NCBI GenBank assembly: GCA_001510135.1
Contig: LFER01000041.1
Span: forward strand, 1 to 64,000
DNA: 64,000 nucleotides
Origin: Alphaproteobacteria bacterium casp-alpha6
Lineage (GTDB): Bacteria > Pseudomonadota > Alphaproteobacteria > Rhodobacterales > Rhodobacteraceae
Reading direction: 5' to 3'
Both the position numbers and the translations under genes were made by a program. Below, piece after piece: positions 1 through 64,000 of the stretch. Under the pieces are notes generated by a model. That model was not told the DNA's origin, made no database searches, and saw only the letters and a list, made by a program, of their open reading frames with translations. The stretch's first letter is position 1. Every line of letters begins with the position of its first letter.

Positions 1-1
1 C

Positions 2-682
2 GATGATCCCACATTGCCCGCACAATTTGACGGGTTGATCGATGACTATGAAAACGGGCCGGTCAATGATTTGATCGCGCTTTATCTTGGGCGCGGCGCG
101 GTGAACTATATGAATGATCCCCGCGGCGCTTTGGCCGCCTATACCCGCGTCACGCAACTGAACCCCGACCACAAAGCGGCGCATAATCAATGTGAAAACC
201 TGCACCGGCGGCTTGGCGATCTGACAGCGGCGCAAGCGGCCTATGACACTGTGCTGACGCTTGCAGAGGCCGCAAAGGATGATGGGATAAAGGCCGTGGC
301 GCTTGGCAACTTTGGCACTCTCGCACAGACCCGCGGTGATTTGGCGGAGGCAGAGGGGTATTATGCGCAAGCGCTCACGCTGAACCAAGAGCTTGGGCGC
401 AAAGAGGGGATGGCGGCCGATTATGGCAACCTTGGCAATCTGGCATATACGCGAAAAGATTTGGCAGCGGCAGAGGGGTATTATGCGCAATCGCTCACGC
501 TGAACCAAGCGCTTGGGCGCAAAGAGGGGATGGCGAACAATTATGGCAACCTTGGTCGCTTGGAACTTGCGCGGGGAAATATGGCAGGGGCGCGGGCGTT
601 TTGGGTGCAAGCGCGCGATTTTTATGCAGAGATCGCGTGCCCCATATGGTTAAACAGCTTCAGGGGTGGATTGATAGCCTAG
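2..682 (+). CDS. TPR repeat protein, 5' end truncated by window start
   Basis: Frame is open to the window edge ([11 protein letters not shown]...). Repeated [37 protein letters not shown] units are TPR-like. Confidence 0.85.
351..590 (+). repeat. Two tandem 120-nt (40 aa) TPR-coding repeats with near-identical DNA
   Basis: cagaggggtattatgcgcaa(g/t)cgctcacgctgaaccaag(a/c)gcttgggcgcaaagaggggatggcg recurs at 351 and 471. Confidence 0.85.
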
Positions 683-740
683 ACGGTTAGGGGCGCAATT
701 CGTCCTTGGCTTTTGCCCCGTCCTGCGGCACAACGCGCCC

Positions 741-1871
741 ATGAGCACACGAGTTTCCTTTGACCTTTCTGCCACCTCTGGCAAGGCGCGCACCGGCGTC
801 ATCACCACCCCGCGCGGCGATATTCGCACGCCTGCCTTTATGCCCGTGGGCACCGCCGCCACCGTCAAGGCGATGATGCCCGAAAGTGTGCGCGCGACGG
901 GTGCCGATATCCTTCTTGGGAATACCTATCACCTCATGCTGCGCCCCAGTGCAGAGCGTATTGACGCGCTTGGCGGGTTGCACCGGTTCATGAATTGGGA
1001 GCGCCCGATCCTGACTGATAGTGGCGGGTTTCAGGTCATGTCATTGGCCGGATTGCGCAAAATGTCAGAAGAGGGCGTAACCTTTAAATCCCATATCGAC
1101 GGATCGCGCCATGAGCTGTCGCCAGAGCGGTCGATGGAGATCCAAAAGCTGCTCGGCAGCGATATTGTTATGGCCTTTGACGAATGCACGCCCTTTCCCG
1201 CGACAGAGAAAGAGGCGCTTGAGAGCATGCGCTTGTCCATGCGCTGGGCACAGCGGTCGCGCGATGCCTTTGGCGATCGCCCGGGTCATGCGCTTTTCGG
1301 GATTCAGCAGGGCAGCGTATTTGAGGAACAGCGCGCCGAAAGCGCCGCCGCGCTCTGCGAGATCGGCTTTGACGGCTATGCCGTGGGCGGTTTGGCGGTG
1401 GGTGAGGGACAAGAGGCGATGTTTGACGTGCTCAACTATGCGCCTGATATGTTGCCCGCGGATAAGCCGCGATATTTGATGGGGGTGGGCAAGCCTGATG
1501 ATATTGTGGGGGCCGTGAAACGCGGGATTGATATGATGGATTGCGTGCTTCCTTCGCGTTCAGGGCGCACCGGTCAGGCCTTTACCCGTCGCGGTGTGGT
1601 CAACATCAAAAACGCGCGTCATCAAAATGATCCCCGTCCCTTGGATGAGGCATGCCTCTGTCCGGCCTGTCAAAGCTATTCGCGTGCCTACCTGCATCAT
1701 GTTTTTCGCGCTGGCGAGATGATTTCAGGCATGTTGTTGACATGGCATAATCTTCATTATTTTCAGGATCTTATGAGCGATATGCGCGCTGCTATTGGGG
1801 TTGATCGTTTCGATGCCTATGAGACGGAATTCCATGCCAAGCGCGCAGAGGGCGATATTGAGCCGATTTAA
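741..1871 (+). CDS. tgt: Queuine tRNA-ribosyltransferase
   Basis: [44 protein letters not shown] and the C-terminal C-x-C-x2-C zinc site (CLCPAC) are all present. Confidence 0.95.
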
Positions 1872-2815
1872 GAGGCCGTTTTTTCAAAGAAATTGCAAAT
1901 ATCGCGCAAAATCACCTTTTGGCGGTGGGAGCTGAGCATGAGGATTTCATGTTTGGCATCAGGCACGTCAATCAGCCGTGCGGCAGGCCATTTTTTAATC
2001 AGGGATCTGATTTTTTGGGGGTCGACAATGCATTCTTCATCGCCAAGGTAACAAAGCGCCGGAATGTTTGGTGCGGGTAGCTTGTGAAGGGTATCAATTT
2101 CGCGAAATGCCGCATCTGCCCATAGAAAGCTTGGCCCTGCCAGTTGCAGATCCGGATGCTGGACGACCTGTTGTTTCATATAGTCCCACATCTCTTTGTC
2201 GGGGGTCAGGGTATTGTCCCGAAAGTCGCTGACAACTGTGTAACTTTGATCGGATGTTGTCGGTGGGTAGCGGTCCCCAAAGCCAAAGCTGATACCCAAT
2301 TTGGCGATAATCTTTCGAAAAGGGGATAAAAGAGCAGGGACCAAAATGCCCCACATCGGTCCTGTGAAGGCGACGCTTTCAAATCCTAAATCACGCTGAA
2401 GTGCGCGTAACCCAATTGCGCCGCCCATTGAATGGGCAAGGATATACCAAGGCTTGGGAAAGTTGCGCGCATCGGCAAAATCAAGAACCGCATCAAGATC
2501 GCGCTGATATTCAGAGAAATCCCTCACATGCCCAACCATCGGGTCTTTGATCAAACGCTCTGACAATCCCTGTCCGCGCCAATCAATGGCGATCATGTCA
2601 AATCCCAAATCGCAGATAATTCCCGCAGTGCGCCCGTATTTTTCAACATATTCTGTACGCCCCGGAAATAAGAATACAGTCCCGCGCGGGTCCTTTGCAG
2701 CCCAATGTGCGACACGAATCCGGAGATTATCAGATGTGTTTACCCAATAGGCCCTGCCGTTTTGGGGGCACTCTGCAACAGATTGATAAAGCGGGCTCGC
2801 GTCATCAAGGGGCAT
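1868..2815 (-). CDS. Alpha/beta hydrolase (lysophospholipase-like)
   Basis: [23 protein letters not shown] and the nucleophile elbow AHSMGG. Confidence 0.88.
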
Positions 2816-2818
2816 TTT

Positions 2819-3121
2819 TCAAAGAACGCCACTAAGCCGCATGGCGGTTCCCATATCCCCTTCGATGCGCAATTTTCCGGACATGAAAGCCGAGGTCGGA
2901 TCAAGCGCGCCTGCCATAATATCCTGAAATGTTTCTGCCGTGGCAATTAAGGTGACTTCTGCGTCTTCATCGCTTGCCCGCACCCCATTTGCATCCACAA
3001 TCACGCTGCCTTCGCCTTCGATAGAGAATTTCGCTGACCCGTCAAATCCCGCGCCTGCCATCTTTTCGCTCAGGGCGTTTACGGCTTGTTCTATCACATT
3101 GCTCATTTTAATATTTCCCAC
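2819..3121 (-). CDS. SCP2 sterol-binding domain protein
   Basis: Short SCP2-like sequence: KFSIEGEGSVIVDANGVRASDEDAEVTLIATAETFQDIMAGALDPTSAFMSGKLRIEGDMGTAM. Confidence 0.85.
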   Translation of the reverse strand: MGNIKMSNVIEQAVNALSEKMAGAGFDGSAKFSIEGEGSVIVDANGVRASDEDAEVTLIATAETFQDIMAGALDPTSAFMSGKLRIEGDMGTAMRLSGVL

Positions 3122-3160
3122 ATCTATTCACTCTGGTCTAATCGCACTATCTAACACAGC

Positions 3161-3730
3161 ATGAACCGAAAGAAAGCATTTATAAAGACTATCGTGGCGG
3201 CAAGTATATCTTTACTTGGCGGTGGCTTGTTGGCGCTGGCTGATGAAAGAAGCGGTGGGACACTTGACACACTTTATAACGCATTGCGTCACGCTGAAGC
3301 GGAGGCGTCCGTTGCAATCGAACGTGATATTATTCGGTTATGGGAACTTTCAGGATCTGACAGCATTGATTTTTTATACAAAAAAGCAGATGAGGCCTTT
3401 GAGGCCAAAGATTTCAAATCGGCTGTTGATCATTTCTCTGCCGTCGTTGAATTTGCGCCGGATTTTGCGATGGGATGGTATGGGCGATCGCGCGCCTACG
3501 CCAATCTTGGCTATAATGGTCCGGCACTCGCAGATTTGGAGCAGGTTCTCGCGCTTGATCCGCAAAACTTCTTTGCGATTTTAGGGCTAGGGCAGCTTTT
3601 CCAAAGTTTGGGCCGCCCTGATTTGGCGCTTAAAGCTTATGATCAGGCACTTGAGGTACATCCACATTTTGCGGTGGCTTTAGAGTTGAAAGACGCTCTT
3701 GCGGCCTATGTGCAAGATAAGAACATTTAA
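3161..3730 (+). CDS. TPR protein with N-terminal signal/anchor
   Basis: Hydrophobic N-terminus followed by TPR-like repeats (AVDHFSAVVEFAPDFAMGWYGRSRAYANLGYNGPALADLEQVLALDP). Confidence 0.8.
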   Translation: MNRKKAFIKTIVAASISLLGGGLLALADERSGGTLDTLYNALRHAEAEASVAIERDIIRLWELSGSDSIDFLYKKADEAFEAKDFKSAVDHFSAVVEFAPDFAMGWYGRSRAYANLGYNGPALADLEQVLALDPQNFFAILGLGQLFQSLGRPDLALKAYDQALEVHPHFAVALELKDALAAYVQDKNI

Positions 3731-3748
3731 CACATCAGGCGAAACGGT

Positions 3749-6574
3749 ATGCAACAGAAACGGGTCGCCGGTGTTTTGGGCCCCACCAATACAGGCAAAA
3801 CCCACTATGCGATAGAACGGATGCTTGCGCATCGCACGGGCATTATTGGCCTGCCTCTCAGGCTTTTGGCACGTGAGGTTTACGATAAGATCGTGGCGTT
3901 GCGCGGACCATCTGTTGTCGCGCTTGTTACAGGCGAAGAACGCATTGTGCCTGCGCGCGTGCAATATTGGGTTTGTACAGTCGAAGCAATGCCTGTTGAA
4001 ATTGGTGCCGATTTTGTTGCGATTGATGAAATTCAGCTCTGCGCAGACCCTGAAAGGGGTCATGTTTTCACAGAACGCTTGCTTCATATGCGCGGCCTCC
4101 ATGAAACTCTGTTTTTAGGTTCCGATACCATGCGTGGACCCATTGCTGAACTTGTGCCGCAGACACAATTTGTAAAACGCGAAAGGTTGAGCACGCTCAG
4201 CTATTCCGGCGCGAAAAAGGTCAGCCGCATGCCGGCGCGCAGTGCCATTGTTGGTTTTTCGGTAGACAGCGTTTATGCAATGGCGGAGTTACTGCGGCGG
4301 CAAAAAGGCGGCGCTGCTGTCGTTCTAGGCGCGCTGAGCCCGCGCACAAGAAATGCACAAGTTGAGCTGTATCAGAACGGGGATGTGGATTACCTCGTCG
4401 CCACAGATGCGATCGGGATGGGGTTGAATTTGGATGTCCATCATATTGCTTTTTCAGCACTTTCCAAGTTTGACGGCCGGCGGATGCGTCCTTTGGCCCC
4501 CAATGAGCTGGCGCAAATTGCCGGACGCGCGGGACGCGGCATGGCCAATGGCAGTTTTGGGGTCACCGGCGAAGCACCTGATCTCGATGAGGGCGTCATC
4601 AATGCCATCGTTAATCATCGTTTTACCCCAATCAAACGGTTGCAATGGCGCAATGAAAAATTGTCCTTTGCCAGTCTTCAGGCGCTTGTCTCTTCTTTGT
4701 CGCAAGCCCCTGACAGAGATGTCTTTGTAAAGGCGCGCGAGGCGGATGATCTATTGGCACTAAAAAACCTTTCCGAAAATTCTGAAATTACGGCACGGGC
4801 CAGTGATGTTGCCTCTCTCAAGTTGCTTTGGGATGTGTGTCGGATTCCTGATTTTCGTGGGATCAGCCATGGGGAGCACGCCAATTTGCTCGGCATGATT
4901 TTCAATCATCTTCATGAGAGCGGCAAAATACCGGACGCATGGCTTGCACGGCAAATCAATTTTGTTGATCGCGTTGACGGAGATATAGATACACTTTCAA
5001 AACGATTGGCGTTTATTCGCACATGGACATATGTTTCTCAGCGAAGCACTTGGATAGAAGACGAAAAGCATTGGAAAGACACAACTCGCAGTGTAGAAGA
5101 CAGATTGTCGGATGCGCTACATAACGCTCTGACGCAACGATTTGTGGATCGGCGTACCTCTGTATTGTTGCGCCGGTTGAAGCAGAAGGAGGCCCTCTTG
5201 GCCGAAGTAAATGACAAAGGTGAGGTGAGCGTCGAAGGGCAATTCGTCGGTCGTCTTGAAGGGTTCAGATTTATGCTGGACAATAATGCAACCGGTCAGG
5301 AAGCTGCAACGGTCAAAACCGCAGCTTCACAGGCATTATTGCCGTATCTGACGTTGCGGGCCGATCGTTTCTACAACGCTCCGGACACTGAGATCGATTA
5401 TACAGAACAGGGCGGGCTTATGTGGGGCGAACATGCTGTTGGGAAACTTGTTGCCACGGACAATGTTCGAAAGCCCGGCATTGTTGTTTTTGTTGATGAT
5501 ACAGCCGGAGCCGATGTCGCCCAAAAGGTTGAACGCCGATTGCAGCATTTCGTCGATCGCAAAATTGCGGCCCTTTTTGAACCGCTCACAGAGCTTGAAA
5601 AGGATGAAGCGCTGACTGGGCTTGCCCGTGGTTTGGGTTTCCAGTTGATTGAGGCGATGGGTATTTTACCACGTGCGCGGGTTGCACAAGACGTCAAGTC
5701 TTTGGATCAAGAGGCAAGATCTTTATTGCGCAAACATGGGGTTCGTTTCGGTCAGTTTACCGTTTTTATGCCATTGCTTCTCAAACCAGCACCCACTCGG
5801 CTGCGCATTCTTCTTTGGTCGCTGGCCCAAAAACTGGATGAGTTTCCCTCTAGCCCGCCTCCGGGTCTTGTGACGATCCCAGTGGACAGTGCCGCCCCGG
5901 ACGGGTTTGACACCGTAGCGGGGTTTCGAAATGCCAACGCGCGCGCAATCCGCATTGATATGCTGGAACGGCTGGCTGATCTGATTCGTGCACAAGACGC
6001 ACGCGCAGGCTTTGAGGCGACTCCTGACATGCTGTCAATCACCGGAATGACGCTGGAACAATTTGCGGATGCCATGGACGGGTTGGGGTATCATGTAGCG
6101 CGGTCAGAGCGAGAAAAGGTCAAACCTTTGAAACCAGACATTGAAACGTCTGGTGAAGAGGTCGCAGCAGATACCGCTCAAGAAGACAGGCAGGCTGATG
6201 CGGAAATTCAGAGCATTCAGGACGGAAGCACCTCTGGTGAAAGTCCTGAAGCTGTGCCGTCACCGGAAGGGACTGACCCTGTTGAAGGGGCAGAACTTTT
6301 TCAGTCGGAAGAGGCAGTATCCGCAGACCCCGTGGAAATGGAAACCTATTTTGTCTTTACTTGGGCACCTAAGAAAGCACCCAACCGAGATCGGGGAAAA
6401 CCATCGGGACGCAGAGCAGAAGGGCAAAAGCAGGGACAGCGCAAAAAGACGAAACCCAAAAATATGCGTGACGCCAAACCCAAAACCCATCATGCCAAGC
6501 CCGAAAAAAAGAAAGAAATCGATCCCGATAATCCTTTTGCAGCGGCCCTCATGGGGTTGAAGGTGAAGGAATAA
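3749..6574 (+). CDS. SUV3-like DEAD/DEAH-box RNA helicase with basic C-terminal tail
   Basis: Walker A GPTNTGKT, AIDEIQ and QIAGRAGRG. The C-terminus is Lys/Arg rich. Confidence 0.9.
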   Translation: MQQKRVAGVLGPTNTGKTHYAIERMLAHRTGIIGLPLRLLAREVYDKIVALRGPSVVALVTGEERIVPARVQYWVCTVEAMPVEIGADFVAIDEIQLCADPERGHVFTERLLHMRGLHETLFLGSDTMRGPIAELVPQTQFVKRERLSTLSYSGAKKVSRMPARSAIVGFSVDSVYAMAELLRRQKGGAAVVLGALSPRTRNAQVELYQNGDVDYLVATDAIGMGLNLDVHHIAFSALSKFDGRRMRPLAPNELAQIAGRAGRGMANGSFGVTGEAPDLDEGVINAIVNHRFTPIKRLQWRNEKLSFASLQALVSSLSQAPDRDVFVKAREADDLLALKNLSENSEITARASDVASLKLLWDVCRIPDFRGISHGEHANLLGMIFNHLHESGKIPDAWLARQINFVDRVDGDIDTLSKRLAFIRTWTYVSQRSTWIEDEKHWKDTTRSVEDRLSDALHNALTQRFVDRRTSVLLRRLKQKEALLAEVNDKGEVSVEGQFVGRLEGFRFMLDNNATGQEAATVKTAASQALLPYLTLRADRFYNAPDTEIDYTEQGGLMWGEHAVGKLVATDNVRKPGIVVFVDDTAGADVAQKVERRLQHFVDRKIAALFEPLTELEKDEALTGLARGLGFQLIEAMGILPRARVAQDVKSLDQEARSLLRKHGVRFGQFTVFMPLLLKPAPTRLRILLWSLAQKLDEFPSSPPPGLVTIPVDSAAPDGFDTVAGFRNANARAIRIDMLERLADLIRAQDARAGFEATPDMLSITGMTLEQFADAMDGLGYHVARSEREKVKPLKPDIETSGEEVAADTAQEDRQADAEIQSIQDGSTSGESPEAVPSPEGTDPVEGAELFQSEEAVSADPVEMETYFVFTWAPKKAPNRDRGKPSGRRAEGQKQGQRKKTKPKNMRDAKPKTHHAKPEKKKEIDPDNPFAAALMGLKVKE

Positions 6575-6578
6575 CTAA

Positions 6579-6947
6579 TTGACACAGAATGAAAAATTGC
6601 GTGTGGACAAATGGCTTTGGCATGCGCGTTTTTTCAAAACCCGTACCTTGGCTGCCAAAGTTGTTACGGGGGGGCATTTGCGGGTCAATTCGCGAAAGAC
6701 CGAAAAATCTTCAACTTGTGTGGTTGCAGGCGATGTTTTGACCTTTGCCCAAGAAAAACGGATTCGCGTGATCAAGGTCATCGCCTTGGGAACCCGTCGG
6801 GGTCCAGCCAGTGAGGCGCAGCTTCTCTACGAAGATCTCAGTCCACCGCAGGAATATGATCCCTCCATCCCAAAATTTGACGGCAAGGGACGCCCTACGA
6901 AAAAAGACCGCCGCGCGATCCAACATTTGCGGGAAAGTGATACTTGA
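6579..6947 (+). CDS. S4-domain RNA-binding protein (Hsp15-like), TTG start
   Basis: LRVDKWLWHARFFKTRTLAAKVVTGGHLRVN is an S4 motif. The gene follows the helicase by 4 nt. Confidence 0.88.
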   Translation: MTQNEKLRVDKWLWHARFFKTRTLAAKVVTGGHLRVNSRKTEKSSTCVVAGDVLTFAQEKRIRVIKVIALGTRRGPASEAQLLYEDLSPPQEYDPSIPKFDGKGRPTKKDRRAIQHLRESDT

Positions 6948-7004
6948 ATGATCTGCTTGGATATATTAGCGGTTTGGTGAAGACAGCGAAAGGGAACGAC
7001 CTTT

Positions 7005-7343
7005 ATGACCTATATCGTCAACGACAACTGCATCGGGTGTAAATACACGGATTGCGTCGAAGTTTGTCCTGTGGATTGCTTTTATGAGGGCGAAAATATG
7101 TTGGTCATTCATCCAGATGAATGCATTGACTGCGGCGTCTGTGAACCCGAATGCCCTGTAGATGCGATTAAGCCTGACACAGAGCCGGGGGCTGAAAATT
7201 GGGTCGAATTTAACAGAAAGTATTCTGAACTGTGGCCAGTAATCATCACAAAAAAGGATCCTCTTCCGGAGGCGGATGAGCGTGACGGTGAAGACGGTAA
7301 GCTTGAAAAGTACTTTTCAGAGGCGCCAGGCGAGGGCGGCTGA
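7005..7343 (+). CDS. fdxA: 7Fe (3Fe-4S/4Fe-4S) ferredoxin
   Basis: [55 protein letters not shown]. Confidence 0.95.
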
Positions 7344-7534
7344 AGCCGTCCTGTTCGCTAAGACTTGGAATCGGCTCATTTTTGTGCTATGGATCACCTC
7401 ACGGCAATAGGGGGTCTGTTGTGGCGTTTTCATGACAGGCGGCCTATTGTGGAAAAAACATGCATTGGCGCGGAAACTGTGACAGTTTTCTGGGCTATTT
7501 TTTTCGTCTCGTAGAGGCGATATGAGGAAAATAA

Positions 7535-8044
7535 ATGACAAAAGCCAAGAAGTTAGATTTCAGACCTGACGAATATGTTGTGTATCCAGCGCATGGGGTC
7601 GGGCAGATCATTTCTATCGAAGAACAAGAAATTGCGGGGATTAATCTGGAGCTTTTTGTTGTGGCCTTTGAAAAAGACAAAATGACGCTGCGGGTGCCAA
7701 CCCACAAGGCGGCAGAAATTGGTCTTCGGTCTTTAAGCAGCCCCGAGGTGGTAAGCCGTGCCATGTCAACGCTTAAGGGCAAGGCAAAAGTGAAACGCGC
7801 TATGTGGTCACGCCGCGCACAAGAATATGAGCAAAAGATAAATTCTGGGGACCTCATTGCCATTGCAGAAGTCGTGCGTGATCTTCACCGTAACGACGAT
7901 CAGCGTGAGCAAAGCTATTCAGAGCGCCAGCTTTACGAAGCAGCCTTGGAGCGTTTGACGCGCGAAGTGGCTGCGGTTGCGGACGGAGATGAAGCAGCGG
8001 CTGCAAAGAAAGTAGACGCAGTTTTGGTGTCCCGCGCAGCCTAA
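7535..8044 (+). CDS. carD: CarD family transcriptional regulator
   Basis: FRPDEYVVYPAHGVGQIISIEEQEIAGINLELFVV and EQSYSERQLYEAALERLTREVA. Confidence 0.93.
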   Translation: MTKAKKLDFRPDEYVVYPAHGVGQIISIEEQEIAGINLELFVVAFEKDKMTLRVPTHKAAEIGLRSLSSPEVVSRAMSTLKGKAKVKRAMWSRRAQEYEQKINSGDLIAIAEVVRDLHRNDDQREQSYSERQLYEAALERLTREVAAVADGDEAAAAKKVDAVLVSRAA

Positions 8045-8062
8045 CGGAATAAAGCATGGAAG

Positions 8063-8097
8063 AAAACCGCGCCTCTTGGGTGCGGTTTTTTTATTTT
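8063..8097 (+). terminator. Rho-independent terminator after carD
   Basis: AACCGCgcctcttgggtGCGGTT followed by a T-rich run (ttttttattttt). Confidence 0.8.
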
Positions 8098-8129
8098 TGG
8101 GGATCTCGCAGACGTGGGTCTTTTCTGCC

Positions 8130-9338
8130 TTACAGACGCGCTTTAAGTGACTTGAGCCCGTGGAAATGATAGACATCTGCGTACCTTGGCGCCTCCGCCA
8201 ACCGAAGATTGGGACAGCGTTCAAAGAGCGCGCGAAGCGCAATGCGGAGTTCTAAACGGGCAAGGGGGGCACCAACACAAAAATGAATGCCGCCCCCAAA
8301 GGCAGTATTTTTGACGATTTTGCGCGTTGGATCAAAGTGATCCGGGTCGGACCACACCGATCCATCGCGCCCGCTTGAGCCCAACATCAACGCAACTTCA
8401 TCGCCCGTTTTTATCTGAAAGGAACCAATTTGGCAGGGTTCATAAGCGTAGCGGGTAAACATATGAAGTGGCGGATCAAAGCGCAAAATTTCCTCAACTG
8501 CGGTTTCCGCGCTCTGGTCAGTAGCGAAAATAGATTTGTCATATCCGTTCTCTATCACACACTTAATACCGTTGCCCAAGGTGTGCACAGTCGCTTCATG
8601 CCCTGCATTCAAGAGCAAAATACAGGTGCTGATCATTTCATCCGTGCTCAAACGCGCACCGTCTTCTTCGGCCGCAATCAGATGGGTGATAAGGTCATCG
8701 CCTGGCTGTTGCCGCCTGTTTTCAATATATTCCCGCATAAAGTCGACAAATGCCACCGTTGAGGCCACTGCCTGATCCTCAAGCGCACGGGTGCGGCGCG
8801 CTTGATACATCATTACCATATCATTTGACCATATAAGCAATTGATCGGCCAATTCCTCTGGAACACCCAGAAGGCGGGCGATGATGATGACTGGAATTTT
8901 ACTGGCATAATTTGGCAAAAGATCTATCTCATCCCCATCAAAATTATCAATAAGGTGATGGCACAGGTTGGTGATGTCGGGCTCAAAGCTGTCTATTCGG
9001 CGCGAGGTAAATGCGCGCAACACAAGCCCCCGCAACCGTGTGTGGCGCGGGGGTTCTAATTCCAGCATGGAATGTGCTTCAACGTCATAAAAGGGACGCA
9101 GATGCGGGGGAACATCAGATACCGACGGAGATCTATTTTCCCGCCCAAAGCGGCGATCCTTAAGAAGCGCAGAAACGGTCTTATGATCAAAGACCGCCAC
9201 CATTTTGTAATCATTCCAATAACATATGCCGCCCTGTTCACGCATTTTGGAATAAAACGGATAGGGGTTTTGAACAAATCCCGCATCGGTTGGAGATTGC
9301 GTGACACTAAAAGCGGTGTGGTCATTTTCAGAGATCAT
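8130..9338 (-). CDS. Cytochrome P450 (start likely at 9338, MISENDH)
   Basis: Heme loop FGGGIHFCVGAPLARLE, I-helix LLNAGHEATV and ExxR EEILR. Confidence 0.93.
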   Translation of the reverse strand: MISENDHTAFSVTQSPTDAGFVQNPYPFYSKMREQGGICYWNDYKMVAVFDHKTVSALLKDRRFGRENRSPSVSDVPPHLRPFYDVEAHSMLELEPPRHTRLRGLVLRAFTSRRIDSFEPDITNLCHHLIDNFDGDEIDLLPNYASKIPVIIIARLLGVPEELADQLLIWSNDMVMMYQARRTRALEDQAVASTVAFVDFMREYIENRRQQPGDDLITHLIAAEEDGARLSTDEMISTCILLLNAGHEATVHTLGNGIKCVIENGYDKSIFATDQSAETAVEEILRFDPPLHMFTRYAYEPCQIGSFQIKTGDEVALMLGSSGRDGSVWSDPDHFDPTRKIVKNTAFGGGIHFCVGAPLARLELRIALRALFERCPNLRLAEAPRYADVYHFHGLKSLKARL

Positions 9339-9343
9339 AGAGG

Positions 9344-10117
9344 TTACTCTGAATAAGCGACAACCGGTTTTCCTGCGTCTTTCCAACCAACGATACCAGT
9401 ACTGAGATGGGTCACATTGTTAAACCCCACCTGATCAATGAGCGCATTGCCCAAACTCGAAGTCCGGTTCCCTGTTCGACAGTAAAGATATACTGGCGTT
9501 TCAGCTGTTGGTACCAAAGAAAAGAACTTGCTTTGAAAGTCGGGGTGAAGTCGGCCCTCTTTGGTAAAGGCTGTAATCGTATGCGCGCCCTCAATGATCC
9601 CTGTTTCGCGCCATTCCTCTTCACGCCGGATGTCGATGATCAAAGCTCCTTCTTTTTGCGCACTCATAAAATCGTCAACGGTTGCCGCAATAAGGGTGGG
9701 GGGGGTGCGCACGTCCAAGAGTTCGACTTCAAACACAAGTGTTGCGTTTGGTGGAATGGAGCTTCCCGCGCCGCGCGCACCATATCCTAATTCTGGTGGA
9801 ATGGTGAGAATGCGTTTTTCGCCCACGCGCATGCCTAGAATACCTTCTTCCCATCCTTTGATGACCTGACCTTCACCAAGGGTGAAAGAAAAGGGTTTGC
9901 CCCGCGTCAGCGAACTGTCAAAAACACTCCCGTCGGTTAGTTTCCCTGTATAATGCACCTCAACCTTTTTTCCCGTTTCTGCGAGGGCTCCTGTGCCTTC
10001 CGTGATGGTTTCAATATCCAAACCTGTGGCATTGGACACCGATGCAACTCCAGCCAGAATGGCTCCAATGAGCCCACTTGAAAAACGGCGAAAAAGACGA
10101 TTTGTGAAAAATTTCAT
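9344..10117 (-). CDS. Exported FKBP-type peptidyl-prolyl isomerase fused to a C-terminal rhodanese domain
   Basis: Signal-like N-terminus; FKBP core VHYTGKLTDGSVFDSS...GYGARGAGSSIPPNATLVFEVELL; rhodanese loop YLYCRTGNRTSSLG. GGAGG RBS precedes 10117. Confidence 0.9.
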   Translation of the reverse strand: MKFFTNRLFRRFSSGLIGAILAGVASVSNATGLDIETITEGTGALAETGKKVEVHYTGKLTDGSVFDSSLTRGKPFSFTLGEGQVIKGWEEGILGMRVGEKRILTIPPELGYGARGAGSSIPPNATLVFEVELLDVRTPPTLIAATVDDFMSAQKEGALIIDIRREEEWRETGIIEGAHTITAFTKEGRLHPDFQSKFFSLVPTAETPVYLYCRTGNRTSSLGNALIDQVGFNNVTHLSTGIVGWKDAGKPVVAYSE

Positions 10118-10202
10118 TCTGTGCCTCCTGTTTTCCAATGCAGCTAGCGCAAATTTCTTTGGGTTCCAACCGCGATTTCGCTTTCAAAGAGGGAGATCAT
10201 CT

Positions 10203-11669
10203 TCAAAGGGGTTCTGCAAAGTTCGGGAGCTGTGAGGCTTGATTGTACCAACCGCCTAAGGCCGCCTCATAGGAAAGGGCTGCTTCAAACACGCTCACAT
10301 CATCAAAGGTGCGTCCGACAATCTGGATGCCGGTTGGCACATTACTGCTGGCTTTTCCACTGGGCACAGCCATCACGGGGCAATGATGCAACATATTGAA
10401 CTGATGCGTCAGAACCCAACCGTATTCTGCATCCACAGATACGCCTTCGATCGTGAAATCCGATGCCGTTGGATCATGTTCTGCACTGACAGCGGGGACA
10501 TTTGTGGTGGGGCAGATAAAGAAATCGTACTCTTCCATCAAGGGACCAAAGGACTGGTACATCTCATGCTGCGTTTCCCATGATTTTGAGACATCCTCAA
10601 GTTTTGTGATCGAAAGCCCCCGAGCAGAGGCCAATGTGTAATTATTGATTTTATCAGGGTGATGCTTTGCAGCCGCTTCGGTTTGGCGCAGAAAATGCAT
10701 TGTATTATACCAATCTATGGCAGCCTGATCGACCTTGGCCGTCCAAGGCAAGGTCACTTCATGGACGTCCGCACCAAGGGCGCGAAAAACGTCCAGCGCC
10801 TTGAGCGTATTTTCTTTGACCTCGCGCGAGACTGTGCAGTAGCCAAGATCAAGAGAGTAGGCGATTTTTGTGCCCTGTAAATTTCTTCCTGTGGTTGGGT
10901 AGGCTATCTTTTCGCGAAGGCTGTCGTGATCTTTCGGATGCGCACCTGAAACCACGCTTTGCACTAAGGACAAATCTCCAACGGTGCGGGCCATGGGGCC
11001 ACAATGATTGTAGCGGTCAAAATTTGCGGGGGGTCCATCTGGATTTCGCCCGTGCGGGGGTTTAAATCCGACAACGCCACAGCAGCTTGACGGGATGCGA
11101 ATAGACCCGCCGATATCAGTTCCCGTGGCGATCGGAGCAAATCCCGCAGCGAGTGCTGCGCCTGACCCGCCCGAGGATCCCCCCGTTCCAAAGGCCGGAT
11201 TATGGGGATTTACGGTATTTCCCCAAGCGTGACTACGGCAGACGCCGGAAATGCAAAATTCAGGCGTTGTTGTGCGCCCCAAAATGATGGCACCGGCGCC
11301 CAAGAGGCGTTCAATCATCGGATCTGACACTGTATCGGCCGGCCCATCCATAAATAACAACGACCCATAGGTCGTGCGTTTGCCCTGAATACGTTGTGCG
11401 TCCTTTATCAAGACGGGCACGCCCAGCAAAGCGCCTTGGGCCGTTCCGCTTTGGTAGGCTTCATCGGCCCGTTTTGCAGCGTCACGCGCCTCCTCATAGT
11501 ACATATCGGCAAGCGCGTTGATGATCGGGTTATAGCGGTCTATCCGGCGGATCAACGCGTTTAACAGGGTAGAAGGTTTCAACGTCCCTTTGCCAAAAGC
11601 ATCCAATGCCTCGCGCGCGCTGAGGTAACAGAGCGCTTCGTCGCTCTCATGTGGTACGGGGTCTTTCAT
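10203..11669 (-). CDS. Amidase signature family protein
   Basis: GTGGSSGGSGAALAAGFAPIATGTDIGGSIRIPSSCCGVVGFKP. Start near 11669 is preceded by AGGAGA. Confidence 0.92.
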   Translation of the reverse strand: MKDPVPHESDEALCYLSAREALDAFGKGTLKPSTLLNALIRRIDRYNPIINALADMYYEEARDAAKRADEAYQSGTAQGALLGVPVLIKDAQRIQGKRTTYGSLLFMDGPADTVSDPMIERLLGAGAIILGRTTTPEFCISGVCRSHAWGNTVNPHNPAFGTGGSSGGSGAALAAGFAPIATGTDIGGSIRIPSSCCGVVGFKPPHGRNPDGPPANFDRYNHCGPMARTVGDLSLVQSVVSGAHPKDHDSLREKIAYPTTGRNLQGTKIAYSLDLGYCTVSREVKENTLKALDVFRALGADVHEVTLPWTAKVDQAAIDWYNTMHFLRQTEAAAKHHPDKINNYTLASARGLSITKLEDVSKSWETQHEMYQSFGPLMEEYDFFICPTTNVPAVSAEHDPTASDFTIEGVSVDAEYGWVLTHQFNMLHHCPVMAVPSGKASSNVPTGIQIVGRTFDDVSVFEAALSYEAALGGWYNQASQLPNFAEPL

Positions 11670-11834
11670 CTCCTTCGGTCTCCTAAACTTGCACATGCCT
11701 CAAAGTAGTGCAAAGTTTCTGATTTTGGCGCAAGATCCGGGTTGACGGAGGGACGATTTTTTTGTGACGCAGAGAAAACGTATGGGCAGGATATACGCCA
11801 ATCCGATTAGGCAGAAAAGTATGAACGCAAAAGT

Positions 11835-12755
11835 ATGAACTCAGAGGCAAAATCAAACGATCTGTTTTACATGGATCTGACAGCATGGGCGATGTTGCTT
11901 TTGCTCGCGCTTGTCTGGGGCGGGTCTTTTTTCTTTGCAGAAATTGCACTACGCGCACTTTCGCCTCTCAGCATAACGCTGCATCGCGTGGTTTGGGCCG
12001 TGCCGGTTCTTTGGTTGGTCGTGCGTTTCAAGGGCTATCCTTTGCCCCGCGATCCCCGCATATGGGGGGCCTATTTGGTTATGGGGGTACTAAATAATGC
12101 TATACCATTTTCGCTTATTTTTTGGGGGCAGACCCATATTTCAAGCGGACTTGCATCCATTTTAAATGCAACCACTGCAATGATTGGGGCAGTGGTTGCA
12201 GGGATTGTCTTGCGTGACGAACCGCTGACACAGAACAAAGTGGTGGGGGCTCTGGCCGCTCTGTTTGGCGTTGCTGTGATCGTTGGCCCTTCAGCTTTGT
12301 TTGAATTCAGCTTGGTTGACCTTGCACAATTGGCCGTTCTTGGGGCAACTATGTCATATGCGTTTGCAGGTGTTTGGGCACGTCTAGCGCTTAGCGGGCA
12401 GCCCGCGCTAGTAAATGCTTTGGGGATGTTGGTGGGCAGCAGCATTTTGATGGTTCCCATCGTTATCAGTGCAGATGGGGTTCCCGAATTGAATTTCCCC
12501 GGCGAGACTTGGGCAGCCGTTTTGGGTCTGTCTTTGATGTCAACTGCTTTTGCTTATGCGTTATATTTTGCAATTCTAGCGCGCGCTGGGGCGGCCAATC
12601 TTTTGCTTGTGACCTTGTTGATCCCGCCGGTTGCAATCACCCTTGGACACATATTTCTGGGCGAAGTCATAAATGCAAATGCCTGGTTTGGCTTTTTTGT
12701 TATCGTGCTTGGCTTTGCGATCACGGATGGACGTCTTTTCAGGATACGCAAATAG
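11835..12755 (+). CDS. EamA/DMT family transporter
   Basis: About ten hydrophobic segments; LVWGGSFFFAEIALRALSPLSITLHRVVWAVPVL. Confidence 0.9.
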   Translation: MNSEAKSNDLFYMDLTAWAMLLLLALVWGGSFFFAEIALRALSPLSITLHRVVWAVPVLWLVVRFKGYPLPRDPRIWGAYLVMGVLNNAIPFSLIFWGQTHISSGLASILNATTAMIGAVVAGIVLRDEPLTQNKVVGALAALFGVAVIVGPSALFEFSLVDLAQLAVLGATMSYAFAGVWARLALSGQPALVNALGMLVGSSILMVPIVISADGVPELNFPGETWAAVLGLSLMSTAFAYALYFAILARAGAANLLLVTLLIPPVAITLGHIFLGEVINANAWFGFFVIVLGFAITDGRLFRIRK

Positions 12756-12839
12756 GGCCAAAAAGGTCACGTGAAGAGTCTTGTGGCAAAGCAATGACTA
12801 TGCCACAGTTATAGTGTTTTAACTGCAAAGCTACCTTAG

Positions 12840-13979
12840 ATGAAAAAAAATACGTCAGCCCCAGACGCCAAATCCGAAACTCTGAATATGCAATCTGTTT
12901 TGTCGATGCGTTCAAGTGGATATTATTCTCAGCGCACAGCTGGGGCCAAACATGCGATTGACAGTGTCCTGCCCCTTATGAAAGAGGCGCTTGGCCATCT
13001 GCCAGTCTCAGACATGTTACGGTTTGCAGATTTTGGGGCGGCAGATGGTGGTACGAGTGCTGCGTTATGGACAGAAATCATCGCCCATCTGCGACAAAGC
13101 GGCGATGGCAGGGCGATTGAAATCCTATACACCGATTTGCCATCCAATGATTTTTCGACACTCTTTAAAACAATGCAGGGCATGCATGGAGATCCTTCGG
13201 TGGCCTATCAGTCCCGCTATGAAAATGTTTTTGTCCATGGCTGCGGGACCGGTTTTCACCGGCAACTTATGGCCAATAGCAGCCTCGCGCTTGGGTTTTC
13301 GGCAACGGCGATGCATTATGTGTCTGAAAAGCCATGCGAAATCGAAGAACACGTTCATATGGTGGGGGCAAATCCCGATGAACGGGCACAATTTGCGCGA
13401 CGCGCCGCAGAGGATTGGGAAAAAATCCTGCTTGCGCGCGCCGCTGAGATGCAAGAAGGCGCGCGATTTATTGTCTTGAACTTTGGCATTGATGAAAAAG
13501 GTCGGTTCCTTGGCAACACGGGCGGTCATTCGATGTTTGACAAATTTAATGACCATTGGCGCGCACTTTTGAACGCGGAAAAAATAACCCGCGATGAATT
13601 CAGACGTGCCACATTTGTCCAGCATTATCGTACGGTTGAAGAATTTGAAGCGCCATTTGCAGATAGTGATGGAGCGGTGAGCAAGTCCGGTCTGAGGCTC
13701 AAGTCAACGCGTACCCAATTGACGGAATGCCCCTATTATCGCGCCTTTCAGGCGTCAGAAGGCGCAATGTCAGCGGCCGACTATGCGGCCTCTCTTATTC
13801 CCACGATGCGCAGCTGGTCAGAAACCGTCTTTCTGTCTGCGCTAGATGCCCGCCCTCGGGCCGAAGCGCAGGCCATTGTCGACGAGTTTTACCAATCCTA
13901 CGAAGATGAGGTGGCACAAAACCCCGAAGGACACGCGATGGATTATATTCATGTCATTATGATGATTGAGAAAACCTGA
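12840..13979 (+). CDS. SABATH-type SAM-dependent carboxyl methyltransferase-like protein
   Basis: MRSSGYYSQRTAGAKHAIDSVLPLM, FADFGAADGGTSA, YTDLPSNDFSTLFKTM and ARAAEMQEGARFIVLNFG match the SABATH layout by eye. Confidence 0.75.
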   Translation: MKKNTSAPDAKSETLNMQSVLSMRSSGYYSQRTAGAKHAIDSVLPLMKEALGHLPVSDMLRFADFGAADGGTSAALWTEIIAHLRQSGDGRAIEILYTDLPSNDFSTLFKTMQGMHGDPSVAYQSRYENVFVHGCGTGFHRQLMANSSLALGFSATAMHYVSEKPCEIEEHVHMVGANPDERAQFARRAAEDWEKILLARAAEMQEGARFIVLNFGIDEKGRFLGNTGGHSMFDKFNDHWRALLNAEKITRDEFRRATFVQHYRTVEEFEAPFADSDGAVSKSGLRLKSTRTQLTECPYYRAFQASEGAMSAADYAASLIPTMRSWSETVFLSALDARPRAEAQAIVDEFYQSYEDEVAQNPEGHAMDYIHVIMMIEKT

Positions 13980-14129
13980 CCGCGCGTCAAATTGAAACCA
14001 TCTAATCACCCCCTATTTTAAAGATAGACAACGCTTGCTGAGCCTCAACTGAGCGATTGCCTCTTGCGAATAGGGCAAAGTTGTTTATGCCTCTGACGAC
14101 CTTTTTGAACGAACCTGTGAGACTGGGAT

Positions 14130-15647
14130 ATGCCAAATCATCTTTACGACAGCCTCTTTGCCCCACATGCGCAAAAAGACAGCGCCTTCATGCATCTGCC
14201 TTCTGGCGACGTACTTAGCTATGCGGAGTTTATGAACCTGGCGGCCCGCGTTGCCAATGTTCTGGTGGGTCTTGGTCTTGAGGTGGGTGACCGCCTTGCG
14301 GTGCAGGTGGAGAAATCGGAATTTGCGCTGGCTCTTTATGCGGCCTGCGTGCAGTCTGGGATCGTCTATCTGCCGCTGAACACTGCTTACACGGCGCAGG
14401 AACTTGAGTATTTCGTACAAAATAGTGGTGCAAAGGTGCTTGTCTGCGACGCGTCAAAAGCGGACGATTTGACACCGCTCAGCGCCAAGCTTGGCATCAA
14501 ATTAACAACACTTGATCCATCGGGAACAAGCCAGTTGCAAAAGGCGGCCATGAACGCGTCAGAGTATTTTAATCCTGTGGAGCGCGGGCCGGACGACCTT
14601 GCCGCGATCCTTTATACCTCTGGGACAACTGGCCGTTCTAAAGGGGCAATGATCAGCCATAACAATTTGCTGTCCAATGCGCGGTCTCTCTGTGCGGCAT
14701 GGCGCTTTGACGAAAGAGACGTGTTGCTCCATGCTTTGCCGGTGTTTCACACACATGGGCTTTTCGTGGCGACCAACATCATGTTGCTCGCCGGTGGCGC
14801 AATGATTTTTCTTCCGAAATTCGATCTGGACGCAATTTTTGCGCATTTGCCCCGTGCCACATCTATGATGGGCGTTCCAACGTTTTACACGCGGCTGTTG
14901 AGCGATGCGCGTTTAACAAAAGAAGCCTGTGCCCATATCCGGCTGTTTGTATCAGGCAGCGCACCTCTTTTGAACGAAACACATGTGCAATTCCAAGAAC
15001 GTGCCGGTCACGCCATATTGGAGCGCTATGGTATGACTGAAACCAATATGAACACCTCCAACCCCTATGATGGCGAACGGCGTCCGGGCACCGTCGGCTT
15101 CCCTCTGGCTGATGTTGAGTTAAAGATCACCGATCCACAAACTGGCCACCCTGTGGGAGACGGTGAAATTGGTCAGATTGAGGTCAGAGGCGCCAATGTG
15201 TTTCAAGGGTATTGGAAAATGCCGGAAAAGACCCGTGAAGAGCTTCGTGAAGACGGGTTTTTCATCACTGGCGACCTCGCAAGACGGGACAAAGACGGGT
15301 ATATCCATATTGTTGGACGCAACAAGGACCTGATCATTTCGGGCGGTTACAATATTTACCCCAAGGAAATCGAAACCCTGCTGGATGAACAGGAAGGGGT
15401 TGAAGAAAGTGCAGTTGTCGGATTGCTCCATCCTGATTTTGGCGAGACGCCCGTTGCTTTTTTGGTTTCAAAATCAGGTGCGCAAATCAATCAGTCCGAG
15501 ATTGAAAAGGTAATCGCAGATCATCTTGCCCGCTTCAAGCATCCCAAAAGACTGATTGTTTTGGAGGAACTTCCCAGAAACACAATGGGAAAGGTCCAAA
15601 AAAACCTGTTACGGGAGCAGTATAACAAACTGTTTTCAAAGGCATAG
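14130..15647 (+). CDS. AMP-binding acyl-CoA ligase, malonyl-CoA synthetase (MatB)-like
   Basis: AAILYTSGTTGRSKGAMISHNN, LERYGMTETNMNTSNPYDGERRPGTVG and the C-terminal PRNTMGKVQKNLLR. Confidence 0.85.
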   Translation: MPNHLYDSLFAPHAQKDSAFMHLPSGDVLSYAEFMNLAARVANVLVGLGLEVGDRLAVQVEKSEFALALYAACVQSGIVYLPLNTAYTAQELEYFVQNSGAKVLVCDASKADDLTPLSAKLGIKLTTLDPSGTSQLQKAAMNASEYFNPVERGPDDLAAILYTSGTTGRSKGAMISHNNLLSNARSLCAAWRFDERDVLLHALPVFHTHGLFVATNIMLLAGGAMIFLPKFDLDAIFAHLPRATSMMGVPTFYTRLLSDARLTKEACAHIRLFVSGSAPLLNETHVQFQERAGHAILERYGMTETNMNTSNPYDGERRPGTVGFPLADVELKITDPQTGHPVGDGEIGQIEVRGANVFQGYWKMPEKTREELREDGFFITGDLARRDKDGYIHIVGRNKDLIISGGYNIYPKEIETLLDEQEGVEESAVVGLLHPDFGETPVAFLVSKSGAQINQSEIEKVIADHLARFKHPKRLIVLEELPRNTMGKVQKNLLREQYNKLFSKA

Positions 15648-15690
15648 ACGGCCTTATCGAGAGCAAAGTTCTTTCTTGGAAAACTGGTGA

Positions 15691-16359
15691 TTAATCACCT
15701 TTTGATAAAAGGCAGGTCTCATCAGAGCTGATCAATATATTTTTTTCCCAGATACCTTGCTGTCTTTCACCGTTTTGCGATGTTAAAACGCCACAGCCCT
15801 CAAACATATTATTGATAAATTCCCCAAGGTAGGTTTCGCCAGAGGTTAGGTTGACCGATCTGCCAAAACCCTGCAGTTTATCCTCCCGCCAAACCCCTTC
15901 ATAAGTGACATTCCATGGTGCTTTGAAAATGCCATAGCAGTTGTCCCAGTAAACTGTTCCAACATCAGGGCAGGCCTGCGCTGTGGTTTGCAATTTTTGC
16001 AATATGCTTTCCGCGGGTGTTATGGCTTCGTTTTGGATGCCTGTCAGAGCAGATGTTTGGGCAGTTGTGGGCGCAAATGGCCCTTCTTTCGGAATGTAGC
16101 TCGCCTCAGCAGAATTTTCTCTGTCTAAAACCAACTTCTCTGGCGATGCATTGTAAAGAATGGGAATAAGCGCCAGTGGAGTTGTTGGCAAAATAACAGT
16201 TTGGGTCTGCGGTAAATAGAGGCGGCTCTCTACAATCGCATAGGCTGCCTGCCAATTCAGTTTCCAGATATTTAAATATCCCGCCATCACCAAAGCGGCG
16301 GTACCAAGGCCAAGACCCAGTAAAAATGACAACATAAAACGAATGGACCGATGAAGCAT
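15691..16359 (-). CDS. Membrane-anchored MORN-repeat protein
   Basis: N-terminal TM segment; MORN-like YEGVWREDKLQGFGRSVNLTSGETYLGEFINNMFEGCGVLTSQNGERQQGIW. Confidence 0.7.
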   Translation of the reverse strand: MLHRSIRFMLSFLLGLGLGTAALVMAGYLNIWKLNWQAAYAIVESRLYLPQTQTVILPTTPLALIPILYNASPEKLVLDRENSAEASYIPKEGPFAPTTAQTSALTGIQNEAITPAESILQKLQTTAQACPDVGTVYWDNCYGIFKAPWNVTYEGVWREDKLQGFGRSVNLTSGETYLGEFINNMFEGCGVLTSQNGERQQGIWEKNILISSDETCLLSKGD

Positions 16360-16662
16360 TCAAGCCTTACCTGTGACTGGTCTTTGTTTATGCATTACTG
16401 AAAAGTTGTATCCAAATTTTGATTCAGTACTGCGACATATCCAAGAGTTACAGTTATTTGATGAAAGAGCGAAGACATCAAAAAACTGTAGCGCCACTCC
16501 TTCCCAGTCCTGCTAAGCTGGCCACCGCATGGTCGTTATATTCTAAAAGCACGTCATCTGTTTTGCAATATAAACAACCTTAGAAAGTGAAGGCGATATC
16601 CTTTTCACTGAGGTTTCTAAACGCAAGGCATCGCGCAGTTTTACAGGGTTTTTCGCGCCGGC

Positions 16663-17334
16663 TTAGGCGGTTTGGCTTGCTTGGATTCCCTGCATTTGAA
16701 GCATAAACCCGTCCTGTATGTGAGCGGTGAAGGTTTCCAGCGCTGCGGTGCGATCCCCTGTTGCGATCACCTCTACCAAAGACATGTGATCACCAAGAGA
16801 CTGGGCGAGATCCACTTTCTCAATAGTTGCAAAAAGCGGAAAGACCTGCGCCTTTCCCCAAATCATGTTGAACATGTCCAGAAGGAACCGGTTCTTTGCC
16901 CGTTCCACAAAGGCGCGATGGATGTTGCGGTTGGCTTCAAAATACGCCCTCACAGTCGGGCTTGTTATGTTTTCCTCGTTTTCAACGGTTTTACGCAGAA
17001 ATGAAATGTCTTCGTCGGTATGGTTCACGGCGAGAATGCGTGCACACTGCCCTTCGATGGCCGCGCGGGACTGGTAAAGTTCCTTCACTTCATCCTTGTC
17101 CATTTTATAGAGCTTGAAGCTGCCTCGGTTAGACACTTCCAGTACGCCTTCCTGCGCCAAACGCATGAGTGCCTCGCGCACGGGTGTTCTACTTATCTGC
17201 ATTTCGCTGGCCAGTTTTTCCTGTACCAAAGTGTCTTCAAGACCAATGTCTCGTCGGATGATCGCTTCGACCAATTCGTCATAGACTTCATCGGCAAGAC
17301 GTCTCCGGTCTGGTTGAATACTTTTGAAGGCCAT
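16663..17334 (-). CDS. GntR family (FCD-type) regulator of the BMC locus
   Basis: DEVYDELVEAIIRRDIGLEDTLVQEKLASEMQISRTPVREALMRLAQEGVLEVSNRGSFKL. Start at 17334 is preceded by AAGGAAC. Confidence 0.9.
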   Translation of the reverse strand: MAFKSIQPDRRRLADEVYDELVEAIIRRDIGLEDTLVQEKLASEMQISRTPVREALMRLAQEGVLEVSNRGSFKLYKMDKDEVKELYQSRAAIEGQCARILAVNHTDEDISFLRKTVENEENITSPTVRAYFEANRNIHRAFVERAKNRFLLDMFNMIWGKAQVFPLFATIEKVDLAQSLGDHMSLVEVIATGDRTAALETFTAHIQDGFMLQMQGIQASQTA

Positions 17335-17356
17335 AGTTGTTCCTTTGTATCTCTGT

Positions 17357-17372
17357 CGCCAGTATACAGAAT
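17357..17372. promoter_or_regulatory. Putative GntR operator upstream of the regulator gene
   Basis: Minus-strand ATTCTGTATACTGG, about 23 nt upstream of the gntR start; matches the motif at 17431, 22548 and 33940. Confidence 0.6.
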
Positions 17373-17430
17373 CCAAGAATACAGTTGCAAGGGTTGGTTG
17401 AAAGTTAAAAAATCACTTGCTCCTAACTGA

Positions 17431-17446
17431 ATACTGTATACAGTAT
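17431..17446. promoter_or_regulatory. Putative GntR operator, perfect 16-bp palindrome
   Basis: ATACTGTATACAGTAT equals its own reverse complement; 25 nt upstream of the ATG at 17472. Confidence 0.8.
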
Positions 17447-17471
17447 ACATTCATATAGGGAGGTATCATTT

Positions 17472-18416
17472 ATGTGTGGTATTGCAGGACGGATCGTGAC
17501 TGGTGGCGGGCAGCTTGGTCGCAATCTGGTAGAGTTGATGGAAGCCCAGGAACATCGCGGGGCAGATAGCACTGGATTTGCAGTTTATGGTCCAATGCGT
17601 GACACCGGCTATGTACTTCGGGGCATGGGATTTGACAAAAGAAAAATCGATTCGGATCTGGTTGATTTTGAACATATTTTACGTGACCATGCGAGTGATT
17701 TTATAAGTGAGCCGACGGTCACAATCGACAACAATGCGCATTATTGCTTTCGTATGGAGATCAAAGATCCAAAGGACATCGATGCATGGGTGCAAGATGC
17801 GGATACCCTGACCGATCGCATCGAAGTGCAATCTTGCGGCAGATCGCTTGAGATTATCAAAGACATCGGCGGCGCGGCAGCTGTGGCTGATAAGCATGGC
17901 GTGCGGGACATGGTTGGAACTCATGGCTTGGGTCATGCGCGACTTGCAACAGAATCAAGTGTTCTTCCGAATGCGAGCCACCCGTTCTGGGCGCGCCCTT
18001 TTAGCGATGTTGCTATTGTACATAATGGCCAGATCACAGATTATTTTACTTGGCGCGAAAAGCTTGAACGCAAAGGTTATCGCTTCTTGACCGGTAACGA
18101 CAGCGAATTGATTGCTGTCTGGGTCAGTGATCAGATGAAATCAGGTTTGACCATGCAGCAGGCCTTAACGAACTCTATCTCTTCGATTGACGGCGTCTTT
18201 ACCTATATGATTGCCAACGCAGAGGGTATCGGATTTGCAAAAGACCGCTTTGCGATGAAGCCGCTCGTGGTGATGGATCGCAACGGGGATCTTGCGATGG
18301 CGACCGAAGAACAAGCCGTGAGGCGCGTATTTGAAGACGAAGGCGATGTGATCAATTATGATGGCCCCTCAATGACCGCGCTGTGGAGTGTGGGTAACCG
18401 GAGGTTTGCCGCATGA
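17472..18416 (+). CDS. Class II (Ntn) glutamine amidotransferase subunit, GlxB/MgsA-like
   Basis: Starts MCGIAGR with the catalytic Cys2; GTHGLGHARLATESSVLPNASHPF and VHNGQITDYF. Confidence 0.88.
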   Translation: MCGIAGRIVTGGGQLGRNLVELMEAQEHRGADSTGFAVYGPMRDTGYVLRGMGFDKRKIDSDLVDFEHILRDHASDFISEPTVTIDNNAHYCFRMEIKDPKDIDAWVQDADTLTDRIEVQSCGRSLEIIKDIGGAAAVADKHGVRDMVGTHGLGHARLATESSVLPNASHPFWARPFSDVAIVHNGQITDYFTWREKLERKGYRFLTGNDSELIAVWVSDQMKSGLTMQQALTNSISSIDGVFTYMIANAEGIGFAKDRFAMKPLVVMDRNGDLAMATEEQAVRRVFEDEGDVINYDGPSMTALWSVGNRRFAA

Positions 18417-19105
18417 GTGAACATATCGTCGATGTCGGAAAGCGCCACATCAAAGAGATCAATGAAGAAATCCAAGAGGCCGCCGGACAGGGTAAAGAGA
18501 TCAGGGTGGTAAACACTTTGTCTCGCCACAATCTGGGCGTTGGATTGCCCGACGGCACCAAAATCGCCTTTGAAGGTTCGGTGGGATATTATTGCGGTGG
18601 TTTAAATGTCGGTGCGACCATTGATATTGAGCGTAACGCGGGCTGGGCCTGTGGGGAGGGCATGTCAAAAGGCCATATAACGGTCGGCGGATATTGCGGT
18701 ATGTCCTGTGGTGCGGCCATGATGGGGGGTACTATCCACGTAAAGGGCGATGCAGGACCACGCTGCGGTGTTGCCATGAAAGGCGGCAATATCATCGTTG
18801 AGGGCAAGATCGGATATCAATCCGGATTCATGGCCCATTCCGGACGGATCATCGCCTTGGGCGGCGCTGGAGCGAGCTGCGCCGACGCACTCTGGCAGGG
18901 TGAAGTCTGGGTCGTGGGAGATGTTGAAAGCTTAGGGGTTGACGTGAATGTCGTGGAACCCACTGCCGAAGAGGTGGCAGAGGTTGACGCCATTCTCGAT
19001 CCGCTCGGTCTAAAGGATAATTCACGCAATTGGCGGAAAATGGTTTCAGGCCAACGCCTTTGGTATTTTGAAAGTAGGGACGCAAGCGCATGGTTGATGA
19101 TTTGA
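18413..19105 (+). CDS. GXGXG-domain protein, glutamate-synthase subunit 3 / GlxC / MgsB-like
   Basis: Beta-helix pattern: GSVGYYCGGLNVGATIDIERNAGWACGEGMSKGHITVGGYCGMSCGAAMMGGTIHVKGDAGPRCGVAMKGG. Confidence 0.88.
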   Translation: MSEHIVDVGKRHIKEINEEIQEAAGQGKEIRVVNTLSRHNLGVGLPDGTKIAFEGSVGYYCGGLNVGATIDIERNAGWACGEGMSKGHITVGGYCGMSCGAAMMGGTIHVKGDAGPRCGVAMKGGNIIVEGKIGYQSGFMAHSGRIIALGGAGASCADALWQGEVWVVGDVESLGVDVNVVEPTAEEVAEVDAILDPLGLKDNSRNWRKMVSGQRLWYFESRDASAWLMI

Positions 19106-20514
19106 ACAAACCTTATGAGTACCCTTTTGAGCTTCCGGCCGAGGAAGAAATCAGGTTTAAAGACGCAGGCGCGGTCGAAGGCCGACCAGCCGGAGTGCCA
19201 AGCTCTTATGATGAGGGGGGATCAACGCGCTGGACACCTGAAGCAATTTCAGAAGTGCACGCGCTCGCCCAGTTGGGCCGCTATCAGGTGCGCGGCTATA
19301 ACACCTTCAATAAACGTCTGCCGACCTTTGATGATTTGACCTTTGTGCCGGCGACCATGACGCGCCTTCCCTTGGAAGGCTATCGTGAAAGCTGTGATAC
19401 AACGACCGTTCTTGGTGGCGGTCGCGGGATCGTGGAAAATCCGCTTGAATTGAAAATTCCGATTTATATTGCCTCCATGTCCTTTGGAGCCCTCAGCGCC
19501 TCCGCCAAGGCCTCGCTCGGGTATGGTGCCTCCAAAGTTGGTACAATGACCTGCACCGGGGAAGGCGGCATGCTTGAGGAAGAACGCCAAGCCTCCCAAA
19601 AACTGGTCTATCAAATGTCGCCCGCACGCTACGGAATTGATCTTGATCATCTCAGGCGCGCGGATGGTCTTGAAATCGTCGTGGGGCAGGGTGCCAAACC
19701 CGGAACGGGCGGGCTTTTGTTGGGGATGAAAGTTTCTCCGCGTGTGTCGAAAATGCGCACCCTTCCTGAAGGTGTGGATCAGCGGTCCACCATTCGTCAT
19801 CCGGATTTCCTCGGTGCCGATGACCTTGCTGTGAAAATCGAAGAACTTAGGATCGCGACGAACTACAAAGTGCCGATTTCTATCAAAATGGGCGCGACGC
19901 GTCCGCGTTATGATGTGGCAATTGCAGCAAAGGCTGGCGCCGATATTGTCGTGGTAGACGGTGCAGAGGGGGGTACGGGAGCTTCACCGGAATTGCTTCT
20001 CAATCATACCGGTATTCCCACCATGAGCGCGATCCGTGCCGCGCGTGAAAGCCTAGATGAATGCGGCATGTCCGGCAAGGTCTCTCTGGTCGCAGCGGGC
20101 GGGATCCGCTCCGGAGTGGATGCGGCCAAAGCGCTGGCTCTGGGCGCGGATGCCGTGATGATCGGCAATTCAGCGATGATAGCCATGGGCTGTAATTCTC
20201 CCCGCTATCTTGAGGATTACACAAAGCTCGGAACGTCTCCGGGGGCTTGCCACCATTGCCATACTGGCATGTGTCCTGTGGGTGTGGCGACACAGGATCC
20301 GGAGCTCGAAAAGCGAATGAATCCCCATGCCGGTGGGGAGCGCGTTGCACGTTTCCTGACTGCAATGACGATGGAAATCACAGCGCTTGCCAAAGCCTGC
20401 GGAAAATCCTCAGTGCACAATCTCGAAGTCGAAGACCTCAGAGCACTCTCTTTCGAAGCCTCCGCATTTACGGGTGTTAAAATGGCCGGCATTGACCGTG
20501 CTTTCGACTGGTGA
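19090..20514 (+). CDS. FMN-binding glutamate synthase domain protein, GlxD/MgsC-like
   Basis: YIASMSFGALSASAKASLGYGASKVGTMTCTGEGGM, VDGAEGGTGASPE and CHHCHTGMCPVGVATQDPELEKRM. Confidence 0.92.
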   Translation: MVDDLNKPYEYPFELPAEEEIRFKDAGAVEGRPAGVPSSYDEGGSTRWTPEAISEVHALAQLGRYQVRGYNTFNKRLPTFDDLTFVPATMTRLPLEGYRESCDTTTVLGGGRGIVENPLELKIPIYIASMSFGALSASAKASLGYGASKVGTMTCTGEGGMLEEERQASQKLVYQMSPARYGIDLDHLRRADGLEIVVGQGAKPGTGGLLLGMKVSPRVSKMRTLPEGVDQRSTIRHPDFLGADDLAVKIEELRIATNYKVPISIKMGATRPRYDVAIAAKAGADIVVVDGAEGGTGASPELLLNHTGIPTMSAIRAARESLDECGMSGKVSLVAAGGIRSGVDAAKALALGADAVMIGNSAMIAMGCNSPRYLEDYTKLGTSPGACHHCHTGMCPVGVATQDPELEKRMNPHAGGERVARFLTAMTMEITALAKACGKSSVHNLEVEDLRALSFEASAFTGVKMAGIDRAFDW

Positions 20515-21203
20515 GGATCGCTGTCCTTGATGTGACAGGGCATCCCTTGCCCTTGCTCGAAGGCTTGCCCCGCGTGGGAGAGCAGATCATTTCTTGGCTC
20601 TCTCCGGCGCTGCCTGAAGCATCTTATCGATGGTATGATATTGAAGAAAACGGTGAAGACTTACCGGATATTGATGCTTTTGACGGTGTGGTTCTGTCGG
20701 GATCGGAACATGGAGTATATGACGCAACACCGTGGAATAGGCCCTTACGCATCTTTCTGCTGAAGTGCAAAGAACAGAGCAAGCCAATTTTTGGTATCTG
20801 CTTTGGACATCAGATGATGGCCGATACATTTGGGGGCCATGCCGAGTATGCAAACCAGGGCGTTATTGTTGGCGCACGTGCGTTTGAATTTGGTGACACA
20901 TCTCAAGATGCCCATGTCTGGCACAAAGACCAAGTCACGATTGTTCCACCAGGGGCGCGCATTACAGCACGCGCGCCCTACTGCCCTGTCGGTGCCCTAG
21001 AATATGATTTTCCTGCCGCAAGCGTGCAGTTTCACCCCGAATACTCAGAATATCAGCTCTGCGAAATCTTTCGCCGCGCAAGGGATGATTTTCTCACCGG
21101 TGCTGAGGCAGACGGTGCGGTGCAAAGTTTCGCGCAAACGGATGTGAAAACGGATCTGATGGCACATGAAACCGCGGCCTTCTTTCGAAAATATCTCAAG
21201 TGA
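20511..21203 (+). CDS. Class I glutamine amidotransferase-like protein (GMP-synthase-GATase/PuuD-like fold), GTG start overlapping upstream stop
   Basis: PIFGICFGHQMMADTFGG nucleophile elbow and VQFHPEYS. Confidence 0.85.
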   Translation: MRIAVLDVTGHPLPLLEGLPRVGEQIISWLSPALPEASYRWYDIEENGEDLPDIDAFDGVVLSGSEHGVYDATPWNRPLRIFLLKCKEQSKPIFGICFGHQMMADTFGGHAEYANQGVIVGARAFEFGDTSQDAHVWHKDQVTIVPPGARITARAPYCPVGALEYDFPAASVQFHPEYSEYQLCEIFRRARDDFLTGAEADGAVQSFAQTDVKTDLMAHETAAFFRKYLK

Positions 21204-21373
21204 AGCAAAATACGCCACTTGCCGCGTCACCTGTGATCTGCCACCTGCCTCCATTGAGATCAATCAGACAAAGACCTTCGACTTTTTCTTTGAAAAAATA
21301 CTCATGATATTCTGACAGCAGCATAAAATTCTGCACGAAGGCGTAAAAATCATCCGCATTCAAACCTGCTGCT

Positions 21374-22516
21374 CTAGCGTCCGCTCGGGCTTTCTTTGGG
21401 GGATAACTTGCGCCGCCCCGCAATCTTAAAGCGGTCTGCAGTGCCATAATCGCGCAGAGCCACACCAGCAGTAAATTGTCCGAAGACAGGACCATGTTTG
21501 AACAGATGCCCAGAACACCCGCCCGCAAGCAGCACGTTTTCATGTTCAGGGTGCCAATCCACAATGAAATGCGTATCAGGCGTCAGAATAACCTGATTGA
21601 ATTTGCTATCCACAATCCGTTGCCCCTGAAGCCCGGGTAAACGGTGACGAATGTATGTTCGTGTTTTGTTGAGGGACTGTTTTTCGATGAGGCGCTCATC
21701 GTTATTGATATCAATCGGCGTGTTGGGAATAACCACCGCGGCCTTAACACCCGACCCTTCGGAGGATGGAATGCCAAAAGATCCCTGCCCATGATCAATC
21801 CAACACGGCATATTGGCCATATCAAAGGCATCAGAACCCTCTGGCGTAGAGGTGTATAGAACATTTATACCCATAATCGCGGATATGGGTTTTACGGTGC
21901 GCGGGAACATTTCGGCTTTCCAAGCCCCTGTCGCGATGACGATCACATCTGCTTCCAGAGGTTTCCCATCAAGCATCGGTTTTTCAGATGCATCCGTTGT
22001 GACAAGCCCCCTTTTCAAAGTGCCGCCCGCCCGTTTGAACAAATCGATGGCAGTAATGACACAGCGATGCGCCATCAGTAATCCTGCTTCCGGTTCAAAG
22101 AGGGCATAGTCAATTTCATCGACTTTGAACTGTGGAAAACGGTCTTGAATGTCGCGCTGTGAAAACCGGTAGTAGGGCACGCCCACGCGATCAAATGTCT
22201 CGCTTGTCGCGTCTTCCCAATCGCAGTGACCTGCGGTCGCCAGAATCAGGGCACCGCATTCATACATAAGGTTCTGACCGCTTTCTGCCTGCAGTTCCAG
22301 CCACATTTGCCTGCTTTGACGGGCCCATCTTGTGTAAAATTCGTCTCTGCCAGAAATGGCTCTGATGACGCGGTTGTAATCCGAAGATGCTGCTCTGGCG
22401 TGTCCGGGTTCCCAGCGGTCAATAAGCGTCACTTTTTCGCCGCGCCGTTGCAAACTCAAAGCTGTCATCGCGCCGGCGATTCCGCCTCCAACGACAATAA
22501 TGTTCGCTTTGCCCAT
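21374..22516 (-). CDS. FAD-dependent oxidoreductase, monomeric sarcosine oxidase/SolA-like
   Basis: MGKANIIVVGGGIAGAMTALSLQRRGEKVTLIDRWEPGHARAASSDYNRVIR and C-terminal AGGCSGHLFKHGP (flavin-linkage region). Confidence 0.88.
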   Translation of the reverse strand: MGKANIIVVGGGIAGAMTALSLQRRGEKVTLIDRWEPGHARAASSDYNRVIRAISGRDEFYTRWARQSRQMWLELQAESGQNLMYECGALILATAGHCDWEDATSETFDRVGVPYYRFSQRDIQDRFPQFKVDEIDYALFEPEAGLLMAHRCVITAIDLFKRAGGTLKRGLVTTDASEKPMLDGKPLEADVIVIATGAWKAEMFPRTVKPISAIMGINVLYTSTPEGSDAFDMANMPCWIDHGQGSFGIPSSEGSGVKAAVVIPNTPIDINNDERLIEKQSLNKTRTYIRHRLPGLQGQRIVDSKFNQVILTPDTHFIVDWHPEHENVLLAGGCSGHLFKHGPVFGQFTAGVALRDYGTADRFKIAGRRKLSPKESPSGR

Positions 22517-22547
22517 AAAAAAACCCTTGCAGAAACTGTATTTATGG

Positions 22548-22563
22548 ATACTGTATACAGAAT
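22548..22563. promoter_or_regulatory. Putative GntR operator in the divergent FAD-oxidase / glutamine-synthetase-like promoter region
   Basis: ATACTGTATACAGAAT matches 15 of 16 positions of the 17431 palindrome. Confidence 0.75.
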
Positions 22564-22613
22564 ACAATGTGATTTCAAGCACTGATCACGAAAACACAGA
22601 AGGGGAGAAGAAC

Positions 22614-23921
22614 GTGGCGAACGGGGACTATTCATTACCAGAGGGAACACATACCGTCATATTGGGACTTGGGGATATGAACGGTATTATGCGCGGAAAA
22701 CGTATTCCGGCAACGCATTGGGACAGCATTTGTCAATCTGGTAATGCGCTGTCGGTTGCTCTTTTTGCTATCGATATGACCTGCGACGTTTGGGATACGC
22801 CCTATGTGAATTTCGACAATGGCTACCCAGACTGCCACATGATGCCAATGAGCAAACCCGCTTCCATTCCTTGGGAGCCCGGAGTGGCAATGTGTTTCGC
22901 GCGTGCCGAGGGGATGGATCACAAAGAAGTGCCAATTGATCCGAGAAACGTTTTGAAGCGTCAAGTAGAACGTGCTGCCAATATGGGTTTTGAAATCAAT
23001 GTAGGGACCGAGTTGGAATTTTACCTTTTGGATCCAGAAACGAACCAACCGCGAGACGTGGGAATTGATGTTTATGGTTTGGGTCGTGCTGCTGAAATGG
23101 AGCATGTGATTGGCCCAATACGACAGCAAATCAATGAATTCGGTATTCCGATTGAACAGTCAAACCCTGAATATGCGGCAGGGCAAGTAGAGGTCAATAT
23201 CCGCTATGATGCTCCGATGGTTGCGGCTGATCGTGTTGTCATGTTCCGGACCCTTGTAAAACAGCTGGCGGCCCTGCAAGGGTATCGCGCAACATTTATG
23301 GCCAAGCCGTTCTTTGAGCAAAGCGGCAATGGATTCCATACGCATTATTCTCTTTGGAAAGATGGCAAGAATATCCTTTCTGATGGTGGAAAGCTTAGTG
23401 GCCTAGGGCGTAACTTTATTGCAGGATTGCAAAAACGTATATCCGAAGCGGCGCTTTGCGGTTCTGCCACGGTAAATGGGTTCAGACGCCGTCAGCCTTA
23501 TACCTTCTGTCCGATTAACACCTGTTGGGGTATGGACAATCGCACTGTTGCGATCAGGGTGATTGAAGGATCAGAAGCTTCCACGCGCGTTGAAAAGCGT
23601 GATGCCGGGGCGGATTGTAACCCATATCTTTTGCTCGCCACAGATATAGCAGCCGGCCTTGACGGGATAGAGCAAGGCTTGGAACCCTCTGAAATGACGA
23701 CCGGCAATGCTTATGAAGAGGAAGGCGCAGAGCCCATTCCGACCGATCTTGAAACTGCAATCTCGCTCGCGCGCGGGTCAGAGTGGCTCAAGGATGTTAT
23801 GGGGGATCTGATGCATGAGCTGTATTGTCAGCAGTCCGAGCGTGAACTGGCCTTCTTTAACGATTACATGACCAATCGCGTGACACAACATGAACGCGAC
23901 CGTTATCTGGGTAATTTCTGA
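22614..23921 (+). CDS. Glutamine synthetase-like gamma-glutamyl-amine ligase (GmaS/PuuA/GlnT-type), GTG start
   Basis: VGTELEFYLLD, GNGFHTHYSLW, NGFRRRQPYTFCPINTCWGMDNRTVAIRVIEG and ADCNPYLLLATDIAAGLDGIEQG. AGGGGAG precedes the GTG. Confidence 0.88.
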   Translation: MANGDYSLPEGTHTVILGLGDMNGIMRGKRIPATHWDSICQSGNALSVALFAIDMTCDVWDTPYVNFDNGYPDCHMMPMSKPASIPWEPGVAMCFARAEGMDHKEVPIDPRNVLKRQVERAANMGFEINVGTELEFYLLDPETNQPRDVGIDVYGLGRAAEMEHVIGPIRQQINEFGIPIEQSNPEYAAGQVEVNIRYDAPMVAADRVVMFRTLVKQLAALQGYRATFMAKPFFEQSGNGFHTHYSLWKDGKNILSDGGKLSGLGRNFIAGLQKRISEAALCGSATVNGFRRRQPYTFCPINTCWGMDNRTVAIRVIEGSEASTRVEKRDAGADCNPYLLLATDIAAGLDGIEQGLEPSEMTTGNAYEEEGAEPIPTDLETAISLARGSEWLKDVMGDLMHELYCQQSERELAFFNDYMTNRVTQHERDRYLGNF

Positions 23922-24193
23922 TGCAACTCGCGCGTGTGACAGGCACCATCACCGCCACGGCGAAATCTGCGCAGCTTGTTGGGGCAAAAATGCTAATCTG
24001 TGATGTGATGGATACGCATGGGGCTATCATGGAAGCGGCCTGTATTGCCATAGACACAGTTGGCGCGGGCGTGGGGGATCAGGTTCTTGTTGTACGCGGC
24101 TCCGCAGCGCGCATGGCCCTTCAGGCCAATGTTGCCCCTGTGGATGCGGCTGTTATCGCAATTGTCGATACCATTACTGTCAAAGCAAAATAA
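23921..24193 (+). CDS. BMC-P (EutN/CcmL-type) pentameric shell vertex protein
   Basis: MQLARVTGTITATAKSAQLVGAKMLICDVMD...GVGDQVLVVRGSAARMAL...VDAAVIAIVDTITV. Confidence 0.92.
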   Translation: MQLARVTGTITATAKSAQLVGAKMLICDVMDTHGAIMEAACIAIDTVGAGVGDQVLVVRGSAARMALQANVAPVDAAVIAIVDTITVKAK

Positions 24194-24214
24194 CCGTCAT
24201 TAAGGAGAAAACTC

Positions 24215-24511
24215 ATGGCGAAACCAGCAGCGGGCCAAGCGGCCCTTGGAATGATTGAAACGCGCGGGCTTGTCGCCTCAATCGAAGCGGCCGACGCGAT
24301 GGTCAAGGCGGCCAGCGTCACCATCGTGGCCCAAACCAAAGCGGGCGGCGGACTTGTCACCACGCTTGTGCGCGGAGAAGTAGGGGCCGTTAAAGCAGCA
24401 ACGGACGCTGGCGCGACTGCAGCCAATAAAGTCGGTGAAGTTGTCTCTATCCACGTGATCGCACGTCCCCATGATGAACTTGAGGCTCTGATCGAAGGCA
24501 TTGCAGGCTAA
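24215..24511 (+). CDS. BMC-H hexameric shell protein (PduA/EutM-like)
   Basis: [82 protein letters not shown]. Confidence 0.95.
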
Positions 24512-24541
24512 CTCACAGAGGTCTTTGAAGGGACTTAAGTT

Positions 24542-25732
24542 ATGACGAATGCCTTTTCCGACTTTGCTGAGACGATGTCTCGGTCCTCAACGTCGCGCAA
24601 CCTTCCTGAGACACCGCATTATCATCGGGTCGCCGTTTTGGGGGGAGGCGAAGACGCACGTCTGATCGCCGCACTTTGCCTTTCAGAAGGGGCAGATGTG
24701 ACATTGTTTTCAGCCTATGGGGCAGAGTTGAAATCACTGCGCAGTTCCTCTGGGGTCACTTTGCGTGGGGCGGGGCCTATGGGCACATATCAGGTAGATC
24801 GCGAAAACGTACCCTCCATTAAGGCCTGTGCGCAACTTGATGAGGCGGTCGCGGCGGCAGAGGTCATATTCTTGAGTGGTCCCGTCCATAAGCAGCGGAC
24901 CTACGCTATGGTCCTCGCGGACCATATAAGTGATGGGCAGGTGCTTGTTCTGGCACCGGGCAGGTCGCTTGGGGCCTTAGAAACGGCGTGGTTCCTGCGC
25001 ATTGGGGGCTGCAAGGCGGATATTACAATCGTCGAAACGCAAGGATTGCCATATTGGATACAGGCAGAAGGTGCGGTTTTGAACCTCGCGCCTGTGGGAG
25101 ACGTTGCAGCCGCAACTCTGCCAAGTCATCGCAGTGCGGTGATTGAGGGATTAAAGCGGTATCTGCCAAATCTGAAAGTCTACAATAGCGTATTGGAGTC
25201 AGGCTTTGCCGATGGCTCGGCAATTGTTGAATTTCCTGCACTTCTGATGAGCGGTCCGGCGCTTGGCAGTGGCGCCATACAGATCCCGATGGGGGGAACC
25301 CCTTTGCCAGAACATCAGAACTTTGCCTCGCTGATCGGCGAAGAACAACGCGGCATCATCACGCTTTTGGGGGAGGAAAGGCGCAGCGTGGCGCGCGCCT
25401 TTGGGGTGCGAAATCTTCCGGAATGTCCGGCATGGCTTGCGACACACGCGGGGCTGCTCAAGGGTGATGCACGTCGTGCCATCCCCGATCAAGCTCAGGC
25501 AAAGGCACTCCTGCGCGACGGTGTGATCGGATCGCTTGTGCCTTTGATTTCCGCCGCCGCAATCGCGGGTGTGCCGGTTCCTGTGACGGAGTCCATGATT
25601 ACACTTGCAAGCGGTGTCTTGGGGGCGGATGTCGCTGCAGCAGGGCGAAGGCTTGATACCATCGGCATTCGCACACAAGACATAGAGACAGCGCGTCAAG
25701 CCATGGACGCCATTGCAACAGGACACCGTTGA
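24542..25732 (+). CDS. NAD/NADP octopine/nopaline dehydrogenase-like protein
   Basis: N-terminal Rossmann HRVAVLGGGEDARLIAALCLSEGADVTLFS; LVLAPGRSLGALETAWFLR; AIVEFPALLMSGPALGSGAIQIP. Confidence 0.72.
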   Translation: MTNAFSDFAETMSRSSTSRNLPETPHYHRVAVLGGGEDARLIAALCLSEGADVTLFSAYGAELKSLRSSSGVTLRGAGPMGTYQVDRENVPSIKACAQLDEAVAAAEVIFLSGPVHKQRTYAMVLADHISDGQVLVLAPGRSLGALETAWFLRIGGCKADITIVETQGLPYWIQAEGAVLNLAPVGDVAAATLPSHRSAVIEGLKRYLPNLKVYNSVLESGFADGSAIVEFPALLMSGPALGSGAIQIPMGGTPLPEHQNFASLIGEEQRGIITLLGEERRSVARAFGVRNLPECPAWLATHAGLLKGDARRAIPDQAQAKALLRDGVIGSLVPLISAAAIAGVPVPVTESMITLASGVLGADVAAAGRRLDTIGIRTQDIETARQAMDAIATGHR

Positions 25733-25733
25733 T

Positions 25734-27113
25734 ATGGATCAGGATCTTCAATCCATTGCTTCAGCGCGGCGCTGCGCTGAGAAAGCTTTCAAAGCCTATC
25801 AGGATTTTCTGGGTACAGATCCTGCACATGTTGACGCAATAGTGGATGCTATGGCGCGCGCCGTTGAGCCCGAAGCCAAACGCTTAGGTCAAATGGCAGT
25901 TGAGGAAACCGGATACGGCAATGTGGACGATAAACGTGTCAAAAACCTGTTCAATGCGCTTTCGGTCGCGGATTTTTTGCGTGATGTAACAACTTTGGGC
26001 ATGTTGTGGCGTGATGATGCAACCAAAGTTGCTGCCTTTGGCGAACCCATGGGCGTCGTCGCTGCGCTTATTCCCGTGACCAACCCGACCTCAACGATCA
26101 TTTACAAAGTACTCTCAGCGGTTAAAGCTGGAAATGCAATCATCTGTGCGCCACATCCGCGCGGGATACGTTGCGGGTTGGAAACTGTGTCCATCATGGC
26201 GCGGGCAGCAGAACAAATGGGTGCTCCCAAAGGGTTGATCCAATGTCTGGATCAGGTCACCATTGCAGGCACAGCGGAGTTGATGAAACACCGCCGTACG
26301 TCGGTTGTTATGGCTACAGGCGGTCCGGCGATGGTCAAAGCGGCCTATTCTAGCGGCAAACCCACCCTTGCTGTGGGTGCTGGAAATGTTCCCTGCTATG
26401 TTCATAAATCCATGGCCAAAGAGCTTGGCGAAGTGGCCGAAATGATCGTGACTTCAAAATCTTTTGACTATGGTACAGCCTGCGTTTCTGAGCAGGCTGT
26501 CATCGCTGATCCCGAAATTGCGCGAGAATTGCGTCATGAACTCAAACTCAAGGGTGCATATTTCTGTACGCCAGCAGAGGCTGACAGGCTTGCAAAAACG
26601 ATCTTTTTGGGTAAGCGCGCTATGAACCCTGAACGGGTGGGCCAGTCACCCTATATCTTGGCCGAAAAAAGCGGATTTTCCATCCCGCCGCGTACGCGAT
26701 GCCTTGTCTCAGAAGAAAGTGAAATCGGCTGGCACAGGCCTTTAAGTGCCGAAAAACTAAATCCAGTTTTGGCCTTTTATGAAGCACGAGACAGTGATCA
26801 TGGCCTTGAATTGGCCCAACAGATTGCGCGTTTTGAAGGATGGGGGCATTCCTCAGTGGTGCATTCCAATGATCCAAGCATTGTGGCGAAATTTTCCTCC
26901 ATCCCGACGGGGCGTGTTTTGGTCAATACACCCGCGATCATGGGGGGAATGGGGTACTCCACAGATCTTGAACCTTCTTTCATGTTGGGAACAGGTACCT
27001 GGTCAGGTTCAATCACATCAGACAATGTGACGGCGCTTCACCTGATCAACATCAAACGTGTGGCCTATCAGAACCGGCCTTGGCGCGACATCTATGAGGA
27101 GTATGCAGAATGA
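25734..27113 (+). CDS. CoA-acylating-type aldehyde dehydrogenase of the BMC locus
   Basis: ALIPVTNPTSTIIYKVLSAVKAGNAIICAPHPR and active-site MIVTSKSFDYGTACVSEQAVI, resembling AdhE-type acylating ALDHs. Confidence 0.88.
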   Translation: MDQDLQSIASARRCAEKAFKAYQDFLGTDPAHVDAIVDAMARAVEPEAKRLGQMAVEETGYGNVDDKRVKNLFNALSVADFLRDVTTLGMLWRDDATKVAAFGEPMGVVAALIPVTNPTSTIIYKVLSAVKAGNAIICAPHPRGIRCGLETVSIMARAAEQMGAPKGLIQCLDQVTIAGTAELMKHRRTSVVMATGGPAMVKAAYSSGKPTLAVGAGNVPCYVHKSMAKELGEVAEMIVTSKSFDYGTACVSEQAVIADPEIARELRHELKLKGAYFCTPAEADRLAKTIFLGKRAMNPERVGQSPYILAEKSGFSIPPRTRCLVSEESEIGWHRPLSAEKLNPVLAFYEARDSDHGLELAQQIARFEGWGHSSVVHSNDPSIVAKFSSIPTGRVLVNTPAIMGGMGYSTDLEPSFMLGTGTWSGSITSDNVTALHLINIKRVAYQNRPWRDIYEEYAE

Positions 27114-27733
27114 GCGGGATTACCATTCGGGCCCTGATGCAAATTGATAACCTGCAACCGAAATTTGCAGCCTATAATGGGGCAACGGTGCAGGGATCTG
27201 TGCCCTTGTCTGGGGATACGGTTCTGATCGGAGAGTTCGCTCCGGGCAACGGAGTGTTTTCCCTCATCGACCGTGCGCTCAAAGCCTCAAGCGTTGAAGC
27301 GACCACACAGATGGTGGAACGTGAGTTTGGGTTCTTTATCCTGCGCTCACCCTCCAATGCGGAGGTCAGTGCCGCGCGCGATGCGATGCTCGCAGAGCTC
27401 GGAGCCTCCATGTCAGACCGCCTTAAACCGGCGATAACAAACACGCAGATTATCACAAGCGTCGAACCCTATCAGGCCCAGCTATTGAACAAATGGCGCA
27501 AAGGGTCACTTTTGGTGCCCGGCCAAACCTTGGGCATCATTGAATGTGCCCCCGCTGCCTATATCTCCATTGCTGCCAATGAAGCGGAAAAGGCCGCGGA
27601 AATTGATATGGTAGAGGTGCGCGCCGTGGGCCGCTTTGGGCGTCTGTTTATCTCTGGGTCTGAAAATTCGGTAAAAACCGCCATTGAGGCGGCCACCACT
27701 GCCATCGAAGCTGTTGAGGGGCGCAGTGAGTGA
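27110..27733 (+). CDS. BMC-T (tandem BMC domain) trimeric shell protein
   Basis: 207 aa, with two BMC-like halves (DTVLIGEFAPGNGVFSLIDRALKASSVEAT / GQTLGIIECAPAAYISIAANEAEKAAEIDMVEVR). Confidence 0.88.
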   Translation: MSGITIRALMQIDNLQPKFAAYNGATVQGSVPLSGDTVLIGEFAPGNGVFSLIDRALKASSVEATTQMVEREFGFFILRSPSNAEVSAARDAMLAELGASMSDRLKPAITNTQIITSVEPYQAQLLNKWRKGSLLVPGQTLGIIECAPAAYISIAANEAEKAAEIDMVEVRAVGRFGRLFISGSENSVKTAIEAATTAIEAVEGRSE

Positions 27734-28917
27734 TGGCGCAGTCGCGGGTCATCGGGGCAGAACATATTCAAGACGCCTACCAGCGTGGGCGTATCGTTTT
27801 TGAAGTCCTCTCTGGAGACATTGTCACCGATCTTGCAGTGGAGACTGCCGAGCGGCTTGGCATTCGGCTATCTGATGGACCACTGGACAAACCCGCCATT
27901 GTTAAAACGGACGGGGCAAAAGCGATGGTGCGCGGGCTTTACCGGCGCTCCTCGCGATGGGTCAGTCCTCATAAAGCGATCCCGCGGCAGGTAAGGCGGT
28001 TTTCAAAACTGGCGCTTGTTGGCGCAGGGGGCGTAGGTGGCAATATTGCCCATCTGGCTGCTCTACAGAATATGGCTGATGAAATCATGCTCATCGATAT
28101 CGTGCCGGGGATGGCTGCGGCGACGGCTCTGGATCTGAACCATGCCAGTGGAATTACAGGCGCCTCTGCGCGGTGTTTTGGCAGCGAAAACCTTGCTGAT
28201 TTGGCCGGCGCTGATGTGATTGTGGTCACAGCAGGCATGGCGCGCCGCCCGGGAATGACGCGCGCGGATCTGATCGACGTGAATAAACGGATCATACATT
28301 CGACCGCCGAAGTCATCCGTGCGCGCGCGCCCGAAGCAATTGTGATTGTCGTCACCAATCCGCTGGATGAAATGACGCTTGAGATGTTCAAAATGACTCA
28401 ATTCCCCCGTGAAAGGGTTCTCGGCATGGCGGGCACATTGGACTCCTCGCGCTTTCGAAATGCCTTGGCGGGCGCTGCAGGTGTTTCACCCGCGGATGTT
28501 GATGCGATAACGCTTGGCAGCCACGGAGATGAAATGACCCCGATCCCCTCGCTGGCGCGCATCAAAGGGCGCCCGTTAGAGAGGTATTTGACTGAAGAGC
28601 AGATAGAGGCTTGCGTCAAGGACGCGGTCACCGGCGGCGGGCAGGTGGTTACGTTAAAAAAATCAGGTTCTGCAACGATCGCTCCGGCGCATGGGGTGGT
28701 TGAGCTTTTGGATCATATCCGCGGAGCGCGCGTGGGTCCCGTACCAGTGAGTGTGATGATGGCGGGTGAATATGGGGTGCATGACGTTGTGCTTGGGGTG
28801 CCGGCGCACTTAGGTAAAACTGGGCTCATTGAAGTTGAAGAACTCCGCCTATCAGAGAGAGAATTGCAAAACCTGCATGCGGCGGCAGAGGCCGTAAGAA
28901 AAAGGCTGGAACATTAA
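27730..28917 (+). CDS. Malate/lactate dehydrogenase-like protein with ~90 aa N-terminal EutQ-like extension
   Basis: N-terminus VIGAEHIQDAYQRGRIVFEVLSGDIVTDLAVETAERLGIRL, then LALVGAGGVGGNIAHLAALQNMADEIMLIDI and LGSHGDEMTP. Confidence 0.88.
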   Translation: MMAQSRVIGAEHIQDAYQRGRIVFEVLSGDIVTDLAVETAERLGIRLSDGPLDKPAIVKTDGAKAMVRGLYRRSSRWVSPHKAIPRQVRRFSKLALVGAGGVGGNIAHLAALQNMADEIMLIDIVPGMAAATALDLNHASGITGASARCFGSENLADLAGADVIVVTAGMARRPGMTRADLIDVNKRIIHSTAEVIRARAPEAIVIVVTNPLDEMTLEMFKMTQFPRERVLGMAGTLDSSRFRNALAGAAGVSPADVDAITLGSHGDEMTPIPSLARIKGRPLERYLTEEQIEACVKDAVTGGGQVVTLKKSGSATIAPAHGVVELLDHIRGARVGPVPVSVMMAGEYGVHDVVLGVPAHLGKTGLIEVEELRLSERELQNLHAAAEAVRKRLEH

Positions 28918-29325
28918 ATGAGCATTCGTAAAACCAGTGGCGGTGGCCGGTTTGAAGAAGTGGGCTCTTATGGTCGGGCCAAACGGGTGGGCCCCTTTGT
29001 TTATGTGGCAGGCACGACAGCGATTGAACCCAGTGGCAAGCTCCACGCGCCCGGTGACAGCTATGCGCAGACGCTGTATATCCTTGGGCGCATAGAAGAA
29101 GCGCTGCGCGGAGTGGGGGCAGAGATGCGCCATGTGATGCGCACCCGTGCCTACCTCACGGATCTGAGTAACGCAGGGGGCTTTATCCGCGCCCACGGCG
29201 AAGTTTTCAAGGGGATCGAACCTGTCCTGACGGGGGTTCAGGCCGGACTGACCCAACCTGGTATGATGGTTGAAATTGACGTGGATGCGATTGTCCATGA
29301 CGCAGAGGGCAAGATCGCCTACTAA
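28918..29325 (+). CDS. RidA/YjgF family protein
   Basis: RVGPFVYVAGTTAIEPSG...MRTRAYLTDLSNAGGFIRAHGEVF. Confidence 0.9.
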   Translation: MSIRKTSGGGRFEEVGSYGRAKRVGPFVYVAGTTAIEPSGKLHAPGDSYAQTLYILGRIEEALRGVGAEMRHVMRTRAYLTDLSNAGGFIRAHGEVFKGIEPVLTGVQAGLTQPGMMVEIDVDAIVHDAEGKIAY

Positions 29326-29328
29326 AAA

Positions 29329-30036
29329 TCAGGTCCCAAAATAGGCCTCGATGAGGCGGTTGTCTTTTCGAAGGTCTTCTACGGTGCCCTCGACCTGCAT
29401 CTTACCCGCCTCAAGCACATAAATCCTCTCCGCCAATGTCATCGCAAAATTGGCGTTTTGCTCGGTGATCACAACTGTCAAACCGAAATCATCGCGCATC
29501 CTTCGCAAGGAAACTGCGATTTCCTGACAGACTTTGGGCGCGAGCCCGATGGTGGGTTCATCCACCAAAAGCAAATTCGGAGACGTCATGAGCGCGCGAC
29601 CGAGGGACACCATTTGGCGTTCTCCTCCAGATTGGGTTGCTGTTTCCTGAGTTTCGCGCTCTGCCAGCCGTGGAAAGAGGGAATAGACTTGAGAAAGGTT
29701 TGCGGCAGTGTCTGCTTTTGCGGTAAAGGCGCCAACCAGGAGATTGTCTTTGACGCTCATATACGGGAAGAGGTTAAAACGTTCCGGCGCATAGCCGATC
29801 CCGCTTTTGACAATATTTGAGGTGGATTTTCCCGAGATTACAGAGCCGTCAAAATCGATCTGACCAGTTTGACGCACGAGCCCCATGATGCTGTCCAAGA
29901 GAGTGGATTTTCCTGCACCATTGGCGCCAACAATCGCGATGATTTCACCTTTTTCAACGGACAGGGAAATATCGCTCAAAGCTTGGGCTTTGCCATAATA
30001 GGCGCTGAGCGATTTGATCTCGAGATAGCTCATCAC
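29329..30036 (-). CDS. LIV-type ABC transporter ATPase (LivF-like)
   Basis: VGANGAGKSTLLDSIMGL, SGGERQMVSLGRALM and LLLVDEPTIGLAPKV. Confidence 0.93.
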   Translation of the reverse strand: MMSYLEIKSLSAYYGKAQALSDISLSVEKGEIIAIVGANGAGKSTLLDSIMGLVRQTGQIDFDGSVISGKSTSNIVKSGIGYAPERFNLFPYMSVKDNLLVGAFTAKADTAANLSQVYSLFPRLAERETQETATQSGGERQMVSLGRALMTSPNLLLVDEPTIGLAPKVCQEIAVSLRRMRDDFGLTVVITEQNANFAMTLAERIYVLEAGKMQVEGTVEDLRKDNRLIEAYFGT

Positions 30037-30764
30037 ACCTCTCCCAAATAAGATGCGCGCACTGTTTCATCATTGATGACCTCGTTAAACGTGCCTGTTG
30101 CAATCATTCTGCCCCGTTCAATTGCGATCACATGATCCACTAAAGGTTCGAGTGCCGGAAGGTCATGGCTGACCATCAACATCGTGAAGCCTTTCGCACG
30201 CAGGTCTTGGATCAGCCCACTGATTTGAGAAATTTCACCGGTTGTCAGGCCAGCAAAAACTTCATCAAGCAAAAGAACCTTAGCACCTGTTGCGATGGTT
30301 CGTGCCAATTCCAGCTTGCGCAAATCTCCCATAGATAGATCAGAGGCCGGTTTTTCAAAATCATTCTGTGAAAAGCCGACATCGAGGGCCAGTTGGATTT
30401 CTCTGTCTTTATCTGGTCCTTTTGTAATCATTGACCATATTGAATTGGGCATAAAACCCACGCGGATGTTTTCCAGCACCGACAGTTCAAGAAAAGGGCG
30501 GGGGATTTGGTAAGTTCGACTGACACCGCGCCGGATGCGTTCTGCGGTAGGCCGGGTGCCGAGGGTTTTGCCAAACAGTGAAATTTTTCCGGAGGTTTGT
30601 CTTAGTTCCCCCATGATCTGACTGAAAACGGTGGTTTTTCCTGCGCCGTTCGGGCCGATCAGACCAACAGACTGACCAGTTTTGATATCAAAGCTCAAAT
30701 CATCCGTGGCAACAAGTCCGCCAAATGTTTTCACCAAATTTCTTATCTCAAGCGCGTGGGTCAT
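30033..30764 (-). CDS. LIV-type ABC transporter ATPase (LivG-like)
   Basis: IGPNGAGKTTVFSQIMGEL, SMGDLRKLELARTIA and VLLLDEVFAGLT. Confidence 0.93.
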   Translation of the reverse strand: MTHALEIRNLVKTFGGLVATDDLSFDIKTGQSVGLIGPNGAGKTTVFSQIMGELRQTSGKISLFGKTLGTRPTAERIRRGVSRTYQIPRPFLELSVLENIRVGFMPNSIWSMITKGPDKDREIQLALDVGFSQNDFEKPASDLSMGDLRKLELARTIATGAKVLLLDEVFAGLTTGEISQISGLIQDLRAKGFTMLMVSHDLPALEPLVDHVIAIERGRMIATGTFNEVINDETVRASYLGEV

Positions 30765-31708
30765 TTTGTTGCCCTTTCGTGCAGCGAGTGCCACGCCTTC
30801 ATGACCATCGCATAAATTCCTTTGGGCTGATACATGTACAACAAAAGCGCGATGCCACCATAAATAAAATAACGCTCCGCTCCCGGTAAAAAGGGACGAA
30901 GATATTCCAACAAAAAGGTGAGAAAAAATGCGCCAATGATTGGGCCGACTATGGTGGATGCACCCCCAATCAGAACTGCCACAATGATGGTGAAGACAAA
31001 ATTGATGTCAAAAAGTGCGCGTGGCGCAATCGAGCCAAGGTAATGGACATAAAACGCCCCTCCCAGCCCCGCGACAAAGGCGCTCGCCATAAAGGCAAAC
31101 ATTTTAAGCTTAGTCGTTGAAAGCCCGCTGCCCTCAACCGCGCTTTCGTTCAGCCCTAATGCTGTCAGCGCGGTCCCAATCCGCGTCCTCAACAGCAGCC
31201 AAGCTGCAACCGCGATCACAAACATCAAAACAGAACTCAGATAAAATCCATTGACAGCACCACGTGTCAGGGTCTGAATGCCGGACATACCCCGCGTCCC
31301 TCCGGTAAGGTCGGGGCGGATCACTTGCACCAGCTGATACATAAGTTCCATAAAGGCAAGCGTGACAAGCGCAAAGTAACTTCCACGGATGCGCAGTGCT
31401 GGCAGGAGCACGATCAGCCCCGCGATCATCGTTACAATCACTGCGATCGGAATGGCAATTTCCACTTCAACACCGAAACGTTTAGTGAGGATCGCGCTGG
31501 TATAGGCGCCGATCCCGATCAGAAAGGGATGACCAAAACTGATATAACCTGTCCGCCCAGACAACAAATCCCAGCTGATGGCAAAAATTGCCAGATAATT
31601 GGCAAAAATGAGTGTACGTAAAGTGCCTTTGCTCACCAGTTCAGGCAGAAGCGCGAGGCCAAGTGCAAAAAGCCCCCAGGCTGCGAAATGAAACCACCTC
31701 AGACCCAC
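30761..31708 (-). CDS. LIV-type ABC transporter permease (LivM-like), probable GTG start
   Basis: GRTGYISFGHPFLIGIGAYTSAIL and IIGAFFLTFLLEYLRPFLPGAERYFIYG. Confidence 0.9.
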   Translation of the reverse strand: MGLRWFHFAAWGLFALGLALLPELVSKGTLRTLIFANYLAIFAISWDLLSGRTGYISFGHPFLIGIGAYTSAILTKRFGVEVEIAIPIAVIVTMIAGLIVLLPALRIRGSYFALVTLAFMELMYQLVQVIRPDLTGGTRGMSGIQTLTRGAVNGFYLSSVLMFVIAVAAWLLLRTRIGTALTALGLNESAVEGSGLSTTKLKMFAFMASAFVAGLGGAFYVHYLGSIAPRALFDINFVFTIIVAVLIGGASTIVGPIIGAFFLTFLLEYLRPFLPGAERYFIYGGIALLLYMYQPKGIYAMVMKAWHSLHERATK

Positions 31709-31709
31709 G

Positions 31710-32561
31710 TTACAATTCCTCTCGCCCAAAAAGACCTTGGGGGCGCAGCACAAGAACAAGAATGATCAACCCCATGGTAAATACCCCACGCAGTTCAGGT
31801 GCGAGCACTGAAACAACGATCACCTCCATAAATCCTACAATATGGGCCACGATCAGAGTTCCGATGATGGACCCAATGCCGCCCACGATGACGACCGCGA
31901 CTGAAATGATCAAAGGTCCGACCCACATTGAGGGGGCAAGCTGTGTGTAGCTTGCGAAAAATACACCACCCAACGCGCCAAGCCCCCCAGAGAGCGCCCA
32001 AGTGATAAGGTTCACGCGGTCCGGTTCAATGCCGCAGATCGCGGCTCCCTTGGTGTCCATCGACACGGCCTGCATCGCGCGCCCTATGTCAGTTCTGCGA
32101 ATAAAAAGGTAAAGCGAGAGCAATATGGTCCAGCTTGCCAGTGTGGCTATGAGCATGTTGTAGGTTACAGGTGCACCCGCCACATAGATCACACCGCCCA
32201 CAATTGGTAAAAGGATTTTGGAACTGTCCCCAAAAATCAGGATCACGCCCGCCTGAAGTACAACCGCGAGAATGAGCGTTGAAATTTCAACTGCAATATG
32301 ATCGCCCTTTAAGGGTTTTACGATGAGGCGGAATTTCAAAATTCCAAGCACTACTCCAAAGGCCATCGCCATCAGCACAGCAAGGGATTTTGGAACACCA
32401 AGGCTTTGGCTTGCCCAGAAATACAAATATCCGCCCAGCATTAAATAGGCGCCATAGGCAAGGTTGAGCGTGCGCCCAACACTGAAAATTAATGTAAATC
32501 CGACAGCAATTAGGGCATAAAGGCCGCTCAGTAACATCCCTTGAATAAGAATTTGCAACAT
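31710..32561 (-). CDS. LIV-type ABC transporter permease (LivH-like)
   Basis: LLSGLYALIAVGFTLIFSVGRTLNLAYGAYLMLGGYLYF; ends VLRPQGLFGREEL. Confidence 0.92.
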   Translation of the reverse strand: MLQILIQGMLLSGLYALIAVGFTLIFSVGRTLNLAYGAYLMLGGYLYFWASQSLGVPKSLAVLMAMAFGVVLGILKFRLIVKPLKGDHIAVEISTLILAVVLQAGVILIFGDSSKILLPIVGGVIYVAGAPVTYNMLIATLASWTILLSLYLFIRRTDIGRAMQAVSMDTKGAAICGIEPDRVNLITWALSGGLGALGGVFFASYTQLAPSMWVGPLIISVAVVIVGGIGSIIGTLIVAHIVGFMEVIVVSVLAPELRGVFTMGLIILVLVLRPQGLFGREEL

Positions 32562-32591
32562 AAATTCGGCCCCAAGCCAATAATTGGCGCG

Positions 32592-32620
32592 TTTGGGGCG
32601 GCATGATATGCCGCCCCAAA
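32592..32620 (-). other. Intercistronic hairpin between SBP and permease genes
   Basis: Perfect 13-bp stem TTTGGGGCGGCAT-GAT-ATGCCGCCCCAAA. Confidence 0.8.
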
Positions 32621-32629
32621 GTGTTGTGT

Positions 32630-33913
32630 CTAGTTCTTGATCCAGCTTGGCAATTCAAGCTCTGTATTGGCATATTCAAAGGGGTAGACAACGCCCACAG
32701 TCCCGTCTTCTTTCCATTGGATCACCACCATAGAAGGTTGCGCATCCTCGTAAGGAGGGCTGAGGTCAAATAAACCATTTTGCGGATATGTCCGTCCCGT
32801 TACCGGCTCTACTTCACCGTGCTGCCAGAAGCCGTACCGCAGCCAGAGCTTACCGTCTTTTTCAAGCTTTAGATCCTGTTTCAGCATTGCGGCATTCCAT
32901 GCTTTGACGTCTTGGAACCCACCGGCTTCAGAGGCGGCTGCCATAGCCTGTTTTAGACCATGATAAGCATTAAAGCCGTTAAAATGCGGCATTGAGGGGC
33001 GTGTGGAATATTTGGCCTGATAATCGGCCACAAACTGCGCACTCACCGGATCAAGGTCAAATCCGACAGAGGGCACCGGCGATAGGGTCGAAATTCCGCC
33101 ACCAGCTCCGCCCGTGTCTTCCCAATATTCCATGCCGAGTGCCGCGACATTGACGCCCGTCATCGGCATAGGTACTTGCAATTTCACGTATTGCGAAGAA
33201 ATCACCTGCGGATTGACAGAAGACACCTGATAAATGAAATCTGCACCCGTTGCTTTCGCTTTGCTGAATATTGGTCCAAAATCCACCGTGTTAATGTCAT
33301 AGGTGATGATATCTTTCACCTCAATTCCAGCCACTGGGCCCAGCGCATCTGTGACAAGCCCAGTGATAGCGCCGCCAAAGGCGGTGTCTTCGGCCAGAAT
33401 GACCACGCTTTCCCAACCCATTTTCGCCTTAAGAACATCAGCACCAAAACTGATATAGAGCGTCGCCAAAGCTTCGTCAGAGGCAATGTTCATGAAATAG
33501 GGCGCCATGGTTTCTGGATCTTCGATAACCATGTCAATGATGCCGATGTAGGATGTCCATGTATCGAGTGTCGGAATTTGATATTCCTGCATCCGAGGCA
33601 ACCATCCCAAAGACACATCATCAATGGATCCTGAAATGATGAAATCGACTTCTTCGGTTTCAGCAAGATATTCATAGGCCTTGACGCCTTCGGTCACGTC
33701 TTCGCCTGTATCTGCCGTCACAAGTGCAATTTGTTGACCCAAAACACCACCGGCGGCGTTCAGTTCTTGGATGGCCATTTCTGCGCCCCGAAGCGTTGAA
33801 AGACCCGTGTCTGACGACAGCGACCCTATGAAGCCCACCTTGATCTCAGCGAGCGCTGTTGAGGCAAGCAGTGATACCGCAAGGCTCAACCCCAGCCCTT
33901 TTGCATATTTCAT
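32630..33913 (-). CDS. LIV-type ABC transporter substrate-binding protein linked to the BMC locus
   Basis: MKYAKGLGLSLAVSLLASTALAEIKVGFIGSLSSDTGLSTLRGAEMAIQELNAAGGVLGQQIALV. Start at 33913 has a GGAGG RBS. Confidence 0.9.
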   Translation of the reverse strand: MKYAKGLGLSLAVSLLASTALAEIKVGFIGSLSSDTGLSTLRGAEMAIQELNAAGGVLGQQIALVTADTGEDVTEGVKAYEYLAETEEVDFIISGSIDDVSLGWLPRMQEYQIPTLDTWTSYIGIIDMVIEDPETMAPYFMNIASDEALATLYISFGADVLKAKMGWESVVILAEDTAFGGAITGLVTDALGPVAGIEVKDIITYDINTVDFGPIFSKAKATGADFIYQVSSVNPQVISSQYVKLQVPMPMTGVNVAALGMEYWEDTGGAGGGISTLSPVPSVGFDLDPVSAQFVADYQAKYSTRPSMPHFNGFNAYHGLKQAMAAASEAGGFQDVKAWNAAMLKQDLKLEKDGKLWLRYGFWQHGEVEPVTGRTYPQNGLFDLSPPYEDAQPSMVVIQWKEDGTVGVVYPFEYANTELELPSWIKN

Positions 33914-33939
33914 AATTTCCTCCATGTTGCTCTTTCTGT

Positions 33940-33955
33940 ATTCTGTATACAGTAC
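33940..33955. promoter_or_regulatory. Putative GntR operator upstream of the ABC transporter operon
   Basis: ATTCTGTATACAGTAC matches 14 of 16 positions of the 17431 palindrome; 26 nt upstream of the start. Confidence 0.75.
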
Positions 33956-34148
33956 ACAGTGTTTGTGCTGTCGCAAATCTTTTTTTGCCTCTCGCACATT
34001 TTCTGACGATAAAATCGTGTCTAACTTGTGAAACTTGGAGTAATGCTTGTCTTCAGGTCTCTACTTATTCCCTAAAACAAGCAAAGCTCCTGCTTTGAGG
34101 AGAGATCAAAAACACTCAGTCATGTTCACAGCCGGGGGAACGGCCCCG

Positions 34149-34913
34149 CTATTCCCATTTTCCTACCGTCGCGCCACCTTCCATCGGAAGGGCGGCGCCA
34201 TTGATAAACCCAGCCTCATGTGAAGCAAGAAAGAGCGTCGCAGCGGCGGCTTCTTCCAGAAGGCCTATGCGTTTTAAGGGGTAGGCGTCATGTTGGCGGC
34301 GAATGCCTTCATCTTGATCCCCATTCACCGCAAAGCCGGTGCGTGTCATGTCGGTTTCAATCACGCCCGGGCAAAGCGCGTTGACACGCACATCTGGGGC
34401 CAATTCCATAGCCATGGATCTTGTCAGGTTCACGACAGCCCCTTTCGAGGCGCAATAGGCTGTTGTGTTCGGATATCCATTTAAACCGGATTCTGAGGCG
34501 ATGTTGACGATCGCCCCTTTTGCAGCTTTCAGGGCTGGCAACGCGGCTTGGGTGGTGAAATATAAGCCTTTGACATTGGCGTTCATCACGGCGTCCCAGA
34601 TAGACTCACTGGTTTCCTCAATGGACCCTTTCTCAAAAATACCGGCATTATTGATCAGGATGTCCAGACCACCCAAAGCGCAGATTGCGGATATCACTGC
34701 GGATTTACATCCCTCTACTGTCGACAAGTCAGCGACTGCCATGTGAGATCCCGGCAATTTTTCCTGAGCATTTTTTACCGAGCCGCTCGTGCGCCCGTTC
34801 AGCGCCACAAATGCCCCTTCCTCGTGAAAAGCTTTTGCAATTGCAAAGCCTATTCCGCGCGTCGCACCGGTTACAAGAACGCGCTTGCCTTCAAATCTGC
34901 CCGCTGGTCGCAT
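34149..34913 (-). CDS. SDR family oxidoreductase
   Basis: GKRVLVTGATRGIGFAIAKAF, NNAG, S..YCASKGAVVNLTRSMAMELAP. Confidence 0.9.
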   Translation of the reverse strand: MRPAGRFEGKRVLVTGATRGIGFAIAKAFHEEGAFVALNGRTSGSVKNAQEKLPGSHMAVADLSTVEGCKSAVISAICALGGLDILINNAGIFEKGSIEETSESIWDAVMNANVKGLYFTTQAALPALKAAKGAIVNIASESGLNGYPNTTAYCASKGAVVNLTRSMAMELAPDVRVNALCPGVIETDMTRTGFAVNGDQDEGIRRQHDAYPLKRIGLLEEAAAATLFLASHEAGFINGAALPMEGGATVGKWE

Positions 34914-35080
34914 CAACTTGGCTTCTGTTTGGCAACAAATTGTTCGTACTCTTGGCTTAACAGCTCGGCTCTCAGCTTTGCCTCTGCGATGATTTTTCTC
35001 GTCTGCCATTCTTCATGGCTTAGGTCGTGCCAACCTACGCAATACTGCGTGGGTGAACGACCACATTCACACATCTTCAT
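34913..35080 (-). CDS. Small 55-aa Cys-rich protein, TGATG-coupled to the SDR gene (below the ORF-track cut-off)
   Basis: Reading the minus strand: MKMCECGRSPTQYCVGWHDLSHEEWQTRKIIAEAKLRAELLSQEYEQFVAKQKPS*, whose stop overlaps the SDR ATG. Confidence 0.65.
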   Translation of the reverse strand: MKMCECGRSPTQYCVGWHDLSHEEWQTRKIIAEAKLRAELLSQEYEQFVAKQKPS

Positions 35081-35165
35081 GCTTTCTCCCGTCAGTATGG
35101 GTGGCTAAACCCTCTTCCCTATTCAAAAGAGTACAGCCTGACAGGAATAAATCAATCCAGATTGT

Positions 35166-35357
35166 TTACTTTTGATGGGTCGTAAAGTTCATAAGGGCAA
35201 TGAGCTGCTCTCCGGTGGGCGTGGTTTTGTTGGCCCAGTCAAGGTATCCGCAGTCGCGAACGTATTCCAATGCCAAGTCATCCACGTCGGTGGCAAGTTT
35301 TTTGCGACCGTAGGAAATTAAAAAGTCCAGCTCATTTATTTTACATTTCGTGCTCAT
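35166..35357 (-). CDS. Small hypothetical protein (63 aa)
   Basis: In-frame start MSTKCKINELDFLISYGRKKLATDVDDLALEYVRDCGYLDWANKTTPTGEQLIALMNFTTHQK. Confidence 0.4.
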   Translation of the reverse strand: MSTKCKINELDFLISYGRKKLATDVDDLALEYVRDCGYLDWANKTTPTGEQLIALMNFTTHQK

Positions 35358-35636
35358 CACTGTCTTCCTTGTGCGAAGGTGGTGGCTAACCTTTGACCAG
35401 CGCGCGTGTATTAAGGCACGACCCTTTTTGTTACGAATAAAGAGAGTACGCTCGCAGTGGCGGACTAGATCAAAAAAATGTGGATGTTTGGGAGCCTTTT
35501 TCATTTGGCTCTTTCAGGCGTTTTAATAGATCAGAAAGGCGCGTTGCAGTCTGGGCATAGCCAAGGAAAATTATGTTTGAATATTTGCGTTGTGCGAAGA
35601 GTAGATGCTGACATTTACTGTGCAACCACTTTGAAT

Positions 35637-37325
35637 TTACGATGCAGTCGTTTCTGACATCATCATCTCTCTCATTCGGAATTTTTGCGGTTTTCCGGTG
35701 GCAGTCAGAGGAACTTCGTCCACAAAGCGCACAATCGCGGGAACTTTGTAATACGCAAGCGATTTGCGACAAAGCTCTTTGATCGATGTTTCGTCGATGT
35801 TTGCTCCTTTTTCAGCGACAATCCACGCCACCAATTGTTCTCCGAATTTTTCGTCTGGGATGCCGAAAACATGCGCTTCTCGTATCCCTTTTTGACTGGT
35901 CAGAAAATCTTCAAGCTCTGCTGGATAGATATTCTCGCCACCACGTATAACCATGTCTTTCTTGCGCCCAACGATACGGCAATACCCCTGTGCATCTATG
36001 GTGGCAAGATCGCCTGATTTCATCCATTCCCCCTCGATAGAGGCTCTGGTTGCGGCCTCATCCTGCCAATAGCCTTTCATGACAAGGTAGCCTCTGGCCC
36101 AGAATTCACCGGTTTCACCAACCGCACATGTATTGCCGTCGTCATCGACGATTTTGACCTCACAATGTGGCTGGATCCGACCCACGGTGCTGACCCTGAC
36201 ATTGACCGGATCATTGACGTCTGATTGAAATGAAATCGGGCTGGTTTCAGTCATTCCATACCCGATGGTGATCTCTGAACATCCCAAGTCATACAAAACG
36301 CGCCGCATCAGAGTTTCTGGACATTGAGATCCCGCCATGATTCCGGTGCGAAGCGATTTGATAGGCTTGCCGTGATATTCGGGGGATGACAGCATTGCCG
36401 AAAACATCGTGGGAACCCCATGAACCGCGGTGCATCGTTCGTCTTTCAGGGCGCGCACGGTTTTGTCAGCTTCAAATCCTTCGCTTGGAAAAATCATGGC
36501 CGCCCCCGCGGAGCAGCAGGCCAATGTGCCCAGCACCATTCCAAAACAATGATAAAGCGGCACTGGAATGCACAATCGGTCGTGGTGCGTGAACTTCATC
36601 GCTTTGGCACAGGAAACTGCATTGTTGATGATGTTTTTATGCGAAAGTGTTGCTCCTTTGGGCGCCCCTGTTGTGCCTGAAGTAAACTGAATATTGATCG
36701 CCTCATCCGGCAGTAAACCACTGGAAATATGGTCCAAACGCGCAAGATAGCCTGCGGTCCCTTTTTTCACCACCTCGTCAAAGGAAAAGGCACCCGATAT
36801 TGGCATATTTGAAATTTGTACGAGGGCACGTAGGCTGGGAAGTTTACCCAAACGCAAATGACCAGGCTTTTGGCCGCTAAGATCGGGGCAGAGCTCCTTT
36901 AGCATCTGTGCGTAGCCAGAAGATTTGAACTGCGTAGCAAAGATCAAACATTTCAGGCCCACTTTGTTGATGCAATACTCCAGCTCCGTGGCTTTATAGG
37001 CCGGGTTAATATTGACGAGGATAACGCCGATCCGAGCGGTCGCTATCTGGGCGATGATCCATTCGGCGCGATTTGGTGACCAAATACCCACCCGATCACC
37101 CTTGTAAATGCCAAGTGCCAAAAGCCCCGCTGCAAAGTCATCGCATTTTTCAAGCAGCTCGGCGTACGTCCAACGTAGGCCAAATTGGGAAAAAACAACC
37201 GCTTCGCAGTGGCCGTATTTGGTGCGCGTATATTCAAAAAATTCAGGCAAGGTAACGTCCAGCAAGCGCCGTGATGTATCTCCCATGACATGGGCCAGCC
37301 CTTCAACGGGCGCAATTTGTGCCAT
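35637..37325 (-). CDS. AMP-binding acyl-CoA synthetase
   Basis: INIQFTSGTTGAPKGATLSHKN, GYGMTETSPISFQ and PLTATGKPQKFRMRE. Confidence 0.92.
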   Translation of the reverse strand: MAQIAPVEGLAHVMGDTSRRLLDVTLPEFFEYTRTKYGHCEAVVFSQFGLRWTYAELLEKCDDFAAGLLALGIYKGDRVGIWSPNRAEWIIAQIATARIGVILVNINPAYKATELEYCINKVGLKCLIFATQFKSSGYAQMLKELCPDLSGQKPGHLRLGKLPSLRALVQISNMPISGAFSFDEVVKKGTAGYLARLDHISSGLLPDEAINIQFTSGTTGAPKGATLSHKNIINNAVSCAKAMKFTHHDRLCIPVPLYHCFGMVLGTLACCSAGAAMIFPSEGFEADKTVRALKDERCTAVHGVPTMFSAMLSSPEYHGKPIKSLRTGIMAGSQCPETLMRRVLYDLGCSEITIGYGMTETSPISFQSDVNDPVNVRVSTVGRIQPHCEVKIVDDDGNTCAVGETGEFWARGYLVMKGYWQDEAATRASIEGEWMKSGDLATIDAQGYCRIVGRKKDMVIRGGENIYPAELEDFLTSQKGIREAHVFGIPDEKFGEQLVAWIVAEKGANIDETSIKELCRKSLAYYKVPAIVRFVDEVPLTATGKPQKFRMREMMMSETTAS

Positions 37326-37334
37326 CTGGTCCTC

Positions 37335-39734
37335 TTAAATTTTTTTCCAATCCGTCGCTGCCTCAAATGCTCCTGCAGCGCGATAGATCGTGCTTTCCTC
37401 ATAACGCCGCCCCACAAGCATCATGCCGACCGGCAAACCGTCTGACATGCCACAGGGAACCGACATAGCAGGGTGGCCCGTGATATCAAAAGGCGCCGTG
37501 TTCACCAGCATTTCAAAGGCGCGTTGGGTCCAGACGGCCAATCCATCAGAGCGTTGCGGGATTGGAGTGGCTTTCATCGGAGTGGTTGGCATCAGCAAAA
37601 GATCGTAGGAGGCCAAAACCTTATTATATTCCTCACGCAGCTGGCGTGACAGGTTTTGCGCCTTTGCATAATAATGCCCTCTGTGATGTTTGAGGAAGTA
37701 TTGCCCAACAAACATCGTTATTTTGAGTGTATCTGACAGTTCATCTGCGCGTCCACGCCAGTTTGAATGGTAATCGAGCAGAGAAGTTGTATACATCCCC
37801 TCCCAACCAGTGCCCATGCCGTTTCCGTGCATCATCTGATTTGTCGCCCCTTCGCTGGCGATGGGGGTCCAGATGGCCAACCCCTTAAGGTGCCAAGGAA
37901 CGGAAATTTCGTCTACGGATGCCCCGCAGTCGCGCAGAATATTGGCTGCGGCGCGTACCTTTTGGTCGACATCAGCTTCGCTGTTGGCGTGACCAAAGCC
38001 TTCTTTCACAACACCAATCTTGAGCCCCGAAACACCCGCCCTGACGGCGCGTGTATAGGTATCGGTGACCACGTCGTACTGACGCGGGTCAAGGCCATCC
38101 GGTCCGGCAATAACTTCAAGCATCAAGGCGTTGTCGGCCACGTTCTGTGTCATCGGACCCGTGTGATCAATGGTGCTTTCGATTGGCATAATACCGGTGT
38201 AAGGCACAAGGCCGTGGGTCGGTTTCATTCCGTAGCATCCCGAATAGGATGCAGGCATCCGAATTGATCCGCCTTGATCCCCGCCAATGGCCATATCCAC
38301 ATATTCACCCGCGACAAGCGCTGCGGACCCTGAGGATGATCCCCCTGCCGAATATCCCCGTTTAAATGGGTTGTGAACAGGACCCGTCGCATTCGTGTGA
38401 CTTCCGCCGGAAAAACAGTAATATTCACAATGCGCCTTGCCAGAGATAGTTGCACCGGCATCCAAAAGCCGTGTTACCACGGTGGCATCAACATCTGGCG
38501 TATATCCTTTTAGCGTTGAGGCCCCATTCATCATCGGAACACCCGCCAAACAAACATTATCCTTCAGGGCCACGGTTCTGCCCAATAGCGGTCCTTTTGG
38601 AGCGCCGCGCACTTCGGTTTTGATGTACCATGCGTTCAGGGGGTTCTCTTCATCGGTGGGGCGGGAGCCGCTTGTCCTTGGATAAAGTACAGGAGGTAGA
38701 TAATCAGGCAAACTGTCTACAACGTCATAGGCATCAAGCGAGCCTTGCATATTATCGAGAAATTCTTTGATCTGTTCATCTGAGAGATGCATTCCAAGCT
38801 CAAGCGTTATTTCCTTAAGCTGGGTGAATGTAGGGCGTTGGACGGTCATGTTCCCAATCCTTTCGGTCAATGGTGCGTCGCGCTGTGCCAGAGGCAAAGG
38901 GGACTTTGGCGTGCTTGCCTTGTTCTTGTCTGTTTTAAGAGTAGGTATCACAGAACTGGTTGCGGTTGGTGTTGCCGATTTATGTTGTATCAAAGAGTTG
39001 ATGGGGGCCAAGGTCGGTTTTGCGCCGCCAAAGCCCGAGAATCCTTTTAAAAGGGAGCTTGCGTCGCTGGATGACATATCGACCTCTGTTGCGAAGGTCC
39101 CTTTTTCCATAATCTTTATGCGGTTTGAGAGTTCGGTGATGAACTCCATATTTTGTTCCACCAAAATGATGGTGAGGCCTTTTTTGCGATTAAGCGTTTT
39201 CAGGATCTCTCCTATTTCATCCACAATAGAGGGTTGGATGCCTTCTGTCGGTTCATCAAGCAAAATAAGATCAGGATCCGAGATCAAACACCGCGCAAGA
39301 GCCAGAATTTGCTGCTCACCACCAGACAGCGTGCCGCCGGAACGATCCAGCAAGCTTTCAAGGCGTGGAAATTCCAAGACAATATTTCGAATGGCATCTT
39401 CTTCGTCGATCCCATGTCCAACAACCCCCATGCGCAAATTGTCCAACACGCTGAGATTTGGGAAAATACCGCGCCCCTGAGGCACATAGCCAAGCCCATA
39501 TTGCGCGCGCCCTCCTGGTTTCATGCGCGTGATATCTTGGCCCGAATACAGAATGGTTCCCGCAGTCGCTGAAATGATCCCCATGACGGTTTTCAGGAGG
39601 GTGGATTTGCCCATTCCATTGTTGCCTAAAACACCGAGAATTTCATTATCCGCGACATGACATTCCACCCCGTGCAACACTGGAATGCGTCCGTATCCTG
39701 AAGAAAGACCTTTTATTTCTAACAAAACACTCAT
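37335..39734 (-). CDS. Fusion protein: LivF/UrtE-like ABC ATPase plus C-terminal amidase signature domain
   Basis: GNNGMGKSTLLKTVMG, SGGEQQILALARCL and LLDEPTEGIQPSIV, then a Thr/Pro/Lys linker, then GYSAGGSSSGSAALVAGEYVDMAIGGDQGGSIRMPASYSG, in one open frame. Confidence 0.9.
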   Translation of the reverse strand: MSVLLEIKGLSSGYGRIPVLHGVECHVADNEILGVLGNNGMGKSTLLKTVMGIISATAGTILYSGQDITRMKPGGRAQYGLGYVPQGRGIFPNLSVLDNLRMGVVGHGIDEEDAIRNIVLEFPRLESLLDRSGGTLSGGEQQILALARCLISDPDLILLDEPTEGIQPSIVDEIGEILKTLNRKKGLTIILVEQNMEFITELSNRIKIMEKGTFATEVDMSSSDASSLLKGFSGFGGAKPTLAPINSLIQHKSATPTATSSVIPTLKTDKNKASTPKSPLPLAQRDAPLTERIGNMTVQRPTFTQLKEITLELGMHLSDEQIKEFLDNMQGSLDAYDVVDSLPDYLPPVLYPRTSGSRPTDEENPLNAWYIKTEVRGAPKGPLLGRTVALKDNVCLAGVPMMNGASTLKGYTPDVDATVVTRLLDAGATISGKAHCEYYCFSGGSHTNATGPVHNPFKRGYSAGGSSSGSAALVAGEYVDMAIGGDQGGSIRMPASYSGCYGMKPTHGLVPYTGIMPIESTIDHTGPMTQNVADNALMLEVIAGPDGLDPRQYDVVTDTYTRAVRAGVSGLKIGVVKEGFGHANSEADVDQKVRAAANILRDCGASVDEISVPWHLKGLAIWTPIASEGATNQMMHGNGMGTGWEGMYTTSLLDYHSNWRGRADELSDTLKITMFVGQYFLKHHRGHYYAKAQNLSRQLREEYNKVLASYDLLLMPTTPMKATPIPQRSDGLAVWTQRAFEMLVNTAPFDITGHPAMSVPCGMSDGLPVGMMLVGRRYEESTIYRAAGAFEAATDWKKI

Positions 39735-40453
39735 GATTTATGCCCCAGATAGATTTCTCTGGCACGCGGATCGGCTGAAATCACATCCATTGTGTCTTCC
39801 ATGAAAATGGATCCCTGATGAAAAAGCGTAACGATATCGCTGATTGCTCGGATGAAATTCATGTCATGTTCAACCACGATCAGGGCAGAGGTTTTGTTGA
39901 TCTCGCGCACAAGTTCGGCGGTTTTATACGTTTCTTCATCCGTCATTCCCGCAGCCGGTTCATCAAGCAGAACAAGCCAAGGTTCGGCCGCAACCACCAT
40001 GCCCAGCTCCACCATCTGTCGTTGACCATGGGCGAGGCTGCCCACTGTCGCGCTGCAGATCTCTCCAAGTTCAAGACGTTCAATTGTTTCCTTGACCAAC
40101 TGGCTGGCCCTTTTGTCGCCATGCCAGCGGCGCGCAGAAAGCCAGAGGTTTTCATATGCGCTCAATCCATCAAACAGGTTGGGCACCTGCGTTTTGATTC
40201 CAACCCCAAGTCCCGCAATGGCGTGGGGTTCCCGCCCTGTCATCGGAATATCACGGATCACAACATCACCGGAGGTCGGAGTTAACTGACCTGTAAGACA
40301 TTTGAAAAAGGTCGATTTTCCTGCGCCATTCGGACCGATCAGGCAGCGCAGCTCTTTTTCACGCAGCTCAAAATCCACATTGTCCACAGCGCGCACGCCG
40401 CCAAAGTGCATGGAAAGGTTTCTGGTTTCTAGAACAACTTCGCGTCTGGCCAT
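39731..40453 (-). CDS. ABC transporter ATPase (UrtD/LivG-like)
   Basis: IGPNGAGKSTFFKCLTGQL, AHGQRQMVELGMVVA and LVLLDEPAAGMTDEET. Confidence 0.92.
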   Translation of the reverse strand: MARREVVLETRNLSMHFGGVRAVDNVDFELREKELRCLIGPNGAGKSTFFKCLTGQLTPTSGDVVIRDIPMTGREPHAIAGLGVGIKTQVPNLFDGLSAYENLWLSARRWHGDKRASQLVKETIERLELGEICSATVGSLAHGQRQMVELGMVVAAEPWLVLLDEPAAGMTDEETYKTAELVREINKTSALIVVEHDMNFIRAISDIVTLFHQGSIFMEDTMDVISADPRAREIYLGHKS

Positions 40454-40465
40454 GAATATTTTGCC

Positions 40466-41512
40466 CTATCCTGTTGCTCTGTGTTTGCGAAGCTTCATCC
40501 GGCGTTCTTTCTGGCGAATATAGCGTTTTGTGCGCCGTCTCTCAAACCAGCCAGCGATTGTCGGGACGACCCCATTGGGAACCAAGAGTACAAAGATCAC
40601 CAGAATGATACCCAGCACCAAATTGGCGTTGAATACCTGTTGGCTGCCCAAAGAGGATGTCAGGAAATAAAGCACAAAGGTGGCGAGGATCGGCCCGATA
40701 AGTGTCATGCGCCCACCTACAATGACCCAAATAATCGCCAGCGCCGACTGACCGAGGGAAAACACATCCGGCGTGACCCGCGTCACCCCTACGCAAAAGA
40801 ACACGCCCCCAAGCCCAGCAATTCCCGCGCTGATGCTAAAGAGGCCCAGTTTATAAAGCCGCGTATCATAGCCAAGCAATTCGGTGCGCACGTCATTTTC
40901 ACGGATAGACACGCAGACACGCCCGAATTTTGTCGTAACCAGCCACCCCGTAAACACATAGGCAGTAATCAATACCGCCATGGACACGTAAAATGTCTGC
41001 ATCGGGAAAAGCATGGCCGAGCCATTTCCGGGCACGTTCAAAGGCGGTGATCCTGTCCCGTTAAAGCCCCCCAGCAAAGCCTTGCCAATTTTATACTCTG
41101 GTCCCGAGGTACGGCGCATCAAAGAATAAAGGATGAGCGATACTGTAAGGGTTATCACTGCGAGATAGACATCCGACACTTTGCCATAAAAGACAAAATA
41201 GCCAAGAATTGCCGCAAATATGGCGGCTGCGAGAATCGCAATAAAAATTGCCCCTGTCGATCCACCGATATTGACCGCCGCCACTGAATAGGCATAGGCA
41301 CCGATGCCGAAAAACGCGCTTTGTCCGAAACATAATATGCCGCCAAACCCCCAGACCAATGCGAGGCTCAAAGCAAGGATTGACAGCCCAATCACCTGCG
41401 TCAGGGTTATGATTGTGAAGAATTCAAAGATGCTCGGAGCGAGAAGGGTGAATATAATGGCGAGCCCTGCCACGACCAATGTTCCGCTGAAGGTCCCGTA
41501 AAGTCGCATCAT
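40466..41512 (-). CDS. ABC transporter permease (UrtC/LivM-like) with basic C-terminal tail
   Basis: LVWGFGGILCFGQSAFFGIGAYAYSVAAVNIGG; ends FERRRTKRYIRQKERRMKLRKHRATG. Confidence 0.9.
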   Translation of the reverse strand: MMRLYGTFSGTLVVAGLAIIFTLLAPSIFEFFTIITLTQVIGLSILALSLALVWGFGGILCFGQSAFFGIGAYAYSVAAVNIGGSTGAIFIAILAAAIFAAILGYFVFYGKVSDVYLAVITLTVSLILYSLMRRTSGPEYKIGKALLGGFNGTGSPPLNVPGNGSAMLFPMQTFYVSMAVLITAYVFTGWLVTTKFGRVCVSIRENDVRTELLGYDTRLYKLGLFSISAGIAGLGGVFFCVGVTRVTPDVFSLGQSALAIIWVIVGGRMTLIGPILATFVLYFLTSSLGSQQVFNANLVLGIILVIFVLLVPNGVVPTIAGWFERRRTKRYIRQKERRMKLRKHRATG

Positions 41513-42378
41513 TGGCTCTTTCTAAAGAAGCGGCCTGTGATGCCAGTTGGCATGAGCCGAAGGAGAATGATCGCAGTAAAGAGAAGGGCAACTTCTCCGA
41601 AGGTCGGGCCTGTCACGTAAGACATAATCCCGTTCACACCACCCAAAAGAACAGAGGCAGACGTTGTCCCAGCCAAGATTGCCGAGCCGCCGGAAATCAC
41701 GGTAATGAAGGCTTTCGCGATGTAGATGACTCCGATGTTTGGCAATACTCCTGTGATAGGCGCCAATAAACCGCCCGCCAATCCACTGACCGCGGCCCCA
41801 AGAGAAAATGTAACCATATATATGCGCGATGTTGATATCCCCAGACATGCCGCCATATCCGCGTTTTGCATTGTTGCACGTGCAACCAGCCCGAGGGACG
41901 TGAATTTCAGCGTCAAATAGACAAGGATCAAAAGAACGATCACAACAAATATCAGAAATAGTTCGTAGCCCGAGGACGTATAGTCCCCAATGGTCACGGC
42001 CCCCAATGGCGGCGAAATGACCGTTGATGTTGAGGCTCCGAAAACCGAAGTGATGATGCCTATAAATAACAGCGATAACCCCCATGTCGCCAGAAGCGTG
42101 TCGATCATGCGCCCATAAAGCCATTGTATCAAACATCGCTCGACGATGAGGCCAATAATTCCAACCACAAGGGGAGCAAGGATTAACATCGCAAACCAGA
42201 TGTTCACCCCATTATTGGTGGCAACAACCACAGTGTAACCGCCCAGCATCAGAAATTCGCCATGGGCCAGATTGATCACCCGCATCATCCCAAAGACAAT
42301 GGCAAGTCCCAGACTGATCAGCGCAAGATTGGCGATCCCGTAAAGGATCTGAAGCGCAAGCGAAAAAAACAGGTCCAT
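41509..42378 (-). CDS. ABC transporter permease (UrtB/LivH-like)
   Basis: LALISLGLAIVFGMMRVINLAHGEFLMLGGYTVVV. Confidence 0.9.
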   Translation of the reverse strand: MDLFFSLALQILYGIANLALISLGLAIVFGMMRVINLAHGEFLMLGGYTVVVATNNGVNIWFAMLILAPLVVGIIGLIVERCLIQWLYGRMIDTLLATWGLSLLFIGIITSVFGASTSTVISPPLGAVTIGDYTSSGYELFLIFVVIVLLILVYLTLKFTSLGLVARATMQNADMAACLGISTSRIYMVTFSLGAAVSGLAGGLLAPITGVLPNIGVIYIAKAFITVISGGSAILAGTTSASVLLGGVNGIMSYVTGPTFGEVALLFTAIILLRLMPTGITGRFFRKSQ

Positions 42379-42398
42379 GAAAGGCTCCGATAGTAAAG

Positions 42399-42423
42399 GG
42401 CCAGCGCAGGATCTGCGCTGGCC
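42399..42423 (-). other. Intercistronic hairpin between SBP and permease genes
   Basis: Perfect 11-bp stem GGCCAGCGCAG-GAT-CTGCGCTGGCC. Confidence 0.8.
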
Positions 42424-42433
42424 TGTGCGCGTT

Positions 42434-43690
42434 TTAGATGTCGATGCCGGCGGCTTTCAGCCCGTTTTCAAATTTGAAAACAGCTTGATTTGGATCGGCC
42501 ACAAGGTCACAGACCATCAAAGTATCTGTCGGAGGCTGGCTTTCATATGACTCGATGATGTTAAAGGACTGATCCTTTAACTCTGCCAGATAGACGTTCT
42601 GATTGCAGTGGTTGGTTTTGGGTTCGATATCCACCCGTCCGGAGGGGCCATCAATTCCAAGACCAGAGCGCAGCGCTTCGATCACAGGCATACGATCCGC
42701 CGTGCCTGCCGCTTTGACCGCTTCAGCCCAAAGATAGGCGCCTTCATAGGAGCGCGCAGCAAGTTCATTCAACGCAGGTGCATCTGCCCCCATTCTCGCT
42801 TTGAAACGGGAGACAAAGTCTTTGTTCGCCGCGCTGTCGATTTCTTCGAAATAGGAATAGGCGCAAATCATACCATCGCCTTCTTCCGCCGAGATCAGCT
42901 TGTGCTCATTGCCCACGCCAAATGTTGTGGAGGCCACAGGTACCGACTTGTTCATGCCCGCCGCAGCGTATTGACGATAGAAAGACACATGCGCGCCACC
43001 CACAAGTGCTGACATCACCATATCGGCGCCTGAAGATTGGATTTTCTTGATCGTTGGGCCAAAGTTTGTCACATCCAGTGGGAAAAACTCTGTTTCCACA
43101 GGATCCCCGCCGTTGTCACGCACATATTTTTGCACCCATTGGGCGGTGATTTGACCATAGTTATAGTCTGCGGCCACGATATAGACCTTCTTGCCCCATT
43201 TGTTCATTGTATAGGGGACTAGCTTTTCTACCGTTTGCGCCGGAGTTGAGCCAGTGCAGAAATTGTTCATGTCGCAGACGCCGCCTTCGTAAAGTGTGTT
43301 GTAGAAATAGAGAGTCTGGAAACGTGAAAAGGTTGGTCTTATGGCTTCTCGGCTTGCCGATGTGATGCCTGCGTGGACCACATCCGCGCGGTCCCCAGCT
43401 GCGGCTTGGGTGGCAAATTGTGTGTAAAACTGGATGGAGGATTGCGGGTCATACACCTTCAGGTCAACTTGACGGCCCAACAGCCCGCCCGCTTCGTTGA
43501 TTTCATCAATGGCCATTTTGGTGGCGTCCACCATCGGCTTTCCATAGATATCAAGCCCACCGGATTGATCCAGTATGGACACAAATTTGATCGCGCCATG
43601 GCCGCCAGCCATTGCAGATTTCATAAGGGCAGGGGCGGCAAGCGCAGCACCCGCAGTAGTTTTGAGAAAACGTCTACGATTAAACGACAT
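42434..43690 (-). CDS. Urea/short-chain-amide-type ABC transporter substrate-binding protein with Tat-like signal
   Basis: MSFNRRRFLKTTAGAALAAPALMKSAMAGGH, IKFVSILDQSGGLDIYGKPMVDATKMAIDEINEAGGLLGRQ and VYIVAADYNYGQ. Confidence 0.88.
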   Translation of the reverse strand: MSFNRRRFLKTTAGAALAAPALMKSAMAGGHGAIKFVSILDQSGGLDIYGKPMVDATKMAIDEINEAGGLLGRQVDLKVYDPQSSIQFYTQFATQAAAGDRADVVHAGITSASREAIRPTFSRFQTLYFYNTLYEGGVCDMNNFCTGSTPAQTVEKLVPYTMNKWGKKVYIVAADYNYGQITAQWVQKYVRDNGGDPVETEFFPLDVTNFGPTIKKIQSSGADMVMSALVGGAHVSFYRQYAAAGMNKSVPVASTTFGVGNEHKLISAEEGDGMICAYSYFEEIDSAANKDFVSRFKARMGADAPALNELAARSYEGAYLWAEAVKAAGTADRMPVIEALRSGLGIDGPSGRVDIEPKTNHCNQNVYLAELKDQSFNIIESYESQPPTDTLMVCDLVADPNQAVFKFENGLKAAGIDI

Positions 43691-43718
43691 CAGTTTTTCC
43701 TTCCTGTTGGATGAGATT

Positions 43719-45344
43719 TTATGTGTTGTTGTCTTTTTCTTGATCGTTTTTCGGGGAAACACCGCTTTCGAGGGAGTCTGAAATGCCTTTAAGACCTTCG
43801 GACACATTCAGCCCGACCTCCTCACCTATTTTTTTGACGGCGGGCAATTGAAGCGCAAGATCAAGCACACCGTCAATAACTTTGTTCACGCTAGAGCCGT
43901 CAGAGGCGCCTGCTGCCTCTCCGCCGCTTGATTTTCCAAATCCAGATATATTGTTGATCCGAATTCCTTCGATCTTTTCGGCTGGCTTCATCATTTTTTC
44001 GACGACATCGGGCAGAACGGACAGTTTCTGACTTGCCAGCTTCATCTCGATCACTGCTTTGCTTTGTGAATTTTCTGCAGCAATCATGGCTGATGTTCCG
44101 GTCGCTTTGGCGAGCATGTCGTCTTTTTCTGCCTCCGATTTCAGACGTGTTGCATCCGCTTTGGCTTTGGCCATGGAAAGCACGGTTTCCACTTCTGAGG
44201 CAACGCGCACAGTATCCACCTCTGCCTGTTCTGCCGCGCGAATGAGGGCAATGTCTTTTTCGCGCTGCGCAACTTCTTTGTCCCGTTTGGTAGAGACTTC
44301 CTCGGCGGCGAGCACTTCGTTGGCTTCAGCCTGACGCACTTCGATCTGAGAGCGAATATCTTCGATCCTCTTCTGGGACAGCTTTACAGAATTTTCAAAC
44401 TTTGAACTTTCAAGCATAAGCTCTTTGTCCAGACGGGCGCGGTTTAATTCGCGATCCTTTGCAATCTCGGATTTGCTTGTTTCAAGTTCGCGCGCAATAC
44501 GCGCTTCGTCGCGCCGCCGCTCTGAGGTGGCCTGCTGTTCTGCAATATCGGCAGAATTGACGGCGCGAGCAGTTTCAATCGCCTTATGCTGACTGATTGT
44601 CGCCTCTTCTTCTTCTTGCGAAATGCTCAGCTTGCGCTTTGTGGCTTCCAGCTGGGTTTGACGTACCGACACCTCGGCCTCTGCTTCTATTGCTGCGCGT
44701 TCTTTTTTGTTGGTGGAAATCACTTCGGAAAGTTTTCGCATCCCCACAGCGTTAAAGGCGTTGTTTTCGTCCAATGCGTGAAACGGCGTCTGATCCAGAC
44801 GTGTGATGGCGACTGTTTCCAGAAGAAGACCATTTTTGGCCAATTCCACAGAAAGCTTTTCTGTCACCTCGCGGCTGTATTCGCCGCGGTTGTCCTGTAG
44901 GCTGTCCATCGTATATTTGGCTGCAACCGTCATCAAAGCGTCTACGAGTTTGCCTTCGAGCGTGTCGCCGAGGTCCGCTGTACGAAAGGATTTTCCACCC
45001 AATGCCTGAGCGGCTGTCGTAACCCCCTCGACGTTTGGGGCAACCCGCACGTAGAATTCTGCGCCAAGATCGACGCGCAAACGGTCAGAAGTGATGATCG
45101 ACTTCGGGCCAAGCCGTGCAATTTCAAGTTTTGAAGTCTTCATGTTTACTTCGGACACTTTGTGCAGGAAAGGGAAGGCGATAAAACCGCCCTCTATAAT
45201 AACACGCTGGCCTCCGGCACCCGTTCTGAGCAAAGCGACTTCACGGCTCGCCTTTCGGTAATATCTGTTCAGAATTGCGATTGAAATTATGATCAGAATT
45301 ATCAGGATCACAGCGTATAGCCAAATCATTCGATCTACTCCCAT
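43719..45344 (-). CDS. SPFH/band 7 flotillin-like membrane protein
   Basis: N-terminal TM; REVALLRTGAGGQRVIIEGGFIAFPFLHKVSEVNMKT; long charged coiled-coil rich in Ala/Glu/Lys. Confidence 0.88.
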   Translation of the reverse strand: MGVDRMIWLYAVILIILIIISIAILNRYYRKASREVALLRTGAGGQRVIIEGGFIAFPFLHKVSEVNMKTSKLEIARLGPKSIITSDRLRVDLGAEFYVRVAPNVEGVTTAAQALGGKSFRTADLGDTLEGKLVDALMTVAAKYTMDSLQDNRGEYSREVTEKLSVELAKNGLLLETVAITRLDQTPFHALDENNAFNAVGMRKLSEVISTNKKERAAIEAEAEVSVRQTQLEATKRKLSISQEEEEATISQHKAIETARAVNSADIAEQQATSERRRDEARIARELETSKSEIAKDRELNRARLDKELMLESSKFENSVKLSQKRIEDIRSQIEVRQAEANEVLAAEEVSTKRDKEVAQREKDIALIRAAEQAEVDTVRVASEVETVLSMAKAKADATRLKSEAEKDDMLAKATGTSAMIAAENSQSKAVIEMKLASQKLSVLPDVVEKMMKPAEKIEGIRINNISGFGKSSGGEAAGASDGSSVNKVIDGVLDLALQLPAVKKIGEEVGLNVSEGLKGISDSLESGVSPKNDQEKDNNT

Positions 45345-45647
45345 TCAGTCGCTCACGATTAAATCATTGAGCTATTTAGAAAATTTTTAATTCCCGCCTA
45401 TCGACAGCAGAAAAGAAGCGAGTGCGATTGGTCAACAATTTTACTCGTTAATCTGTGAATTATATACCAAATGGTAAAAATTATGTTTTGGCGAGTGTCG
45501 GGTTGATTGAGTTGTTTTTTTTACACGCGACGAGAAAATATGCCTTTTCTACAGTGTCCTGCAGTTTTGCAAAGACTTGGATGAATCGGGTATAATCTGC
45601 ATAGATGCTCAATTCTTATTGACAAAATTAATTCGTGCCATTTATCG

Positions 45648-45661
45648 TTAGTGCACAAGCG
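45648..45661. promoter_or_regulatory. Putative MarR operator upstream of the xanthine-dehydrogenase-type operon
   Basis: GTTAGTGCACAAGC, aligned with related elements at 54474, 54564 and 55559. Confidence 0.5.
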
Positions 45662-45675
45662 AATTAGAGATAGCA

Positions 45676-46503
45676 ATGGCAGTATGCTCGCCTTCTGAAC
45701 TAAAGGATGCTTTGGACGTTCTAAATGCCCCCGATTGTGTTTTGATTTCTGGGGGAACGGATTATTTTCCGGCTCTGAAACGGGGCGGGTCGGAGCGTAC
45801 GCTCCTAAACCTGATGAAAGTGCGCGAAATGCGCGGTATCAGTCTTGAACGTTCAGGTGTCCGCTTTGGCGCAGCGCTCACTTGGTCTGAAATAATCAGG
45901 GCCGATTTGCCGCCTGCTTTTGATGCTTTGAAGTCAGCTGGAAAAGAAGTTGGCAGCATTCAAATTCAAAATGCCGCAACATTGGCTGGAAATTTATGCA
46001 ATGCCTCTCCCGCCGCGGATGGGGTGCCGGCGCTTTTGGCTTTGGATGCGCAGGTTGAACTGCAGAGTGCGGCGCGAGGAGCGCGCCAGATCCCTTTGAC
46101 GGAGTTCCTGAAAGGGGTACGCAAAACTGACCGGCGACCTGATGAAATCCTGACCTCTATATTTGTGCCTCAGCCGCCTGAAGGTATGCGTTCAATCTTT
46201 TCCAAGTTGGGAAGTCGGACCTATCTGGTAATTTCGATCTGTATGACTGCGCTAAATGTGGTGTTGGACAAAGGGGGGCGGGTTCGTGAGCTTAGGGTTG
46301 CCGTTGGCGCCTGTTCTCCGGTTGCTCAACGACTGAGCCTTCTGGAGGCGGAGGCAATTGGTCAGAACCTACGCGAAATCAAAGTCCGAGATGACCATAT
46401 ATCCCCCTTGAAGCCTATCGATGATGTGCGCGCTTCGGCCGAATATCGTCTTGAGGCCGCAAAGGAACAAATCCAACGCGCATTGCATGAGTTGAGCCGA
46501 TGA
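45676..46503 (+). CDS. Xanthine dehydrogenase family FAD-binding subunit
   Basis: LISGGTDYFPALKRG, VGSIQIQNAATLAGNLCNASPAADGVPALLALDAQVEL. Confidence 0.92.
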   Translation: MAVCSPSELKDALDVLNAPDCVLISGGTDYFPALKRGGSERTLLNLMKVREMRGISLERSGVRFGAALTWSEIIRADLPPAFDALKSAGKEVGSIQIQNAATLAGNLCNASPAADGVPALLALDAQVELQSAARGARQIPLTEFLKGVRKTDRRPDEILTSIFVPQPPEGMRSIFSKLGSRTYLVISICMTALNVVLDKGGRVRELRVAVGACSPVAQRLSLLEAEAIGQNLREIKVRDDHISPLKPIDDVRASAEYRLEAAKEQIQRALHELSR

Positions 46504-49244
46504 ATAAACACATGCCAGAGGTGCCGCTTTGTTTTCAGTTGAACGGACGCCCCGTCTCAGTGGGAAAACCGGATGGTCGCCGCTTATCCGAAGTGTTGCG
46601 CGATGATCTTGGATCAAAGGACGTTAAAATCGGCTGTAATGCGGGGGATTGCGGTGCCTGCACCGTCTTGGTGGACGGTGATCCGGTATGTGCCTGTTTG
46701 ATGTTGAGCGAAAATGCCGAAGGTGCACATGTGCAGACGCTGAGTGGTCTTTATGAGAGTGATGACATCACACAGACCCTGTCGGAAAGTTTTTTAAATC
46801 ACGGGGCGGCGCAATGCGGTATCTGCACGCCGGGAATGATGGTTTCGGCCACAGCGCTCTTACGCAAAAATGCAAACCCAGATGAAGCAGAAGTTAAAGA
46901 TGCTCTGGGCGGGGTGTTGTGCAGATGTACCGGTTATCGCAAGATTATAGATGCTGTTATGGCGACGCCAGCGATCGCAGAACAGGGCATCGGACGTGTC
47001 GGTCAATCCCTGCGCCATGTGGATGGCGTTGATAAAGTTTCAGGGCGTTTGAAATTTGGAGATGACGTGGCACCGGTTGGGTGCCTTGAGATTTACGTTT
47101 TGCGTGCGCCTTTTCATCATACGTCGTTTGAGTTTGGCGATATAGAGGCCTACCGACGCACTCACGGCCTTGAAACGATCCTTACGGCAAAGGATGTCCC
47201 CGGACAAAATGCCTTTGGCGTTATCCCGGGATTTATCGACCAGCCGGTGTTTGCCGAAAATTTCGCACGCTTCAAAGGCGAAGCGGTGGCCGCGATTGTC
47301 GGAGATCCAGAAATTTTACGAAAACTGAACTTTTCAGATTTTCCGGTTTCGTGGGTTGAGAAGCCCTCGCATCATTCAAGTTCTGATGCGCAAAAGAAAG
47401 GCGCTGCGCAGTTACATGCAAATCATCCAAACAACATCATGTGCAAAGGCTATGTCAGTAAGGGAAATGCACATAAGGCGATAACGGACGCTGATTTCGT
47501 GGTTTCAGGTCGCTTCAGAACCAGTATTGTGGAGCACGGCTATATTGAACCGGAAGCAGGTTTTGCTGAGGTTAAAGATGGGCGGCTTGAAATTCACGCC
47601 TGTACGCAGGCGCCGGTCATGGATTTGGACAGTCTCGAACAGATTTTGGCGATGGATCGCGCCCGAATAAGAATTTTACCAACCGCGGTCGGGGGCGGTT
47701 TTGGATCCAAGCTTGATATTTCAGTCCAACCGTATTTGGCTTTGGCTGCACTCAAAACCCAAAAACCGGTCCGAATTTGTTACAGCCGAGAAGAGTCGCT
47801 TCAAAGTACAACGAAACGCCATCCCGCTGAGATTGATCTGACAATTGGAGCCAATACCGCGGGTAAGATTTGCGGGTTTGTTTTTGAGGGCGATTTTGAT
47901 ACGGGTGCTTATGCCAGTTGGGGGCCAACCGTGGCCAATCGGGTGCCGGTGCATGCCTCAGGGCCATATGTGGTTTCAGATTATCACGCCGCGACCAGAG
48001 GCGTATATACCAACAACCCGCCTGCAGGGGCCTTTCGTGGATTTGGGGTGCCTCAATCGGCGATAGCTCAGGAAAGCCTATTTGATGAATTGGCAGATGC
48101 CTTACAAATCGACCGGTTGGATTTCCGTCTTCAGAACGCTCTGGAAAATGGTGTGCCAACGGTCTGCGGGCAAGTCTTTGAGCAGGGGGTCGGGATCAAA
48201 GCCTGTCTTCAAGCGCTAAGACCCGCTTGGCACGAGGAACGAGAAAAAGCACATCGTCTTAACGCCGATAGTAGCGTGATTAAATACGGGGTCGGGATTG
48301 CCGCTGGATGGTATGGGTGTGGGAATACCTCATTACCAAATCCATCCACTATCAAATCCGGCATTATGCCAGATGGTCGTATTTGCCTTTATCAAGGGGC
48401 GATGGACATCGGACAAGGCGCAAACACGGTTATTTCGCAGATTTTTGCAACCGTGCTGGGTATACCCGTGGATAAAATTGACCGCATCGGAGCAGATACG
48501 GATGTGACGCCAGATGCCGGGAAAACCTCTGCGTCTCGTCAGACCTTTGTGTCTGGAAATGCCGCGCGGCTCAGCGCAGAGCAACTGCGGCGAAAGATCA
48601 CGGAGCGCTTGAATGTTGCCTTTGAGGCAGAGCTGACATTTGATGGTACGCGTATCCTTGCCAAAGACGGCGGAGGAACACACGCGCTTCTCCTTGATCA
48701 ATTGCCCCAGGACGAAGAGGGCTTTGTGTTTCGCGCAGAGGGCACTTATGATCCGCCCACCAAGCCATTGGACCAAAATGGGCAGGGCCATCCCTATGCA
48801 CAGTTCGGCTATGCCGCCCATCTTGCGGTTGTCGCGGTGGACATAAAGCTTGGCACAATAAAACCTCTTAAATTTGTTGCCGCCCATGACGTTGGCCAGG
48901 CAATAAATCCCATGCTTGTTGAAGGGCAGGTCCATGGTGGCATAGCGCAGGGTTTAGGCATGGCGCTCATGGAAGAATATATTGCAGGCAAAACTGAAAA
49001 CCTGCATGACTACCTGATCCCCACGATCGGAGATATTCCCGAGATCGAAACCCATATTGTCGAAGAAAAGGATGCCCATGGCCCCTTCGGTGCAAAGGGA
49101 TTGGGGGAACATGTGCTGATCCCAACGGCACCCGCCTTGTTGAATGCGATCAAAGATGCGACGGGCGTGCGCCTTTACGCGATTCCTGCGAGCCCATCGC
49201 GCGTGCTTCAGGCATTAAGGGAAAAGGGCATCGGCCATGACTGA
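46500..49244 (+). CDS. Fused 2Fe-2S / molybdopterin-binding subunit of xanthine dehydrogenase family hydroxylase
   Basis: GCNAGDCGACTVLVDG, AQCGICTPGMM, LCRCTGYRKI; Mo domain TAVGGGFGSKLD, PAGAFRGFGVPQ, GAKGLGEHVLIPTAPALLNAI. Confidence 0.93.
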   Translation: MNKHMPEVPLCFQLNGRPVSVGKPDGRRLSEVLRDDLGSKDVKIGCNAGDCGACTVLVDGDPVCACLMLSENAEGAHVQTLSGLYESDDITQTLSESFLNHGAAQCGICTPGMMVSATALLRKNANPDEAEVKDALGGVLCRCTGYRKIIDAVMATPAIAEQGIGRVGQSLRHVDGVDKVSGRLKFGDDVAPVGCLEIYVLRAPFHHTSFEFGDIEAYRRTHGLETILTAKDVPGQNAFGVIPGFIDQPVFAENFARFKGEAVAAIVGDPEILRKLNFSDFPVSWVEKPSHHSSSDAQKKGAAQLHANHPNNIMCKGYVSKGNAHKAITDADFVVSGRFRTSIVEHGYIEPEAGFAEVKDGRLEIHACTQAPVMDLDSLEQILAMDRARIRILPTAVGGGFGSKLDISVQPYLALAALKTQKPVRICYSREESLQSTTKRHPAEIDLTIGANTAGKICGFVFEGDFDTGAYASWGPTVANRVPVHASGPYVVSDYHAATRGVYTNNPPAGAFRGFGVPQSAIAQESLFDELADALQIDRLDFRLQNALENGVPTVCGQVFEQGVGIKACLQALRPAWHEEREKAHRLNADSSVIKYGVGIAAGWYGCGNTSLPNPSTIKSGIMPDGRICLYQGAMDIGQGANTVISQIFATVLGIPVDKIDRIGADTDVTPDAGKTSASRQTFVSGNAARLSAEQLRRKITERLNVAFEAELTFDGTRILAKDGGGTHALLLDQLPQDEEGFVFRAEGTYDPPTKPLDQNGQGHPYAQFGYAAHLAVVAVDIKLGTIKPLKFVAAHDVGQAINPMLVEGQVHGGIAQGLGMALMEEYIAGKTENLHDYLIPTIGDIPEIETHIVEEKDAHGPFGAKGLGEHVLIPTAPALLNAIKDATGVRLYAIPASPSRVLQALREKGIGHD

Positions 49245-50727
49245 GTCAAAGACAACGGAAAAGATCAGATGCGATGCCTGTCCTGTGATGTGTTACATCG
49301 CGGATGGCAAAGCAGGCGCATGCGATCGTTATGCCAATCATGGCGGCGATTTGATCAGGCTTGATCCGCTCACGATCATTCAGACGGGCGATCAAAAACT
49401 TGTCCCTTTTCTGGGGGATCAGGGCGATCAAGACACTTGGGATGGAGACATCATCAAAGGCGACCGCCCCTTTATCACTGCGGTAGGCGCAGGCACGACC
49501 TATCCAGATTACAAACCTGCCCCTTTTATCGCCAGCCAGAAGATTGACGGTATTGATATGGTGACTGTCGTGACCGAGGGCATATTCAGTTATTGTGGGG
49601 TCAAGGTCAAAATCGATACTGACCGCCATATTGGGCATGAACGCGATGTGGTACGGGTAGATGGGGAGCCGATTGGTCATGTGACCACGTCTGAATATGG
49701 GTCAAAGATGCTGTCGCTTGGGGGGGTTGAACACCTTACCGGGGGGACCAAAAAAGAAGGTCGGGTGACATGTGATGCCTTGCTAAAGCTCTGCAACCGC
49801 GAAGCGGTGACTATGCTCATCGGTGAAGAGGGGCATGAAACAGAGATTATAGTAGAAGCGGGCCAACCCCCCATCATCAACGGCATACGCGAGAATTTAA
49901 TGCGTGTGGGCTGCGGATCGGCCACCATCGGCATGTTTCCAATGCAGTGGATCGGGCATGTGGATGACGTGGTCGTTGTGGATGATCATATCACCGGTGT
50001 TTTGTCCGAACATGAAACTGGCAAACAATTGAATGTCCCCCCGACAGGGATCAAAATCCTTGGTCGCCGGTCCACCTCGGGGCGCTATTTTCAGGTTGCT
50101 GAACCGGGTCTTGGATGGGGGGGGACGAATATTGATGATCCTCTGAAAATTCTTGGGCCCTTCAATCCCAAAATCGCTTGGGAAGGATTGAGGCTTTTGA
50201 TGGTGTCCACCACTGGGGAGCAATATGCCTATTACGAACTGGACGCGTCTTTGGCCCCCCAACCCAAACCGATCCCAGCCCAGCTTAAGGCATCGGCGGA
50301 TCTGATCGCGGAAAACTGCGAGCCGTCTGTCTGCTCAGTGCTTTTTATGGGTGGCGCGGGCGGATCGCTTCGCGCAGGGGTGACGGAAAACCCCGTGCGC
50401 CTCACGCATTCTGTAAAATCAGCGCTAACGAATGTGACCTGTGGAGGAGCAGAGACTTATGTCTGGCCCGGAGGTGGGATCACGGTGATGGTAGATGTCA
50501 TGGATATGCCGACCCAGTCTTTTGGTTATGTGCCAACGCCGGCTCTTGTCGCGCCTATCGAATTCACCCTGCGCGTGTCGGATTACAAAGCGCTCGGGGG
50601 GCATGTGGATCACATTGTCTCAATCAAAGAAATCAAACAGGACACCGCGCGTAAAGTTCAGAAAAATCCGCGTGTGCGTGATCCGTTGGCAATCTCAAAT
50701 TATCGCTGGTCGAAAGAGGCAGGTTAG
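49237..50727 (+). CDS. 6-hydroxynicotinate reductase-like protein
   Basis: N-terminal Cys cluster IRCDACPVMCYIADGKAGACDRYANHGGDLIRLDPL, followed by the sequence I recognise from proteins annotated as 6-hydroxynicotinate reductase. Confidence 0.75.
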   Translation: MTESKTTEKIRCDACPVMCYIADGKAGACDRYANHGGDLIRLDPLTIIQTGDQKLVPFLGDQGDQDTWDGDIIKGDRPFITAVGAGTTYPDYKPAPFIASQKIDGIDMVTVVTEGIFSYCGVKVKIDTDRHIGHERDVVRVDGEPIGHVTTSEYGSKMLSLGGVEHLTGGTKKEGRVTCDALLKLCNREAVTMLIGEEGHETEIIVEAGQPPIINGIRENLMRVGCGSATIGMFPMQWIGHVDDVVVVDDHITGVLSEHETGKQLNVPPTGIKILGRRSTSGRYFQVAEPGLGWGGTNIDDPLKILGPFNPKIAWEGLRLLMVSTTGEQYAYYELDASLAPQPKPIPAQLKASADLIAENCEPSVCSVLFMGGAGGSLRAGVTENPVRLTHSVKSALTNVTCGGAETYVWPGGGITVMVDVMDMPTQSFGYVPTPALVAPIEFTLRVSDYKALGGHVDHIVSIKEIKQDTARKVQKNPRVRDPLAISNYRWSKEAG

Positions 50728-50730
50728 AGG

Positions 50731-51591
50731 ATGGCACCTTCGGCAAAATGGCTTCCTGATGGCAAAAGACTGCATCTTCAGCATGGGCCAAGCGACTTGA
50801 TCGTTTACGCTGAAGGGGCGCAAGATGCGGCCTATGAGGCCGCAGTGGCACGGTTTCAAACAGTCATTGAAGAAGTGACCCGAGAGCTGTCATTTCTTAA
50901 ATCAGAAGTCCTTCCGCGTTCAGTTTCTCCCCGAGGCAAAATTGCCCGTCGCATGTTTTTTGCGGCGGTGCAATTTGCCGAGGAGGGATATATTACACCC
51001 ATGATCGCTGTAGCAGGCGCGATTGCCGACGAAATATTGGAGGCAATGACCACAGCAGCTTGCTTAAAACGCGCCTATGTGAATAACGGGGGCGATATTG
51101 CGCTTTACCTGACATCGGGAACGTCCTTTGAAACGTTGATGGCTGGCGTCGATGGCGGGGCGCTGGGTCGTTTAAAACTGTCAGAGGCCTCCGGCATTGG
51201 CGGTATTGCGACAAGTGGTCGACACGGGCGAAGCTTAAGCCGTGGGATCGCCGACAGCGTCACGGTGCTGGCTCCCTCTGCTGCGCTTGCAGATGCGGGC
51301 GCAACGATGGTGGCAAATGCTGTGGATTTGAAGGGCCATCCTGCAATCACGCGACGCGCGGCAAATGACGTCAAGGATGACAGTGATTTGGGCGCTTTTC
51401 CTGTTGTCACAGGATGCGGCGCTCTCTCAGTGTCAGAGAAGACCCGTGCGCTCCAAAATGGTCTTGCCGAGGCTGAGAAATTTTGTCGAAATGGCTGGAT
51501 AAATGCTGCCAGTTTGCATCTTCAGAACGTCGCTGTTAGCACTGAAACAGCGGCGAAATTTCTAACCCACAGGGATCATGCTTATGTCTGA
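50731..51591 (+). CDS. UPF0280-like family protein
   Basis: SPRGKIARRMFFAAVQFAEEGYITPMIAVAGAIADEILEAMT and RAYVNNGGDIALYLTSG. Confidence 0.75.
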   Translation: MAPSAKWLPDGKRLHLQHGPSDLIVYAEGAQDAAYEAAVARFQTVIEEVTRELSFLKSEVLPRSVSPRGKIARRMFFAAVQFAEEGYITPMIAVAGAIADEILEAMTTAACLKRAYVNNGGDIALYLTSGTSFETLMAGVDGGALGRLKLSEASGIGGIATSGRHGRSLSRGIADSVTVLAPSAALADAGATMVANAVDLKGHPAITRRAANDVKDDSDLGAFPVVTGCGALSVSEKTRALQNGLAEAEKFCRNGWINAASLHLQNVAVSTETAAKFLTHRDHAYV

Positions 51592-52165
51592 GCTTTCCGT
51601 TCGTAAAACGGCCTATTCAGTCGAAGAGATATTTCACGACGGGGGCCCTAGGCCGGCCCAATCTTTGCGCCGCGCTTCCGCTATGGCAGTCGTTAAAAAT
51701 CCCTTTGCCGGGCGGTATGTCGAAGATATTCAATGGTTTATGGAGGACCTCAAACCCCTTGGGCTACAGATGGCAGAAAAGCTCATTTCTCTTTTGGGCG
51801 GTGCGGACCAGATCGAAGGATATGGTAAAGGGGCAATGATCGGGGAAGAGGGTGAATTGGAACATGGTGCGCTTTGGCATGCCCCCGGCGGATACGCCAT
51901 GCGCCAAATGTTGGACCCGTCTAATGCGATTGTGCCTTCCACAAAGAAAGTTGTCGGGGTGGGGGGCTATCTGGATGTACCCATAACACATATAAATGCG
52001 TCCTATGTCAGGAGCCATTTTGATTCAATGGAAGTAGGTCTAAGCGATGCGCCGCGCAAAAATGAGATGAGCCTTATATTGGTTATGAGCACAGGCGCAC
52101 GCATACATAACAGGGCAGGCGGCCTAAGCGCTGCCGATATAGAAGGAAAGGATGGTCTCAGATGA
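51578..52165 (+). CDS. AA_synth (PF06684, former DUF1185) family protein, copy 1
   Basis: VVKNPFAGRYVEDIQWFME, GYGKGAMIGEEGELEHGALWH and NASYVRSHFDSMEVGLSDAPRKNEM. Confidence 0.8.
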   Translation: MLMSELSVRKTAYSVEEIFHDGGPRPAQSLRRASAMAVVKNPFAGRYVEDIQWFMEDLKPLGLQMAEKLISLLGGADQIEGYGKGAMIGEEGELEHGALWHAPGGYAMRQMLDPSNAIVPSTKKVVGVGGYLDVPITHINASYVRSHFDSMEVGLSDAPRKNEMSLILVMSTGARIHNRAGGLSAADIEGKDGLR

Positions 52166-52746
52166 CTGCGCGCATTCGCAAAATTGCCGTAAATATCGAG
52201 GAAACGCATCAGGAAATGGGCAAATCTATTTCTCCTGCCACCCGCAAAGCTGTCGCGGTGGCAGTGATCGAAAATCCTTTTGCTGGGACATATGTTGAAG
52301 ATCTAAGCGACCTGATGGAGATCGGCGCTGAGCTTGGTGCGCTTTTGGGTCGCAAATGTATTGAAGCTTTGGGTATTTCACCCAGTGAGGCGGAAAGCTA
52401 CGGCAAATCTGCGATGGTTGGCGAAAATGGTGAATTGGAACATGCGGCAGCGATTTTGCATCCTAAACTTGGTGCCCCGCTTCGAAAAGAAGTGGAAAAA
52501 GGTGCGGCACTTGTGCCATCCTCCAAGAAGATGGGCGGGCTAGGGCAAGTGCTTGACGTCCCTCTCGGTCATAAAGATGCTGCCTATGTACGCAGCCATT
52601 TTGACGGAATCGAAGTCCGTCTAAACGATGCGCCGCGCGCGAATGAAATTATGGTCGCCGTTGCCGTCACAGACAGCGGGCGTCCCTTGCCGCGGGTAGG
52701 AGGTTTGAGCGCAGAGGATGCCGTTGGCCAAGACGGTCTGCGTTAA
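52162..52746 (+). CDS. AA_synth (PF06684, former DUF1185) family protein, copy 2
   Basis: VIENPFAGTYVEDLSDLME, SYGKSAMVGENGELEHAAAILHP and DAAYVRSHFDGIEVRLNDAPRANEI. Confidence 0.8.
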   Translation: MTARIRKIAVNIEETHQEMGKSISPATRKAVAVAVIENPFAGTYVEDLSDLMEIGAELGALLGRKCIEALGISPSEAESYGKSAMVGENGELEHAAAILHPKLGAPLRKEVEKGAALVPSSKKMGGLGQVLDVPLGHKDAAYVRSHFDGIEVRLNDAPRANEIMVAVAVTDSGRPLPRVGGLSAEDAVGQDGLR

Positions 52747-52764
52747 GCCACAAAAGAGCAAAAA

Positions 52765-53235
52765 ATGAGACGTGAAGAAACAAAAAACTTAATGGGCGAT
52801 AGACAAAGCAAACCAGATATCAAAGACGACTATGTTCTGGATGAACAGGTTGGATATGTTTTGCGTTTGGCCAACCAGCACCATGCGGGAATTTTCCAAA
52901 GCATTATCAATAAAGACCTGACCCCGACACAGTTTTCTGTGTTGATCCGTCTTTCCGAGCAGGGGGAGCTTTCGCAAAATCTGTTGGGGCGTTTGGTTGC
53001 GCTTGATACGGCAACGACCAAAGGTGTCGTGGATCGTCTGCGCGCCAAATCCCTGATCCAGTCGCGCCCCGATGTTTCTGACAAGCGACGCGCAATTATT
53101 TCACTGACAGATGTAGGACGTTCCATGATCGCTGCCCTCAAAGAGGACGGGAGGCGCATAACGGAAACAACTTTAAGCCCGCTTAAATCAAGTGATAAAC
53201 GCAAGCTTCTGGAACTACTTAAGAAAATAGTTTGA
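52765..53235 (+). CDS. MarR family transcriptional regulator
   Basis: LTPTQFSVLIRLSEQGELSQNLLGRLVALDTATTKGVVDRLRAKSLIQSRPDVSDKRRAIISLTDVGRSM. Confidence 0.93.
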   Translation: MRREETKNLMGDRQSKPDIKDDYVLDEQVGYVLRLANQHHAGIFQSIINKDLTPTQFSVLIRLSEQGELSQNLLGRLVALDTATTKGVVDRLRAKSLIQSRPDVSDKRRAIISLTDVGRSMIAALKEDGRRITETTLSPLKSSDKRKLLELLKKIV

Positions 53236-53277
53236 GCCCGTGGACTTTTTCAAGGTATTCAAAAAGATTTTGCCCTT

Positions 53278-54444
53278 TTAGAGGACCTGTTCCGGAATAC
53301 GCTGCGCTGGGGGGGTATTGCGTGATCGACCGGTTCTGACAACGCCATCTATAATTGTCATTCCAACGCCGGGCAGATTGCCAAGTTCCACAGAGTGCAA
53401 CATGGATGATCCGGGTGCATGTTGTGCCTGATCCAAGAGGACAAAATCAGCACTGAAGCCCTTTTCAATCAATCCTACATTTAATGCCCTTTGTCGTGCC
53501 GTGTTGCCAGTGCCAAAACAAAACGCCTCTGCTGCTGGCACATTGCCAAAGGCTGAGAGCATCGCGATCATCCGCAAAATCCCAAGTGGCTGCACGCCCG
53601 ATCCCGCGGGTCCGTCTGTGCCGAGAATTACCTGATCCAGTTTTCCAAGCTCGCGTGCAGTATTTACCGTCAATACCGCGGCACGTTCATTGCCATTGTG
53701 GACAATTTCAAAAGCCGACTTGCACGTTTCACAAAGGCATATGATCTGGTCATCGGGCAGGGCGGAATGCCCCCCGTTGATATGACCAATTACGTCGGTT
53801 CCGGTTTCAATCACCATATCCGCATCAATCAATCCCGATCCTGGAATCGATGGTCCTCCTGTATGGATTGTGGATTGCATGCCGTATTTTCGTGCCCATG
53901 ACACCATTTGATTGGCGGTTTTTCCGTCTTTCACAGTGCCAAGCCCGACCTCTCCGAGGTATTTAACGCCGGCTTTGGCAAGTTCTGCAAAATCTTCTTC
54001 GACCATGCCGTGCTCAATAACCGGTGCGCCCGCGTGCACCTTCACGCCCGAGGGGCGAAAATTCTCATACCAGCGCTGTGCCGCGATGGACATAGCTTTA
54101 AGGCCAATAATATCTTTGGGACGGCCGGGCATATGGACTTCGCCGGCGGAAATCATTGTCGTCACCCCCCCATGCAGGGTCGAGTCAATCCAGTGAAGCT
54201 GCTGCTGGCGCGGTGTGTAATCACCGACGACCGGATGCACATGGCTGTCAATAAGGCCGGGGGACAGGGTGACGCCCTTGGCATCAACGATACTTGTCGC
54301 GCCTTCACAATCAAGATCTTTTTCGTTTCCCCATGCCTCTATGTTTCCGTCAACTGAAACAAGGCAATCGGCCTCTATCAATGGGTCTTCGCGCTTTCCC
54401 GACAAGATCTGGCCAATATTTTTAATCACAAGTTTTTGCATCAA
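53278..54444 (-). CDS. Amidohydrolase family protein
   Basis: VDAKGVTLSPGLIDSHVHPVVGDYTPRQQQLHWIDSTLHGGVTTMISAGEVHMPGRP, IHTGGPSIPGSG and ILGTDGPAGSGVQPLGILR. Confidence 0.88.
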   Translation of the reverse strand: MMQKLVIKNIGQILSGKREDPLIEADCLVSVDGNIEAWGNEKDLDCEGATSIVDAKGVTLSPGLIDSHVHPVVGDYTPRQQQLHWIDSTLHGGVTTMISAGEVHMPGRPKDIIGLKAMSIAAQRWYENFRPSGVKVHAGAPVIEHGMVEEDFAELAKAGVKYLGEVGLGTVKDGKTANQMVSWARKYGMQSTIHTGGPSIPGSGLIDADMVIETGTDVIGHINGGHSALPDDQIICLCETCKSAFEIVHNGNERAAVLTVNTARELGKLDQVILGTDGPAGSGVQPLGILRMIAMLSAFGNVPAAEAFCFGTGNTARQRALNVGLIEKGFSADFVLLDQAQHAPGSSMLHSVELGNLPGVGMTIIDGVVRTGRSRNTPPAQRIPEQVL

Positions 54445-54473
54445 GGATACTCCGCCGACATGTATGCCATTTT

Positions 54474-54487
54474 GTTAGTATGCAAGC
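54474..54487. promoter_or_regulatory. Putative MarR operator, amidohydrolase promoter side
   Basis: GTTAGTATGCAAGC, about 30 nt upstream of the start at 54444. Confidence 0.5.
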
Positions 54488-54563
54488 ATGACATCCCGTT
54501 TGCCGTCAAGAATTATCCGACTACGCCTTTGATGAAAAATTGATTTGACAGACCCTAATTTTT

Positions 54564-54577
54564 GTTTGTATGCAAAT
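54564..54577. promoter_or_regulatory. Putative MarR operator, ferredoxin-reductase promoter side
   Basis: GTTTGTATGCAAAT, downstream of a TTGACA box at 54545. Confidence 0.5.
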
Positions 54578-54643
54578 GATAAGAAATTCCCGCTTCTACC
54601 ATAGAAACGCAAAATCCATGCACCCGCCAAGGAAAATGACGCC

Positions 54644-55465
54644 ATGAATGACGCCGCAGTTGCAACGGAAAAATTTGATGCAACAGAAGTACCGGTCCCT
54701 CCGGGGGTATTTGCGCTTACGGTGACCTCTGTCAAACATTACACGGACAGATTATTCAAATTTCGCCTGACACGCCCTGCAAGTTTCCGCTTTCGGTCGG
54801 GCGAATTTGTGATGATCGGTTTGCCGGGTGCAGAGCGTCCGGTATTTCGGGCCTATTCGATTGCTTCACCAAGTTGGGATGAGGAATTAGAGTTTTTCTC
54901 AATCAAAGTTCCAGGTGGACCATTGACCGAGCATCTTCAAAAAATTGCAGTGGGTGACACTGTTTTGATGCGTAAAAAACCAACCGGCACATTGGTGAAT
55001 GATGCTTTGCTCGGGGGGAAAAGATTATGGATGTTTTCCACAGGAACCGGAATTGCCCCCTTTGCAAGTTTGATACGCGATCCTGAAACATACGAGAAAT
55101 TTGACGAAGTCGTGCTGACCCATACCTGTCGGGAGGCAAATGAGCTCACCTATGGAGAAGAGCTAAGGCAGCTTTTGAACGAAGATCCTTTGGTAGGGGA
55201 ATATGCACCGGCATTTCGCCTGTATAACACAACCACCCGCAGTCCGTCGCCAAATATCGGAAGGATTACAGATTTGATGCAGTCAGGCAAATTGTGGAAG
55301 GACCTCAACGTTTCCACGATAAATCCAGAAACTGATCGTGCGATGATCTGTGGGTCCATGGATATGTTGAAGGACATCAAAACGCTTTTGGAAGGATTCG
55401 GACTGAGTGAAGGATCCAATAATCGGCCAGATACCTTCGTAGTAGAGAGGGCTTTTGTAGATTGA
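54644..55465 (+). CDS. Ferredoxin-NADP(+) reductase-like flavoprotein
   Basis: PVFRAYSIASPSWDEELEFFSIKVPGGPLTEHLQKI and FSTGTGIAPFASLIRDPETYEKFDEVVLTHTCRE. Confidence 0.9.
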   Translation: MNDAAVATEKFDATEVPVPPGVFALTVTSVKHYTDRLFKFRLTRPASFRFRSGEFVMIGLPGAERPVFRAYSIASPSWDEELEFFSIKVPGGPLTEHLQKIAVGDTVLMRKKPTGTLVNDALLGGKRLWMFSTGTGIAPFASLIRDPETYEKFDEVVLTHTCREANELTYGEELRQLLNEDPLVGEYAPAFRLYNTTTRSPSPNIGRITDLMQSGKLWKDLNVSTINPETDRAMICGSMDMLKDIKTLLEGFGLSEGSNNRPDTFVVERAFVD

Positions 55466-55558
55466 ATAGGTCTCAACTGGAACAAATAGGGCCAAACGAA
55501 ACCTGGTTTTTTGGCCTTTATTTGGCGTGATTTGATCAGTTTTGGTCCTAAAATAAAC

Positions 55559-55572
55559 ATTAGCGTACTAAC
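55559..55572. promoter_or_regulatory. Putative MarR operator, Rieske oxygenase promoter
   Basis: ATTAGCGTACTAAC; reverse complement is GTTAGTACGCTAAT. Confidence 0.5.
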
Positions 55573-55638
55573 AAAAAATTTATTGACAGAATTTGTTTTT
55601 TGTCTCTCAATGACAGACATCGGTCAAAGGGGACACTA

Positions 55639-56706
55639 TTGGATTTTGTACGGAACAGTTGGTACGTTGCCGGGTGGGCACAAGATTTTGGGATGGATCT
55701 GAAGGCGATTGAAATTCTGTCTCAGCCTCTTGTTATGTTCCGCGGGTCATCTGGGCAAATATCGGCACTTGAGGACCGTTGCCCTCATCGACTGTTACCG
55801 CTTTCGATGGGAAAGAGGATTGGGGATACAATCCAATGTGGTTATCACGGAATGACGTTTGACGGGGCTGGAAAATGTGTACGTGTTCCTGGTCAGACCA
55901 ATACGCCCGAACGCGCCGATATCCGTGCATTTCCGGTTGTAGAACAAAGTGGAATTGTCTGGGTCTGGATGGGTGATCCCGAGCGCGCCGATGTGTCGCG
56001 CATATTTGATATGCCAGAATTCCATTCAGGGGATTGGCATATGCACCACGGCGGACATCTGCATCTGCAGTGCCATTATCTGAACGTCGTCGAAAATCTG
56101 GTTGATCCGGCGCATGTGAGCTTTGTGCATCCAACCACGCTTGGAAATGCCTCTTCCGAGGACGTGCCGGTGCATGTATCTACCTCGGGCGATGTGATCC
56201 AAGCATGGCGGTGGATCCGAGACGCCCCACCTGTAGGATTTTTTAAGGAATTTGGTGGTTTCAAGGGGCATGTGGATCGATGGCATTATTACAATCTGCA
56301 TCTTCCTTCCACAGCTGTCATTGATTTTGGCAGTGTCGCGACAGAAGAAAACTGTGCGGAAGAGGATCGTGACAAAGGTGTGCGGGTGTTTGCGCTGCAT
56401 TTTGTTACGCCTGTCAATGAACATTATACGATCGATCACTGGATGCATTTGCGCAATTCGGCCAAAGGCCAAGACAGCGCATCCCAAAAGATCGACGGAT
56501 TGCTTGAGATGGCTTTTCAAGAAGACAAGGCGATTTTGGAAGCAATTCATAAATCTGAACAGCGCGCGCAGCCACGCAAACCTGTTCGTATCGCCATCGA
56601 TAAGGGCCCAAATGTGTACAGAAAACGCATTCGTGACCTTGTGGAGGCGGAAAGCACAGAACATTTAGGTGACCCTATCGCACCTGCTTTTGTGTACAAA
56701 GACTGA
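55639..56706 (+). CDS. Rieske non-heme iron oxygenase (vanillate demethylase-like), TTG start preferred
   Basis: LDFVRNSWYVAGWAQDFG, Rieske C-P-H...C-G-Y-H (CPHRLLPLSMGKRIGDTIQCGYHGMTF) and NLVDPAHVSFVHP. AAAGGGGA precedes TTG 55639. The ORF track uses TTG 55600. Confidence 0.9.
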   Translation: MDFVRNSWYVAGWAQDFGMDLKAIEILSQPLVMFRGSSGQISALEDRCPHRLLPLSMGKRIGDTIQCGYHGMTFDGAGKCVRVPGQTNTPERADIRAFPVVEQSGIVWVWMGDPERADVSRIFDMPEFHSGDWHMHHGGHLHLQCHYLNVVENLVDPAHVSFVHPTTLGNASSEDVPVHVSTSGDVIQAWRWIRDAPPVGFFKEFGGFKGHVDRWHYYNLHLPSTAVIDFGSVATEENCAEEDRDKGVRVFALHFVTPVNEHYTIDHWMHLRNSAKGQDSASQKIDGLLEMAFQEDKAILEAIHKSEQRAQPRKPVRIAIDKGPNVYRKRIRDLVEAESTEHLGDPIAPAFVYKD

Positions 56707-56733
56707 AACCCGAGCCAACATCAAAGGGAGAAT

Positions 56734-57948
56734 ATGATGAAACGAAACACTTTTTTGAAAGGCCTCTTAGGCAGCCTTGCTTTTGGCAGTCTTTCATTAG
56801 GTACAGCTCTGTATGCCAGTGACGCGATCGTTGTCGGCGAGATCAACCACTACAAACGCATGGCGGCTTTTGCCGGCCCATACAAACAGGGGATCGAGCT
56901 TGGACTTGAAGAAATCAATGCGGCTGGCGGCGTAAATGGACGTCCTTTGGAATTTATTTTCCGCGATGATCAGGGCGAACCGGGTGAAGCGGTGAAAATC
57001 GCCGAAGAACTGATGACACGCGAGGGGGCGGTCATGCTAACGGGAACGATTTTGTCAAACGTGGGTTTGGCTATTTCGTCATTTGCCGCTGAAAAAGGAT
57101 ATGTTTATCTCGCCTCGGAACCGCTCGCAGATGGCTTGGTTTGGGGCTCAGGCAACGCCTATACCTTCCGTTTGCGCGCCTCAACCTATATGCAGGCAGC
57201 GATGCTTGCCGAAGCGGCGGCAAAAACGGATGCAGTAAAATATGCGACCATCGCACCAAACTATGCCTATGGCAAAGACGCTGTGGCTGCCTTTAAATCT
57301 GCGCTGACTGCATTGCGCCCAGATGTAGAATTTGTTGCCGAACAATGGCCAGGCGTGTTCAAAATTGATGCCGGTGCAGAAGTGCAGGCTCTTGAACGAG
57401 CAAAGCCTGATGCCATTTACAACGTCACATTTGGCGCAGACCTTGCGAAACTTGTGCGTGAAGGCACCGACCGCGGCCTTTTTGAAGGACGTAATGTCTA
57501 CGGACTTTTGTCTGGTGAACCTGAATATCTCGATCCTCTTGGGGATGAGGCGCCCGAAGGATGGGTTGTCACTGGCTACCCTTGGTATGATCTGAAAGAC
57601 GGGGCAGCAGGCGATTTCGTAAAGGCTTATCAAGCGAAATATGATGATTATCCTCGTATCGGATCACTGGTCGGGTATATGACGGCACAATCCATTGCGG
57701 CGGCATTGAGCCGAGCGGGATCGACAGAGTCAGAAGCGATCCGTGCCGCTTTCGAAGGGCTGAAGCTGTCAACGCCGATGGGAGAAATCGAATATCGTCA
57801 AATCGACAATCAATCTACCGCAGGAGCCTATGTTGGAAAAACGACCGTCCGCGACGGTAAGGGTGTGATGGTTGATTGGGAATACAAAGACGGTGCGGAC
57901 TATCTTCCATCTGATGATGTCGTGCGCTCTTTGCGGCCTGCCGACTAA
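56734..57948 (+). CDS. LIV-type ABC transporter substrate-binding protein
   Basis: Signal peptide, then AIVVGEINHYKRMAAFAGPYKQGIELGLEEINAAGGVNGRPLEFIFRDDQGEPGEAVKIAEELM. Confidence 0.9.
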   Translation: MMKRNTFLKGLLGSLAFGSLSLGTALYASDAIVVGEINHYKRMAAFAGPYKQGIELGLEEINAAGGVNGRPLEFIFRDDQGEPGEAVKIAEELMTREGAVMLTGTILSNVGLAISSFAAEKGYVYLASEPLADGLVWGSGNAYTFRLRASTYMQAAMLAEAAAKTDAVKYATIAPNYAYGKDAVAAFKSALTALRPDVEFVAEQWPGVFKIDAGAEVQALERAKPDAIYNVTFGADLAKLVREGTDRGLFEGRNVYGLLSGEPEYLDPLGDEAPEGWVVTGYPWYDLKDGAAGDFVKAYQAKYDDYPRIGSLVGYMTAQSIAAALSRAGSTESEAIRAAFEGLKLSTPMGEIEYRQIDNQSTAGAYVGKTTVRDGKGVMVDWEYKDGADYLPSDDVVRSLRPAD

Positions 57949-57959
57949 AGAATGCGTGC

Positions 57960-57988
57960 CTTGGGCCTGTATAATATTCAGGCCCAAG
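57960..57988 (+). other. Intercistronic hairpin between SBP and permease genes
   Basis: Perfect 10-bp stem CTTGGGCCTG-TATAATATT-CAGGCCCAAG. Confidence 0.75.
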
Positions 57989-58034
57989 CCGTATTGTTTG
58001 TATTTTGAGATGATGTTCTGAAAAAGGAATTTCG

Positions 58035-59891
58035 ATGGAGCTTTTCATCGCGCAAATTCTTACGGGCCTAGCCAACGCGAGTTCGCTGTTTTTGGTGGCA
58101 TGCGGCCTATCATTAATTTTTGGCGTCACCCGCATTGTGAATTTCGCCCACGGATCACTTTACATGATTGGCGCCTACACGGGTTACACACTGATGCAGG
58201 TGCTGCCCGGTGCGATTGGCTTTTGGGGGGCGATCCTCTTGTCGGGCGTGGCGGTTGGGATTGTCGGCGTGCTGATCGAAATGCTGGTATTGCGCCCTGT
58301 CTATAAGGCCCCTGAACTCTTTCAATTGGTGGCGACTTTTGGGGTGATATTGGTCATACAGGACCTCGCACTGATGATCTGGGGCCCTGAAGACCTTCTT
58401 GGACCCCGCGCTCCGGGCCTGCGTGGCGTTGTGCGCATTATGGGCGAACCCATTCCAAAATATGATATTGCGCTTTTGGTCATCACGCCGGTTATTGCGC
58501 TTGCGCTCTGGTATTTGATGACAAAAACACGGATGGGAGTGCTGGTGCGCGCCGCCACACAGGATCGGGAAATGGTCGGTGCGCTTGGGGTCAATCAGGC
58601 ATGGCTTTTTACCGGCGTCTTTGCCCTTGGCTCAGCCCTTGCCGGTCTTGGAGGGGCATTGCAGCTTCCAAAGGGCGGTGCCGATCTTTTGATGGACTTT
58701 AATATTCTGGCGCCAGTTTTTGTTGTGGTGGTAATCGGTGGTATGGGATCTTTGCCCGGCGCGTACCTCGCGGCGATTATCATATCTGTACTGAATGTTT
58801 TTGGGGTCACATATCTTCCTCAGTCCACGCTTGTGTTAATGTTTGTGGTAATGATTGTTGTTTTGATGATCCGTCCTTATGGGCTTTTCGGTCGCGAAGA
58901 AGTTGCGGGAGAACATGGTCAGGTCGGTGAACCAGAACGCCCCATAAAACCGGCCTCGCCAAAGGTGAGGGGCATCATTGTTACAGGGCTTTGCGCGCTC
59001 GCACTGCTGCCAGTGGTGGGATCAACCTATTCCTTGGTCTTTGTGACGGATATGTTGATCTTTTGTCTTTTTGCAGCCTCTTTGCATTTCCTGCTTGGAA
59101 CAGGGGGGTTGGTCAGCTTTGGACATGCGGCCTATTTTGGCGGCGGGGCCTATGTGGCGGCCTTGCTCATCACCTATTCGAACACGCCGATGGAGTTGAC
59201 CTTTATGCTTGCCCCCATTGGCGCTGGCCTTGTCGCCTTAGTCATCGGATGGGTGTGTTTGCGTCTTACGGGTGTTTATTTCGCGATGCTGACGCTTGCC
59301 TTTGCACAGCTTGTTTGGAGCCTTGTGTTCCAATGGGGTGCTGTGACCGGCGGGGATGATGGTTTGGTCAATATCTGGCCCGCAGAATGGCTAAAGCCCA
59401 CCGTGGTGTATTTCTATTTTGCGCTGATCTTTTCCGTTTGCGGCATCCTATTGATGCGTCATGTGCAACATTCGCCCTTTGGCTATGCTTTGCGCGCGGC
59501 GCGCGATAGTCAGCGCCAAGCAGAAGCAACAGGTATCAACACGCGCCAAATTCAGCTTATTGCTTTTGGTTTTGCCGGCTTTATGGGGGGCATCGCGGGG
59601 GCGCTTTTCGTCTTTTCAAAGGGCAGCGTATTTCCAAATGAACTGGAAATCGCGCGCAGCTTTGATGCTTTGATCGTGGTCTTTCTGGGGGGTGTCAAAA
59701 CGCTGGCAGGAGGTGTCGTTGGGGCAGGATTTTTCAAAGGTCTCGAGGAAACGCTGCTTCGCTTTGAATATTGGCGGTTGCTTATGGGGATTTTGATTAT
59801 CTTCATCGTTATTGCTGCACCCGAAGGGATTGCTGGATCGCTTCGCAAACTAGGCGAACGCCTTGGTCTCAAAAAGGTGGAAGATCAATGA
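58035..59891 (+). CDS. Fused LIV-type ABC permease (LivH-LivM)
   Basis: LivH-like half (LSLIFGVTRIVNFAHGSLYMIGAY...IRPYGLFGREEV) continues into LivM-like half (GTGGLVSFGHAAYFGGGAYVAALL). Confidence 0.92.
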   Translation: MELFIAQILTGLANASSLFLVACGLSLIFGVTRIVNFAHGSLYMIGAYTGYTLMQVLPGAIGFWGAILLSGVAVGIVGVLIEMLVLRPVYKAPELFQLVATFGVILVIQDLALMIWGPEDLLGPRAPGLRGVVRIMGEPIPKYDIALLVITPVIALALWYLMTKTRMGVLVRAATQDREMVGALGVNQAWLFTGVFALGSALAGLGGALQLPKGGADLLMDFNILAPVFVVVVIGGMGSLPGAYLAAIIISVLNVFGVTYLPQSTLVLMFVVMIVVLMIRPYGLFGREEVAGEHGQVGEPERPIKPASPKVRGIIVTGLCALALLPVVGSTYSLVFVTDMLIFCLFAASLHFLLGTGGLVSFGHAAYFGGGAYVAALLITYSNTPMELTFMLAPIGAGLVALVIGWVCLRLTGVYFAMLTLAFAQLVWSLVFQWGAVTGGDDGLVNIWPAEWLKPTVVYFYFALIFSVCGILLMRHVQHSPFGYALRAARDSQRQAEATGINTRQIQLIAFGFAGFMGGIAGALFVFSKGSVFPNELEIARSFDALIVVFLGGVKTLAGGVVGAGFFKGLEETLLRFEYWRLLMGILIIFIVIAAPEGIAGSLRKLGERLGLKKVEDQ

Positions 59892-60670
59892 TGCAACCTG
59901 TTCTGGAAACCCGAAACCTGTCCAAGGCCTTTGGCGCAATTAAGGCCGTCGATGATGTGTCCTTTGCGCTTCAAAAAGGCGAGCTTCTGGCGCTGATCGG
60001 ACCAAATGGCGCAGGCAAAAGCACCTGTTTTAATATGCTCATGGGACAGCTTAAGGAAACCTCGGGCGAAGTCATGCTGCACGGGGAAAAAATCACGGGC
60101 CTTCTGCCGCGCCAGATCTGGCGCAAAGGGGTGGGGCGAACCTTTCAGATTACGGCGACCTATTCTTCGATGACGGTGATTGAGAATGTGCAGATGGCAC
60201 TTCTGTCCCATCATCGAGAAATCATGCGGTTTTTGCCCTATGCAACGCAGCGCTACCGGACGGAGGCGCTTGATTTGCTCAACATGGTGAACATGGCGGA
60301 TCAGGCGGATCGGCATTGCGCGGTTTTGGCCTATGGTGATCTGAAACGCATGGAGTTGGCTATTGCGCTTGCCCATAATCCAAGCGTGTTGCTGATGGAC
60401 GAACCCACCGCCGGTATGGCGCCAAAGGAACGGGTTGCGTTGATGCAATTGACCGCCCAGATTGTTCAGGAGCGCGGTGTCAGTGTGTTATTCACAGAAC
60501 ATGATATGGACGTTGTTTTTGGCAACGCCGATCGCATTATGGTGCTCAACCGTGGACGTTTGATTGCCGAAGGCAATGCAGATGATATCCGCAACAATGC
60601 AATTGTTCAGGACGTATATCTTGGTGGAGGAAGCGTTTTTGGTGCGCAAGAAGGGGAATTGAATGCTTGA
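59888..60670 (+). CDS. LIV-type ABC transporter ATPase (LivG-like)
   Basis: IGPNGAGKSTCFNMLMGQL and LLMDEPTAGMAPKERV. Start ATG 59888 overlaps the upstream stop. Confidence 0.93.
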   Translation: MMQPVLETRNLSKAFGAIKAVDDVSFALQKGELLALIGPNGAGKSTCFNMLMGQLKETSGEVMLHGEKITGLLPRQIWRKGVGRTFQITATYSSMTVIENVQMALLSHHREIMRFLPYATQRYRTEALDLLNMVNMADQADRHCAVLAYGDLKRMELAIALAHNPSVLLMDEPTAGMAPKERVALMQLTAQIVQERGVSVLFTEHDMDVVFGNADRIMVLNRGRLIAEGNADDIRNNAIVQDVYLGGGSVFGAQEGELNA

Positions 60671-61364
60671 GGTGAAGGCAATAAACAGCTTTTACGGCAA
60701 AGCCCATGTGCTGCGGGATCTGAGTTTCGAAGTCCCCCGAGGGGAGGTTGTGGCGCTTCTTGGACGCAACGGTGCTGGAAAATCCACAACGATGAAATCT
60801 GTCATGCAAATTGTGCGAACGCGATCCGGAGAGATCACGTTTCAGGGGCAATCTATCACATCTTTTATGCCACATAAAATCGCCAAGCTTGGACTTGGTT
60901 ACGTCCCAGAGGACCGTCGGATTTTTACCGATCTTACAGTTGTTGAAAACCTGCTCGTTGGACAGCAACCATCAAGGGAGGGGGCCGTCACTTGGACGCA
61001 GGATATGCTTTTTGACCTTTTTCCCAACCTTGCCGAGCGGCGCAACAACCGCGGTAAGGCGCTTTCGGGGGGAGAGCAGCAAATGCTCACGATTGCGCGG
61101 ACGTTAATGGGCAACCCATTGTTTGTTCTTCTGGATGAACCAAGCGAAGGTGTCGCCCCGATAATCGTGGAGCAAATGGCCAAAGTGATCAGTCAGCTCA
61201 AATCCGAAGGTCTCACGATCCTTCTGTCTGAGCAAAACCTTCATTTTGCGCAACTGGTAGCAGATCATGCCGTCATTATCGAAAGCGGAAAACAAAAATA
61301 CTACGGAACTTTGGAAGACCTAAACAACCAGCCAGAAATCCGTGACACCTATCTTGCCGCCTGA
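60663..61364 (+). CDS. LIV-type ABC transporter ATPase (LivF-like)
   Basis: LGRNGAGKSTTMKSVMQI, LSGGEQQMLTIARTLMGNP and LLDEPSEGVAPIIV. Confidence 0.93.
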   Translation: MLEVKAINSFYGKAHVLRDLSFEVPRGEVVALLGRNGAGKSTTMKSVMQIVRTRSGEITFQGQSITSFMPHKIAKLGLGYVPEDRRIFTDLTVVENLLVGQQPSREGAVTWTQDMLFDLFPNLAERRNNRGKALSGGEQQMLTIARTLMGNPLFVLLDEPSEGVAPIIVEQMAKVISQLKSEGLTILLSEQNLHFAQLVADHAVIIESGKQKYYGTLEDLNNQPEIRDTYLAA

Positions 61365-61393
61365 TCCGTTTTTTGACGTTTGATCAAAGACCT

Positions 61394-61418
61394 AAACGCG
61401 ACCATATCGGTCGCGTTT
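61394..61418 (+). terminator. Hairpin after livF-like gene, possible terminator without U-tract
   Basis: Perfect 10-bp stem AAACGCGACC-ATATC-GGTCGCGTTT, 29 nt after the stop. Confidence 0.5.
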
Positions 61419-61556
61419 GACGATGCAGAGATTTTGCAAGATGATTATCGACAGGGCTTGGGCAGCACCCTGTGATCAGGTTGTTGATATAGACACAATC
61501 TGGTCTCTGATCTTAGCCGGCGGGGCAAGTGTAAAAACGCATAAAAAGGGGCGTCC

Positions 61557-62480
61557 ATGGATATCTTAGCACGCTTGCGCGGTATAGGGCTGGCCCCGGT
61601 TTTACTTGCAATGGCCACCTTTGGCTGGGGGACTAATGCAGTGGCCAGTCGACTGGCCGTTGGTGAAGTGTCCCCTATGATGTTGATATTTTTACGCTGG
61701 GGGGTCTTGGTTATTCTGATCCCGCTTTTGCGTTGGAAAGAAATGGTCAAGGCATGGCCTCTGGTCAGGCCCAAACTTCTGTGGGTTTTTTTAATGGGCG
61801 GGTGCGGGTTAAGCTTTTTCAATGCGCTTTTCTATTTGGCGGCCCATACGACCACTGCTCTCAATATTGGGTTAATGCAAGGCACAATGCCGGGTTTCAT
61901 TGTGATAGGATCATTTTTTCTGTTTGGTGTGGCAATCAGTCGGCTCAAGGTGGTTGGCATATTGTTGAGTTTCTTAGGGGTTGTGATCATCGTTTCCAAA
62001 GGGTCACTGGAAAACCTGTTGAATTTGGCATTTACCAAAGGGGATCTGCTGATGCTTTTTGCCTGTGTTTTTTATTCCAGCTTTGCGGTTGGCTTGCAGC
62101 TTAGGCCGAAAATTTCAGATCTTGTAATGATGGGTTATTTTTCCATCGCCGCTTTTTTGACCAGTATTCCACTGATGGTATTGGAAGGCATGACTTGGGG
62201 AACTGTGATCCCAACGACATTCGGATGGCAACTCATTTTGTATGTCGCGATCGTGCCGTCATTTATATCCCAAGTTCTTTTTATGCGTGGCGTTGATATG
62301 ATTGGGCCGAGCTCTGCTGGTCTCTATACCAACCTTGTGCCCGTCTTTGCCGCTTTATTGGCTGTTGCGGTTTTGGGGGAATTTTTCAGCCTCTATCATT
62401 TCATTGCAATTGTGATGGTCTTTGCGGGAATTGCTATTTTTGAATATCAGAAAAAAGCACGTGTAGAACCTAGCGTTTAG
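61557..62480 (+). CDS. EamA/DMT family transporter
   Basis: MATFGWGTNAVASRLAVGEVSPMMLIFLRWGVLVILIPLL and repeated TM segments. Confidence 0.9.
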   Translation: MDILARLRGIGLAPVLLAMATFGWGTNAVASRLAVGEVSPMMLIFLRWGVLVILIPLLRWKEMVKAWPLVRPKLLWVFLMGGCGLSFFNALFYLAAHTTTALNIGLMQGTMPGFIVIGSFFLFGVAISRLKVVGILLSFLGVVIIVSKGSLENLLNLAFTKGDLLMLFACVFYSSFAVGLQLRPKISDLVMMGYFSIAAFLTSIPLMVLEGMTWGTVIPTTFGWQLILYVAIVPSFISQVLFMRGVDMIGPSSAGLYTNLVPVFAALLAVAVLGEFFSLYHFIAIVMVFAGIAIFEYQKKARVEPSV

Positions 62481-62723
62481 GCATCAACTCTGGGGTGGGT
62501 GTGAAGAATTTATCCGGCTGCGACATGATATAAGCCTGTCGGCAACTGGTCTGCAGGCTTTTCGTTAGTTCGGGCTTTGTTGCGCAAACACTTGTCTTGC
62601 GCGATTTTACGACAACGGCTACGTTTGGATTGATAATTGCGGATAATATGCCAACAATCCTCTAAGGATGCTGGCATAACATCTCCATAGTTTTATGTTC
62701 TTTCTGGGGTGCAAAGGCTAAAT

Positions 62724-63050
62724 TTATTTGCCCGGTGCCTTATAAAGACCAATCATTGAGCCCCCTTTTCTCGCCACTGCTGAGAGGTCTATTTCTTCGT
62801 GAATATTGAGCTCAGCAATTGCGCCGGTTTTGATCATTGCTAACTTTAAAGATAATATTGTTTCCGCGTCAGGGGCATTTAAAATGGCGATGACATCATA
62901 ATCACCACGGGTATAAACAATATCGATGAGCTCGCCGCCAAGCTTACTGGCCAGACCATTCACCATGGCTCTTCGATCTTCGTCTGGGTTATCTAGCCAC
63001 CCATCTGTGCCTTGTTTCGTGTATTTTGCAAGAAGTACGAATTTTTTCAT
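62724..63050 (-). CDS. GYD-domain protein
   Basis: KFVLLAKYTKQGTDGWLDNPDEDRRAMVNGLASKLGGELIDIVYTRGDYDVIAILNAPDAETILSLKLAMIKTGAI. Confidence 0.85.
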   Translation of the reverse strand: MKKFVLLAKYTKQGTDGWLDNPDEDRRAMVNGLASKLGGELIDIVYTRGDYDVIAILNAPDAETILSLKLAMIKTGAIAELNIHEEIDLSAVARKGGSMIGLYKAPGK

Positions 63051-63411
63051 TGGTTTTCTCCCATGGTTTTATGGGATGACCCTATCAAAGAAATGCAACA
63101 ATTCAAAAAAATAATAATTTTGATAGATTTTGGAGAGAGCTCATTTTCCAGTGACCTTTTTAGTTTTTATGTAAAAAAATGCTTTGTCGCTGTTTGAAAC
63201 CAAAATATATACGATAGTCAAACTGACAAAAAATTTTGATCAATGCTCAAAACTTAACTGAGTTAACGTTTTGCAATGTGTCAGCATTCATCTTATTTGT
63301 TAATTTTATTCGTGTTTGCGAGGTTATATTTCAATTCAACTGTGCGTACGATATTGAGCGGAAATTTTTTGGTTCGTGTTGTTAGGGACAAGGCGATGCG
63401 ATGGTGGTCAT

Positions 63412-63609
63412 TTATCGACCTGAAATATCCTTGTTGATGACATCCTTAGGGATGTCAAATTCGCTGGTGCGGATTGCTTCGGTCGCATTGCGTCGAGATG
63501 ACTTCAGATCGCTTAAGTACCTAGACGTAGTGAATTGAATTTTTTGGTCATGCGAAAGGCTGGCAATTGGATTATCGCCTTCAATCGAATTATCGTGTTC
63601 AACAGTCAT
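63412..63609 (-). CDS. Possible small hypothetical protein
   Basis: MTVEHDNSIEGDNPIASLSHDQKIQFTTSRYLSDLKSSRRNATEAIRTSEFDIPKDVINKDISGR, with a G-rich RBS-like stretch upstream. No family recognised. Confidence 0.3.
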   Translation of the reverse strand: MTVEHDNSIEGDNPIASLSHDQKIQFTTSRYLSDLKSSRRNATEAIRTSEFDIPKDVINKDISGR

Positions 63610-64000
63610 TGCAGTACCCCCATCGTTCAATTTTTATCTTGCAATAACTATGCCAGAGAGCGGCGTAGCCAAATCGTTAAAACGGATAAACTTAAATCCA
63701 GCGCACCCAATCAATCGTCTTTGCTTTTACAGAAAAAAACCCCCGCCTAGGGATGCTAAGCAAGGGTAAGTGGCCTTTCCAACATGGGGATTAGGAAAAG
63801 CAAGAAAGACTATTTCACTGATCCTAAATCCAATACCAACCTTGCACGAACCTGACACAGAGAGAAAAACGAAAAACAAGCACGATTTCTAGCGCATCTT
63901 AAGCTGGAAAATGGGAGGCCTGCTTCTTAAAGACTTTGGTTTGAGGTGCCTGCCGAAGCAAAGATAAAAATACTTCTGTATACGAAAAGCTAGTGCATCG

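Follow-up and report, generated by a model that had tools for sequence, protein, structure and literature searches.

A conserved gene set of marine bacteria that appears to feed a microcompartment by amine-glutamate coupling and aldehyde release

The 64,000-nucleotide stretch of DNA analysed here (the window) carries a gene cluster in which, as far as sequence can tell, a GS-like ligase module, a glutamate-synthase-like trio and an FAD oxidase are parts of one system with a microcompartment. The cluster is probably a regulon for amine catabolism, whose cytosolic front end resembles the N-methylglutamate pathway and supplies a metabolosome. We infer all chemical steps, the direction of the malate dehydrogenase (MDH) and the localisation of the cargo as follows. 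A Liv-type transporter would import an amine or amine precursor, and the GS-like ligase would form the gamma-glutamyl amide of the amine from glutamate and ATP. The MgsABC-like trio would then free the amine at its amidotransferase site and couple it to 2-oxoglutarate at its FMN site, yielding an N-alkylglutamate, whose N-alkyl carbon would be oxidised by a sarcosine-oxidase-like FAD enzyme, and the imine would decay, possibly with the help of a Rid protein, to glutamate and an aldehyde. Within the shell, an acylating ALDH would convert the aldehyde to acyl-CoA, while MDH, at a guess, would re-oxidise lumenal NADH by reducing oxaloacetate. Because no PduL phosphotransacylase was found, acyl-CoA is proposed to leave the shell, perhaps via a CcmP-like trimer, and CoA exchange through this BMC-T would again be a guess. 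More tentatively, and with somewhat more doubt than confidence, the cluster may represent a type of metabolosome lacking a functional description, one that obtains its aldehyde via gamma-glutamylation and N-alkylglutamate oxidation and not through a lyase, aldolase or dehydratase, recycles NADH by a malate shuttle with encapsulated MDH and does without a PduL-type phosphotransacylase.

All six proteins named in the initial annotation of positions 17472 to 23921, namely, the GS-like ligase, amidotransferase, GXGXG protein, FMN protein, class-I GATase and FAD oxidase, were recovered there, and several genes of the cluster overlap by 1 to 20 bp, those of the ligase and BMC-P included. A search of the whole genome for BMC-domain genes (PF03319, PF00936) found a single locus, which is that of the window. 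To describe the conservation of the cluster, genome contigs were searched with a profile of the ligase alignment, the best 80 of 146 loci were kept, and the window proteins were mapped onto these 80 and onto loci from related genomes, which gave 67 entries with a shell (L018 and L024 represent one contig). The order oxidase-ligase-BMC-P-BMC-H-ODH-ALDH-BMC-T-MDH-Rid (ODH being an opine-dehydrogenase-fold protein) was identical in 48 of the 49 loci holding all nine genes, and homologous complete loci were spread over alpha- and gammaproteobacteria. Retention of the cluster in more than 60 other loci excludes a chance association, and the genomic linkage of front end and shell is strong. Moreover, all 12 shell-bearing genomes tested that had no linked trio carried an unlinked one elsewhere (76 to 94% identity), and none of the nine orphan-ligase genomes had a trio. 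One orphan-ligase genome (L100/L019) has a BMC locus elsewhere, and two SAR116-type loci (L102 and L103) hold only the ligase and a class-I GATase, with neither a window-type trio nor a shell. The locus occurs in the cultured marine Ruegeria profundi, Falsiruegeria mediterranea, Hoeflea, Sulfitobacter and Lentibacter algarum; the set of genes kept in these marine bacteria appears to feed a microcompartment by coupling an amine to glutamate and then releasing an aldehyde.

A common operator was found along the cluster. The gene for a GntR/FCD regulator (16663 to 17337, minus strand; Pfam GntR and FCD) is divergent from the trio, and operator 1 (AATACTGTATACAGTATACA, 17429 to 17449) lies 5' of the trio, operator 2 (GGATACTGTATACAGAATACA, 22546 to 22566) in the oxidase-ligase gap and operator 3 (33938 to 33958) 5' of the gene for the transporter's substrate-binding protein. 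Allowing at most two mismatches, CTGTATACAG was present in 62 of 63 oxidase-ligase, 31 of 31 GntR-trio and 17 of 32 transporter intergenic regions, compared with shuffle means of 2.7, 2.4 and 1.5, respectively; the GntR/FCD protein is presumed to be the owner of this operator. In the window's own genome (a 2.98-Mb assembly, 86% complete), the extended operator occurred only at the three promoters of the window locus. In another genome (G095), a copy of the extended operator at C16:4738 lies ∼1.6 kb upstream of the FMN gene of the unlinked trio (C16:1676-3097, minus strand), and the operator was also found in shell-less sister loci. The common operator and the co-occurrence of trio and shell suggest that module and shell are one regulon, which agrees with the earlier proposal that the module feeds the shell. 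A fourth TGTATACA, at 37788 to 37795 within the gene for an amidase fusion, is probably a chance occurrence.

The putative gamma-glutamyl-amine ligase (22614 to 23921, plus strand; Pfam Gln-synt_C) lies in an open reading frame of 22500 to 23921, in which the GTG at 22614 is the probable true start. Phylogenetic placement, on which the initial view of this protein as something other than an ammonium-assimilating GlnA had been made to depend, put it into a separate clade outside both GlnA and GmaS (SH-aLRT 100 in a quick tree), while its position beside PuuA in the same tree was weakly supported. Its scores were 235 bits against the GmaS/type III model TIGR03105 (cut-off 469.6) and 204 bits against the PuuA model NF045547 (cut-off 650), and it also fell well below the curated GlnA cut-off. 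In the alignment, the metal, ATP and glutamate residues were kept in all 33 ligases; the ammonium-site E327 of GlnA was Phe in 33 of 33, and D50, S53 and Y179 of GlnA were replaced in nearly all, mostly by Ser, Leu or Val. GmaS and organic-amine ligases have been reported without the same ammonium-site residues (PMC7948447, PMC11335346). Tree, cut-offs and residues together rule out that the ligase is a GlnA or a bona fide GmaS, and the view that it is not an ammonium-assimilating GlnA has held, as far as sequence can tell, on the basis of its own clade and the replacement of D50, S53, Y179 and E327.

The trio consists of an MgsA-like class-II amidotransferase that begins MCGIAGR, with Cys2 as nucleophile (17472 to 18416; Pfam GATase_6/7), an MgsB-like GXGXG subunit (18413 to 19105; Pfam GXGXG) and an MgsC-like FMN/3Fe-4S glutamate-synthase subunit (19090 to 20514; Pfam Glu_synthase), all on the plus strand. 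Identity to GmaS-linked homologues was ∼31% for the amidotransferase and ∼33% for the GXGXG subunit, with a range of ∼31 to 34% over both, and the FMN subunit was 52 to 55% identical to GmaS-linked MgsC versus 34% to the genome's own GltB. The catalytic residues of the amidotransferase (Cys2 and the oxyanion Asn/Gly) were invariant in 15 of 15 homologues, and the three 3Fe-4S cysteines of the FMN subunit were conserved among homologues. In the tree, the trio formed a clade separate from GmaS-linked Mgs and distant from GltB. Identity and tree thus rule out, as a matter of family placement, an ordinary glutamate synthase; the earlier assignment to the MgsABC side is borne out as far as sequence can tell, the trio being an MgsABC relative in the GmaS-linked gene order. 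The window's own genome also carries, on contig C6 (G000; L141:4817-9566), a copy of a third kind of trio that belongs neither to the window type nor to Mgs; its amidotransferase, GXGXG and FMN genes adjoin a second GS-like ligase.

The class-I GATase downstream of the trio (20511 to 21203, plus strand, GTG start; Pfam GATase) has gamma-glutamyl peptidase 1 as its nearest solved chain, and its Cys, His and Glu are conserved among homologues, so that it is probably a gamma-glutamyl hydrolase-like accessory protein. It is missing from some intact loci, where the remaining gaps measure 15 to 79 bp; in the larger gaps of L055, L069, L072, L073, L078 and L090, the tblastn threshold might miss divergent copies. 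Its absence from intact loci rules it out as an essential PuuD-like step.

The FAD oxidase (21374 to 22519, minus strand; Pfam DAO) is a SolA/monomeric-sarcosine-oxidase-like amino acid oxidase, which, among solved structures, is related to sarcosine and N-methyltryptophan oxidases (MSOX/MTOX chains) and for which BLAST detected no match to PuuB. The equivalents of MSOX R52, K265 and K348 were invariant in 27 of 27 sequences, and the covalent-flavin Cys was usually lost. No close homologue was found at an E value of ≤1e-40 in 195 other genomes of the class. The C-terminal tail (E/D)SPSGR (of 21374 to 21420) was invariant in 24 of 24 homologues from alpha- and gammaproteobacteria and could possibly be a docking motif. 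No recognised encapsulation peptide was found in the oxidase, so that the aldehyde may arise outside the shell, unlike in classical signature enzymes.

The shell genes encode a BMC-P (EutN/CcmL) pentamer (23921 to 24193; PF03319), a BMC-H hexamer (24215 to 24511; PF00936) and a CcmP-like BMC-T trimer (27110 to 27733; PF00936), the last of which scored 208 bits against the CcmP model NF053796, below its cut-off of 340; these and the genes up to that of the Rid protein are on the plus strand. The acylating ALDH of EutE type (25713 to 27113; 5j78/3k9d) reached 490 bits against TIGR02518, below the 620 cut-off, its Cys257 was invariant in 27 of 27 sequences, and its match to PuuC was partial, at 22%. 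Since an acylating ALDH yields acyl-CoA, an aldehyde larger than formaldehyde, as first supposed, is plausible. The PduL-type phosphotransacylase, as covered by PF06130 only, was absent from the window's own genome and from 12 other shell-bearing genomes. ODH (24542 to 25732) has a conserved, encapsulation-peptide-like N-terminal helix followed by a disordered linker (pLDDT below 50) and the opine-dehydrogenase fold, and the catalytic His of CENDH (H202 position) was Glu in 26 of 27 sequences, with the Arg not conserved. MDH (27730 to 28917) matches malate dehydrogenases in fold and has the malate-type Arg (R102 type) in 27 of 27 sequences. Its N-terminal extension of ∼90 residues is conserved, and the first 45 residues of the window sequence resemble the EutQ N terminus (score 56 versus a shuffle maximum of 41), a likeness that is less clear in other sequences; against the PDB, the N terminus gave nothing significant. 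Both MDH and ODH were mapped in shell-bearing loci only, which fits, and does not show, a lumenal role in redox balance. In PVM loci, a lactate/malate-dehydrogenase-family protein is the predicted core dehydrogenase (Axen et al.; PMC4207490).

Downstream, the Rid-family protein (28918 to 29325; PF01042) has Leu or Thr at the equivalent of Arg105 in 16 of 16 aligned sequences, Arg105 being a published predictor of imine deaminase activity in Rid proteins (PMC5619798); this speaks against the favoured reading. The protein without Arg105 is nevertheless encoded at most loci that have a shell and at several that do not. The Liv/HAAT-type ABC transporter (29329 to 33922, minus strand; LivF, LivG, LivM, LivH and a substrate-binding protein) adjoins RidA in many homologous loci, and only weak solved relatives were found for its substrate-binding protein. 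No extra conserved enzyme genes were found flanking the homologous loci.

Seven loci (L020, L021, L071, L084, L091, L098 and L099) combine the ligase and trio with no shell, and no BMC genes were found in the genomes of these seven; the genome of L098 has another copy of the ligase at L060. A PuuB-like oxidase is encoded in L020, L021, L071, L091, L098 and L099 and partly in L084, a PuuC-like ALDH in L020, L084, L091, L098 and L099, and an acyl-CoA ligase in L071, L084, L091 and L098, as if the same aldehyde-to-acyl-CoA step took place in the cytosol. This shell-less route would be complete in only some loci, since no ALDH was found in the available flank of L071 and no linked acyl-CoA ligase in L020 and L099. 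An HPPD gene lies near the ALDH of L020 and was not seen in L099, and it was therefore given no weight. When presence of a shell was mapped onto the tree of the ligase, 10 changes were required, at least 7 of them forced by starred branches, indicating that shell and front end part repeatedly. As shell-less relatives exist, the shell is not obligatory, which weakens the earlier argument that the reactivity of the aldehyde would demand one.

These comparisons bear on other readings of the cluster. The oxidase might, as in a Puu-type route, act on the gamma-glutamyl amide, with the GATase later removing glutamate and the trio only recycling it. The weakly supported position of the ligase next to PuuA in the phylogeny, the resemblance of the GATase to gamma-glutamyl hydrolases and the PuuB- and PuuC-like enzymes of the shell-less loci speak for such a route, but the window oxidase lacks a PuuB match and resembles sarcosine oxidase, an enzyme whose substrates are N-alkyl amino acids, and some intact loci have no GATase whereas the trio occurs in 12 of 12 shell-bearing genomes examined genome-wide, and we hold this route to be unlikely at the window locus. 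It is similarly improbable that ODH is the lumenal signature enzyme, oxidising N-alkylglutamate with NAD+ and releasing the aldehyde within the shell, the FAD oxidase being otherwise employed. Its N-terminal helix and linker are typical of an encapsulation peptide, its fold is that of a class acting on secondary-amine dicarboxylates, and it is confined to shell-bearing loci; however, the CENDH catalytic residues are not retained, and the shell-less loci contain an FAD oxidase but no such dehydrogenase.

Glutamate-synthase-like trios are often annotated under nitrogen assimilation, and the ligase module could then be a mere neighbour of the shell, with the aldehyde of the compartment having another origin. 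We give this very little credence, because module and shell have a common operator that is limited to the window locus in its own genome, trio and shell co-occur in 12 of 12 genomes even where the trio is unlinked, the ligase and BMC-P genes overlap, and no other aldehyde-producing enzyme lies within the conserved cluster. Under the favoured N-methylglutamate-like front end, the hybrid of N-alkylglutamate and Puu routes originally envisaged separates into its halves. The first is well supported by a non-GlnA ligase and an MgsABC-type trio in GmaS-linked order; the second is weak at the window locus, where the oxidase has no PuuB match, the ALDH is EutE-like and the GATase is dispensable. An ALDH is indeed present in the BMC operon, as noted earlier, but as an acylating enzyme of EutE type and not a PuuC counterpart, and a hybrid is a better fit to the shell-less loci with PuuB- and PuuC-like enzymes.

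The N-methylglutamate pathway comprises GmaS, MgsABC and MgdABCD, and the Puu pathway comprises PuuABCD. With the former, the window cluster has in common the order amidotransferase-GXGXG-FMN subunit-ligase, a ligase without the ammonium site and a homologous trio, whereas its ligase and trio belong to clades separate from GmaS and Mgs, a single-gene MSOX-like oxidase takes the place of the heterotetrameric MgdABCD, and the module adjoins shell genes and the gene for an acylating ALDH. A GS-like ligase, an FAD oxidase, an ALDH and a class-I GATase fold recall the Puu pathway, but the oxidase and ALDH are of other families, Puu has no trio, and the GATase is dispensable at loci of the window type. 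Like EUT metabolosomes, the window locus has a EutE-type ALDH, BMC-H and BMC-P, and an MDH N terminus resembling that of EutQ; unlike them, its conserved cluster contains no ethanolamine ammonia-lyase, EutD/PduL or alcohol dehydrogenase, and its aldehyde is proposed to come from N-alkylglutamate. Of the classical metabolosome core, shell genes and acylating ALDH are present and PduL (PF06130) is absent; MDH, with its conserved N-terminal extension, is a candidate for the encapsulated dehydrogenase that regenerates NAD. In two surveys (PMC4207490, PMC8217296), MIC/MUF loci similarly have an ALDH, an incomplete core and no recognised signature enzyme, and MIC1 also contains a lactate/malate dehydrogenase family protein. 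Glutamine synthetase is unmentioned in the main texts of these surveys (Axen 2014, Sutter 2021), and no description of an amine-fed BMC locus type was found in the literature covered, which took in the main text of PMC8217296. Many catalogued metabolosomes have an ALDH and no known aldehyde source (PMC8217296). The window locus offers a concrete aldehyde-source hypothesis for such metabolosomes and ties the indirect oxidation of amines, as known from methylamine, to acyl-CoA production in a compartment; relatives that have this front end and no shell form a natural comparison for what the shell contributes.

Two further gene groups were observed around the cluster. At 12840 to 15647, a SABATH-type carboxyl methyltransferase (Methyltransf_7) adjoins a malonyl-CoA synthase, a pair also seen in L018, and L091 carries malonyl-CoA synthase together with malonyl-CoA decarboxylase. 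On the other side (34149 to 42378, minus strand), a neighbouring cluster encodes a second Liv-type transporter, an ABC-ATPase-amidase fusion of 799 aa, an SDR and an acyl-CoA ligase, which is ∼50 to 52% identical to the acyl-CoA ligase of the shell-less loci.
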